A stretch of DNA of 64,000 nucleotides from Asterias amurensis (taxonomy: Eukaryota; Echinodermata; Asteroidea; Forcipulatida; Asteriidae). Under the pieces are notes generated by a model that saw nothing but the letters and a program-made list of their open reading frames with translations, ran no database searches and was not told the origin of the DNA. The stretch spans positions 27,816,501 through 27,880,500 of the forward strand of contig NC_092650.1 of NCBI RefSeq assembly GCF_032118995.1. Direction: 5' to 3'. Every line of letters starts with the position of its first letter. Positions within the stretch are counted from its first letter, which is position 1. Below, piece after piece: positions 1 to 64,000 of this stretch. Position numbers and translations under genes: made by a program.

Positions 1-257
1 AATGTTTAGGGGGGGGGGGGCAAAAGCACACCTCAAAACGTTCTCTATGTAGCAATTTTGATAATCAAGATTTGGACTCAATTTGTTGATAAACGTTTCA
101 GACTGTAATAAAAAGAGGAAGGAACCAGGCATGGCTCTTGGGGGGGGGGGGTCTAGAATGGCTGGAGGATTTTTTTTTGTTAATTTCTCCCCAATACACA
201 AAGAATAATCTACTTAATGCCAGAGAATATTAAGAGAACAAAATAAAGATGACTGAC

Positions 258-516
258 CTGTCAAGTGATAAACAGAGATGAAACCCAGACCAAACCTCCC
301 AACCTTTGTGAGTTCATCAATCTTTCCACTCTGTTCAGGATGTTGGATGTTATACCAGTCTGGCGGTTTAAAGACAGCATCGTTGTAAGCATACAGGGCT
401 GGACCTTGGAACTGACCAAGCTCACTTGTCCAGAGTTGATCCTTGGAGTGTTGTGACTTATCAAACAAGAAGATCACCTTGGTTGCCTCAGCATCATCAG
501 CATTCTGCACAAGCTC
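258..516 (-). CDS. Exon 3 of the minus-strand sacsin paralog
   Basis: This exon encodes the first half of the first GHKL (HSP90-type) ATPase fold: the N-box ELVQNADDAEAT and the glycine box GRFGLGF. The acceptor CAG reads at 517-519 and the donor GTCAGT begins at 257. It is the mirror of 32492-32750. Residue differences from that copy are minimal (GKIDEL here, GKVDEL there). Confidence 0.88.
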
Positions 517-3500
517 CTGCCATGAGGAATAAAATTGCATAATAGATTATTGAACTCTGTTTTTTTAAACTGAATTCAGCCTTTGGCTGCGAATTTTGAA
601 TGTTTTTTAATAAACCAATAATAATAATTAAGGTAACACCTACATAGCCAACAATTGAAGCAAAGTGCAAGAACTTGCATAGCATAATTTTGAGCTTGTT
701 GATTTAACAATTTGCATGTTCAACCATCATTCATGTGACTGCATGCTCCGATGATTAAAGGCTCTTTGAACTGTATGGTCTGACTCACAAACCATCTCAA
801 CCATGGGGCAGGAATCCTTCATTAGGGAAACGAGCCCAGTCTAATGTCACGCTGGAGGTTATTAGCGACTTTGCACTATCCCTTACATCTTAGGATAGAA
901 AAGCCCGGTATTGGTTTCAGTAATGTAAACAAGGGTGCTAACCCCATGGTTGACCGCAGATGAGTCCTAGATCATGTCAATCATTGTGTGGAGAGAACGT
1001 GTGAGTCCATGCACAACCTGCTGCTTGATCCTATTAGCACACTAGCACACGGTCTCATTATGCAGTCCCCATAGTACCCCAATAGTACAAGGTTTCGGCC
1101 ATGGAGGTAGAAACTATTTCACTATTTCTACCTCCATGCTGCTATCCTGATGCAACTGGCCAAATAACAGAATGTTGTTACAGCAAAACAACGAAGCTCA
1201 AAATGGAAAAGAGATTTGGGACTTCATTGATGCACCTTTCATAAATCAGAACCTCTTCTTTTACGGGACACATTGCCTTGATCGGGCGAGTTGATAAAAA
1301 GCATTGTAAACATTCGAATGGCATTCGTTATGATATGTTTATAATAGAAATATTATGTTTTAAAAGTAGAATACTGTACAGGGACAGAGATCCACACTAC
1401 AACTCTTCAGCCAAAAAGAATGAGAAGTCTCAAGTAACAACCCTTGTAAAAAAGTACCATGGTTTTACCATGGTAACCATGGTTTTATGATGGTTACCAT
1501 GGTTAATCCATGGTAAAACCATGGTAGTGTTCTCATAGGTGGTACTCCAATGGTTATACCATGGTTTTACCATGGTTTTATCGTGGTTGTCATGGTAAAT
1601 CGATGGTATCTATGGTACACCTATGGTTTAATGATGGTTACCATGGTTAATCCATGGTAAAACCATGGTGGTGTTCTCATAGGTGGTACTCCTATGGTTA
1701 TACCATGGTTGTACCATGGTTTTATCATGGTTGTTATGGCAAATCGATGGTATCTATGGTACATCTATGGCAATAAAATGTTTTCATCATGGTAATGCCA
1801 TGTATAACTATGTGATAAAACGTAAACGAGGAATAATGTTAAATTAACTGGCCTAAAGTTAGTGTTTAGACAGTGTACCCAAAATAAAACTCCATATTAT
1901 TTTTACAAGTACAATCAATAAAAAGCAGCACACAGCGAAAGTCAAATTACATTGTTTCATCATTTATTACTCCTTAAACTCACAACCATTGATTTTCCCA
2001 AAAATAAGCATTCCTGAGGGAGTTACAAAATTAATTACATCTATTTAATCAAATACATTCAGTTCATAGAAATGTAACTTTTAAAGTACATGTACAGAAT
2101 GACCATACAGTCGAGTGTGGACAGATTAATCATATAAAGCATTTAATTTATAAACAAGTTGATAGTTGAATTTAGTCACCTTCACATGTATTCGGGAGCT
2201 TAATAACATAATCAGTGTTTTCCACTTTTACCAGCATCGCCTTCCTAATTTGCACATCGCTATGCAGTGCAACATAGGCACCTCTAGAAATAGCATGAAT
2301 AAAACCAACCTGGCATCCAAGCTCATCATCAAACTCATTTCTTAAGGTTTGTTCAATTTCCAACTCTTGAACTAACAACATAACATGTTGTAGACAATCA
2401 CAGTCAATACCAGCTCCACATACATGGTTCTTAAATGAAATAAGACCCACAATCTCGGCTAACATCCCTCTGACATCTATAATAGAATTGTTACGCCTGA
2501 ATTTACTTGAGTAACTTCTTGATGTAAGCAGTGCATTTTGCAATATGAATCTATCATAGCAATTCACATTAGCAGTAATTAAATGCTGCCCCAGCAAAGT
2601 TTCAATAGCATATCTAAAAGACTGGGTCACGTACAAAGTTTTAGGCAGTCCAAGGCATACCAAGGTTGTATCACCCCTCACAATTTTTAGAACATTTTTT
2701 ATGAAACGTGGACCACCCAGAAGCCTTGAAACATAACATGCAGTTCGTTCAGATGAAATTAGTGGCGCATTTCTTTTTATATCTTGAAACCTACAAATGG
2801 ATTGAAAAATTTGTTGAGGCACGTATCTTGTTCCTGAAAACATCGTTTTCAAGCAACCGTTAAAATCTTCAAACATAAAAGCAGATGTACCCCACAATGG
2901 TCCCCAGTTATTGACACTGTCGGACATGTGCAGCAATAAGTGAACATTAAATGTTGCTTGTGTTGCGCCATACAATGGTTCCATATAAAGAACAAATTTG
3001 TGGAGAAGAAAATCACACCATTGCAGAGTTTGTTTTGATATTTTGCATGTGTTTAAATGAAAAATTGCACATGCAAGCATCGACCAATGTGCCAAATATT
3101 TAGCAGGTAAAATATCCTTAAGTATCAATGGAGAATACAACAAAAATGACCGCCATTCATTGGCCTTCCAAAATTTCAATTCAGACAGGGATCTTGGCAA
3201 TCTTGTTATTTCTTTGGTAGCTTGTATAAACTTTAGCCTTGCGCATATATCTGCGCTGCGTCTACCCAGATACCACTCGTTTGAACTATTTGATGGATTA
3301 AGCCACATGGCAACAATCCTTCTCACTGTTCCCAAACAAACTGCATGCATATAATCTGGAATAAAACTGGAGATTATGTTAAAGTAAGTCAGAAATGACA
3401 GAATGCTGACTCCTTTCACTCCATCAATACTTCTTCGAGATTCATCAGCAAGTATACTAGCACGCTTTGTCTCTTTTTCTTCACGCAGTGGAGGTTGAGG

Positions 3501-6500
3501 GTGCTTATAAAGATATTTCATACTGTTTGTTACATAATCACCTTTATGTTTACAAAAACCACAGCCGTAAAATCCATTGAACTGAATGAATTTCTGCAAC
3601 ATCGGTCTTGCAACTGTATCTACAGTGCAAACAAGACAAAATACTCGGGAAACTACCACATTGTTATTCAATTTCCACACAAATCCTGTAGATGATAAGC
3701 TGTTGCACTCATCAATGAATGGTTTTAAGAATATGTTCATATCAGGCTTTTTATCTCCAAACCAAAGAGCCGTCAGTAGAACATTCTCTCTGCGCAGTTT
3801 CATTGGCAGTTCATTAATTGAACACAGAACTGGCCAAATGCTAAACTTAGATGACTTAAAAATAGGCACACCATCAGTGTTCCACAACAAAGAAATATTT
3901 TTGTTGTCAGATAAGAGACCATCATCAACAAGCTTCCGATACATTGCACCATCTTGGATATCACATATATTATTTCCGTCTGTAGTGTGGACTCGATTCA
4001 TTAACAATGAACCAAGCCCATCTGTTTCCATAACATGCTTTAGTTGGGAAAAAAGAGGCATAACCATGAAAAAATTTCCATTCTTCAAACTTGTATCTTT
4101 ATCAAAAGCTTTGTTACAGTGCTGACAATGATCTGGACAACTATCATCTGAACCTAAATATACCTGACAAGAACAGTAAAAATGAAATTCTGTAACACCT
4201 TTATATCCTGTGAAGCTATTACCGAAAAGATACTTGGAGGTTGGCAAGCTGTTTGGACAGTGCATATTAATTAAATCTATAAGGTCTTGTAGCGCAACCC
4301 CTGAAATATGGTGTTTCACAGCATAGGTCAGTACAGCCAGAAGACTATCCATCCTGTTCAAGTCAGTCCCTTCAGAGGATATAGGCTGATCACCATTTTC
4401 CACATGCAGTGTGCGTCTATTCTGCAACATAATAAAAAATTATTATTGTTATTTAAGATTTACTAACCTAGTATTAAACAGCAGTACACATATATGTATA
4501 TACATGGTCCCAACATGAACAACAGAGTTGATGTTCACGTTTCACTAGTGTGGGGGCATGCGCTACCCGGAAGTGGAGGAAGAACATTAATATTCTGTAA
4601 TGTTGCGCATTACATAATTCCGGTGCACAGAGACCAGACTTAATGGCACATGCCTTGGTTTTATGCCCACAATGATTTCCCAAACCATTACAACTAATAA
4701 TGAGATTAGTTTCCAACCTATAATTAGTATAAATAACAAAAGTTGAAGCCCATTTCAAACATCATAAATTTTTATTAATATTAGAAATTCACCTGTAAAT
4801 GTTCCCTTACCTGCTCATGACCACCATCCACGTGTTCTTCGTGTACAGCAGGGTCAGCATATATATCGTTATCGCTATCAGAATCAGACACTGGAAAAGG
4901 TTCTTCCTCCTATTGAACAATAAAGTGACATGGCTGTCATCAATCACAAACTACTCCATGCAATAATATTAAAAGTATATGACCAACTTAGAATGGTGTA
5001 TTTATTATAAATTGGGGCATTATTGATAAGAAAATATTTACCTGATCACTGCCTTCCATGTCTTGTTCCCTTGCTTCTGCAGTGCCAATGTTGCCATCAT
5101 TACCAAAGTTGAGATCTTCAGAATCAGACAGTGGGAAGTATTCATCCTACAAATTTATAAAAAAAAAAATTTAATGGTTAATAAAATCCCTCAACTAGTT
5201 TTTCTGATTTCGAAATTTTACTCCTAAACTCTAAACTTTACAAATCTTAGTCTGGTTCTTACACTAGCCCAGGTTGGACTCCTCCATTGCATTCAACCTG
5301 ACCGGGTCCAGGGTAAAGGTCCCATACCCTGCGGAAAAAACTACAATTTCTTAAAATATTTTTACTTCATGGAATATTTTTACTTCATGAAACTTTGTTC
5401 ACTTTATTCATTGTGTGTCTAGCTAGGAACTCTTTAGAATGGCGGATGCAGAGTTTCGAACGGATGCGTGGTTGTAGTGTGTACGATTTTTTTTAGAAAT
5501 GTCATCTATTCTATGGATATACTTCTAGAAACTATAAGCCTTATAGTTATAGTTTCTAGAAGTACTGCTGTGAGTGTGAATAGGCCTATTTGTTTTTGGG
5601 GTCCCCCCCCCAAAAAAAAAAAAAAAAAAAAAAAAAAACAAAAAAAAAACAATGAAAATCGAATTGAAATAAAATAATTTAATAAAAAATGCCCCATTTA
5701 AATTTTACAAGCTTCGAGTTCGAATGTTTGCAACAAAAAAACATAATTTATAAATACTAACCTCATCCAAATTTTGGTGGACTTCGTCATTGTTGAGCAT
5801 GATGATAGCAAGGCCATGATCATGTGCTTCGCCTTCGTCAATGGAATGGTGGTCTGAAGAGCTCTTCTGCTGATTCAGCTCGCGCTCTGGCAATGGCATT
5901 GCTGGTGCTGGTGGTTGGTCCAGCACATCAATTTCCCCGTCACGATGATCCAAATTTTCGTCAGAAGATGTTTCATATTCGTCTTGAGATTGATCTAACT
6001 GTCTCCTAATAATAGTTGCTCGAGGAATTGTTAGATCTTCTTCTTCCAAAAATCGTTTATACGGAAGACGGCGGCGTTGTCCGTCACCATCCATCTTCGT
6101 TTCGGTAAGCTATCCGGGTTGCTTACCTGATCGGTGTTCAGACGGCGGGTATCCGTTTGGGTCTGATTCGTTCAGACAACACGTCCGTCAGACAACTCGA
6201 CCGTTCCTACGATTCTACCATTCGGACAACTCGGCGGAAATACGTGTATTGTAAGTAAACAGAGGTCGACCATTCAACCGGCCGTCGATTTGTCTTGGCT
6301 ATCCGTCGAGCTGTCCCAAAGTCGAGTTTTCTGAACTCCCCAGTTTTCCGCACGGTCGAGCTGTCTCAAATCATCTAAGACTTCCAGTTGACCGAACGGT
6401 CGAGTTGTGCGACGGACGAGTTGTCTGACATTCTACCGATCGACCCCTCTTGTGTTTGCACACCTAGGGCTTGGTAAGTCATGGAAACAAGGTTGTACAT

Positions 6501-9500
6501 ACATGTACAACACGCATGCAAGGAGTGATGCACGCCAGCTATTATTTATTTGTTTGTAGAATATTACAAAATACCGTAAACAACATCAGCAATGATTGTA
6601 ACGTATTCAGTCATCTACATATACATTTTTTAGAGAACATTCGATAATTTTAGGCAAAAAAGTGTAGTTTTTGGCACGATCACGTGATACGTTTTTATCC
6701 AATAAGAGTCGGGGTATGATGACGTTGCACGATCATGCGCACATCTATCCGTTTTTTGCCACGTCATCGGCAGTTTGAATGAACGTCGACGTCAGCAGCA
6801 GAGCAGCAGGAGACGACCTCTACACTCTATAGCTCGCGACCGGAGTTTTTATTGTCATTCAAATAAATTGAACTTTGATCCTTTTTTATCTGGTATTCAA
6901 TATTATAATGAAGAAGTATGCACTTTTTGAGTTTACGGACGACGCCAGTGTTGAGGTGGGTGAAGTCAGCTGGATAACAAATGTTGAGCAAAAAGATCTT
7001 CCTTGTGTGATAACTGAAAAGGAAATGGTGACGGTTTTGTGGCCGATCTCGGGCCACGGCGGAACGGCGAAGCACGATTCCTACAAGGCAATTGTTCTTG
7101 CTATAAATGGTGAGTAAAATATTAGTTTAAAAAAAACATAGTTTAGACCTCGGCCTAGGATATTTTGTTAAAAAAAAAAAAAAAATCATGCCGGATGGTG
7201 CCAGTTTGCTGTCAATTGGTTATTGAAAATAGTGATCTATATTTTATAAATGTCAACTTTAATTTTAAAATCCTCACTTGATATTGTTTGATTTTGAACG
7301 GTTGTTTTTTTCCTCCAATTCTAATTTCAGATTCCAAACTCAAGTTGATTGAGAAGAGGAACAAGCTGGTCAAGGGGGAATCCATAGAAACCGATTTTGA
7401 AAGGGGTAGGGGAAAGCGAAGGAAGTACCCCTCAACTAGGACAAGGGTGCCATCATCAAGCAGTTCCGAGTCCGATTCGGAAGAAGAAGAAGAAACAGCA
7501 CAGAAGGTTTGTTAAAAAATAAAACATAGGCTATATGCTCATAAATGTTTGTGCTCTACTAACAACAAATCCAGTAGTATTATAGTAAGGTTATTTTGCA
7601 TGACTCCATGACCATGAGCGAAACACTTGTACATTTTAATATGATTTTATTTCCATATTACAAAAATTTAAACAAAACCCCAAATCCTCAATTTGCAGCA
7701 CCACCAACCGCACAATCTGCAGAATTAGGCGAGTTAAAAAAAATGCACATAAAAAAATGTTGTTGATGTCTGCACTGCAAGTTTAAGTACTATATAGTTG
7801 CAACAAATTAGCAACATTTGCAAACTAAGGACTGTGTAGCGGTAGTGTAAGGACTAAGGTTGCGAGTTGTTTTTTTCTTGAAAATATACAAATGTAATAC
7901 AATGATGAAAAATTGTTTATTCATATTATAAGGGCCATCCTGGCCATGGCTTTTCTCGGTGTGTGTTACTCTATGAATTGAATGGTAGGGTGGTCTCTCA
8001 AAACAAACTTCAAGTAAATGTATGTAAATTATATAATTGTTTTCTTCTTTAGGCCAAGAAAAAAAGGTCCTCAAATGACAGCGGCACAGTGCAGCAAGGC
8101 ACAATGCTTGCACGGGAACTGCGACAACAGATGCAGTCAACTTCTTACAATATTGAGGTATGTTACAGGCATGTTTGCTTTATTTTTTGTCAGAATATTT
8201 GTTCTATTTTGTGTGAACCTTTTTGCTTGAGGATAAAATGGGGTGTGTACAGCATAGTGAACTCCTGTAGTGTAAAAACCAAGACTTACATCATGAATGG
8301 TATTATTTTCATGGCTGCAGGATCAGGAAGCTGCCGAGATATCTCCCGATGATGAGAAAGATTACAAAAGCATCATTGCGGGACTTCAACGAGAGTTGAA
8401 GAAGGAGCGTAGCGAAAAAGAGAGACTCCAGAACCAGTTAATGTTTTTTAAAGGTTTGCCTACCATTTCTTTGTGTTTTTGTAGGACCCATAGTTATCCT
8501 TTATTTTTATAGGGATAGCAAAAGTTGGTGTCAGTGTGGATTGCAGATTGCAATAATTAATAGATGATCAACGTCATGTGGGAAATGAAAACAAAGCGAG
8601 ATCGGACCCCGCAAATTGAGGTCGTGCATCCCGTCTATGCCAGAAAGGGACTGCACACTTGAGTGACCTTTCATTAGTGAATTTTTGATTTACTTTTGTT
8701 CACAAAAGGTGCATCAATACGCAATCATTCATGTACCTGAGTGGAAACGACCGCAGTTCCTGTCTGCGATTAATCCATTTCTGTGGTCAGATCTCTTAAT
8801 TATGGATCTTGTGGGATTGCGGTCTTACATGTTTATCTATATAGTTTCAAAATTCATGAATTTTTGTATAATATTTATCAATTTTACAGGTATTCCTGAC
8901 TTTATACAGACATTCAAGACGTTCATGGCAGAAATGCAAAGAAAGAGGGCACCTAAGGTAAAAACATTTTCTTGAAATTTACAACAAGTTAGACAAAATA
9001 CTTATGTTTATAAACTTGTTTGTATCCCCCCCCCCCCAGAAATTTCGTTTTCTACCTGGACATTGAACTCTTTTATATCCTTCCTATACAAATTATTTTT
9101 GCACAGAACAATCTCAACCTTCCTGCAGCAGCGGTTGGACCGGAAAGAGTTGTGATACATGAAGCTCCTTCACTGATGGATCTTGAGGATGAAGATGAAG
9201 TAAGCATTATTATACTATTATTTGTTTCAATTCATAAAGTGCTACACTGCAAAGATTTTTCTTTTACATCCTTGGTTTGGTCTTTTCAAGTAAGATTTTT
9301 CTTTTAAATAGAGTTGGTTCTCATCTTTGAATAATGTTATTTGAGGCCTTCAGCTGGATTGGAATTGTTTAAGATGATCATCACCCACAATAATTAAGCA
9401 GTGTTCATCATCAGAGTCAAGCATTTTTCTAAATATATGATCAGAGCATACTGATTGAAACGTTTAGCTGGTATTAAAACCAGATGTTCTTTGAAGGTTA

Positions 9501-12500
9501 TTTTACCTACAAGTTGTTACAAGGTCATAAGTATTACAGAAGTGTTTTAAATATCTTAATTCAGCAGGTTAACTTGAGCTCCAATGTGAGAGTAAAGAGA
9601 AAGCTGCTAGCAAGATGCAACTCATCTGATCCCCGCAAGTTGACATCTGACTTGATGGTGCTTTTGTTCGGCCGAGAGATGCTTGCCTCCCACTCCCTGA
9701 CGGGCAGCAAGAATACAAGGGGCGTTTCAAAGCCGGCCTTGAACACAAACAAGGTTGATGCAATATTAGGTACGCAACTACTAACTCATTATCTTCTTGA
9801 ATCCCAATTTCCGATTTGATGATCCTTGGCAACAACTCTGATATATTTCCTATATTGCATGGTGCAAAATGTGTTTTTCTCATGCGTATTGCGCTTGTTA
9901 ATCTTTGCGCAAAGAGTTTAGCTGCAGAATTTACTGTAAATACAAAAGTGGCGCGTTTGCATTTAATTCACTTAATGGAAGGAATGCTTCTCAAAAACAA
10001 GCAGATGGTTTTGATTCATTGATTTCCTGATTAAGTTACTGCAAAAGAATGTCAGTTTACAGCAAAATTACTTTATTATTTTTTCACAGCATATGTCACG
10101 AACAAGTTCAAGGATGCAAGTGCGGAGTCAATAAGGTTAGTGATGACCAATAAACTGAGCAATGAGGGGAAGCTACAAAAGAAGAAACTTGCCACTGCAC
10201 CTGAGCAGCCAGATCCAGATCAGTAACACCTCACCAGTAGATCAGAGGCATCTCTTAAGTAGGATTTGAAACTTTGCACCGATAACATTCGGTAAAATTG
10301 TGTGTGCTTTCAGATGCCTGAATAAAGGGCTTCAGGCCTTACGTCTTTTTCAGATTTATTTTTTTTAGTGAGAAATTACCGCCTTCTCAAAAACTACTAC
10401 TACTGATTACCAAAAATGTCCAGTGCCTTTAATATATATCAAAAAATATTAGTAATCGAGTTAATCAAATTTTCACTAACCTATGATTGCCGTATCAGTA
10501 AAAGGGAAAGTTCTTTGGAACATACACAGCATTCTTCTGTATGGCTTTATGCTAAAGTAAAGTGTTCCCATTATGAAACTATGCAAAACCTGTTGTGTTG
10601 TATTCAACATGAACAAAAAATACCTTTTTATCTAATATTTGTGTCACGGCAATTAAGAAAGTAAGGTCTTTTATTATTATTATTTTCACGACGATACTTT
10701 GTAACAAAACTATTTGTAAGCAATTTGTAACCTTCAGAATTCTGTGCCAAAATGAGAGTTTTTTTTAAATTGTTGATAATCTTTTTGTCTAACATTGTTT
10801 TAGTATCATATTTTCAGTTGATTTAATTGTTGCACTTTTCGACTACTGGAGATAGCCCGATCGATTGGTTTTACCATTATTTGTCATTTTCATACACTTG
10901 ACTTTATCCCATTGGAAAGTGAGATGAAATTCCATGTTTCGCCGATGCTGGCTCAAACATTTTAAGAACGAAAACGGAATACATTGTTTACTTAACTTGG
11001 GAACTGCAACTAATAACCATGTTTAAAAGAGAGCTTTACTAATAGGATAGTTTGTGTCTTTTAAAAAGACTTGTGTTTGCTTGCCAAATCAACTATGGAA
11101 TTCATTGACACTTACAATCTATATCAGTTATCAAACCGTGTTGTCAGTAAGTCATTACAATGAAGTAACATGTACAAAATTAAATGACAAGTAACTTGAT
11201 GTACTAAATAAATGTTTGACTATAATCTTAACAAGTTTTAACATTCCATTTATTTTCAGTGTGTGGCTATAGGAAGTTGCATGCGGACAGATGTAAATAC
11301 AGTTCTACCATGGTTTAATGTACCCATTTTATCACAGGTATCTTGTACCATGGTTGTGTCATGGTTGTACCATGGTACATCTTACCATGGTTTTATCATG
11401 GTATCTCGTACCATTCTTGTACCATGGTATCTTGTACCATGGTACAACCATGATACAAAGTACCATGGTATAACCATGGTAAGATGTACCATGGTACAAC
11501 CATGGTACAAGGTACCATGGTATCACCATGGTTCAAGGTACCATGGTAAAACCATGGAACAAGGTACCATGGTAAAACCATGGTACAAGGTACAGCTACC
11601 ATGGTATAACCATGGCACAATGTACCATGGTACAACCATGGTTTTACCATGGTAAACTGTACCATGGTAGAACCATGGTACAATATACCATGGTTATACC
11701 ATGGTAAATTGTACCATGGTTTTACCATGGTACAGTTTACCATGGTAAAACCATGTTAAACCGTATCATGGTAAAACCATGATATAACTATGGTACAGTA
11801 CCATGGTACTACCATGGTACTACCATGGTTGTGTCCAAATTACCATCGATTTGTACCATGGTATTACCATGGTAAAATTTACCATGGTTTTACCATGGTA
11901 CTTTTTTGTAAGGGAATATATGAAATTTCCGTGTACAACTTATGCAACCAACTACGGAAACGGCAGGAAGCCGTCTCCAGAAAGCACCACAAAAATATCG
12001 TTTTTCGAGCTTTAAAATGGAGGTTGGTCCCTCTCAAGAAGGTGATGTTAAACTACAGTTGTTTGCCTTCTGCCGTATGGTTAGACCAAATAGCGAATCG
12101 GGATACCGGTGGTTGTTTGAGATCCCATTGAATGCACCTACACAGCACTATTCGGCGGTGGCAGAGAATGCTCCGTTTAATTCAATTAAATTCAATACAA
12201 TTCAAGTGCACATTTCCAAATCTCCACATAACAACAGAATAAGTGCACTTACATGTTCACATGTTTAAAAATGTACCGGTTTAAGAGGTATATTCCCTCC
12301 TTTTAAACGTCATTTAAGCGTGCAAGTATACTATTGGAAAGTCCAATTCTTGAAGATTTATGTGATATTATTTTGGTTTTTATCCCACCGTAAGCTGGAA
12401 TAGTTATGATCATGTGGAAAATTTCTCGAAAATGAGAAGTAACGTCAACACAAGTTTGGAACTCAAACCTGCTACGCGTTAGGGGCATACCAATCTTAAG

Positions 12501-15500
12501 AAGGGGGTAATGTTGCCGTGTGGTGTGATTTTCTTTTTTAGTACAGTGCATTTTTCCGCACGCTTCTGCAGTATAGTTTTGCAACAGAGCAAAAGTTGCA
12601 GTTTATTACAGATGTAAACAGTTTGTTATTATTTATTTTTCTACGTTTGATTTAATTGCAAAGTTTAAGAAGTGTTTTAACACCTTAATTGTGAATGGAA
12701 TGGCCAAAGCTTTATGCTTTACGGACGAACGCACAGCTTCACACAGATCGGGCTAATCCGATTACCGGACTCCTGTACAGAGTTTTAGGTACGCGCATTA
12801 ATGATTTACCTCGAATTAAAACAGCAAAGGAAACAGGGCTAACACATTCATTATTTTTTTTTTTTTTTTTTTTGGGGGGGGGGGGAATCAAACAAATAAA
12901 CAAACAAACCAATTAACAAACAAACCAATTAACAAACAAACTAGTAAACAAACAAACAAGCAATAGCAAGATAGAGTGGCATTATAATTGATTTCATTGA
13001 TTTACTGTTTAATTCAAACGTTCACCTTCACTGAGTACATGTTTACGTGTGTATTCTGAGTTATCGAATAACATCCTAATGGGATTTATATAAATGCATT
13101 TAAAATAACGTTTCAGGTTTATGTCAGAAAAATACCTGGCAAGTCTGCCATGCACAAGTTCAAAACAACAACAATGGCGTAATTGATATAATGTGTTCAA
13201 TGTCAAATTCTAACTGGATTGATTGTCTGAATGGTTGTTCTAATAGAAACTCTATACCATGTGATTGTAGTAATATTAAGTTAAACACACGATAGGCCGA
13301 CGTGTATAATACGAATAAAAAATAAATAATAACGGTGTGATGGCATAATCATTTTTTTTAGATGAGCATTCATTCCAATCATCTTGTTTTCCAAAATACA
13401 TTTCTTAAAAATTATGTGTGAAATGTCAGCAAAATTTGTAAAAAAAACCTTTACTAACAATAATATTATCGTAACAACTTAAATTATCTTAAACTTATTT
13501 GCTATGCAGTTTTAAAAATCAAACTCCATGTTATTTGCATTGTACATAATACTTGCATATACTTGTACCTAAGCCCCTTTCACACGAGCGCTGCAAACGC
13601 GGGTCCCTGGTTAAGGGCGCCAGCCGTCTGTCACCTTTACCGCGTGCGATTTTTTAGCGAGCATTCACACGACACGCACACACACATGTAAACATACGTC
13701 CCTCGTTTGGGTAGGCCTACTGCATGGACAAAAGTCTACAAGCAAGAGGTTTGAGTTAAAACAAAAACCTTACAGTTAAACGGAATAAAATTAATCAATT
13801 TCATTGAAATCAATTAAGTCACATAAAATGTAGAATATTTTAAAAGCATTTGCGATAACGTAACTCTCATCCCGTCGAAGCTAAAAAAAGAAAAACACAA
13901 AATTCCACGATTCAACTAGCTTTTTGGACGTTAAAAATGCTACTTTGTTGAATGGGAATGCTTTTTAGATATGAAATTATTGATGAGACATACCAAATAA
14001 TGAATTAAAACATCGAAAAGCTTAGCCAAATGACGTATTCTGCTTGCGATTGAACGATGTTTTTGCTTCAAGGTTTGAGCTTGTCTTGAAATGCAGCGAT
14101 CCAGCAACGTCGAGTCATGTTCGAGTCGAAGAAAAACACAAAATTCCACGATTCCAATAGATTTTTTTGATGTAATAACGCTACATTGTTGAATGAAAAT
14201 GTTTTTTAGATATGGAATTATTGATGAGACATAACAAATAGTGAATTAAAACATCGAAAAGCTTTGCCAAATGACGTATTCTGCTTCCGATTGAACGATG
14301 TTTTTGCTTCAAGGGGCTGGTCTAGCATCCGGCCACAAAACCCACCAGCCAAACGGATCGTAGTCCAGCGTTGAGCAGATATACATGTACATGTATGTAC
14401 ATGTACATGTATGTATGATATGCATGATATTTTGAGGTTCCGATAAATTTGACCATTAAAGTGTTAACATGTAAAAATAATTGCCGCAGATGGGTAGGTG
14501 ACCATTACCTTTCGATCCAACTAGACATTACACGTATATGGTTATACAAAGATAAATAAACACAGTAAATACAAACAAATAAAATAATGTCCGCTCCCTC
14601 GATTGTGGAGCGTACGTGTATGGTGCCCGCTCTCTCGGAAGGGGAGCGACTGTGTTTAGCCTATTGTACGTGTATGGTGCCCGCTCTCTCGGAAGGGGAG
14701 CGACTGTGTGTAGCCTACGTGTATATGGTGCCCGCTCTCTCGGAAGGGGAGCGACTGTGTGTAGCCTATTGTACGTGTATGGTGCCCGCTCTCTCGGAAG
14801 GGGAGCGACTGTGTGTAGCCTATTGTACGTGTATGGTGCCCGCTCTCTCGGAAGGGGAGCGACTGTGTGTAGCCTATTGTACGTGTATGGTGCCCGCTCT
14901 CTCGGAAGGGGAGCGACTGTGTGTAGCCTATTGTACGTGTATGGTGCCCGCTCTCTCGGAAGGGGAGCGACTGTGTGTAGCCTATTGTACGTGTATGGTG
15001 CCCGCTCTCTCTGAAGGGGAGCGACTGTGTGTAGCCTACGTGTATGGTGCCCGCTCTCTCGGAAGGGGAGCGACTGTGTGTAGCCTATTGTACGTGTATG
15101 GTGCCCGCTCTCTCGGAAGGGGAGCGACTGTGTGTAGCCTATTGTACGTGTATGGTGCCCGCTCTCTCGGAAGGGGAGCGACTGTGTGTAGCCTATTGTA
15201 CGTGTATGGTGCCCGCTCTCTCGGAAGGGGAGCGACTGTGTGTAGCCTATTGTACGTGTATGGTGCCCGCTCTCTCGGAAGGGGAGCGACTGTGTGTAGC
15301 CTATTGTACGTGTATGGTGCCCGCTCTCTCGGAAGGGGAGCGACTGTGTGTAGCCTACGTGTATGGTGCCCGCTCTCTCGGAAGGGCAGCGACTGTGTGT
15401 AGCCTACGTGTATATATGGTGCCCGCTCTCTCGGAAGGGGAGCGACTGTGTGTAGCCTATTGTACCTGTATGGTGCCCGCTCTCTCGGAAGGGGAGCGAC

Positions 15501-18500
15501 TGTGTGTAGCCTATTGTACGTGTATGGTGCCCGCTCTCTCGGAAGGGGAGCGACTGTGTGTAGCCTATTGTACGTGTATGGTGCCCGCTCTCTCGGAAGG
15601 GGAGCGACTGTGTGTAGCCTATTGTACGTGTATGGTGCCCGCTCTCTCGGAAGGGGAGCGACTGTGTGTAGCCTATTGTACGTGTATGGTGCCCGCTCTC
15701 TCGGAAGGGGAGCGACTGTGTGTAGCCTATTGTACGTGTATGGTGCCCGCTCTCTCGGAAGGGGAGCGACTGTGTGTAGCCTCTTGTACGTGTATGGTGC
15801 CCGCTCTCTCGGAAGGGGGGCGACTGTACGTGTGTTATGTACGTATGTGGTGTCCGCTCCCCTGATAGGGGAGCGGCTGTGTGTAATGTAGGTGTGTGAT
15901 GCCCGCCTCTCGAAAGGGGGGAGGGCGGTTGTGTGTATGTACGTGTTTGGTGCCGCTCCATACAATTCACATTGCCCCTCCATACCCATACATTGGGTTT
16001 CCATACTGCCTTGAACTCATCTTCACACTTCTTCTTCAGAGATCGAATCTTTCTGAGGCTTGGAACTACCCCTGGAATTCTCCTTTGAAACCAGTCTATT
16101 ACCTCGGATACGTTCTTTGTGTCCTCGACGAATAACATCTCCTCTGTCTGAATCTGGAAACGTGACTGAATTTCCTGTCTGTGAAAAAAATGAATAAAGG
16201 TCTATTTCGTTATTTGGATCTGTCTTGTTGGCACCGGGGAAATGGTTAAAATGCACAATGTTTAGAATCTACGTCGGACTACCGGTTGGCCTACACAAAC
16301 CTCATAAACACAAAGGTTTAACTTTAGCTCTAGTGATTTTTATTTATTATTATTAATATTATTAGTATTTTGGTTATGAATTCAGTACGGTCAATGTAAC
16401 TTATCCTTAAACACCATGCGTAGCGCACGACCGTCTTTCAATAATATGTTGAAATGTTTTGCCGCGTTGCCGTGTTATTTTTACCTCACGATTTCATCAA
16501 AGAATGAATCTGCATCCTCAGTCCCAGATTTTGTCGTCTTCAGAACCGTGATGAAATCGTCCTTGACGAGGTGGCCATCCCATTCTTCATTACTTTTTCC
16601 ATAAGAAGCATCCCTGTCAGATGGAAATAACAACAGTTAGTGGTTTCGTTGTATCGATCAGACAGAACAGTTTTGCAAACAACTACTACATACTAATTTT
16701 TGTCTTTTACCCATCGAACACCGATGTGTGTAAGTCATGTTGAACTAATGGGCAATCTCGGTAGTCGAGTTGGTAAGACACTGCTCTATTGCAAGGGTTG
16801 TGGGTTTTTCATCCCAAATGCAAATTAATCATCTATTAATATAACAATTAGTAGGCCTGCTTATGATCGGCAGTGATTGGTTATTGATCGACGATTGACC
16901 GTAACATTTTACGCATGGTTGGGACTTTTCTATCAGAGTGTCTTTGGAATATTTTTTTAACACTAATTTCAGTAGATGTAAATTAATTACTTCTTAATTT
17001 GTTAAATGTCCAGCTTGCTTCCACCGTATTTTATTCATTGATGGTCGACACCTTAAATAAACTATGGACGCCGAACATGATAGCCTCGATCTAAACTGAT
17101 GTGTCCGTGTGTGGGGTCTTTTTACAAATTCAGGTTGTAAATTCAACGTCTCAACCAGCTACACGGATCCACCCCACTCCACCCCACTCCACCCTAGGCC
17201 TAAATTTATGGTAAAAAAACGCACTGAGAATGGAAGTTTATGTTATTAAAATAAGTTGTAGAACTGGTATGATTTATGTGTGAATCTTGTATGTACTTAC
17301 CACGCCAATGCAGTCAGCAGATCGTTTTTTTTTCCACCAGCATGGACCTCCTTGGTGAGCTGGATAAGTCTCTGTTTATGCTCACACATCCTTTTTTAAC
17401 TCTCAGTTTGCACTGGGCCCTTGAGTGGGGTCACCAGCAGCAATAATTTTTGAAACAATATTCGTGGTTGTTTCCAAATTTTGTTTGTGGGCATTTGGTG
17501 GATGTTGCCGATGTCGCTCATTGGGCTGGCCAATCAATGCTGCCAGGCAGGTGTTTGTGATAAAATCCCTCAATTCATATAACTTATTGACATTGAAGTC
17601 GTCAAGGTCGGGAATGTACTTTGTCAGTTGCTCTTCGCTATCCCTTAAATAACCCCCTCCGATTAGAAGGGTGGTAAAGCAAAGAAGACTGATGTGGGTA
17701 CGATTATTATTCCTGCCAGAACATATAATTTCGTCCCGTACCACAATACCATTTTCATTGAAACATTTGTCAAATGGAACTCATCCTCTGATTTCTTTTC
17801 GCTTGAACAAACCAAGAAACTTTAAGCACTGTTCAGCCTCGAGAAAGCATTTCCCGTTCTGAATTACATATGGGATAAAACACCCTAGCCAGCCAAACTG
17901 GCCTGGATTTGCCATTATTTACAGATATAGTTTAGTCATCGGATTGTTCGACTACGCTATATACACACAAAATGTAAAATAAACTTGACACGTTGAGCAA
18001 GGACCATTGCACCATTGAGCACCCGAAAGTTCTGTGGTGGAATAACGACCTTGAGCCAGCTCCCCGCAACACAGCCTAATAACAGACCGTGACCACTAGC
18101 AGCGGTGAAGGTGTTTATGGTGCAGTGATTACGTAAGCAATTTCGGTGACCAGCCACCCGACCACTGCGGCCTCCTTGGGTCAGTGGTGTTGTAAGTATA
18201 ACTTTCGACTCCTGACCGCAGGCTAGATTATCAGTGAAGATAATCAGTTTAAGTGCTGCAAGCGTTCATAATTGACTTGGCTCGAACCTCAGAAAGTGAG
18301 GTTCGAGAACGTGACATTAGACTGGGCTCGTTTCCCTAATGTTCACAAATCACCCTCATGAAACAAAAACAATCACAAATGAATGAATGGTTGACCAGTT
18401 TTGTTTTTACACACAGGACGGGAGCGATCGGCCGGAAATGGGCCTGCTTGATCATCACGTAATGAGTTTGCCGTAATCGTACTCGGGCGGTAAACGCAGG

Positions 18501-21500
18501 TTCCCAGTTGGGATAATAATCTCGGATCGGCCAAGAGATACGCGTGAAAATGCCGCTTTTTTTTTATCTGTACATCACATTTGCCACATCTCAGCAGCCA
18601 ATCACGCGAAGTTTGCTTCGTGCATACTACGTGTGTATGGTCCGTCTCGTACGCTGTGTTGTTGTGATGTGCGAGGCATGGTAGTCGACGTCAGCGTACA
18701 AAATTGTGTGCGTGATTGGCTGAGGTTGTGAACTGTGGCGATTTCCGTGTACAAAAAAAAAAAATCGCACAAAAGTCGAGGGGTCGAGGGGTCGTGGGGG
18801 TCGAGGGGGTTTTAGAACAACCCGGAGTAACTCAACAGCTTAAAGTGTTTACTTTAATTGTTTCTGGGTTATTGGAAACAATGGTTTTAAAACAAACATT
18901 TCGTCAATCCCTTGCATGGTGTGAAAAATAAGAAGTATTTTAAATACTAAAATTGAAAATAGTGAACTATGCAAGTACATGCCATGTGTAAAAGAGAGTT
19001 TTGGCCCGAGAAAGAGCCGGTGGCGATGTGGTCTAGACCGACTTTTCGAACAGTATACTCTGCTCGTCTTCATCGGTTTAACTAAACCGAACTAATCGAT
19101 CATTCGTACATACGTGATGATACACACCGCAGCGCAGCTACGAAGCTAACAACCGCCGTACACTGGCTACAGAGACCCCGCGAAAAATTTGTCTTCTGAC
19201 TTCAGGCAGAATTTCCCTCCAGCGTAGAAATGTTGGACCTGCAAACATCGCTGGTGTATACGTTTCAATGCAAATAACAAGTTTATCAGAAGAAAAAACA
19301 CACCAAAAACTGACCTCTCTAAAAAACTTTACCGTCAGGATCTTTGGTCGTTTGCTCGCTAAACCACCATTTTGAAGATAGTGAAATTCTATTTTAAGAC
19401 GGGGACACAACTAAACGGCTGTTTTATGTATGATGTTCAGAGTATGTGACTTTTTGTTAACGTTCTTAAAGCAGGGTTTTGCATGCGAGTTTTTGTGAAG
19501 TGCAGATAGGATTGAGCCACTCTTCTGTGTTGTTTTGGCTAAATGGACGGTCCATTATTTTGGTTCTGGGGTATTTCTTGGGAGGCAAGACGCTTGTTAA
19601 TAGGCCGTTGAGGCCTATTTCAACATAAACGGCACGTCCGTAGTGACAGCCACAATAATCATGTGTGCACTTTTTGTTACAAATACACCAAATTAACAAC
19701 TTAAAGATAAATATTTCATAATACAATCTTGTATTCCAATGACACAGCGCTTTTAATTGATAAATTGAACAGTGAAATAGCTGCCACATCAATGGTTTTT
19801 GGAACTTTTGACCATAAAAACGTGTACCCATGATTGTGTGCACGTGTACAAATAAAAACGTAGCCCCCCCCCCCCCCCCATTTCGATGTTTCGAGGTTTA
19901 TTTGTTTCCACACAGTAACAAATCTATTCGTGCAATAAATGTAAATGTTATTATTATAAACAGCAACAACCATTTTAATCGATGGTGTTTAAGTCGTACG
20001 AACGGGATGTAGCATACCTTAAGTATCTGTCCTCCTTCTGGATACTTGTCAAGAACTCGTTTCAGGTAAATGTGAAGAGGCGGCAATTTCTGCCCAAAAT
20101 CATCATCTGCAAATAACAGAGAAACACGCAGTATGGGATGGTCAATAATTAGGCCTATGCGCTGGATCATCCCGGGGTGAGCAGTCGTTTTGATTGCAAA
20201 CTAGCAAACCACGACCAGCAAACCAGCAAACCTAGGCCAGCAAAATTACCAGCAAACCAGCAAACCACGACCAGCAAAATGGCCAGCAAACCAGCAAATC
20301 ATGACCAGCAAAATGGCCAGCAACTAGCAAACCTAGGCCAGCAAAATTACCAGCAAACTAGCAAAACAGTAAACCAGCAAAGTGACCAGCAAACCAGCAA
20401 ACCAGTAAACCAGTAAACCAGCAAACCAGCAAACCAGCAAACCAGCAAACCAGCAAACCAGCAAACCAGCAAACCAGCAAACCAGCAAACCAGCAAACCA
20501 GCAAACCAGCAAACCAGCAAACAAGCAAACCAGCAAACCAGCAAACCAGCAAACCAGCAAACCAGCAGCCGGAAGTCAATGTCTCGTATACAGTGACCTC
20601 CTTCTATAATGCAAGTCAAAGGCCACCTCTCTTGTGCAAGTTTGTGTCGTCTGTACGCGCCAAACCTGGTTACCTTCGGGTTACTTTTACTAAAAGTCAT
20701 TCATTTTATAATACAATCAAATGAGAGATAAGAGGTTTGACAAAGAGATACTGTACAAGCTTTGGCAGCAGAATTTAGTCTGGCCGTTAGTGATGAATAC
20801 AAGAAAAACATTTTGTTGTGATAACAGAAAGTTTGGTTGAATGATTTTGGGTTAACCGATAGAAGGCGACGTTGTGCCTTAACGGTAGTCCGACTGCTAC
20901 AAAAGGCTACAAGGGTGTACAAAGCCATAACTTTTGTGTTTATTTATAAAGGATTTAGTCTCAATCTAGCTTTATTTGCTGATAGGTAAATTAATCATAC
21001 ATAATTATTTTTTATGAACTATGTAATTTTCACCCTTTAGCTCTCCATAGATGGGATTGGTAAATAATCAGTGAGGATCGTAGAAAGTTTAGCTGGTAGG
21101 CAGTCGACCCTGTTTGTTGTGTTCTTTTTCTTTGTTGTTTCTAAAAGTGTACACTCTTGGGAAGTTATGAGAGAGTATTAAGTCCAACCTCTGGGGTGGA
21201 GCCATAAGGATCAGTAACTAGAAAGGAGAATCGGTTCCTCTTTGAATGCTGAGTGTTAGCAGTGTGCAGATAAGTGGGCTTGCCAGAGTCCAGTAAACCC
21301 AACAATTAGGTGTCAAGCAAGCCCCTTTTTACTGTCTCCGGACGTATTAAAACTAAAAACACTACATTAAGCATATAAAGTTCGTTTTGTACAGAAATAA
21401 TTTAGCAGAAACGGGTTTAAATTGTATAACTGCCCACTAATATTGTTATTTTGAATATTGTTTTTGATTTATATGGCAGCTTTTTGCAGAATGGTGTAAC

Positions 21501-21760
21501 ATTGTGTGTGGTGGGTGTGGCTTGCACAAAAGGAAAATATTTTATGTCGAACTTTGATGCGTCGTGATACATTGGTCAACTTCTATAATATATAACTTAG
21601 CACAACTTAGATTTATTTGCTTAAAAGGCTGACCGGGAATGTATTTATCTTGCCTATAAGGCTGTCTTTTAAGATAATTTTGAATTTGAATTGTGGGCAT
21701 CAAAGTGTCCGTTCGTCAGAACATAAATCAGCAAAACTTACCATCACTTGAGTCAGTCAT
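258..21760 (-). CDS. SACS-like: Sacsin-like paralog, 5' part only (exons 1-3)
   Basis: Three exons on the minus strand match the first three exons of the complete sacsin gene at 30550. Exon 1 is 21742-21760 (MTDSSD plus one base), exon 2 is 20018-20106 (89 bp, through DKYPEGGQILK) and exon 3 is 258-516 (259 bp, ELVQNADDAEAT to GRFGLGFISVYHLT). All GT/AG sites and phases agree with the plus copy (19+89 nt, then 259 nt ending in phase 1). Exon 4, expected to encode the bulk of the protein, lies beyond the left edge. By eye, exon 3 differs from the plus copy at about 3 of 259 bases and exon 2 at about 2 of 89. Sacsin is a giant co-chaperone with HSP90-like ATPase repeats. Intron 2 is about 19.5 kb because transposons entered it. 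No break is seen in these exons; whether the whole gene works cannot be judged here. Confidence 0.85.
820..851 (+). repeat. Left terminal inverted repeat of the 17.5 kb element
   Basis: 32 bp, an exact inverted match to 18310-18341. It begins CATTAGGGAAACGAG and ends TAATGTCACG. It sits exactly where homology to the plus-strand sacsin intron 2 stops. Confidence 0.88.
1100..1138. repeat. Short palindrome CATGGAGGTAGAA...
   Basis: A 39-bp near-perfect palindrome: CATGGAGGTAGAAA, a short loop, then TTTCTACCTCCATG. A related hairpin with the same GGAGGTA/TACCTCC arms lies at about 52065-52135, which suggests a small snap-back repeat family. Confidence 0.6.
1250..1380 (+). repeat. Half copy of the GGAACAC..GTTGCC MITE
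   Basis: About 130 bp resembling the left arm of the MITEs at 30017 and 58689 (ACACATTGCCTTGATCGGGCGAGTTG, shown here only as ACATTGCCTTGATCGG; then AAAAGTAGAATAC). It is diverged and truncated, and lies in the left end of the 17.5 kb element. Confidence 0.55.
1456..1795. repeat. Left subterminal array of ACCATGGT palindromes
   Basis: About 13 CCATGG cores, mostly inside ACCATGGT or TACCATGGTA, lie within 340 bp of the left end. A unit of about 144 bp is tandemly duplicated here (GATGGTTACCATGG at 1489 and again at 1633). Such subterminal repeats are usual transposase or accessory-protein binding sites in CACTA elements. Confidence 0.85.
1963..1968 (-). promoter_or_regulatory. Possible polyadenylation signal of the transposase-like gene
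   Basis: AATAAA on the minus strand (TTTATT on the plus strand), about 205 bases past the stop codon at 2172. Confidence 0.5.
2172..6094 (-). CDS. CACTA/EnSpm-like (Tnp2-type) transposase, four exons, 928 aa
   Basis: Exons are 5762-6094 (ATG at 6094), 5042-5146, 4811-4909 and 2172-4421. All junctions fall in phase 0, giving 928 residues. The first three exons are acidic and low in complexity; exons 2 and 3 repeat a similar motif (PLSDSEDLN, PVSDSDSDND). Exon 4 carries the family features: ISGVALQDLIDLINMHCP, a Cys/His cluster (CSCQVYL.. CPDHCQHC), a second CxxC-type cluster (GFYGCGFCKHKG) and the hallmark FIPDYMHAVCLGTVRRI, as in Tnp2-like transposases. These enzymes cut at the element's ends in the nucleus and move the DNA. 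I did not assign the catalytic acids residue by residue. It is divergent from the BEN gene at 6908, with about 810 bp between starts. No stop or frameshift is seen, so it may be active. Confidence 0.85.
6095..6907. promoter_or_regulatory. Divergent promoter region with GTCGAGTTGTC-like repeats
   Basis: The 0.8 kb between the two divergent genes of the transposon has no long open frame. From about 6170 to 6450 a motif recurs in both orientations: CAGACAACTCGACCG, GGACAACTCGG, GTCGAGCTGTC (twice), GGTCGAGTTGTG and GACGAGTTGTCTGAC. Nearer the BEN gene are two CRE-like cores (GATGACGTTG, CCACGTCATC) at about 6717-6770. The repeats look like protein-binding sites shared by both promoters; that role is inferred. 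Confidence 0.55.
6908..10226 (+). CDS. BEN-domain protein carried by the CACTA-like transposon, eight exons, 372 aa
   Basis: Exons: 6908-7109, 7331-7506, 8053-8157, 8321-8453, 8890-8957, 9107-9199, 9565-9769, 10090-10226. All junctions keep frame and total 372 residues. The N-terminus (ALFEFTDDASVEVGEVSWI) resembles the short module at the start of many animal transposon-associated and BEN proteins. Then come a basic/serine-rich acidic stretch, a coiled coil (DYKSIIAGLQRELKKERSEK) and a C-terminal BEN domain (LTSDLMVLLFGREMLASHSL ... AYVTNKFKDASAESIRLVM). BEN domains bind DNA and act mostly as nuclear repressors. Lying within the element's ends and divergent from the transposase, it is probably an accessory or regulatory protein of the transposon. 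The start ATG at 6908 follows an in-frame region without another ATG. Confidence 0.82.
10321..10326 (+). promoter_or_regulatory. Polyadenylation signal of the BEN gene
   Basis: AATAAA 95 bases after the stop codon at 10224-10226. From here to about 11300 I see no gene or clear repeat; the stretch is AT-rich. Confidence 0.6.
11305..11905. repeat. Right subterminal array of ACCATGGT palindromes
   Basis: About 35 CCATGG cores in 600 bp, mostly as TACCATGGTA or AACCATGGTA, spaced roughly 10-25 bp apart. Because the motif is its own reverse complement, both strands give spurious open frames (repeated YHGTTMV-like peptides) that are not genes. It mirrors the array at 1456-1795 and ends 9 bases before the element's end. 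Confidence 0.9.
11915..13880. other. Interior of the 17.5 kb element, no gene seen
   Basis: AT-rich sequence that resumes the outer element after the nested insertion. Contains a poly-T/poly-G run at about 12856-12885 and AAAC-type short repeats to about 12960. No coding stretch or known repeat was recognised. Confidence 0.5.
13884..14315 (+). repeat. Tandem duplication of a ~187-bp segment
   Basis: 13888-14073 and 14130-14315 are direct copies (both start GAAAAACACAAAATTCCACG and end GAACGATGTTTTTGCTTCAA), about 242 bp apart and clearly diverged. No coding capacity is evident. Confidence 0.75.
14588..15950 (+). repeat. 54-bp minisatellite, about 23 units
   Basis: The unit ACGTGTATGGTGCCCGCTCT...GTAGCCTATTGT is 54 bp and repeats about 23 times with near identity. 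Shorter variants of 45-51 bp and three degenerate units sit at the edges (about 14591, 15850 and 15902). Because 54 is divisible by three, several frames stay open on both strands, giving long repetitive pseudo-proteins. Each unit contains an imperfect hairpin CGCTCTCTCGGAAGGGGAGC; the edge units show it more perfectly (CGCTCCCC ... GGGGAGCG). It lies just 3' of the unknown gene on the minus strand. Confidence 0.95.
15992..17389 (-). CDS. Unrecognised spliced gene in the 17.5 kb element, partial
   Basis: Three exons join in frame: 17301-17389 (MCEHKQRLIQLTKEVHAGG), 16485-16613 (DASYGKSNEEWDGH...FFDEIVR) and 16178 to about 15992 (QEIQSRFQIQTEEM ... KKKCEDEFKAVWKP). The donors GTAAGT and GTAAAA and the acceptors all look good. 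Split codons (TG|G for Trp, AG|A for Arg) fit, giving about 135 residues. After KP either a donor (GTATGG) or read-through into the minisatellite follows, so the 3' end is not settled. The ATG at 17389 has a stop shortly upstream in its own frame. The protein is rich in charged residues, and I know no family for it. It may be the element's own protein or a captured gene. Confidence 0.55.
16756..16830 (+). repeat. Possible tRNA-derived SINE head, degraded
   Basis: GTAGTCGAGTTGGTAAGACA resembles a tRNA A box, and TGTGGGTTTTTCATCCC resembles a decayed B box about 45 bases later. No full tRNA fold or SINE tail was made out. Confidence 0.35.
17403..17915 (-). pseudogene. Unrecognised coding-like stretch with one in-frame TGA
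   Basis: From ATG at 17915 the frame reads MANPGQFGWLGCFIPYVIQ, with LEAEQCLKFLGLFKRK following. It meets one TGA at codon 45 (17781-17783), then stays open for 125 codons (VPFDKCFNENGIVVRDEI ... AAGDPTQGPSAN) to a stop at 17403. The composition looks protein-like on both sides of the TGA. It lies just upstream of, and on the same strand as, the unknown gene at 15992-17389 and could be its 5' part or a separate gene. I do not recognise the family. It may be a decayed gene of the 17.5 kb element, or the TGA may be a recent change in this copy. Confidence 0.4.
18310..18341 (-). repeat. Right terminal inverted repeat of the 17.5 kb element
   Basis: 32 bp, perfect reverse complement of 820-851. 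Just inside it is a short hairpin (CGAACCTC ... GAGGTTCG, about 18285-18307). Homology to the plus-strand intron resumes at TTCACAAATCACCC. Confidence 0.88.
18342..20017. other. Remainder of intron 2 of the sacsin paralog
   Basis: No gene is seen. Parts align, inverted, with intron 2 of the plus-strand gene: the flank at 18342-18400 mirrors about 32190-32265, and 19085-19200 mirrors about 31560-31680 (shared AGCTACGAAGCTAAC region). A GTCGAGGGG run lies at 18776-18810 and a poly-C run at 19864-19879. Confidence 0.65.
20018..20106 (-). CDS. Exon 2 of the minus-strand sacsin paralog
   Basis: 89 bp encoding DDFGQKLPPLHIYLKRVLDK and then YPEGGQILK, with acceptor AG at 20107-20108 and donor GTATGC. 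The PEGGQILK-ELxQNADDA junction is characteristic of sacsin. It differs from 30873-30961 at about two silent sites. Confidence 0.88.
20197..20571 (+). repeat. 8-bp minisatellite ACCAGCAA in intron 1 of the sacsin paralog
   Basis: ACCAGCAA repeats for about 375 bp, imperfect in the first 200 bases (interrupted by GACCAGCAAAATGG-type variants) and almost pure at 20390-20570. Eight-base units produce LLVCWFAG-type false frames on the minus strand. It is absent from intron 1 of the plus-strand copy. Confidence 0.92.
20572..21741. other. Intron 1 of the sacsin paralog, no further feature
   Basis: AT-rich sequence with no gene recognised. The plus-strand copy has an intron 1 of only 304 bp, so this intron grew or the other shrank. 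Confidence 0.5.
21742..21760 (-). CDS. Exon 1 of the minus-strand sacsin paralog
   Basis: ATGACTGACTCAAGTGATG followed by the donor GTAAG. It mirrors exon 1 at 30550-30568, which reads ATGGCTGACTCAAGTGATG and also has GTAAGT. It contributes only MTDSSD and one base. Confidence 0.8.
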
Positions 21761-22181
21761 TTCTTTGTTACTTTGTTAACTGTGCTATCTGTAGTACGCC
21801 AGTATACCTGTCAACCAACAAACAATAAGCAATTCACTGGAAAGAAGTTTATATTTTTTAAATGTCGTCGTTTCTAATTTTCTGTCTGTATTTTAGTAGG
21901 TTGAAACTTGCGCCCCTGTGTCAACATTTTTTTAAATATAATTTTTTTAAGGTGACGGAAAACCAATGTTAACATAAACCTGTTAATACTCGTTTTTACC
22001 AATAATTATTGGTAAAATATAATACATGATTGTACACCGTAAGGCGGGATAAAGTGGATTGTGCAGTGTTTGACATTTTAGTATTATATACTTCAAAAAT
22101 AAAATGTTGACGAAGGTTTGGGGATTAATAAAAGAAAACGTCATGTAAATATAAGTTTGCAAATGTTTACACCATACATAC

Positions 22182-22546
22182 TGTATCTCCAAGGCAGTGG
22201 ACAATATTGGTAATTACTACAAAATAATTATTAGCATAAAACCTTTCTTGGTAACGAGAAACGGGGAGAGGTTGATGGTATAAAACATTGTGAGAAACGG
22301 CTCCCTCTGAAGTAATGTAGTTTTTGAGAAAGGAGTAAATTCCACGAATTTGATTTCGATACCTCAGATTTAGAATTTGAGGTCTCGAAATCAAGCATCT
22401 GAAAGCACACAAGGGTATTTTTTTCTTTCATTATTACTCGCAACTTCGACGACCGATTGAGCTAAAATTTTCACAGGTTTATTATTTATGCATATGTTAA
22501 GATACACTAACTGGCTAGTCTTTGACAATTACCAATAGTGTCCAGA
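22182..22546 (-). mobile_element. MITE with AGTGGACACTATTGGTAATT-type ends
   Basis: Inverted ends: AGGCAGTGGACAATATTGGT at the left and ACCAATAGTGTCCAGAGTCC at the right. About 365 bp without coding capacity. Further copies or ends of the same type occur at 50917-51272 and near 29540. Inside is a palindrome around TCGATACCTCAGATTTAGAA at 22355-22390. Confidence 0.75.
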
Positions 22547-22635
22547 GTCCACAATCATGGGGGTAATTTTCTTTCGGTTTTTGGTACCCATTCGGGACAT
22601 TTTGTTTTGTTGGGGGGGGGGGGGGGGGGTGTGCG

Positions 22636-24042
22636 GGGTCCCGGTGTGGCGGTTTCAACTTTCCGCTGTGTTCAGTTTTCCGAATGACCAAATACGGTAG
22701 CATTACGTCATGCGATGCCTCCGCACAGCAAGCGAAAGTAGTCCATTGTTAGTGCCGTATTGAGTTATCCGTTACCCTCCGGTAGCTGTCATGGCGGCGT
22801 CCACGAGTCGAGTGCAACTAGCGGCAAACGTGTGGATCGTATGAGTTGTTTTTTACGCAAGCAGAGTGTGACCTGCCTGAAGTTGTTCCCATGAATAAAT
22901 GTAAAGATAGGGCAAGAGACTATGTGACTACACAGAAAAGAATAGTAATATAAACAATGTGGGGTCACTGCTGAGAGAACTACACTACTCGCAAGGGTAC
23001 TCGCGGCGGTATCTGAGAGGTCACCCGGAAAACTGAACACGCCGGAAAGCTAAAACTATGGTGGCCCCGAAGGGACATCGCATAACGCAAACGTGTGCGC
23101 ACACGTATGCAATGTCGTGAAAGAAATCGCGAATATATGCGCACACGTATACAATATCGTGAAACAATTCACGAATATGTGCGCACACGTATGCAATGTC
23201 GTGAAACAATTCGCGAATATGTGCGCACACGTATGCAATGTCGTGAAACAAATCGCGAATATGTGCGCACACGTATGCAATCTCGTGAACCAAATCGTGA
23301 ATATGTGCGCACACGTATGCGATTTCGTGAACCAAATTGTGAATATGTGCGCACACGAGTGCGATTTGTTTTGCAATGTCGTGAATTTTATTGCATACCA
23401 TGTTGCATACCATTAGGGTGATGTCATAGTTGTGGATAATTTGTTACCGATCTAGGGAGTACTGTGGCGCTACAGCAGGCTCCCTCTGTAAAGCATGTGT
23501 ATACCCAGGAACTTGGCACCAGGCCAAGGACGACCACACGCCTCGCTTGCCTCACAACAAAGACTACTGCTGCAATGACTACCGCTTATCTCACTGTTGG
23601 AAAGAAACCCCCCAGATCATTAGACATTTTATTCAAAGGTATGCAACATGGTATGCAATAAAATTCACGACATCACAAATAATATTCGCAGACGTGTGCG
23701 CACATATTCGTGAATTGTTTTACGACATTGCATACGTGTGCGCACATATTCGCGAATTGTTTCACGACATTGCATACGTGTGCGCACATATTTGCGAATT
23801 GTTTCACGACATTGCATACGTGTGCGCACATATTCGCGAATTGTTTCACGACATTGCATTCGTGTGCGAACATATTTGCGAATTGTTTCACGACATTGCA
23901 TACGTATGCGCACACGTTTGCGATATGCGATGTCCCTTCAGGGCCACCATATAAAACCGTTCGAACAACGTGCAGATATGACCGACTACGTCACCCGGAA
24001 AACTGAACACGGCGGAAGACTGAAACCGCCACACCGGGACCC
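22636..24042. mobile_element. Nested fold-back element with 42-bp unit arms
   Basis: The outer ends are inverted repeats of about 45 bp: left GGTCCCGGTGTGGCGGTTTC, right GAAACCGCCACACCGGGACC. A second copy of the inner end (CGGAAAACTGAACACGCCGG) lies at 23027-23047, so one element may sit within another. The core, 23062-23950, is a long inverted repeat. The left arm has about seven 42-bp units (GTGCGCACACGTATGCAATG + TCGTGAAACAATTCGCGAAT) and the right arm has about six in reverse orientation. Arm ends are mirrored (GTGGCCCCGAAGGGACATCG against CGATGTCCCTTCAGGGCCAC). The loop is about 225 bp. 42 is divisible by three, so open frames on both strands are artefacts. No transposase; it resembles Foldback-type or other non-autonomous elements. 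Confidence 0.8.
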
Positions 24043-24421
24043 GTAGTGTCACAAAGTTTCCCCACGTATTTTCAAAAAATTTGTATCATGGTACTGAGAC
24101 AATTTTGTTCACCAAGTTTATGACGATGTATAAGAGTTCAAATTTCACCACTATAAAAAAGGTAACATTGTCAAAATGCTTTACAAAAATATTTCAAAAT
24201 GGTTTATTGTGATCATAACGTGAGATTTAAACTTATTACTGGGGTCACACATCAGTGGAGCTATAATCGTTAATTTGTCACATATAAGGGGCAGAATGCG
24301 TATTTTTTAAAACTTGTATATCGATATTGATAATTGTTGTAGTATTTCTTGCCATGCAATACATCATAAGGCCTACCACTTTTGGAGAAACACATTTTTC
24401 TTAAATACTGCATTGTGTTAA

Positions 24422-26127
24422 CCAAGGTTGTAGCTAGGGCAAATTGGATGCCGGCTAATTTTGTCGAGAGCATGGTCGAGAGGGTGGGTGTACATGTAGG
24501 GGCAGCGTAGCGCCTCACAACCCGGTGGGATCAACAGGGGCAGCGTCTTTGGAAGCTGAAGATTTTTAGGTTTTGTTTAAGCTTTGATGGGTTCCCCAGG
24601 CTCTCTCTTGCCTATTTGTGCCTTGACATCGCCATTGTCAAAGGAAAAAACATGTCCAGGGAGTCATAGTAAATAAATACTTATTAAGTTTTAAAGTAAA
24701 ATGTTAGGGTAAAATAAATAAAATTAATATTCTGTTTACGATTTAAATCCCATCTCAAAATAGGGTAGGTAGACTACTAGGCAGAATTTTTGAGTGTTGA
24801 ATTTATCAATTGAAAAGCTTGTAGTTGCATATATTCATCAGCAGGCAATGCAGAGTGGAGAGACAAGTTCAGAAACACAGGATGACGGGACACATGTCCG
24901 ATCACTGCCGCAAAATCTAGACTATTCCATTTCAAAAAGGAGCACATTAGTAAAATAGAAAAGCCATGTTTCACTGAGTTGTATTCATTGACAATTTCTC
25001 AACGAAGTGCATTCAATAAACTCAAAAATTGATTCTTGTCATTTCATTTTTTTTTCAACAAGTATTAATAGACAGGAAAATCATCTAAATAAAATTCTAA
25101 ATAAAAATTTAATGCAACTTCGACGACTCCACCAACATTGTCCGCCCATCAGAATAACTTTGTTTTCAACCGCCCGCCGGGCGAGTCAACCAAAATTCTT
25201 GATCGCCTGCAGGTTTTTTCACTAGCCTGCTGCATGTATGGTACAAACAAAAATTGAAACTAAAAAAAAAATATAAAAAAAAACACGGAAGTGAAGTCCC
25301 TAAAATTGGACGACTTTATCTCTTAATTTATTCCCTAAATTATCAACAACCATTTGAATGAACTTGTTGTTTGAGAATTGTTTGTTTTGAACATGTTCTG
25401 ATCTCCGTTTGCAACAAAATCTTTGTGACTCAACGATCGGTCAACAACACACATTGAGAAATAATTCAATGAACTTTGGCCCGCAACGCCCTCTGTTGGC
25501 AGAAGTTGTCCATGTTACTAGAATTCCTCCAAGGCTGTGCATTGTGCATACAGTCTGCAGGCGTGATGCACAACGTTCGCCAATTCTTTACTCCGTTCGT
25601 GAGCGTGTGTTGTGAAGAAGGCTAGCCGAGAAGATCATGAATATGGATTTATTAACAGCCATCAATGGCCAATCACAGCGTGCGGAATCTTGGTTAAGAT
25701 GGACTTCGGACTGTGTGTGTTATGTGCTGTGCATGCTGCATGAACCAGTGGGTGACCGTGTTGATCATGTGATCGTGTGGTTTTGTGCATCATGGATACT
25801 ACACGCACGCCGGAGATTGTGCGTGCTTTTTTCAGTACTCCATGAACTCGCAGCATTCAAGCGGCTTATTTTTAAGCAACAATCACGGAGAAGAACGCGG
25901 TTTTGGAGAGAAAATTGTTTGATTGTTTTTACAGAAATAAAATACACATCTAATTAGGAGTTTTACATGATTGTTTTCTTTATTTTTCACTTATTTCAAT
26001 GGCATTTAAAACAGTTTTACATAAATTTATGCCGGTCGGAGTTTGATATTTTTTGTTGGATCCCGGTCGGCAAAAGCTGGGGCCGGTGATAGCCGACCGG
26101 CTCCGACCGTGGTAGCTACAACCTTGG
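24422..26127. mobile_element. 1.7 kb non-autonomous element with TTAA target sites
   Basis: Both ends carry a 15-bp inverted repeat, CCAAGGTTGTAGCTA, flanked on each side by TTAA (24418-24421 and 26128-26131). TTAA target duplications are known for piggyBac and Kolobok transposons. No transposase frame was recognised in the 1.7 kb, so it depends on another element. Confidence 0.72.
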
Positions 26128-29100
26128 TTAACGTTTGACTGCATGGCAATGATAGCCTATGATCACAACTTACCCTTGATATAAAAAGGGTGATCGGATG
26201 TATGGTAGGGCGGGCACAGCGTCAAGTGAGGACTTATGCTTTTCATCAGATGGCAAATACTAGTTGACTTGCAGTCACTGCGCACCGTGCGGAAAAGTCC
26301 TTTATTTCATTTGCGGCGTATGCAAGACAGTCGCAGTTTTGCATATATAATGAGCTTGGAGGGCACATTTTCAAAAAAATCATATCGTGAAAACCCAGCC
26401 ATGTAAAAATACAAGAACGTGACGGTATGAATGAGGAATGCTTAATTGTAATGACAAAAACCATAGGTGAATTTTTAATTGTTCAGAAATAAGGAATTTT
26501 GGACTATAAAAATGATCATCGTTGTACAAAAATAACGGTCTCCGAAAAAGTCCCTTTTGTAGCATTTAACGAAATCGTGCAGACAAACCTTAATCATGTG
26601 TGTTCAGGTACATTATTCATCTACTCAACCGCTACTGTCGTTGTTTCTGACTCCACTCGAAACAGTCGGAGGCACCCTAAGTATCCGTCGCCGTCAGAGC
26701 GAACTTTCTAGGTAAAAAAATCCGCCATTACTCAATGGTATAATGTGAGCCCGAACGTGATTGGTCAGAATGTGCATCAAGCGTGCCAACTGACTAATCA
26801 GCTTCTACGTAACAAAGCGCAAGGCACCTTTGGTTTGGCATGATTCCTTGCTCATGTCATGCAATCACGGGGGCTTGTTTCGACAACAAAGGGGTGCCCG
26901 ACTATTATTCGTTAGTATGGCGTTTGGCCGGGTTTAGCTTCAGTTATTATCTGATCTGTATCTTTACGTCTACGAAACCAAAACTGGCATAAACGCAACG
27001 GATAATTGCTATTCAGTGCCAAAATATGATGGCCTTCCAACCCAATGCTATGAATCCAAGTATATTTGAGTTTTAAAAAGAAATCCTTCTTTGTATTATA
27101 TTGTATTGATTAAAATAAAATTAAAAAGGGTTCAAAACTCATTTGTTTATTTTCTTTTAACCAATGAAATGTTCAATTCTTGACCCTGGCCTTCTCCCTA
27201 CTTATTAACTGTGAAATCTCAACTAAAAGCTGGAAAGTTTGGTCAGCTTCAAATTAAATATATTCAATATACAACACACAATAATAAACCAGATGACAAA
27301 CCTTTTAACTTTGTTAATTTTACAAAACATTTATTTTAAAGTCCCTTTCAGCTGCTTACATAAAATAACGACGACATTTTGATGCGTTTCTGCACACACG
27401 ACAAGTTGAAAAAAACTTTAGTGACCACAGCAAAATACAAATTAAAAATTACTTGGGAAAGTACCTTGGTATATTAATATAAATTAAATAGAAATATCAG
27501 TTTTGTTCAGTTTACAAAAATATCTTGTGAGGGAGTCTCCTAGTGAAATTTATTACTCGACTAGTCGGGCCTTGGAGTCGCAACTTTTAAACTAGTTTTC
27601 GATGCCCAAGATGCCTTACGGCATATTGTTTGGCACAGGCGCAATGTATTAAAGTTAACGCTGAATGGATTGAAAGATTATGTAACTGGTGAAAAACAAT
27701 CAGATTGTGTTCCGTAAAGTAAATTAAGACCCTTTTCAAAACCGCGGCTGCGGCATTGGATTCGGCTTCAGGCTCTGGCATGTCTGACACCCCACGGGGC
27801 ATAAGCAAAGCATGCGCAATTGTTAAAACTACCACGGGGCCAAGCTAGCCTGAGCCGAATCTTAAGTCAAAGCCGTGGTCTCGCAAAGGGCCTTTCGCTG
27901 TTGTGAATGGTCGCAAGCGATACAATAGCACTCTGCACTTATGACATCACTTTTGCTTGAAAGACCCCGGTGTCAGACAAACATTCCACTAATTTAGCAA
28001 TCACGCCAAACGTGCCATATGGCACGTGTATGTAGTAGTAGTAACGCGAGTAAACATAGTGGACAAGTGTGTGTGCATATGTTGTTAGTAAAATTTTGTA
28101 CGCTTGTCTGAGATCCATGTACTAAACTTGGTTTTAGCATATAGTGCGGAGTGCTATTGGTTCACAAGCAGGTACATTGTAGTTACGACTATGCAGTGGC
28201 ACGATAACCGAGTAGTTGAAAAATGTTTGCAACTCGACTAAGCAATCAACAGTCCCGACTTCAACAGTAGTCGCCCTATGTAGTCGTCCAGGCTCGGGTC
28301 TCCCCGTCACTTTAAACCGTGGAAAATTTTCAGAGAGCTGGGACTGTAAAAGGAACACAAAGAAAGCAAATAGAGTTAAAAACATGCCCAAGAAGACCAA
28401 AATGTTTCAGAAACACTTTACACTGAGCAGAAAACTGACATGGACTACAGTTAGTACCAATAAATTGCAATCCCCCAGTGAAATATTTTTGCTGTGTGAA
28501 ATTAAAGTTAGACATGTTTGACCGTTCCCTTTTCGATTAAGAGTTAACCAAGACTCGAATCAATAGGATTTAACCCAGTATGAACTAGCAAAAGGTATTG
28601 ACCACCTGATCAAATTGAAACTCAATCAATAATTATTGTATTATTTATTTTCTCAACAACGTGTCCACAAATATTGAATATACTTTCAGGTAATTAAACA
28701 AATATTATTTTTTGAATAATAATATACATGTAAAATAGAACTTAGATTCGAATCATAGAAATAGAAGACCTACTCTAAGTCTTACTCTACACATTTAACA
28801 CAGAGTCTCAACCACCACGAAGAAAACCCATAACAATTCCATATTTCAATCCTGCATCAAATTGCCATGTTTTGTTATTATTGATAGAAATAATTTTTGA
28901 TATTATTCTTTTTTTTCTCATGAGAAATTTTATTTCTTCATGATTTTTTTTCACAACGATCGTCATCAAACAATCATGATAAAAAAACAACGCCGTACGA
29001 ACAGTACACAAACCAAAGCCTTTTCTTATGATGACGTCACGTAAGCTAAAACGAAGCGGCACAAACAATGATTTTTGCACATTTTTGGCACTGAAAAAAA

Positions 29101-30016
29101 ATATCAACGGCAAAACCTGCAGAAGTGTATGTGGTACCAAACGAAAGAACTATCCTTCGTCTATCAGAATATGGACTCCGTTTGTCTCAATCGTGCTCGA
29201 AACAGTCGGGGGCACCCTAAGTGTAAAGCCTATCAACAAAAAGTGTAAAACTTCAACCACATTTCAGACGAAGATTCACATGTATTTGGTCTCGAAAATC
29301 CGGTAAAAATGAATTTGTTTTACGAGGAAAATGTTCAAGAAACTTACCACTCCATGCTTGACCCCACACTGCCCTCTTGCTGGGACCTGTAGCCAATTTT
29401 GCACATCGTCTCCGAGTTCTCGCGCTGTCACGCGAAATCTCGAAGGGTCCGAGTGCACCGCGCGACTGCAAATGAAAGCTGGAAAATATGCTAATTATCT
29501 CGCACTCTGCGCACGGACTGGACTGGTTTTTGACAAATACCAATAGTGTCCACTGTCTTTAAGCCGCTGTATTGCAGTTTTTTTAATAAACCATGGATAT
29601 TATTTACAAATGAATATTTATCTCAACTTTGCTATGATCGATTTTTTTTTACATCTGTTTTGAATCGGGAATGTATCCATTCGTTTAAAAATAGCCCGTG
29701 TTTTGTATTGTTCTGATGTGTGTGCCGGTCTGGCGGATGGATATAATTGAGTGATTGAGAGGAATTGCGTGCGCGGGGGATTCCCCCTCACAGCACGCAA
29801 TACCTCTGATCAAAGGAAGACAGACAATGGCTTTACATTCAATGAGGCTATATTTTTAAAAGGCCGTTTTTCGTAGTAATTGCAGTTTTTCAAGGTTCAG
29901 GGTTCATTTTGTTTTCAATAATGATACCACAGAGGGAGCTAATTCAGAAGCAGAGCTTGTATAAAGACATGCATCTGCATTGAGACACATCTATAACTAC
30001 ATTTCGGGTTTATTAA

Positions 30017-30398
30017 AAGAACACATTGCCTTGGATCGGTCGAGTTGGTCTTTGAAAAGCGTTCGTAACCGTTTTTTATAAAATGCATATGGGTAGAAAG
30101 ATGTTGTAAAAGTAGAATACAATAATCCACACAAACATGCTTCGAAATTGTGTTGTTTTCCTTTTACCTCGTCGACTAACACGTCGGCCATTTATGGGGG
30201 TCAAAATTTTGATTCCTATAAATGGCCGACCGTGTTAGTTCGCACAGTAGAAGGAAACCCACGCAATGTGGAGGCAAACTTGTGTTGATCATTGTATTCT
30301 ACTTTTAAAACATCTTTCCAACCATATGCATTTTATAAAAAACGGTTACAAACGCTTTTGTTTTGCCCAACTCGTCCGATCCAAGGCAACGTGTTCCT
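30017..30398. mobile_element. MITE, GGAACAC..GTTGCCTTGGATCGG family, copy 1
   Basis: About 380 bp, almost a full palindrome: ACACATTGCCTTGGATCGGT at the left and ATCCAAGGCAACGTGTTCC at the right, with central arms ATGGCCGACxxGTTAG / AAATGGCCGACCGTGTTAG. TTAA precedes the left end (30013-30016); the right flank reads TTTA. It lies about 150 bp upstream of the sacsin start codon. Copy 2 is at 58689-59071. Confidence 0.8.
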
Positions 30399-30549
30399 TT
30401 ATGAGCTTCTGCATTGAAACACATCTATAACTACACTTTGGGTTTATTAAGAGCTTCTGAATTGAAACACATCTATAACTACACTTTGGTTATAATGACA
30501 GGAAATGGCGTTCGACAGATCAGCAACACTTCATAAAGACTAACCGAGT

Positions 30550-33500
30550 ATGGCTGACTCAAGTGATGGTAAGTACCGTGCCCGACCGCGTGTTTTTTCC
30601 CCAAACGACATTGCAATATCGCTGTGATTGGTTCTTTCCGTCAGATAACGTCATCATTATTTATTTTTTTGAAATTAACCTGCTCGTTCACCAAATCATT
30701 GCAATGTCGTTTGGGGAAAAATATTCGCTGCCCGGCCTGCTTATTAAATCGTGCAATATAAGGACACGTTCACATAATTCCAATATAGGTCTGGAAGCCT
30801 ACAGTTTCAATATCCTATATTCCACTACACATTTAACGCCCGTTAACAACTGCGTGTTGTTTGTTATTGCAGATGATGATTTTGGGCAGAAATTGCCGCC
30901 TCTTCATATTTACCTGAAGCGAGTTCTTGACAAGTATCCAGAAGGAGGACAGATACTTAAGGTAGGCTACATCCCATGTTTGGGTTTTTTTGTGACGGTT
31001 TATTTATTTTTTTTTTTTTGGGGGGGGGGGGGCAGGGGCGAATAACATGCGCAAATTTTACGGACGTAGCGTTTTTAGTCAAAATGGCTGCAATACAATT
31101 TTTACTTGCAGTTTGACTCCAAAGAGCGAGCTTTGCAGATAGTCAGAAATACGACTCAGATCCGAACTGACGGACCGTCCATTAAATTCAAAAAACATCC
31201 TCATCAGAAGGAGTGGCTGAACCACCCTATCCACAAAAACTCACATGCAATTACCCTGTAGAACGTTATATTGAACACCACACATAAAACAGCCGTTTGG
31301 TTGTGTCGTAAACCGTCTACAAATAGAATTACTTCACAACAAAAATGGTGGCTTTTTAACCGAGCAGACGACCAATAATCTCGACGGTAAAGCTTTGGAG
31401 TTGATTTATGAATTAGAGAGGTTCGTATGATTTAATTTTAATAATGAAATTCTGATAAAGTTTTTGCTCCACATATTGTACTTTTATGCAACATAAAACG
31501 TAGTGAAACTTGCGATTTTCGCAGGTCAAACATTTCTACGCGGGGGGCAAATTCTGACTGAAGCCAATTTTTCGCAGGGCTCTGTATAGCCAGAGTGCGG
31601 CAGTCGTTAGCTTCGTAGCTGCGCTGCACTTTGTATCACATAATGTACTCGAATGTACTTGAATGATCGATTGGTTCGGTTGAAGGTTAAAGATCGTGCC
31701 CTTTGTTTGGTCATTCTGGTCAAAAACTAATTAATTTGTAACTATGACAATTAGTTTAGATGGATGGAGGCACCTTTATGGAAAATACAACAAGAAAATA
31801 AACCAAGTAATTAAATGCGACTGTAATCTGTGTAAAGAAAAACTCTGGCAGATAAAGGTGGGTGCACCTACTTCATGGAACCTGCTGTTGAGTTACTGTT
31901 TCAAACAATCATGGCAATAAAACAGGTTTACAAAATGCATGCATAATTTGCCTGATGTTGTTGTCAATGAATTTTGTTGCAAATGATTGGACAACCCAAA
32001 ACAGTATTCAGAGACTCACTATAGTTCACATTTTTAACCAAAGGTTTGCTTCAAAATACAAATAACTAGTTTCCTGGTAGATGAAGTTTCATCACGCTTG
32101 AGCTAAACAGTGGTGTAGTGTTGTTAACTAGGCGAAACCAGCTTTTTTTTTAAGAGAGGCGAAAACAAAAATTGAAATGGGGAGGCGGTGCGGGGAACAA
32201 AATGGTTTCATTATAAAACATTAATTCATTTGTGTGTGTTTTTATATCATTAAGGGTGATATGTGAAGGATTCCTGCCCCATGGTTGAGCTTTTTTTTTT
32301 AAGCCAGACCAAACAGTTGAATGAGCCTGTTTCTCATCGGATCATGCAGTCACAACACATGAATGAGGGTTGAACATACAAATTGTTTATATCAACAAGC
32401 TCAAAGGTGCTATTCAAGTACTTCCTGTTTGCTTTATTGTTGGCTTTACTGGTTTACCTCAATCTGTGATGAAACTTTTTTTTCATTGCAGGAGCTTGTG
32501 CAGAATGCTGATGATGCTGAGGCAACCAAGGTGATCTTCTTGTTTGATAAGTCACAACACTCCAAGGATCAACTCTGGACAAGTGAGCTTGGTCAGTTCC
32601 AAGGTCCAGCCCTGTATGCTTACAACGATGCTGTCTTTAAACCGCCAGACTGGTATAACATCCAACATCCTGAACAGAGTGGAAAGGTCGATGAACTCAC
32701 AAAGGTTGGGAGGTTTGGTCTGGGTTTCATCTCTGTCTATCACTTGACAGGTCAGTTAGTGTTTACTTTATATTCTTACTACTGTTTGACTCTTTTACTG
32801 GATACTATTCTAAATTTGCATCGGGATAAAGAATTTTCATTCAATCTATAGATTATTATATTTTGTTATTGGGGAAAACTGTTTTTCTTTTTCTTTTTTA
32901 AGGGTGGAAACAAATAGGAATCTGTTTCCACCTTTTAACACTGCTAATATAGAGTGGTTCGAGGTGTGTTCTTTCCATGCCGTTTGCTAAAAGAGAAAAA
33001 CAGCATTCTGTTCCAATGGTGATAAATTTTGTCCAATTACGTTAAAAATGTGGAGACTTGTTTGTTGATGCACATTGAACAAACCCAATATTACGGCCAA
33101 AACAAATGAAAACATTACCACCAGAAGTTGCAAATGAGTCCCCGCAGGCACTGTGACATAGTTGAGCCATCGACTAGTCAGTATTCTTGGTGTACAGTTT
33201 ACAAAAAGGCCCCTACTTGTGATTCAATTCCCCCCAAATAAAAACAAAAAAAAAAAAACTTAATAGCTTATAATTGGCATCCATAATGATTTTACATAAT
33301 GTATTTTTTTAGATTGCCAAAATTTGGCACGCCTACTCAAGACTTATTTTTGTAAATTATATCAAACAATGGATTTGATTAAGGGAATCAATGTGTGGTA
33401 AAGAGGTTTTCAACTAGTGGTTTAATCCCAACGAGGCCTGGTTCTTGATAATTTACCGAGACGAAGTCGAGGTAAATTTATAAAGAACCAGGCCTTGGCG

Positions 33501-36500
33501 GGTTTAAACCATCAGTTGAAAACCGATTCAACACATTTTGATTCCCATTTATAAATACCTTTTCGGTCAAAAACATCATCACTTGTTGGTCAAAAAGTAA
33601 AATAAATGCAAAAATTATAATTGTTCAATGATTTTTTTTCAACACAACACCCCTCCAGCTATGAAATTGTAGGCTCCTCCGCTGCCCTCGTGCAAACAAC
33701 TCCTTATAAGGGAATGCTGGGGGCGTCGCGCGTCCCGCAATGTGGCACAACTGTTTCAGCCGTTGCTCTCGACCAATAGGAATGAAGAAACTGTCTTATG
33801 AGAACAGGTGCAAGGTCGCGTGTCACGTCCATAAATTAACACTTTTTACCGGTCATTAACAAAAGGTTTATGCACACCCACGTGACGCGCTCTCCACCAA
33901 TAGGAGAAGAGAAACTGTCTGGGGTATTTATGAATAATAGTTTAACAAACGTCCAATTGGTTTGAAACTATATGCTCCATCCGTGAAATCAAAAACAACA
34001 ATCTTGTTATATGTTTTACAAATTTGCAACGGGATAAAGAATAATCATTTTGGTTTTACCCAAAAAGGCCTACACCGATGTGTGTTAGCACTGTATACTC
34101 TGTATTTCCCTTGCTCTGTGAAAAAAATCACAGGTGTATTAAAATTGGGTTATAGTTAGCTTCAAACACAATTTACTGAAGACACCACCAAATGTAACTA
34201 TGCCAGTTTGTTGACTCATTTTGGTCATTCAATAAAAGGGCTATGGCATCAAGCTGTACAGCTCGATTGGCCGAAGTCTCACTGACTGCTACTCTCAATT
34301 TAAAACAAAAATTGTTTTTCTGTTATAGTTTGATCATGCTGCTTATTTCTTATATTTTTTCACCTTATTTACTGTTTTTCAGACCTTCCATGCATCCTGA
34401 GTGGGAAGACGATTGGTTTCTTGGATCCAAGAGAAAAACACTTCAACTACAATCCTCACACCAACACCAAGTACAAGGGGAGACGAGGTAAGAAATGGAA
34501 ACTTAATGCAGAGCTACTGTCGAAATTTCGAGGACAGTTTTCTCCCTTTCTTGTTGACTTATTCCGTTGTGCTGAATCCAGTTTTGCGAATGGTCATTTT
34601 GAAGGAACTATTTTCCGGTTTCCACTTCGTACAGAGGCTTCAGAAATCAGTAAAAATGTGTACACAGATGACCATCGAGTGCTTGACCTCTTCAGGTCTT
34701 TTGAAACAGATTCTGAGCTGTCTCTACTGTTCCTAAAGCATGTCCACTCTATTGAAGTCTATGACAGGGGTCATATTCATGAGCAGCCACGACAAATCTT
34801 CAAAGTACATGTTACTCCTGGCGATCGTCCACACTTGACAATTCAAAGACGAGACTTTTTGACACGAGTTCCAGAGATGCGAGACTTTCATACGGTGGCA
34901 TGTATGAATATAGAGAAGCAGACCGGTGCCGGCTCTTGCATCAGCAGGTTCATTACAGTGAATACCATAAAGACAGAAAGTACCTCCCCTCAACTTCAAC
35001 AACTCATCAGTGACGCTGATCTGAAGTTAGTACCCTGGATGGGTGTAGCCATTCAGGTCGGCATGTGTCAGGATTCAATAGGTGTCAGTAGGAGTGATGG
35101 TCGAGTGTTCTGTTTCCTGCCACTGCCTGGTAGTGAGCAAACTGGTTTACCTGTTCACGTTCATGGCTATTTTGGCATTGGTGACAACCGTCGAGGCATC
35201 AAATGGCCAGATCGAGAGTCTCGACATGACAAGAATGCCATATGGAACAAGCTATTGGCAACTGAAGTATTTCCTGATGTCTACAGAAAAGTGGTTCTTG
35301 CTTCAATAGAGAAAAGCAAAGAGGCAACTGATCCAGTCAAACCCGATGATGTCTATAGAGCCTGGCCACGTAAACAGAGCATCAACGAGGAGTGGTCGAC
35401 AGGTGTCAAAACATTCCTGCAGATGCTTAGGAATGATGCAATCTTCTACACTGATCACAATGGTGGCTGTTGGATGAAGGCAAACGAGGTATACGTGGAC
35501 ACCCAAAAGAACCCTCTGCTTACTAAGATACTAAAGCATAAGGGATATGCAATTGCACAACTGCCGAGCCACGTTACTGCATCTCTTCGTTGGGCAGGTG
35601 TCCAGTACCAAGAGATAACACCCTCGGTTGTTCGTTCATGTATCCGGCATGATCCTCTCCAATACCTATCACAAGCTCAGAAGCTTCAACTTATAGACTA
35701 TGTTACGAGTGACACACAATCTGATCTGACCAATCTCTATCTACTGCCATTACAGGATGGTACATTTACTTTGTTCTTGCAAAGATCACCCACAGTGTAC
35801 ATTGCCAGCAGTAAGAATCCAAGTGGTCTCATTCCAAATGCAGAGGCAAAGTTTGCTGCAAGTGACATGCCAGTAGTGTTGAAATCTCCACAAGTATTAT
35901 CCTACACTCAGCTGAAGAACCTTGAGGTCGACGATATACTACCACTACTTCACCAAATACTTCCAAGTACCTGGACTAGAGGGACAGATGTAAAAGTCCA
36001 GTGGACTCCAGGATGCAACAAACATCCCTCCATTCAATGGTTGACTGAGATGTGGAACTGGCTGACAAAGAATCAAGTCTCTCTTGAGAAATTCAGAAGT
36101 ATTCCACTCATTCCAATGATGAATAACGGGTTCCTCGCAAAGATGCAGGAAAATCGCATCATATTTCGTAAGCAAATGTCAAGGTATTCAAATGCTTGTT
36201 TGACTGAGGGCATTTGTCTGTTTCTTGAAAACGTTGGGGCAATTGTTTTACGTGATGATCTTCCGTCTTACATAACCAGCCACAGGAAATTGGACAGGTT
36301 CATCCAAGCTCCGGATCCTGAGGGAGTGCTGAACATATTGATTGCACACAGACAAAAAGTCAACATGGAGAGATGTGTAACAAAGATGAAAGCTAGAAGT
36401 AAAAATGAGCTGAGAGGTTTATTTTGCCAACTGCGAAAAGTTAGTAATGAACAGAAAGAAGTTCTAAAACTCCTGCCTTTGTTTCTGTCAAATGATCAAA

Positions 36501-39500
36501 GTTTTCTATCAGCAAAGCAAGGTGTGAGTGCAGTTCCAAGCAGTTTCTTTGGGATCCCAGTCAAACGTCTGAAGAAGTGCCGAATCATCGTGGATAGCTC
36601 TGAAGACAATTTAGTATCTTTGATGGGTATTCACAAGGAGGCAGCTTTTGAGTTTCTGCACAACAATATCCTTCCTGCTGTGGCCGAAAGATTCTACACT
36701 GTCGACGAATCCATGACAATTATGTCTTGGGTGTTAGCAAACCAAGAATATGATGGTTTAGTTCAGCACTTGAAGTTCATACCCACTGCAGATGACAAGC
36801 TGGCAAGTCCCTCTGAGCTATTTGAACCAAGTGATCATCTTTTATTGCTGCTTGGATCTGCAAATGTGTTTCCAGTCAAGGAATATTCAAAGGGTAAACT
36901 TCTCAATCACCTGAAACGGGTCGGTCTGAAGAATGATTCTCATGTCACGTCTAGTGATGTGCTAAATGTGGCAACCGAAGTGTCAAGAGGTGGAGAAAAG
37001 AGACAGGCAGACGTTGAGAGAGCTCACGTGCTCCTTATCTACATCAATCGCTTCCCTCATCTGTTAACTCAGAATGTTTCCAGTAACAGGATAACTAAGC
37101 CATTGTACAAGTTCCTTGAAGATTTGAATTGGGTTCCATGCGAGGGTTCATCTCCATCTCAGTACCCTGTCTCAGCTGGCTGGTATGGTAAGAACAACAC
37201 ACTGTACTCCCCACGTCAAGTTGGGTTAATTGAGTCAGCCATGTTGCAAGGTTCTGTGGTTCCTCTCATCAGGATGCAAGGTATTCGACAAGAGCTACTG
37301 AATGTCTTCAACTGGAGTGCACAGCTTGATCCAAGAAACTATCAGAAGGTTGAAAATGTTGTGCACCAATTGAAGAATGTTGTGAGCAACTTTGTATATC
37401 CAGCCGGGATACCTACCGTCTCCAATGCAGTACATGAGATATACGGGTTCCTTAGCAGAGCCTCAGACCAGCATCTGAATCACCTGTTCCCAACCATTAT
37501 CACTTCAGAACCATGGGTATGGTATGGCGCAGGGTTTACAACCCCTGACAAAATGGCAATAACTGTTGGGACACTTCGTATTGATCTGAAGCCATACCTC
37601 TTCACTGTACCAGACAGTATCAAACCACATGATAATCTCCTTACTCGATTGGGAGTTCGACAAACCTTCCAGGAAAGTGCACTCAGTGTTGTTCTGTCAC
37701 ATATTCAGATGAAACACGAAGGGGAGCATGTCTGTAATGAAACAAGCATTAACAGTGATGTAGAACTGGTGCACAGTATCTTAAGATACATCACGAACTT
37801 AGCCGATTTTGATTCCAAGACTTCAGACCTGCTAGTTCCTTGCAGGAATTTAGGAACAAGTGGCAGTTGTCTCTATATGCTGGAAGCATCCAAGTGTCTA
37901 TACGTAGATGAGGAGCGACTAATGAAACAAATTTTTGATGAAAATGTCCTGGCAGAATATGACAGACGTGTTATCCATGAGTCGATATCCAATGATTTGG
38001 CTCAAAGTTTGGGTGTACAGCCATTAAGTCACATCTTAGCTCCATCTGAGGCTATAAATTATGGATATGATTTGGCAGGTCCTCACGAGACTCCAATAAA
38101 TGCTATTAAGCGAAATCTTGATATGTACAAGAAAGGAGTGGACATCTTCAAGGAGTTGATCCAGAATGCTGATGATGCAGGAGCCACTGAAGTGAAGTTC
38201 CTCATTGATTGGCGCAGAAATGAAGAAACCGCAAGTGATCTTCTGAGTAGTGGAATGAAAGCATGTCATGGGCCGTCGATCTGGGCTTATAATAACGCAC
38301 GATTCTCAAAGAAGGACATCACAAATATCTGCAGTATAGCAGCACAGAGCAAGAAACTCAAGCTTGATAAAGTTGGACGGTTTGGATTGGGCTTCACTTC
38401 AGTTTATCATCTCACAGATGTCCCTAGTATAGTCAGCGGACCCTATGTGTTGATTTGTGATCCTAGAACCACACATCTTGGAACTCGTATACAGCCTGGG
38501 CACCCTGGTATTAAACTAGATTTGACTAATTCACGTCACCACCTTACACTCAAATCATATCCAAACCAGTTTGAACCTTACAATGGAATCTTTGGCTGCA
38601 ACCTTGCTACATCTACTGATGATGGATTCGACCACACCTTGATCAGACTACCACTACGTACACCCGAAGAAGCAAATCAACAGCTGAACCATTTAGCTGA
38701 TGGTGTATTTGATTCAAAGGATGCAGTCAAACCACTAATAGAATCTTTGAAGAAGGCTTCCTCCACCCTCTTACTCTTCACTCAAAACGTTGTCCATGTT
38801 AGTGTTCATGAGCTTGATTCTAAGAACCCATATGAAATGAATACAGTGATGTCTGTTAAACTGGAGAGGATTCAACAGATGCCTCGATCAATATCAGGTC
38901 AAGAAGAAGACATGAAAACACAACGTAATCTCCTTGCGGCAACAGTAGCATGCAAGGACGACTCCAGTTTACCTGTCCCAGAGACAACAATGATTGTGAA
39001 GGTCACTCAGGAGACATATGCATCAAACAAAATCAAGAAGAAATGTAGTCAATTTATCATCAGCTCATGCATGGTGCAGGGTGAAATCTTAGACTTAGCA
39101 GAAACAAATGATGGTTGCAGAGCAGGAGTTCTCCCATGTGGTGGTGTCGCAGCTGAACTAGTCGCCGGTGTACAAGGTCTTGCACCCAAACCTGTTGATG
39201 GTAAAGCTTTCAGCTACCTACCACTTGAAGTCTCAACAGGTCTTCCCTTTCATGTCAATGGCAACTTTTTGCTGCAGCCCAATCGTCGCCAGCTCTGGAG
39301 TAAGCCATCATCTTCAAAAGGTGAGTTTGAAGCACGTTGGAACATTTGTCTCATAAAGTCAGTCTTATCTCGCGCACTTTTTAATCTTCTCCAAGATCTT
39401 CAAACTATGCAAAGCCAGAATGTCGTAAATGCACGAGATTTTCAGAGTTTGTGGCCAAGACAGTCCCAATGCTCAAGTGATTTTTGCTCATTTGTTGATA

Positions 39501-42500
39501 CATTTTATCACACACTGGGCAGGGATATAGATGCACCTGCTGTGATATTCAATGGGAGTCAGTGGGTAGCAATGCAAGACTGCTTTTTCACTGAATGGAG
39601 CCAATCTGATTCAGAAGATCTGAAATCCAGCGTTATAACACTCTTACGTCAGGAGCTACACGCAAAAAGCTGGGTCGAGTTGAATCCAGATGTGGTTTCT
39701 AGTATTGCTAACGTGGGAGCAAACATCCCCTTTGACAGCAACACCTTCAATGTCAGTCGGTTTCTCCAAGAAGTTTTCTTTAAAATGTTGGAGGAAGGAG
39801 CCCTTGAATCAATTCACAGAGACAACATCGTTCTGCATCTGTTAGATCTTCGTTTAGGTGAAAGAAAGGTGACTGACTATGATGACTCTCTTAAGAACAC
39901 CGACTGTATTCCATTTTCTCCAGACGAGGACGATCTTGCATCTCCTGATAGGTTAGTCCATCCATTTACACTCATTGGATCTCTTTACAGTGAAAACGAC
40001 ATTCTATGTTTTCCTCATGGAGAAGAATACCGCCGGGAGGTCCGCCTTCTCTCCTTGAAAGAACTAGGTATGGCTTGCGATGATCTACCCTGGGATGATG
40101 TGTGTGAAAGAGCAGAATCAATCTCTATGAACGAGGGTTATGACCAGAAGATTAAAAACATTCTGAGGTTGATTGGTCAGAAGTTGGGGAGACAAGATAC
40201 ACCCACAGCTGAACAGAAGAAACGAATCCAGAATGCAAAGTTTCTTCCTGTGTTGTCTAAGCCCAATGATTACCCGTCTGTATGGTGTAAGAGCGACTTT
40301 GAGTTAATGTCAGCAGCTTCTCTGTATGAGTCCAGACACATGTTCTTAATTGGCTCTGTCCAACCTTTACTAGATGAGGGTAGACTTGGATCTGAAGCAG
40401 TGGATCAAAGCGTCAAAGGCTTTCTGGGGTTTGTTGAAAATGAAGTCAAAGTCGTTGACGTCATTAAACAGCTCGAAATTCTGATCAAAAAAACAAAGAA
40501 ATCCACACAACAAACATCTTCTATGGCTCAAACAATATATTCATTTCTCCAAGATGCATTTTGCAGAGATGATGATACAGACCAGAACATTGACAGGCTT
40601 TGTTCTCTGCGATTTATTCTATGTGAAGGTGAATTCAGAGCTTGCAAGAAGTTTGCCTTTAAGTACAATGGCAAAAGTAGACCTTATCTGTTTGAAGTTC
40701 CTACTGACTTACGTCGGTTTGAGACTCTGTTGAGACGTTGTGGGGTGAAACAACATTTTGAGATCGGAGGTTATCTTCAAGTATTACATCTTTTGAAGGC
40801 AGAATTCGGAGACATGGCTCTGACAGACGTAGCTGTCAGAACGGCAGAGGCGATGACATCAGAAGTTGTTGCAATATGTCGCAGTCACCAGGCGGATGAT
40901 ACGCAGCACCTAGACATAGATGTAAATGAGGAAATGTATGTATTAGATGACCAATGCATTTTGCAGAAGCCAAGTGACCTTACGTACCATGATTTGTGGT
41001 GGGTACATAAATCTGCCAATGAAGTTTACACTCATGATTCCCTATCACAGAAGGCCGCAGAAACTATCGGTATCAAAACAACCAGACAGAAAAAACTTGA
41101 TGGATGCTCTACCTCCAGTGGATTCGAATCCGAGTTTGGACAAATGGAAAAACTAACAGACCGCCTAAGTAACATCCTGAGATCCTATCCACATGTTTCT
41201 GATGTCTTCAAGGAGCTGTTACAAAACGCCGATGACGCTGGAGCTACGGAAATACACTTTGTGTATGACCCTCGCAAGCACAAGTCTCACAAAGTCATAT
41301 CCAACGACTGGGCTGGTGTCCAAAACCTTCCTGCGTTGTGTGTGTACAATGATAAATCCTTCACTGAAGCAGATATCAAGGGAATTCAGAAAGTAGGCGT
41401 TGGTGGTAAGAGAGAGGATATTTCAACTACTGGACGATTTGGAATTGGCTTCAACGCTGTGTACCATCTTACTGATTGTCCAAGTTTCCTTAGTAACAAG
41501 GACACTCTGTGTGTGTTTGATCCTCTACTACAGTATACTGAAAGAGCTGATGAAACCTGCCCCGGTAGAAGGTATAACACCAACGAAGACTTCAGACAGA
41601 ACTTCCCTGACATGTTGTCTGGATATCTCGAAGAGGAATTCAAAGATCTTGAAGGAACGATGTTTCGCTTCCCACTCAGAGCAAAGCCTTCTGAGATATC
41701 TGAAGAATGCTTCAGCCCCGTGCGGATAGAAAGGTTACTGGATGAATTTCAGATTGTCTCGGAAGAAGCTCTGCTATTCCTTAACAACCTCAAGAAGATC
41801 ACGATCTCACGTGTCAATAGTGAAACCAACAGACTGGAAGTGAAGTATTCCACCATGGCAACATTTTCGGATGAGGACAGGAAAAAACGCGCTAAACTAT
41901 CTGAACATGTCAAGCTGTTCAAAAACAATCCAAATGAAATCATTCCATCCATGTGTCAAGTCTACAGCCTTGTCATTCAAGACTCTTCGGAGGGAAAAGA
42001 AAAGTGGATGGTGTCACAAATGCTTGGATTTGAAGGAGTCGCAGGTATCAAGGGGTCAGAAGATCGTCTTCCCAGAGGAGGAGTAGCAGCTCTCTTAAGT
42101 GGTAAAAGAGTTGAGAGTGTCCAACATCGACAGCACAGAGCATACTGTGTTCTTCCTTTACCCATTCACACTGAACTACCTGTGCATGTAAATGGCATGT
42201 TTGAGCTGGATTCTTCAAGAAGAAATCTTTCTAAAGGTGATGATTACGCAATGGAGGAACATGATGCAGAGGATGATGATCGACTCATCCACAAATGGAA
42301 TCGTCAGCTGATTAAAGGTGTCGTTGCTCCGGCTTATGCTAAACTTTTGATGGAAGCAGGCAAACAAATTCCTCTTAAGGATAACGGGAAATCAACAGTC
42401 CAAAGCCTCATTTCGTTTTATGACGATCTTTTTCCAAAGAATTTGAAGAACTTGCACAGCGAATGGCATTTAGTTGCCAAGGCCACACTTCAGTACATCA

Positions 42501-45500
42501 GTCAAAATAACTTGGAAGTGCTACCTGTTGTTTGTCAGAAGGGTAAGGGAACACAAGTAACCTGGCACCATGTGAACACAGCTACAAGCTTAGCATACTT
42601 TGATGACCTGAGCATGCAAGACAATCCCCATGTGAGGGCGTCTGCAGAAGTAGAAACAAAAAAGACAACCTCAAGGTCCACCATCCTGAGAACGTTTTTA
42701 CTAAAAGTAGGCTTCAAGTTGTTAGCAAGTTCGGTGGAACTGTGTGAAGCATTCCAATCTTGTGATGTTCAAACAGAGTTTGTGTCTCCCAAATCAGTTG
42801 TAGAGCACCTTTTATGTAACCCTTTAATTGATCCTTCATCATCAGTCTCTTTGACTGAAACAGCTTTCCAAGACAGTCACACTTTCTCTGCGATGTTCAA
42901 GTACTGCCTGGAAGGTATTACCAAGCCAATTGATTTGAATGGTCTCCCGTTGCGTCTCACGAATGACAACAAGGTTGGTGTGTTTACTACACTAGATGGA
43001 CTGTACGTAAGCTCGCATTGTAACGTGCTTCCCAACTTGAAACAGCTGTTTCTGCACAGGAAACTTGTCCGTTTGTGTTCCTCATGGCTTCGACAAAAGA
43101 AATCAGAAGAAGAGGCTTATACCAGTGGGATTTTCAAGAAGTTTACCATCTCTGAACTTGCCGTGCACTTGATACGCTACCTGCCTGAAGATTGGCAAGG
43201 ATGTACTCATCACATAGAATGGACACCCCAAGAAAATGGACATCCTCCTGCATCATGGATTATGAACTTGTGGGAGTTCATCTGCAGTGAGACGAAGGGA
43301 AATTCCCAAACTTGTCTACAGCCCATCCAAGATTGGCCTTTGTTCCCTACAACATCAGAGAAACTGGTATCACCTGCAATGTCTAAAACCGTCCTGTTCC
43401 TTCATGGTTTCTGTGACACACCATTCCGTGAGGAAGTCACCAAAGTACTGCAGAAGTTGGGTGTTCCAGAACTTGATGTGAAGCATATGCCTATGGTATT
43501 ATCAACTTTAACTGAGCTTTTGAAGAACTACTTAGCTCTGCCTGTCAAGCCAGATAGTGTTGTAGATGTCATCAAGTTTATGTTGGCCACAGATGGAGAG
43601 ATTGAAAATCTCTCACTCTCAGACAGTGATATTTTGCTCCGGTATCTTCAAGAGGGATGTGACTCCTTTTCTGAGGAGAACGTCCAAACCATCAAGATGT
43701 TGACCATTTTCAAACTCCCCAATGGCGAGCTCACCAGTCTTCAGTCCTTCCAACACTGTCATACAATTGAAGGCTATTATAGTTTACTAGAGGTTGAGGT
43801 AGAGGTTGAGGTTGAAACATGGATGAATCACATGAATTGTGTGTTTTTGCATCCAAGTCGACATTTGAATTTAGTTCATAGTAAACTTGGTATCTCTCCC
43901 ATTACACATGCTGACGTTTACTTAAAGTTCATACTTCCAAGTTTCAACCTGCTCACCCTGAAGGCCAAGGTTGCGCATCTCAAGAATATTGAAGACAAAG
44001 TATTGCGTTGTTCTTCTGCTGATGAGCAAGACAGCATTATAAGGAGACTTTCTCAAATCTCATTCATTCCTGATAAAGAAGGTGTCTTAAGAACCGTAGA
44101 ATACTTTTTTGACCCAGTGAATGCACTCTTTAAGTACATGATCGACCAGAGCCAATTACTACCTGAATCGATGAGGTTGGTGAAGTACTTCTTGTCTCGG
44201 CTAGGGCTTCAAACTGAAGTCACTCCGGAGCTGTTTGTCAAGTTTTGTAGGAAAATTGAATCAAAATCAAAGGAAGTCACCATACGCACACAACGCGATG
44301 AGCTCTGTAAAGCCTCTGAACTTCTTGCTGAAGAACTTGACTCTAATAAGAACCTACACAACGCACTTTTCCTGCGTGAAATTGCAGAGATCAGGTTTAT
44401 TCCTTCAGTTCCAATAAAACAAGAACTAATCGACATTCATCCTGCTGTATCTGATGGGCAAGAGCTGCGTCCATTCATTGCATATCGAGGATCAATGCCT
44501 GAAAGATATGTAAAACTTGTGTGGTCAGTTGCCAAGCTTCTACCGAGATGGTCGATACCATCAAACACACGCATCGACAGAAAAGTCTCCATACATGATT
44601 GTCTTGGCATCCAAAACAAAGTTGTCGTCGATAAAGCACTGAGTCACATCCAACAAGTTTGCTGTCGTATGGCTGAAAATAATGCTATCCACAAGGAAGA
44701 TATGCTGCCACCCGAAGTGAGAGATACGTTTAAGAAGGTCATGACAAAGATTTTTAAGTATATTCAAGACAATATATTAGAGCATGGAGAGGAACTGCAG
44801 CGTCGTTTACACCACACTGCTCTGTGCTTGGTAGATAATGGAAAAGTCCTCATCAGAGCTGATCAAACGGTCTTTGATATGATGGACCACGAAGAGGAGA
44901 GTCTTAGGCCATACTTGTACAAGGCACCGAGGGAGTTATCAGAGTTTGATGCCCTCTTAAAATTACTTGGAGCAGAAACAAAATGTACGTTCGACCAGTT
45001 GGCTGGAGTTTTGTCGACCATCAAGACAGAATGCAAAGACGAATGTCTTGGTCCAAATGAGAGCAAGTCAGCTCTAGGTGCTGTGACAGCTCTTTTCACA
45101 CTACTTGGAAGTACCGAAGGGAAATGCAAGATAACAGTCACTGAGCTGTACCTTCCCTGTTCTAACAATCTTCTGAGGAAATCTTCACATCTGTATTACG
45201 CAGATCCACATCTGATGGATAAGATGAAGCTAGCGTCAACTGATAAAGAGTTTCTTATTCCACTTAAGCAATGCGGATTTGATGTAAATGATGAGATGAG
45301 TCTAATCGAGCTTCTTCCTGAATCATTACGTCCCAAGAATCTGGGAAATGAGATGCATGAAAATGTACATGAAGATAACGAAGATTGCCCTGCTGGACAA
45401 GATTGTCCACATCTAGAACATATCAAGAGGATGGTGAACTCGGTGGAGATGACACGAGTGCTGCTGAGACTTCTTCAGCATCAACTAGATAAACCACCAG

Positions 45501-47095
45501 ACGCAGATAAAACAAAAAGTGCTAAACTGCTTCAGAAGTTCAGTAACTTCTGCTGCAAGGCTGAACTGAAACTTGGCTTGTATGACTCGAATGGGGCATT
45601 AATTACAAGTAGACCAAAGTCAGTACCAGCATATTTTAACAAAGACACTATGACAATATACTTGGAGCACGTGTGTCATACTGCAAAGATTAGATGTCTA
45701 ACCTTCAGTCTTATTGCACAGTGCTGTGGTGCCGTGATGAAAGATTTGCTGGACTCTGAACACATAGGTTTCCTACAAAATGCTCTTGACTGCGATAATC
45801 CTGATGGGATGAATGACATCCTATCCACGGCCGACATTCCAGAGTATGACACCGGTGCACCAGGCTCACACACAAACAGGCAATACCGTTTGGGGGCTCT
45901 TATTCCAAGAGATATAAGACATCTTCTTGTTGACGATCCTTACAACCGGCTCCATAAAGGGGAGATTGTGGGTTACGAGCGTTCATTGGGAGATGTACAT
46001 CAAGCTGGTGAGAACACTGCCTCAGGATCAGCAGGATCTTTTAGTCTGGAGTCAGACCACTCATCAGACGAAGATACAGAGATAATTTATGCAAAAATTG
46101 TTGAACAGATTGGCGAGAGTGATGCGTCTTCCAAATTGTCCAAACAATACAGAATAGACATCGGGCTCAAAACAACCATCATTGTCAAGGTAACATCACT
46201 CTATAAGTTCCTGCGACGTAAGGAAAAACCTGACCTGACTGTTGTTCCCTTCACTGGCGACCCAACAGCTGAAGTTCCATCGATGCCATCTGACGAGCCA
46301 CTGCCAGATATTTTCGAAAGCTACCGAGACAAAGTTAGGGAGGAGCTTAAGGAAGCCTTCGATTTACCAGAAGAAGAGAGAAAAAGAGCTATTAGGCGTC
46401 TTTACCGTAAGTGGCATCCAGACAAGAACCCTGGCAGGGAAACACTTGCAAACGAAGCGTTTAAGTTCCTTCAAGTGGAAATTGATAGACATGAAAACGG
46501 ATCCTACTACCAAGAGAAATATCCCCAATGGGACAATGACGTCAGAAGGTACAGAGAAGACGCTAGAAACTATCAAAAGAAGTACGAAGATGATTTCCAG
46601 CGTCATGGAAGAAGAGAGAGAGAAGACTACTCAACTGGCTTCGTTCCACCCTCCTTCAGCAAAGATACCCCTGACCCTCGCAGCGCAAGGTTGTGGTTCC
46701 GACAGGCTGAAGAGCACTTCCTCGCTGCGGAGTTGAATGAAAACTTGCCAACCCATGTACAATGGATTGCCTTTCAGATCCATCAAGCAGTAGAAATGGC
46801 TCTCAAAGCAGCTCAGTTCAGTCTCGACGGTCGTCCTGATGAGAGCAGTAATGACTTGACATCTCTTGCACGGAAAGTCTGTCAACACCAAGATGTGACA
46901 TCAAGGGAAGTGTTGACTCTAGTAGGTGAATTGATTCGTCTTGGTTGTGACTTCAGCAAACCCCGAAAACCTCAAACCCGAAGCTCAAGGACAAGTGGAC
47001 AGGCTTATAAAGATTTCGAGGTGAGTAATGCCCTTAAGCTTTGTCGAGAGTTGCTCGTCCTCGTGAGGGATATCATTGGGATAAAGGTATTTTGA
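30550..47095 (+). CDS. SACS: Sacsin, complete, four exons, 4359 aa
   Basis: Exons: 30550-30568, 30873-30961, 32492-32750 and the giant exon 34383-47095 (12.7 kb). Sacsin is a cytosolic co-chaperone acting with HSP70 and linked to mitochondria and intermediate filaments. Three GHKL ATPase repeats start near residues 37, 1379 and 2399. Their N-boxes are ELVQNADDAEAT, ELIQNADDAGAT and ELLQNADDAGAT; their glycine boxes are GRFGLGFISVYHLTD, GRFGLGFTSVYHLTD and GRFGIGFNAVYHLTD. A J domain with an intact HPD (RKWHPDKNPGRE) lies near residue 4130. A HEPN domain (SARLWFRQAEEHFLAAELNE) ends the protein. Human sacsin is 4579 residues with an N-terminal ubiquitin-like domain; no such domain is seen here, as the gene starts MADSSDDD directly before the first repeat. 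The single giant exon is typical of sacsin genes. A paralog lies head to head on the minus strand. Confidence 0.95.
30592..30722. repeat. Inverted repeat in sacsin intron 1
   Basis: Arms of about 25 bp (TTCCCCAAACGACATTGCAA against TTGCAATGTCGTTTGGGGAA), separated by about 80 bp, fill most of the first half of the 304-bp intron 1. Probably a small MITE; the minus-strand copy lacks it. Confidence 0.7.
30962..32491. other. Sacsin intron 2, plus-strand copy
   Basis: 1.5 kb. Carries a poly-T/poly-G run (31008-31031) and stretches that align inverted with the minus-strand copy. At 32266-32267 the AA (TT on the other strand) marks the uninterrupted counterpart of the 17.5 kb insertion site in the paralog. 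Confidence 0.7.
33383..33546. repeat. 164-bp near-perfect palindrome in sacsin intron 3
   Basis: GGGAATCAATGTGTGG at the left pairs with CAACACATTTTGATTCCC at the right. The arms continue through GGTTTTCAACTAGTGGTTTA and AACGAGGCCTGGTTCTT to a small loop around GAGACGAAGTCGAGG. A snap-back repeat with a related loop lies at 52921-53082. Confidence 0.85.
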
Positions 47096-47120
47096 AATTG
47101 TTTACACCTAAAGAGTCAAT

Positions 47121-47126
47121 AATAAA
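47121..47126 (+). promoter_or_regulatory. Polyadenylation signal of sacsin
   Basis: AATAAA about 28 bases after the stop codon; a very short 3' UTR if it is the one used. Confidence 0.6.
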
Positions 47127-48212
47127 ATGTTTGAATTGATTCCCGATGTTAAAGTGAATTTACTCAGATTCGAAGTGGTAGAAATTCTGAATTTAAGTGA
47201 TATATTGATATTTTGTTGATATCGATGTCTTGTAAGACACTCCTACAATGACACAATACATAACTCTTAATGGAATTATCGCTGTGAGGTTGTTTGCCGG
47301 GCTAAGGGTAAGCCTGATATCAATTAATAGTATAGATACCAAACCTTTTATAACATAATTATATTGTTATGCAGTCGACGTGTTACGCCTTTTTGAGTTC
47401 GTTTAAGTATTTACTCGCTCTACTACTCGCTTTTATATGGTATTATTATAAGGGTTGGTGTTTCAAAACTTACTTTATAACCTCATAGCATGTATATAAT
47501 ACCAATTGATATAATTTCCATAGCTTCACAAATTAATGTAATGCAACTTGAACAGATGCGTTACTCATGATGTGAGTTTGTGTTCAACGTCTGCTCACTC
47601 TTTGTGTTATTAAAACTTTGGTTTCATAAAAGGCTAATTGTTTCACAAACTTTGTATTATAACTGTTTAGCAAGATAGAAGCTAAATTAAGTTAGAGCTG
47701 TTTTATTGAGAAAAGGCATATCTTTTTCAGAAATAATTAAGTTTTATGTATGACTATTCGTTCACGATGAATTCGTGGACGAAAAAAAGCAAAATTATAA
47801 AGCGATTTCATTTCCGAGCAAATAATGTTGTGGTTAAAATTATTGATCAAGAAAACTTGCAAGGTTACTATATAATTATTGGAACTACTGTATAATGTAA
47901 TTATGAACTTGAAAAAAAATTCCCTGAAGAAAAGATGTACCTTATTTTGTACAAAACTATTGAAATTAGTGTGACACTTTTATGGGTGTTGGTTCAATGA
48001 GAGTAATATGTTCTGCTGATCTCAAAACACGGTTAATGCAGTCTTTTGTACAATCACGTCAATGTTATGCCTTTAAGAGCAAAACATGTTGTCTTTGTGA
48101 TATTTTAAAAGAATATAAACGTGTGCGTTTATTCATGTTTTTCTTGTGATTTTCTATCTTTATGTACTAGGTCCTTGTTGTACCTGCTCGTAAATTGCGT
48201 GATGTCACTTAA

Positions 48213-48584
48213 ATGCATTGGACACTTTCGGAACAGAAAACAAAATTGAAAGTTCACAGAATTACAAATAACTTACAGGGTTTACGGAAGGTAATTAAAT
48301 GATAAAAGACTTCTCTTGAAATGTTATTCCATGAAATGCTTTACTTTTTGAGAAAACATTAAAACAATATCATTTCTCGATATCGAGAATTACGGATTTA
48401 TTTTAAACACATGTCATGACACGGCGAAACGTGCGGAAACAAGGTTGGGTTTTCCCGTTATTTTCTCCCGACTCCGATGACCAATTGAGCCTAAATTTTC
48501 ACAGGTTTGTTATTTTATATAGAAGTTGTGATACACGAAGTGTGGGCCTTGGACAATACTGTTTACCGAAAGTGTCCAATGGCT
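48213..48584. mobile_element. 372-bp MITE with TTAA target duplication
   Basis: Ends ATGCATTGGACACTTTCGG and CCGAAAGTGTCCAATGGCT are inverted repeats. TTAA flanks both sides (48209-48212 and 48585-48588). Internal AATTACGG/TCTCGATATCGAGAATT palindrome at about 48376-48392. No coding capacity. Confidence 0.82.
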
Positions 48585-49382
48585 TTAACTTAAAGGTTTT
48601 AGCACATTGTGTATTTTAATCAAGCTGTATGTTGTACTGGGATTACTTTATTTTATTCAGAGTCTTCGGGTAAAGTCACCATTGGAACCATTTTTTAGGG
48701 AGCGACACCTTTTTTATGAAACAAAATGTGTCCCAAATGACGTTTTACTGGAGTTTCTTGAATGATGTCATATGCAAATTAATTTTAATGTTTTGAGAAA
48801 GGAATAAATATTTGTACCTAATAATAGTACTTTATGCACGAAGGCATGTTTTGATACTGAGAGTTTAATTTGATGCATATATAGATGAAACGTTGTCGTA
48901 AACACTTAATGAATATAATGGTTTTAGTCTTAGGCCATAATACACTTTGTTATGACTCGGTACACTTCACAGAGTTTAAAATAAGTTAATTCTGTAAGAT
49001 ATTCATAATACAGGTTCTGATTGAAAACAAAGTATGATTTTCTAGATATGAGCTTACTATAGTAGCTGTTGATTGTATATTTTTGTTAAGAGAGCTAGTA
49101 TTTCTCTTTTTCGTGAGTTTTGTGTGTAGATGGTTTTGAGGTGAATGTATGTACCTTTCAACGGTAGTCAACCCATGATCCATGAGGGTCTCGACATTAT
49201 GATGTCACCAAATGGCTCGTTTTAGTAAGAGTTGTACACCTGACAGAATGAAGTAACAAACCGTATGAATAGGAAAAACTCATAAGTCAGTCTGTTTACA
49301 GTTTCAGCTATTTGAAGAAGGGTGCCTGACACGAGTCTGGTGTTCCTAGGAGAAGAAAAATATTAAAATATGTGAAAACAAT

Positions 49383-49500
49383 ATAAGGCCGTGTCCGAAT
49401 GTTTCGGCTGTGGCCGCTGGCTGCGACCGCGGCTTCGGCAGCGTCTAGCGGCCGTGGCATGACGCGGCCAACAAAAACATTCGGACGCGGCTGTGACTTC
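49383..49500. mobile_element. GC-rich MITE, GGCCGTGTCCGAATGTTTCG family
   Basis: AAGGCCGTGTCCGAATGTTT at the left end and ACATTCGGACGCGGC at the right, with repeated GCGGCCGC-like sequence between. The GC content is far above the surroundings. A related copy lies at 52455-52573. Confidence 0.65.
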
Positions 49501-50032
49501 GTGTGCGCGCCCTCAAGCGGTGAAATGAGTGTTTTGCATACGTACATGTGTTGTTTCGTCTGCTAATAATACAAACAAACAACATGCACGATTGGACTGA
49601 GTGATGTGAACGGCGTAAATTAATTTTGAAGTGGGGGGGGGGGGGGGGGGGCTCAACATTTCTCTATTTCTACCTATCAAGTAGAATATTAGTTTAAATC
49701 TATTTTTTGAAGTATAGTGTCATGTTTTATTTAGGGATTTCGACATTGAAAAGTGAACAATTAACACATTTTTTTTATAAACACCAAAATAAAACAACCT
49801 TTTTAAAATAAAATCATTTTGGTTGACCGAACCATGCCCAACTGGTGTGTAATGATAATCAAGCACTGTTATACTAGATGCTTTCTGAGTCCTGCAGGAA
49901 AGAATTCACAGGCTTATTACTCGGGTGAGATTTTAACCCAAGACCTCCCGCATATTGTTAGAGCAGATCTACACCAGATGTCAAGAGACCAGTTCGATAG
50001 TAATGTTTGTTAACAATGGGTACAGCAAACAA

Positions 50033-50173
50033 TTTAAAATAGATGTAATCCTACCTCAGTAGTTAGTTAGCCGGTGGATTTTTTCCCCCTGCAGAGCCAA
50101 GAAACCACCGACAGTGCTTTCATCAGTGTTCTAGTATTCTTGCAAAACCTAGTATTACATCTATTTTAATTAA
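50033..50173. mobile_element. 141-bp inverted-repeat element
   Basis: TTTAAAATAGATGTAATCCT at the left and AGTATTACATCTATTTTAA at the right form arms of about 20 bp. No coding capacity. Confidence 0.6.
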
Positions 50174-50916
50174 ATAATATTGTAACAAACATAGCCAATC
50201 AACCTCTGGTTTGGCCAGTAGGTCCAATGGGTGGATAGGGCGATTGGGTGGATTAGTTCGGGAATTGATGTGGATCACTGTGGATCACACCCCTGTCCCA
50301 GACTACCAATTATCACACAATCAACAATTAATTAAGACACAGGAGATAAGTTTAACTTTTGTAACGTGAGGTTTATTCTCACCAGCTCTGCCTTTTATAG
50401 GCCAACATAATACAAGTTTATAGAGCATTGCCCATAGTTTAACCCATTAGGGAATAACAGTGCGATGACACGGTCTTCACTGCGCGTAATGATCAGGTTG
50501 GTGGCTGGTGCTGTTAACGGTCTTCGCACTGTTATTCCCATTAGTAAATACCTTTTCAACGAAATAAACAGCTTAAGTGTCAATACGTCACGCTCTGCAT
50601 ACGATCGGTCAGTTCAAAAATTACATTGTAAACTTCGCGTGTGCAAAACCAAAAACAAAAACATTTAACCTAACCTTATTGACTTAATGAGGCTGGAAGA
50701 TAAATTCGTTATCACAATCGCGGGAGTGGAATACAGAAAAATATAGCGCATCTGCGTCCCACCAGCCTGGTTGGATATGGAACGCATATAAGGAAGTGCT
50801 ATACTTTTCTGTATTCTGCTCACGCTTTTTTGATAACTTGAAATTATCATCCGTTAATACATCCCCTCGTGATTATATTTTGACCATCAGTGCCTGGAAA
50901 CTTAAGACCAACTTAA

Positions 50917-51272
50917 AGACACAAGATACTGTTGCAATATATTGGTAATTGGTGTTTCTCAACATTTGATAAAATAACAAACCTGTGAAAATTTGAGCTC
51001 AATTGGTCTTCGAAGTTGCGAGATAACTATGAAAGAAAAAACACCCTCGTCACACAAAATTGTGTGCTTTCAGTAGCCTTGCTCACGGCAGTCGCATTAT
51101 TCGCTCCGAAAAGACGCCGGTGAAAACCCACCCATATACACTGTGCGTGGTGCGTGTAATAACACCACACGACCCACCCGTATACACTATCACCCTCTCC
51201 TCATTACTCGTTACCAAGTAAGGTTTTATGCTAAGAATTATTTTGAGCAATAACCAATAGTGTCCACTGCCT
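50917..51272. mobile_element. 356-bp MITE, AGTGGACACTATTGGT family, with TTAA target duplication
   Basis: Left end AGACACAAGATACTGTTGCA, right end CAATAGTGTCCACTGCCT. TTAA lies on both sides (50913-50916 and 51273-51276). Related to the element at 22182, in which the internal order GTTACCAAG ... AATTTTCACAGG is seen on the other strand. It was interrupted inside by GC-rich unrelated sequence (about 51075-51190). Confidence 0.78.
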
Positions 51273-52064
51273 TTAAAGCCGGTTTATAGTCGTTGGAAAT
51301 GTTGACGTCAGAAATGTTGACGCATGATTCTAAAAAACACGGTTTATAGACATCGTCACTAAGGCATATAAACTGTGTTTTTACAATCGCTGCGTCAAGA
51401 TATTCATTGGGCAACCATCGCACAACCGACTTTAAACAATTCCTTTTCATCATTTTAGAGAGATTTGTAAAACAATGTCACAAAATTTATTAGCATGAAC
51501 AACTAGTTTGTTACTCTGTGTGAAACTGGGCCCTGGTCACAGCTGGTTTCTGAGTAGTCGGAAACCTGACTTACAGTAGAACTCAAGAATGAACTTTCCA
51601 AATTCTGTATCTGAAGACGTAAGGACGCATCTAACCCATCCTAGGACGAGTAAGAGATAGGATAATCGTACCGCTTTGTGAAATAGGCTACTGGTGTTGT
51701 TCTGCTCCATCCATCATCATGTCATATAATACAGATGCTTTGGGGTTTTTGGGGTGGCTGTTTCTCCATCTGTACTGGTCTTACCATAAAGATCTTAATG
51801 GTCATCCTCGTACTCCTCCAAACACCAAAGATGACAGTACACCGGGCATGGAGAGGTCATGTCTTCATAAAAGGGCCATGATATAGGCCTACGGCTGCAC
51901 GTTTCATCTTCCATCCTTCCCTAGTTGAGGGGTGTTTTAATTCCTGAAGTGAAAGTATGAAAGTAATTTTCAGTTACCACCATGACAATTGTATTTTATT
52001 TTTACCAGAGCAAATATTACCAGTGAAACTGGAAAGCCCAACCAGCCCTTCAATCTCAGCTCAC

Positions 52065-52140
52065 CCATGGGAGGTAAAAATAGACCTACATAGCTCACCC
52101 ATCATGACCCAGTTACTGGGTCTATTCTACCTCCATGGTC
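52065..52140. repeat. Short hairpin with GGAGGTA / TACCTCC arms
   Basis: ATGGGAGGTAAAAATAGACC pairs imperfectly with GGTCTATTCTACCTCCATGG across a 35-bp loop. Same arm sequence as the palindrome at 1100-1138. Confidence 0.55.
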
Positions 52141-52194
52141 CTACAGTTAACTAAAATGTTCTTAGAGTAAAAAGACCACTAACCACAAGCCCCC

Positions 52195-52216
52195 CCCCAA
52201 AAAAAAAAAAAAAAAA

Positions 52217-52259
<43 letters not shown>

Positions 52260-52272
52260 ATCAATCAATCAA

Positions 52273-52303
<31 letters not shown>

Positions 52304-52318
52304 AAATAAAAAAATAAA
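52195..52318 (+). repeat. AAAT microsatellite
   Basis: Poly-A followed by about 24 AAAT units, with a short ATCA-type interruption near 52260-52272. Confidence 0.95.
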
Positions 52319-52454
52319 GAACACATTAAAACAATTTTGCCTAAGTTTATCCATGGTTTATCATGTTTATTATTAAAGACCCAATCGTTATGTCACGACT
52401 GTCTGTTCATGATTGCAATAAACAGATGACAGGATTCCTCCGCTTGTGGCTTGA

Positions 52455-52573
52455 AATCTGTGACGTCGCGGCCGCAGCCAAAGAAAAAAACATTCGGACA
52501 CGACTTCAAAATGGCGCGCACTGCCAGCGGCCGCAGCCGCAGCCGAAGTCGAAACATTCGGACACGGCCTGAC
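52455..52573. mobile_element. GC-rich MITE, second copy
   Basis: Contains AACATTCGGACACGACTTC and, at its end, CGAAACATTCGGACACGGCC, with GCGGCCGCAGCC between. The end matches the inverted end of the element at 49383. Confidence 0.6.
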
Positions 52574-52920
52574 ATACAGATCCTTGTCATTATTTTGACT
52601 GATGGAACTTACTTCACGTGACATTCACTATTACTCCCATCCGCACCGGCGATCAAAACGACCATTCGCCCATGGGGAATAGCATTTACCATCCAACAGT
52701 TAGGATCATCCTTGTTCCCAATGTTTTTAAGCAGTACAGCGCCGCCGCGCCGCGCTGCTAAAACAAAGGAGCACCTGTGGAAAAGGTTGTAATCCGATTT
52801 GTGCATTGTTGCCGCTACGCGGCGCTATATGATTTTTGGTTGTCAGTAGTTTGTGTGATTTGTCATGTTATACTTTTAAAATACATCAAATGACAAGGAT
52901 CTATATGCCGGTTATATAAA

Positions 52921-53082
52921 ACAAATATTGAGTGGCGTTAATTCGTGGAATGGAAGGAATATTATCGCTCGGTAATTTTGACTGTTTCATTTCACTCGGC
53001 TTCGCCTCGTGAAATGGAACAGTCCAAATTTTACCTTGCGATAATATTCCTCCCATTCCACTCTGAGCTACTCAATATTTGT
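52921..53082. repeat. 162-bp near-perfect palindrome
   Basis: ACAAATATTGAG at the left and CTCAATATTTGT at the right. The arms continue through TGGAAGGAATATTATCGC / GCGATAATATTCCTCCCA and meet at the loop CTCGGCTTCGCCTCG. The loop resembles that of the palindrome at 33383-33546. Confidence 0.85.
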
Positions 53083-54129
53083 ATATTATCACCGTGTTGT
53101 CATCTTGATTTTAGTATATACATTTTACAAACGCGCAGTAAAACAATTGTAACGCCCGCAATAAACCAAATCAGTGGGGGGGGGGGGGACTCAATGGAAG
53201 GGAGGCAGCCATCACCTTCAGCCTTGCTAAAATGATTTTCAGAGGTATCGCAATATTGATAAATATCCTGCGGTTCTGACGAACATTTTTGTGAAAGTTA
53301 TTATTGATTTTTAGATCATTTTAGTTGGCCCTTTCTATATATGGGGGGATGGGGGGGGGGCTCCCTGGTGTGGGTTGTGTCAGAGGAGAGGGCCAAGGCA
53401 ACAAGTACACAGCGGGGCCGAGGGGCGTTAAAATCTTATTTCTATACCCAGTAATTGACAATTGTTTAATATTCCTTTTGGAATATTTTGTAGGAATGGG
53501 TTCAAACTAGGGTCAGCTATAGTTTTAATATCCATTCTGGGCTTATCTTGAAAATAAGAGATGGATGTGAATTAAACCATCCGAAAACCAGAGGGCGCTG
53601 TTCACTATTATTTGTGTTGGTCTTGTGTTTAAGGTGTTTTTTTTTTTTGGTTTTTTTTTACTTTTCTTAGGTTTTGTAATCCTTTATTTGTCGTTTGTCC
53701 TTTGTTTGTTCACAAGTCTGGATATAATTGCAATTTAAAACAATTCAATTGATTGTAGAAACAAAAAAATGGACGGGGAAGAGGGGAATTGGAAGGAAAT
53801 AGGATAACAAAGATTGCCAAATATTCAAGGAAGAACATGTGGTATGAGCCAATCAATCAGTACAAGCAGAGTCTCACTACATGCACCCCGAGCTATGGAG
53901 GGGGGGGGGGGGGGGAGGGGACACCGACACGTCGTACACAATACAGTGGGTATGGTTTACACTACAGAGGAAATAGTTTATTGTTAAACTTTGACATTGT
54001 GTGTGTGTGATGCATTGATCAACTTATGCAATATTAATTTGGGAGTCATGATAAACGGAACACTTGACTAAATTATGCACATTTTGTCCCAAAGCCTGGA
54101 AAAGATTGTATATTGCTTGACCAAAGAAA

Positions 54130-54245
54130 TAACATACGGTTATACTTTTTAGCACAACTACATACGGTTATACTTTTTAGCACAACAACTACATACGGTT
54201 ATACTTTTAGCACAACAATCGGTTATAGTTTTTAGCAAATAAATA
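54130..54245 (+). repeat. Short tandem repeat, ~30-bp unit
   Basis: About four copies of CATACGGTTATACTTTTTAG followed by CACAAC, with small length changes. Confidence 0.8.
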
Positions 54246-57200
54246 TCATACGTTCTCTCTCAATCTCACTGCAAGTCAGACCAGTCTGCCGTTAATTCAC
54301 ATTTGCTCCTGATCCATCAGCGCTTGCAGGAGATGTTGAGTGAAGGCGTTCTAAACCATCCACAAAAAATTAGCAGATTTCAATGTCTCTGTCTTTCAGC
54401 ATCAATATTAATTTATTTTGTAGCAATGCTCCTATAACATGACAATTTACTAATATAAACATGCGTAATATGTACGTGATGGACACATTTTGGACGCGGG
54501 GAAAATCAATTAGGCCTGTTAAAAAGTAAACAAATAAATAAAAGGGTAAATATGTAAAGGAATAAATAAAAACATAAATTGTTTAAACAAGCAACTGAAT
54601 ATAAAAGGCAAATAAATGCAAATAAAAGTATAAATAACGATATGTTCAAAGTTAAATACATTTTTCGAAATATATACGAGAAATAAATAAACTCATGTTT
54701 TGACTTTAAGTTAATTATGGTAATTGCAAATAAATACTGTTAAACTGTATTAAGGATAAAACAAGTCAAGAACTTTATAGCTGTAGTTACGCTATCATCA
54801 TGATCCAGCACTTTTTAAAGGATGACTAAAAAGTTATTGCACGATAGAAATTGCGAAATTCGACTGGCACAGCCAAAGAGAGCCTGCCTGGAAAATCTAT
54901 CGATATCACTCAAATGTAAGGATTGGTTCTGGCAAATAAACGTTTCAATGTTAAAGCGATATCATAATATTTATTATTTCAAACACAAAAAGGAGATCGT
55001 CAACTATTACGGCGACTTGATAAAGAAGACCAGAGTGCAAAGTCTGAAGCCCGAATGCGAATGCGGTACGAATTTTGATGTGACATCTCAACGAATAATT
55101 ATCATGGGTTGCCATGTGCTGATCTCCTGCGAAACATTCGCTGCATGCGAAAGCAGCCCTTTGACGTCAACATTTGTATCGCATTTGCAGAAAGATTTTT
55201 TAGAAGTTAATCATCACAACCCTGCAGCGGACTCCTCCCTATTCTTTTCTCCACCTTCCCATTTTGCAAACCAAATGAGAGTTAAATGAATGCTCCTTCA
55301 ATCTGTGTATTACAAACACTAACAACTTCCAAAACAACTAGTACGAAATGGCCCAGACTTTTGATTGGAAATTAGTGGAGGAAAAGATAGCACGTGACTT
55401 TAATTTACTGACCTTATCTAGATTCACATTTTTCAAACGATTGAAGGTATCAGAAAGTCTGGCATCTCAAAGTAATTATAATTTTATCAACCAAGTTTCT
55501 ATCATTGTCATTATATAGACAATTAATCTGGTTGGAGCACTATATTTTTTACGCGATTGTCTAGATCCACCACCGACATTGCTGGAACAAAAGCAAGCAT
55601 TATATACTCTTAACAATTCTTCCTTTTAAAATATTAAGCTTAGATTATTGACCTTCACAATAGTCTACACACACATATAGACTTATTTGTGTACAGTCAC
55701 TAAAAAAGTATGACAAAAAGTGCAACTGTACTACAATTAGTTTCCAACTAACATAAAGTCAAAAAATTTCTAACATCATACTATTTCTAACCATTTAAAG
55801 TCAAAGAAAGTAGAACTATACACCAATCATTAAGGCGTAAAATACTTTAGAAACAAATCACTAAGCCAAAACCGGAATATTGATACTATATGTGTGCAAC
55901 CATCAGAGTTAATTTACTCAAATCGCTTCAACCAACTTTAATAGTCTGACCCTTAAATTAAATAATCTTACATAGATCCGCATGGAGACAACTGCTTCAA
56001 AAAGATGAACAGATAATAATAACAACTCTTATTGGCAATTATTATATAAGATAGCTTATACCAAAGTTATTATTGCACTTCACAAAATCAATTCAAAAAA
56101 CAAAACTAGCAATTATAACACACTGGATTAAATACATGTTGAGATTGCATTTGAAAGCATCAATTGTTTGTAAGGATCTGGTGTGCTTCAGAGAGTTGGC
56201 TCAAAACACACTATCGCGTTTGTTACTTTTGGGGATGGTAAGACGAGTAACGTCTCGGTTCGATCGTAGACCTCCCCTTGATGGTAATGTTGTGAGTATC
56301 GGAATGCACACAAAATGGACTGACTAGGAATTGCATGGTTTTTGTATCTGTTTGTCTTGTACCTTATTCTAGAGATTTTATGGCTGTCTCTTATATTGCA
56401 CTTGATCTCCACGCTGTTTGGGCAGCCAATCATTGAATCTGCCAGACTTCCCTAAGAGCCATTTGAGGGCCATCTCGAAATATAATGAGTGGTGTTTTCA
56501 CTTGTTTACACCGAGAGAGTAGGGCCTACCAAGTAGGGTGCCCAGTGCATAAAACTTCCTAACACCTTGATTTTGGTCTGTAACAAAAACGTACGTTTAG
56601 TTTAATAATAACATTTTTACCAAAGATCCCTGTAGGGTTGACCTAGAGTTGTTTGTTGCATCGGTATAGTATAGAAGACAGCTTGTGTGGGTTTCTTCAC
56701 TGAGTTGTGTGCCGGTGTCTTTACTCGCTCGACACGTCGATCGTGAACTCCCCCGGCCCCTGCAATATTAGCCACAATCACGAACAATATTATTGATCCA
56801 GAACATCATGCAACAGAGGATAGTCTTGAATTTTGAGAAGGGTAGCGGATGAAAATACGTTTTTACATGCTTAAAATAATTTTCGTCTCATGATCTGTGA
56901 GACGAAAATTATTTTCATTACATCAATTCCCAAAAACTACAGCACCTCAGCACGTAATATTTTCAGGGAAGCTTTCTACTATCATTATATTCAAACTGTG
57001 TAAGTTTGGTGTATATCTGTGGACATTGTGTTTTTTGTCCTATAAAAGTTACATAGACCCTTTAAGGTACCAGCAGAGACGCGCCTCCCTCGGCCAGTAT
57101 AACCATGGAACCTCCATGGTATAACACTCTGGATCAGCATGTCTCTACCAGCAGTGGAGAGCAGAAGACCGACGACTGGACACCATGATGATTACCCCGC

Positions 57201-57370
57201 AGTGCCCCGCTCTTTTACAATCAATAGTTTATCAAGAATTAACCACAACCGGCGGTTATGAGCTGGGGAGGGAGGGGTAGGGTGACGCAGCGGGATTGAT
57301 AATCTCTAAGGGGACAATTTTAGATATAATAATAATAATGTTCATTTTTTTTAAGTTTATGATGGCATAC

Positions 57371-60300
57371 CGTATAAAGGTATCCTTTATCTGCACACCA
57401 TTTCTTGACGCATTCTGCTGCTTTTCTGACTGACTCCTGGTCCAGAGGCTTACAGTAGACGCGTATCTGCTGCTCTGAAAACTGCTTTGGGAGCATCCAA
57501 GAAACCTATGTACAAGGCACACAAAATGACCATATATTTTAGCAGTTCAGTTTTAAAACTATTCTAGTAAAATGTTATTCGAACAAACACTTATGATATT
57601 GACAAGACAACATCCAAGTCTTTTGATTTTATGTTATCTTTATGCCGTGGCTCTTACGTATACACATGTCCTGTTAATTTTTAATAAAAAAGACACAAAA
57701 GAAAGAGCCGCACTTTCAAACACAGTTATCCACTAAAATGACAAAGTATTAACATCATCTGGATGTTTGTGCAGTATTGAGGAGATTTAACAAGGAGCTG
57801 TTAGAATGATATCAACTGCGAACCAATACCAATACTTATTTAGCACAAGGTTTGTGATGGCACAATACCAAACACCAAGTTTTTCTTGGTCTCCAACCGT
57901 CAATTTCACAAAACTCTTCCTAACTTAAGACTAATCTTAGGACTTAGGACGAGTCCCAACCCTGCACTGTAGCATGCAGACCTTAAGATTAATCCTAAGT
58001 TAGGAAGAGTTACTCGTCCTAACTCTAGATAAGACGAGTCCCAACTCTTTGTGAAATCGACGGCTGGTTCTTACCTTCTCCTTCGCTATAAATTCTGCCT
58101 TGCCAGGGTTCTCCTTATAGTAGAACCGAACGTTCTCAATAGGATTCTTCCTGCCCATGCCATAGTCGAAATTCACGAGCTACAAATTGAATTAAGAGCA
58201 TAATAGTATTAAATTGTAGTGTGTCATACGTGAACTTAAAATGTACAATAAATATATTTCTAAAACTTTAAGTGTAAAGAAAGAAATCAAAATATGCATT
58301 TTTTTCGGGAGCACTTTTTTTTCATGAGCGCTTTTTTCATACCACAAAATACAAAGATTGCCTGACTGGTCCAGTCGTGAGTTTACGAATGATAACCGCC
58401 CTTGAGCCTCATTCTTAAGTGTACAAAAATCAAGCCGTTAATGGTAACATAATCGGAATTGATTGTAAATACTTACATCGATGACCAGTTGCTCCTCTGT
58501 GAGTGGTGCACCAAGTTTCATGTTACTCAATATTTCCTCGACAAACGTGGGTATTTTGTCGTGAGGAAAAATTTCCTTAAAAAGTACAACAACAACATAT
58601 TACTTTAATTAATTTAGAAGCTGGTGAGGTTTGTTTTCAGCTATGCATCCTTCATTACTCCTTTTTTAACCCATAATAAATAATTTAAAGGAACACGTTG
58701 CCCTGGATCGGACGAGTTGGTCTATGAAAAGCGTTTGAAACCGTTTGTTATAAAATGCATATGGTTAGAAAGATGTTTTAAAAGTAGAATATAATGATCC
58801 ACTCAATTATCACTCAAAATTGCACGGCTTTTATTTTACGTCGCAAACTAACACGGTCGGCCATTTATGGGAGTCAAATTTTTGAATCCCATAAATGGCC
58901 GACCGTGTTTGTCGACGAGGTAAAACGAAAACCACGCAAATTCAAGGCATATTTGTGTAGATCATTGTATTCTACTCTTACAACATCTTTCTAACCATAC
59001 CGATTTTATAAGAAACGGTTACAGAACGCTTTTCAAAGACCAACTCGACCGATCCAAGGCAACGTGTTCCTTTAACTCTAAGAAGAACACGGAACCTAGA
59101 TTGAAAAAACATGTTTATGGAAACAGATTTTTCTTCAAATGTGTCAGAAATAAAAGAGATTAGTAGGCCTACCTTTTTTTTTGACCGGGCCTGCCCGATG
59201 TATTTGTAGAACTGACGTTTCTGGACCCTTTTCAGGATCTCACGTGACACCTTGAGATTTTCGTCAAGAGATCGCATGAGCTGAAGTATGACGTCATCAG
59301 TCAGCTTGGTGTACGCTACCATGTCATCAATAGCTTCGCCTATCGTCAACATGCGTCTACATTCCATCCAGACCCACCCCCCCCCCCCCAAAAAAAAAGA
59401 GACAAAAGTGGGGAAAACACTTCATTAAGCAGACTTTTAAGGAATCGGTTTTTTCCCCTTTTGGGAGGCATGTTTTAAACCTTTTAAAAAAAGAGTATTG
59501 TTTACCTACTTAACAATGAGCAAAAATAATGCAAACAAGGAAAATGGTAATTTCAAACCGCAAAGAGCAAACAACACTTTATTATGGACCAATAAAGCAA
59601 ATACAAAAACAAAACAGAAATGATTTAACAATAAAAAGTCAAATAATGTTGTATGTTAGATTTAATTTAAACAGGATTTACGTGTATTCCCAAAACCATA
59701 ATAAATTGATAAAGCCAGTGTCAATACGAACAATCAGCATGCTTTATGTAGGCCTACATAAACTAGATGCGGATATCGAGATTGACAAAGTATAATGTTT
59801 TGTCACCTTTTTATAAGGGAGGTTTTACGCTTGGTAATCACTCTTAAAACTAAAACGTAAAACTATTATCGTTGAAAGCAACTGATTAGTTACAAATCAT
59901 TCTGTTTGTTTACTGCAAGTGAACATTAAATGGGTTTCAATCTCTTGAGATGAGATACTTTGTCTGTAGGTGTGGCGGCTTTTAGAAAAAAATTGGCGTG
60001 GAAAATTGTTCAAATAGTACTAATTTGTCCTAGATCACCCCATCCCCCACCCCCGTCTTGATGGGGAAGTCTGCTGCTTGGTCTGGGACTTTGTGGTCCC
60101 AACTACAACACTGGTATCAGTTCAAGACTCACCCTTCCTTCCCTTGGATTTTAAAGTGGTCTTTCGCCTCTACAAGTGCCTCGACAGTCCTAAATAAATC
60201 AACCATAATGTTATCAATCATAGTAATTTTTTAACGATTTTCAGAAAGACCATAAGCGAATCAATTGTTTTGTTTGCCTAAAATCTGATACAACAAGTCT

Positions 60301-63300
60301 CACATGGTACCGCCGCATAGCTGCAATGATTTACCCATGATCACATACAAACTATTATATTAATGTACAGTTGCGTTCATATGAAATCTTGACGTTTCCA
60401 CAGGCAAACACGACACGATTGGAAGGTTTGTTTGGTAAAAGGCGATTTTGGAGAAAGGCCTGTGGTGACACCACATTGGGTGTGTCGTTATAGTGGTGAC
60501 CGGTTCTAAGAAGAACCGGAGGTTCGTTGTTGCTACTCTCACACTGGGGAAAATATGCTAGCGAATGCACGCTTTACCTACAGTACCAATGGCTTTCCAA
60601 TGGCTTACCAATGCTTATGAAAATTGATGGCGAATTACCGTCTTCACAACATTCGCTGAATAATAGGAAGCGCTTCGTATTGCCCCTCTCACAGAATGGC
60701 GAATGTTCTTGCGAAAATGAATTTGAATTTCGCGTTGAACTCGTCCAAAATGGCGGTTGGATAGTGAATACTTTCATCTCGGTCTCAACCCTCGATCGTC
60801 CTCGGTCGGCCCTCTCCTTACCAATATCTTACAAATATATTACGAATGCTTACCAACGCTTGCCAAATGCCTTAACAAATGTTGCCAACGCTTACGCACG
60901 GTTTTACCAACGTTACCAATCTTACGAAAATCGACGGCGAATTACCGTCTTCGCAACATTCGCTGAAATTTACAAACCGGTTTGTAAATTGAACGATCTT
61001 CGTAGAGGTGGGAAATAATTTGTGAACGTTCCGAATTTGTTACCAACGCTTACAAAGACACTACGGGTACTGTTGCGAAATTTGAGCGATAGTCAAATAT
61101 TTCCTTGTGTTAGCATATTCGCAAGCATATTCGCCGTGTGAGAGCAGCATAAATTGACCGATCTTTGTAAGGAGGTGGAGAATGACTTGTGAACGTAGTG
61201 AATTTGTGGCGAATGTTGCGAAGTTTGAGCGATTGTTAAATATTATTTCCGTTCGTAAACACATTCTCCCTAGTGTGAGAGTAGGATTAAGGTGTGAAAC
61301 AGTATGTTGCCTGCCATCGGGAAATGCAGGATTTTCAACCGAGAATGGAGGGTCAAGAGGGACTTCAAGGTCAAATATAGTTTTGTGATTTACTCAATTT
61401 CAAATAGACAAAGTCGTTTTGAAAACATGTACAAAAAAGCCACGGTCTTCATTGTCAGTTCATTTTCTAAAAAGAATTTTCAGTTTATTCCTAAAATTTG
61501 ATACTCAAACAAAGTAGCACTTAATTTGATTGTGTGACTAGCGCATACAATCATCTGATTTATCGTTTGGATAATTGCTGTCTATAAAATGTCGCTCTTG
61601 TTGAAGCAAAAACAATGTCCAAGTTGTGAAAATTAAACAGATCATAGGAACAGCTCTTTGAGACAATTATTATTATTGGTGTACTTAAAGTTACTTGTAG
61701 CTTTCATAATTTGACTTTTAGAATCAAACTTTGATGGTGCCAAAGTTAAAAACCGGTGACATCATGATGACGTCATCGAGACGTCATTAAACCTTACTTT
61801 TGAAGACTCTTCCGATTATGTACAAAATTCAGTTGCTGGCTCACGTATATTATGGTTAAAAATTGAAGTTTTTAGTTTGAGCCGGAAGTCAAGGTCATCC
61901 CAATGGGGTCATGTTCTGTGTATCATGTTTAAAATTGTTGCATACTTTCAAAATGATGAACAGATTTTAAAATCTAATGTGTTGTTCAGATGTTTAAATT
62001 TCTAAATATTTAATTTCAATTTCAACAAGCTTTAAACGGAGGTCAGGGTTAAACGCGGTTTAATGTTGTGTGGCCTGTGTTTGAAACAACTAGGTGTCAA
62101 TTTGGAGCTATGTGACAGAGAAGAGTTCCCAGAAAGAAGATGGAAAAGAAGATGGGGAAGAAATGCAGAACAAATCAAGAGGTGTTTGTGCAATCCTAAA
62201 GACATTTTACACAATTTAAAACCATTTTAAGTAAACCATCGACCCTTCTTCACTGAACTGTAACACTTGAAAGTTGATGTTTAAGCAAATCTCGATCTTA
62301 AAATAAAATGCAAACAAATTTTTGACCCTGTCCCTGCAAAATATTTATATATCAAGAGCTTGCCATTAACTGAATACTCACATGATTTCAATGATATTTG
62401 CTACTTTATGCTGGTAGGCTTTTCGATGAAGACTGCGCCGTGTGCCGAACAAATCGTACAAATTCTCCACCTCCTAACAACGGCAAACAAAAACTACACA
62501 AACTGTTTGTAAAACTAAATTTTTTGACCGAATGCAAAGGAAAATGAAAAATGGCACAAACAGGAATTGTTTATGAAATACATGGCATTTAAAGTTAGTA
62601 CATAGCAATACAAAAGGCTCCCATTACTGAATAAATACATCAAGAGCTTTCATAATGGTCAACTATTTAACATCGAATAATAATGAAGTCTTTTACTCCT
62701 ATAAAAAAGAGCAAGTTTTGGCAATACATTAAAGGTTCAAGTACTTGCCAAATTGCAAATATGTACGACTTTTTACTTTTTGCGAAAATTGCCATAAAAG
62801 GTTGAGGTAACGGAAGAAGAAGAGAGGAATAAAACAGAACATTAGCTGCAGTTAAAGTCTTTTTTAAACATAATTTATGCTGGACAGTATGGGATTGCAA
62901 TGTTTGGTTAGGGTGTTTACGGACACATTTACTCAAGCCTAATAAATAGTGTCATGTTTTTTTGCACACCACGGAAGTGTCGTGGCTGAGCGGGTAAGAG
63001 CACCGGGTTCAAGCTCTGGTGTTTCTGACTAGCGGAGTGTGGGTTCGAATCCCCAGCAGTGAAACTTGTGTCGTTAAGCAAGACACTTAACCATTGCTTC
63101 GTCCTTCGGATGGGACGTAAAGCCGTTGGTCCCATGTGTTGTGTAACGCATGTAAAGGAACCCATTGCACTTCGAAATAAGAAGGGGTTCGCCACAGTGT
63201 TCCTGGCGGTGGCTGCTGTATGCACCGTAGCACCTATAAACCCTTATAAAGATGCTTTTTGTTGTTGTTATTATTATTTTTATCTCAAAGTGGTAGGTTT

Positions 63301-63574
63301 TCGGCTGTTGGCTGTTGGCCAAACACAAGAACTCTCTCAAAGCATGACAACTTCTAAAACAAACCTTTTCCCTTGAACAGATCATTTTAACGCCACTCGC
63401 ATCAGTACTAACGCAGGAGCATTCCATGTAACGATCCCAATCAAAGCTACAGGCGATGCCGAGGTGGTGACAGTCTCTGAGGAAGTAGTCCCACTTGTCA
63501 ACGTCAATACCATTTCTCGTGTTTGCAACGATCTCATAAAGGAAGCTTGGCCGTCTGGGGTGGGGGCTTTCCTT
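57371..63574 (-). CDS. SAMHD1: SAMHD1 dNTP triphosphohydrolase, seven internal exons (partial)
   Basis: Exons in gene order: 63365-63574, 62382-62473, 60133-60189, 59173-59356, 58477-58575, 58075-58179, 57371-57505. All phases fit, giving 294 codons that correspond to about residues 290-585 of the 626-residue human protein. SAMHD1 cleaves dNTPs to nucleoside and triphosphate, and works as a dGTP/GTP-activated tetramer. Seen here: [19 protein letters not shown] (human D311, K312, Y315, D319), the allosteric region [19 protein letters not shown] (R352, K354, N358), QHK (H376, K377), [13 protein letters not shown], and the late IRVYCK motif. The HD-motif exons lie beyond the right edge. The C-terminal exon after DKGYLYT was not found. 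One acceptor (59356) was chosen by phase and by fit to the family. Introns carry a MITE, a small TIR element and a SINE. Confidence 0.93.
57904..58057. mobile_element. Small MITE with TTTCACAAA.. ends
   Basis: TTCACAAAACTCTTCCTAAC at the left and ACTCTTTGTGAA at the right. The interior repeats TAAGACTAATCTTAGGACTT-like pieces in both orientations. Lies in an intron of SAMHD1. A looser relative seems to lie at about 51519-51690 (GTGTGAAACTGGGCC ... GCTTTGTGAAAT). Confidence 0.6.
58689..59071. mobile_element. MITE, GGAACACGTTGCC family, copy 2, with TTAA target duplication
   Basis: 383 bp, AGGAACACGTTGCCCTGGAT to ATCCAAGGCAACGTGTTCCT. TTAA is at 58685-58688 and 59072-59075. It is a long palindrome centred on ATGGGAGTCAAATTTTTGAA at about 58878. 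Lies in an intron of SAMHD1. Same family as 30017-30398. Confidence 0.85.
60533..61284. mobile_element. 750-bp TIR element with internal GAATTACCGTCTTC duplication
   Basis: Inverted ends CTACTCTCACACTGGGGAAA and TTCTCCCTAGTGTGAGAGTAG. Inside, GGCGAATTACCGTCTTC plus ACAACATTCGCTGAA occurs twice in the same orientation (about 60629 and 60937), among many TTACCAACGCTTAC-type pieces. No gene. In the intron of SAMHD1 between exons 60133-60189 and 62382-62473. Confidence 0.65.
62978..63290 (+). mobile_element. tRNA-Leu-derived SINE
   Basis: The head (about 62979-63062) reads like tRNA-Leu(CAA): A box TGGCTGAGCGGG at 62983-62994, anticodon arm CCGGGTTCAAGCTCTGG, a long variable arm, and B box GGTTCGAATCC at 63042-63052. 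A tRNA-unrelated body follows (AAGACACTTAACCATTGCTT), ending in a TTG/TTA-rich tail at about 63258-63285. Introns, CCA end and acceptor stem of a true tRNA are absent. Antisense to SAMHD1, in the intron between its exons 62382-62473 and 63365-63574. Confidence 0.78.
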
Positions 63575-64000
63575 CTGCGGTGGAAGTAAACGTGACAAAG
63601 AGTATGAGATGTGTTTCTTAGGGATGAGTGACATTGTACATTTGAATGACATTTTCGCTGCTGCACGTTGAAGGTTTCGAGTGAATGCAAATTAGAGTTT
63701 ATTTCCTTAATTTGTCCACATTCTTTACCGTACTATTTTTGTGAAGTGGAAGGTTGTTTAAAACCTTTATGGAACTACAAATTATTTTTCTTTAATGTTT
63801 AGTGTGCATGTATGCACACCAAAATTCAAAGAAGTTAAAATATATCCCTTCAACTCTAATATTATGAGGTTTTGCTTTGCTGGCCTGGTTTCTTATCAGG
63901 TTGATGATGATGTCCTGAATGGGAGACTTTTGAACGCTAGGTGGCAGCAGACTTACAAGGTAAATTGCTATTGTTAACGTCGTTCTGAGCATGCGCACAT
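63575..64000. other. SAMHD1 intron, no exon seen
   Basis: No exon of SAMHD1 could be fitted here. CGCTAGGTGGCAGCAG at about 63937-63952 looks like the core of a CTCF site; this is a weak observation. Confidence 0.4.

Follow-up and report, generated by a model that had tools for sequence, protein, structure and literature searches.

What does a BEN-domain gene do inside a DNA transposon? The question is raised by a window of 64 kb from the Asterias amurensis genome (the whole stretch of 64,000 nucleotides that was analysed), in which a first-pass annotation had described a CACTA-like transposon with such a gene beside its transposase, Tnp2.

Boundaries and copies of the element

We fixed the ends of the element by comparison with empty sites. 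The two window flanks, joined through one AA into a query of 500 bases, were searched in the same genome, yielding three empty sites, each matched across all 500 bases: one at C2:16907787-16908286 with 100% identity (500/500 bases), and two at C17:14483529 and C5:5882562 with 98% identity each. Because these sites match the joined flanks, the insertion is exact and comes with a 2-bp AA duplication; it is a single segment of 10,474 bp (window positions 1441-11914), in agreement with the earlier proposal that matching ends and an AA flank bound one unit. Both termini read CCCTT, and the terminal repeat (CCCTTGTAAAAAAGTACCATGG on the plus strand, CCCTTACAAAAAAGTACCATGG on the minus strand), whose left and right forms differ at 2 of 22 bases, has 2 matches in the whole window at up to 3 mismatches, where 0.04 are expected. 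The window element is thus a complete, recently mobile DNA transposon, delimited as follows (duplication from flanks and empty sites, repeats from the pattern search):

1439..1440, no strand: left copy of the target-site duplication, AA, 2 bp
1441..1462, plus strand: left terminal inverted repeat, CCCTTGTAAAAAAGTACCATGG
11893..11914, minus strand: right terminal inverted repeat, CCCTTACAAAAAAGTACCATGG
11915..11916, no strand: right copy of the target-site duplication, AA, 2 bp

A second full copy, 99.7% identical, lies on C11 with the same ends and TA on both flanks, and differs from the window element by 7 substitutions outside homopolymer runs. It carries both genes head to head, but its BEN exon 2 lacks 5 bp, which shifts the BEN frame; an intact BEN gene is therefore not required in every copy. 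The first-pass annotation had asked whether full-length copies repeatedly hold both genes. Two were found in this one genome, and in each (2/2) Tnp2 and BEN stand head to head inside the shared ends; copy counts of repeats are lower bounds throughout, and with that proviso no copy with the window-family ends and Tnp2 was found to lack BEN in this genome. A search with the BEN protein gave 32 rows, 28 of them within four element copies (the window, C11 and two truncated copies on C4), the other four comprising one 34-aa coil match and three BEN-domain matches of 47-50% identity. In this search, the BEN-domain matches outside element copies are these three distant ones; BEN-domain genes do exist elsewhere in the genome, as listed by the PF10523 profile. 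As far as the checks proposed with the first-pass annotation could be applied within this one genome, the description of a CACTA-like transposon with a BEN gene beside its transposase stands up to them.

Two genes in head-to-head orientation

Within these boundaries we predict a Tnp2 gene of 4 exons (928 aa) on the minus strand and a BEN gene of 8 exons (372 aa) on the plus strand, arranged head to head. The exons of both were placed by hand without RNA; all predicted introns are GT-AG and every frame is open. Two open, spliced genes had also been noted in the first-pass annotation. The exons of both genes have a G+C content of 0.38-0.49, against 0.28-0.37 in the BEN introns. The predicted features are:

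2172..4421, minus strand: Tnp2 exon 4, carrying Transposase_21 (also by Pfam)
4811..4909, minus strand: Tnp2 exon 3
5042..5146, minus strand: Tnp2 exon 2
5762..6094, minus strand: Tnp2 exon 1
6095..6907, no strand: region separating the start codons of Tnp2 and BEN, probably a promoter for both directions (inferred)
6908..7109, plus strand: BEN exon 1, N-terminal domain
7331..7506, plus strand: BEN exon 2
8053..8157, plus strand: BEN exon 3
8321..8453, plus strand: BEN exon 4, on visual inspection a probable coiled coil
8890..8957, plus strand: BEN exon 5
9107..9199, plus strand: BEN exon 6
9565..9769, plus strand: BEN exon 7, in which the BEN domain begins (also by Pfam)
10090..10226, plus strand: BEN exon 8, completing the BEN domain and containing helix α5 (N348, S351, N352 and K355, by alignment)

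That a BEN-domain gene sits beside a transposase holds by Pfam, where both domains score above their curated cut-offs. Transposase_21 (PF02992) covers residues 347-484 of the spliced Tnp2 (E 1.8e-10), whose candidate D-D-E triad, from motif position, is D362, D447 and E697. A single-sequence AlphaFold model of Tnp2 exon 4 reached a pLDDT of 33 and was set aside, and comparison of this exon with solved structures gave chance-level matches only. The BEN domain (PF10523; E 1.5e-11, 44.7 bits, cut-off 23.2 bits) is the sole domain above the Pfam cut-off in its protein, which makes it a BEN-solo protein. Between the two genes lies a 35-nt inverted repeat (6172-6206 and 6394-6428). Neither protein had a match in NCBIfam, and scanning the window for Rfam families and tRNAs gave none. 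In sequence collections without relevant animal genomes, no relatives emerged: Tnp2 exon 4 gave no pattern match in IMG/VR and 2 pattern matches, neither a relative, in GTDB contigs, and BEN gave 18 pattern matches in IMG/VR, again without a relative.

For BEN exons 3-8 we obtained a dN/dS of ∼0.27 against a truncated copy A (Fisher p 0.016) and of 0.39 against a truncated copy B (p 0.07), figures that tally changed codons rather than individual substitutions and come from copies that are not independent; they weakly suggest purifying selection on the BEN gene. The local alignment holds 15 exon mismatches, and an exon-versus-intron divergence from a poor alignment (60 exon mismatches) was discarded.

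Palindrome arrays at the ends and DNA recognition by BEN domains

The palindrome ACCATGGT occurs 44 times in the 64-kb window, where ∼1.2 copies are expected from the dinucleotide frequencies outside the element. Eleven copies lie at 1441-1900 and 33 at 11280-11914, with none in the element interior and none outside it, so that the subterminal arrays noted earlier at both ends account for all (44/44). The shorter CCATGG is found 62 times, 13 at the left, 35 at the right, 1 in the interior and 13 outside.

1455..1830, no strand: left subterminal array, palindromes centred on CCATGG (13 copies, for the most part 11 bp apart)
11300..11900, no strand: right subterminal array with 35 copies of CCATGG, in which intervals of 11 and 15 bp largely alternate

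The left array holds a 144-bp unit repeated twice (1479-1766), and the spacings of 11 and 15 bp on the right add up to a 26-bp period.

BEN-solo proteins are reported to act as homodimers on palindromic sites, CCAATTGG being one example (PMC6911014), and NACC1 to select ACATGT, with the core CATG (PMC7764960). In helix α5 of NACC1, D462, T465 and R469 are described as reading bases and N466 as contacting the backbone (PMC11472053); in a profile alignment these correspond to N348, S351, K355 and N352 of the window protein, so that, as far as an alignment of such distant domains can tell, the four DNA-contact positions are matched or conservatively changed. A further backbone contact of NACC1, R468, aligns with G354. 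Its R421 is described as a minor-groove base contact, and its crystal as containing one molecule per DNA. The closest solved relative of the window domain is BEND6 (E 5e-14, 38% identity), and because BEND6 has been studied on CGCG DNA (bound with a Kd of 33-39 µM), sequence closeness does not fix the DNA target. Judged by motif and alignment, the window BEN protein probably recognises the palindrome repeats at the transposon's own ends; we infer that it dimerises and has a role in transposition and its regulation.

BEN and BEN-like partners in diverged families

Diverged families of this one genome again pair Tnp2 with a BEN or BEN-like gene. Family 2, at C10:9548254-9563213, has ends CCCAGGTGAAAATTC, a 2-bp GT flank and arrays of AACTGGTT (97 copies left, 13 right, none in the interior), both ends and array motif differing from those of the window family. 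Its Tnp2 is 37% identical to the window Tnp2 and lies head to head with a BEN gene (Pfam E 1.7e-9), in which an intron has the same position and phase as in the window BEN. At the positions of N348, S351, K355 and N352 in the window protein, the residues of the family 2 protein are E, Q, R and D. The copy is damaged, with one TGA in Tnp2 and a frame shift in the first BEN exon. The Tnp2 at C10:9558790 also has a tandem copy at 9569632.

By chance, a BEN gene would come as close as 7 kb to a Tnp2 locus in 1.3% of cases when contigs are kept, and in 2.8% when only the Tnp2-rich C10 block is considered. This test took in 19 BEN places, obtained from 23 rows by removing the four window-family copies, and 21 Tnp2 places. 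The latter were reduced by hand from 32 rows, with the window and C11 copies removed and pieces of one locus merged. We inspected several kb of Tnp2 surroundings at six places (the window, C11, C8:8386342, C10:9558790 with 9569632, C10:8114264 and C21:9896336); the others were searched for BEN over ∼1.5 kb on each side and, beyond that, through the PF10523 list only. At C8:8386342, a Tnp2 relative has 40-43% identity and 2 stops; no BEN was found in the surrounding 17 kb.

Family 3 has four full copies of 9,877-9,891 bp, each with a Tnp2 relative and a DUF4806 domain (Pfam E 7.7e-10 for the spliced protein), which is described as a subtype of BEN (PMC11075544). The 2-bp flanks are TA, TG, AT and AT, and the ends, like those of family 2, begin with CCC. 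Two DUF4806 exons, compared over 376 bp, are identical in all four copies, three of which were examined for these exons and the ends only. The DUF4806 gene shares its orientation with Tnp2 instead of facing it head to head, and the transposase falls below the Transposase_21 cut-off. The PF16064 profile gave no matches over the genome, control genomes included, probably because an intron splits the domain; the spliced protein does match.

A probable role for the BEN gene

We consider it likely that the window holds a cut-and-paste TRC element whose BEN protein is its own accessory DNA-binding protein, reading the end palindromes, helping Tnp2 and maybe controlling the promoter. Tnp2 would cut at the CCC ends and insert with a 2-bp duplication; the C-terminal BEN domain would read the CATG-centred palindromes at both ends, and the BEN protein, with its probable coiled coil, could coat the arrays, help to join the two ends for Tnp2 and possibly control the element promoter, as TnpA does for maize En/Spm.

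Captured genes can ride in elements, and a host BEN gene caught by chance, with no role in transposition, would sit well with the broken BEN frame in one of the two full copies and with the other BEN-domain genes of the genome. It would leave unexplained that both full copies carry BEN, that family 2, at 37% Tnp2 identity, has it likewise head to head and with the same intron, that a BEN-like domain is present in the four copies of family 3, and that the array motif is of the palindrome type BEN domains are known to bind; nor is the gene a recent capture, because BEN-domain matches outside the element copies reach just 47-50% identity. Altogether, we find such a passenger quite improbable. That BEN and Tnp2 come from two adjoining units or a nested insertion, with BEN being part of a host locus or of another element, is next to inconceivable, as the empty site defines one clean insertion of 10,474 bp with a 2-bp duplication and the C11 copy has the same gene content and ends. 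On these grounds we rejected two separate units, and an artefact or pseudogene was rejected given the open frames and the second copy.

The BEN protein might instead act outside the strand-joining complex, controlling transcription or chromatin of the element as a repressor, an insulator or an anti-silencing factor. Known BEN proteins are described as repressors and insulators (PMC6911014), TnpA itself is reported to regulate its own promoter (PMC1636069), and between the two genes of the window element lies a region resembling a two-way promoter, which contains an inverted repeat. The palindrome arrays, however, sit at the ends, ∼4.3 kb from this region, and since ACCATGGT is absent from the interior, end recognition fits better than promoter control; we therefore regard a purely regulatory BEN protein as unlikely.

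On the preferred reading of an end-binding helper, the BEN partner and its matching palindrome form a concrete two-component system that can be tested, and plants and animals would have recruited unrelated DNA-binding proteins for one job. More tentatively, and in our view rather less likely than not, BEN and DUF4806 may be the usual end-binding accessories in animal CACTA elements, so that every family would match a BEN-type protein of its own to a palindrome array of its own. Some host BEN and DUF4806 genes, lineage-specific expansions included, would then descend from transposon genes by domestication, and their preference for palindromes would go back to the recognition of transposon ends; the findings raise the question of such an origin.

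Comparison with known systems

Among the matches listed in the open-licence literature (Repbase and most subscription journals lying outside its scope), no title or abstract describes a BEN gene in a CACTA element. Where "BEN domain" and "CACTA" co-occur in the open-licence text retrieved, they do so incidentally, as separate BEN citations and a CACTA mention or as a primer sequence, and the bracovirus BEN papers covered draw no connection between BEN and genes that belong to a transposon itself. The transposase of animal CACTA elements is known; in the part of this literature covered, a partner for the end repeats had not previously been identified.

The label "CACTA-like" was right as to the superfamily, given Transposase_21, and needs refining as to type: because of its CCC ends and 2-bp duplication, the window element belongs to the animal TRC branch. 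We rejected a plant-type CACTA element (En/Spm), the ends being CCCTT and not CACTA and the duplication 2 bp and not 3 bp. With the TRC elements (SmTRC1 of Schistosoma and those of Tribolium and Aedes) it shares CCC ends, a 2-bp duplication, Transposase_21 and spliced genes (PMC1636069). The second proteins of SmTRC1 are reported there to have no detectable relatives, and its fast-evolving second protein is only supposed to play the part of TnpA (PMC1636069). In the window element, by contrast, the second gene is a separate one that faces Tnp2 head to head, its product has a BEN domain, and the element has arrays of CATG palindromes.

BEND5/BEND6, Drosophila Insensitive, Elba and NACC1 resemble the window protein in their single BEN domain and, in several cases, in their palindromic targets; they are host chromatin factors, while the window BEN is the product of a transposon with arrays of the palindrome as its ends. 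Maize En/Spm and plant CACTA elements (TnpD and TnpA) share with the window element a Tnp2 transposase and arrays that are unequal between the ends, and differ in their CACTA core and 3-bp duplication, against a CCC core and 2 bp here. TnpA is, to our knowledge, not a BEN protein. It is described as arising by alternative splicing of one transcription unit (PMC1636069, PMC2613891, PMC4158355), and plant TnpA-like proteins as binding subterminal repeats and as not conserved between families (PMC2613891). The window BEN gene, too, is encoded between the ends of its element, and in our reading both systems would provide an element-encoded protein for the subterminal repeats; by this analogy, the BEN protein is possibly the animal counterpart of the maize helper protein.

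The window element and its copies

The first-pass annotation had proposed a CACTA-like unit of about 10.5 kb at window positions 1441–11914, with matching ends and an AA flank, and our searches of the genome to which the window belongs (491.5 Mb, 23 contigs) bear this out: empty sites and AA flanks fix the boundaries at single-base precision, the window holds two matches to the end sequence and no third, and AA is found on either side. The best evidence is from the genome search, in which the flanks, joined by a single AA, match a site on contig C2 at 500 of 500 bases and further sites on C17 and C5 at 98% each; junctions were also read directly. The target sequence thus exists empty elsewhere in the genome, and 1441–11914 is therefore one insertion with a 2-bp duplication.

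A second full copy, on contig C11 (10,473 bp, both flanks TA), is 99.7% identical to the window element; since just 7 substitutions separate the two outside homopolymer runs, we infer that movement was recent. BEN exon 2 of the C11 copy is frame-shifted by a 5-bp deletion. Two more copies (A and B) lie inside a duplicated host segment on C4; their content starts within BEN intron 2, and both keep BEN exons 3–8 together with the right array and the region of the right end, without the left end and without Tnp2, an exact terminal repeat being located in one of them. Stretches at C6:13620600–13621700 and C2:27430100–27430600 open with the left-end sequence of this family (1 and 2 mismatches) and continue into similar CCATGG repeats; they are solitary left ends or small relatives.

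The two spliced genes and the end arrays of the earlier annotation were also recovered, one gene matching Transposase_21 (the Tnp2 transposase) and the other BEN:

Window element, minus strand: Tnp2 gene, 4 exons, 928 codons, Transposase_21 match with E 1.8e-10
Window element, plus strand: BEN gene, 8 exons, 372 codons, BEN match with E 1.5e-11

The gene starts face one another, 813 bp apart. The interval between the start codons contains a 35-nt inverted repeat (arms 6172–6206 and 6394–6428, 91% complementary), surrounded by clustered GACAACTCGAC/GTCGAGTTGTC-like motifs of either orientation; this may be a second array with a regulatory role or a small foldback nested there. The BEN protein comprises an N-terminal exon without match in a Pfam scan, a charged middle, a stretch at about 171–206 that looks heptad-like by eye and, at 284–349, the BEN domain; its closest solved structure is BEND6 (E 5e-14), followed by Drosophila Insv and Bsg25A. 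For BEN exons 3–8, comparison with copy A gives 7 codons with synonymous changes and 7 with amino-acid changes (dN/dS about 0.27, p 0.016), and with copy B 7 and 10 (ratio 0.39, p 0.07), two estimates that are not independent because A and B copy one duplicated locus.

The arrays consist of ACCATGGT, with 11 copies in the left end, 33 in the right end and none in the rest of the window. These palindromes are spaced at mainly alternating 11 and 15 bp on the right and mostly 11 bp on the left, 11 bp being about one helical turn, and CATG density in the two ends, at 44 and 66 per kb, compares with 5.5 in the interior and 4.4 in the window outside.

Elsewhere in the window, a foldback-like element at 23060–23950 has ends that match one another (TATGGTGGCCC..AAGGGACATCGCATA) and, inverted on the two sides, tandem repeats of 42 bp with TGTGCGCACA; an end on C21, CCCTTCAGGGCCACCATA, near 8260 of the stretch read, resembles its ends. 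At 14612–15885, a tandem repeat with a 54-bp unit (about 24 copies at 94%) can be read without stops in several frames of either strand, its unit length being divisible by 3. At 34334–47095, one uninterrupted frame of 4,253 codons contains Sacsin domains and HEPN and matches DnaJ below threshold; it is a sacsin-like gene whose giant exon is a single one.

Recurrence of the pairing

Whether the pairing recurs, as the earlier annotation asked, is answered in the same genome by a second family:

C10:9548254–9563213: family 2 element, 14,960 bp, ends CCCAGGTGAAAATTCAAGTTGAAACCAGTT, GT on either flank
Family 2, minus strand: BEN gene, head to head with Tnp2
Family 2, plus strand: Tnp2, 37% identity to the window Tnp2, one TGA inside

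Its ends have 29 of 30 bases in common, and its AACTGGTT arrays number 97 on the left and 13 on the right, with none in the interior. The spliced BEN domain matches PF10523 (E 1.7e-9) and is interrupted by an intron at the same position and phase as in the window BEN. This copy is not intact, because the frame of the first BEN exon appears shifted; the right 6.9 kb, Tnp2 included, is repeated in tandem at 99.7%. By chance, a BEN gene would lie no more than 7 kb from a Tnp2 locus with probability 0.013, or 0.028 with random placement in the Tnp2-rich block of C10, so that nearness alone would be only suggestive; the pairing is firm because ends and arrays enclose both genes.

A third family carries a DUF4806 gene, DUF4806 being a subtype of the BEN domain according to a 2024 paper citing Pan et al. 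2023 (PMC11075544):

C10:8111877, 12979383 and 13468432, and C7:17459214: four full family 3 copies, 9,877–9,891 bp, CCCAGATAGCAA ends, 2-bp flanks

Two of the four copies share their flanks and probably represent duplicated host DNA. In the one copy read for it, TTGGCCCA occurs 17 times, of which 9 are close to the left end, 7 close to the right end and 1 in between. A genome scan finds a 713-codon open frame in all four copies; where we read it, its identity to the transposase of the window is 27%, and a Pfam scan gave no Transposase_21 match, only DUF4218 below its cut-off. The DUF4806 gene lies downstream on the same strand (spliced exons, E 7.7e-10), and the four copies do not differ over the 376 bp compared. 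Its N-terminal exon is similar to the N-terminus of the window BEN protein (local score 51, which none of 1000 shuffles attained); the N-terminus of family 2 is unremarkable in comparison with either, its score being reached by 52 and 758 of 1000 shuffles.

Among other places, C21 holds one end of related type, CCCTTACAAAAAAGTCCCATGGG with palindromes of CCCATGGG; a BEN exon lies 2.1 kb away from it, and decayed pieces of Tnp2 lie at distances of about 16 and 20 kb. A second end was not found in 23.6 kb, so the place is no more than suggestive. Against the pairing, a Tnp2 relative on C8 (40–43% identity, two stops) has no BEN in the 17 kb read; for most other relatives the check covered short flanks and the list of BEN matches across the genome only. 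Tnp2 relatives concentrate at 8.1–14.1 Mb of C10 (13 of 21 condensed places). C4:6759343–6833281 brings together, inside 75 kb, a match to the BEN coil (71%), one BEN domain (47%) and pieces of Tnp2, perhaps the remains of an older element. A 4.7-kb element at C17:13876500–13881400, with ends close to those of the window family and CG on both flanks, shows 66 CCATGG sites over the part read, of which many form CCCATGGG palindromes, with a frequent spacing of 22 bp; genome scans gave no BEN or Tnp2 match in it, and it is probably a non-autonomous relative.

Probable array recognition and comparison with known systems

The NACC1 BEN domain selects the palindrome ACATGT, with CATG as core (PMC7764960); in its helix α5, D462, T465 and R469 read bases and N466 touches the backbone, and R421 makes a minor-groove contact (PMC11472053). 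A profile search with the window BEN retrieves two NACC1 structures (E 3e-5 and 5e-5), which supply the register: the aligned residues are N348, S351, K355 and N352, each either identical to that of NACC1 or conservatively changed. The corresponding residues are Q, N, K, N in BEND6 and T, A, K, D in Insv; in the window protein the backbone-contacting R468 of NACC1 is replaced by G354. Family 2 has E, Q, R, D and also a different array motif, which fits, without proving, a change of protein and array in step.

BEN-solo proteins are described as homodimers on palindromes (PMC6911014), and plant subterminal repeats as bound by proteins like TnpA, the accessory DNA-binding protein of maize En/Spm, with little similarity between families (PMC2613891). 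The simplest reading is that the BEN protein probably coats the two element ends, brings them together and helps Tnp2.

Plant CACTA elements have CACTA ends and 3-bp duplications (PMC4158355), whereas the animal TRC elements of DeMarco and colleagues (PMC1636069), and likewise a Hydra element (PMC4298943), have CCC ends and 2-bp duplications. The window element belongs to the TRC branch; its type is already known, and what appears new is the BEN pairing, of which our searches of open-licence papers gave no report, although a consensus entry in Repbase, outside this search, may hold such a gene unremarked. The TRC element SmTRC1 differs in its second protein: it encodes a short protein described as without relatives, for which its authors supposed a TnpA-like action (PMC1636069).
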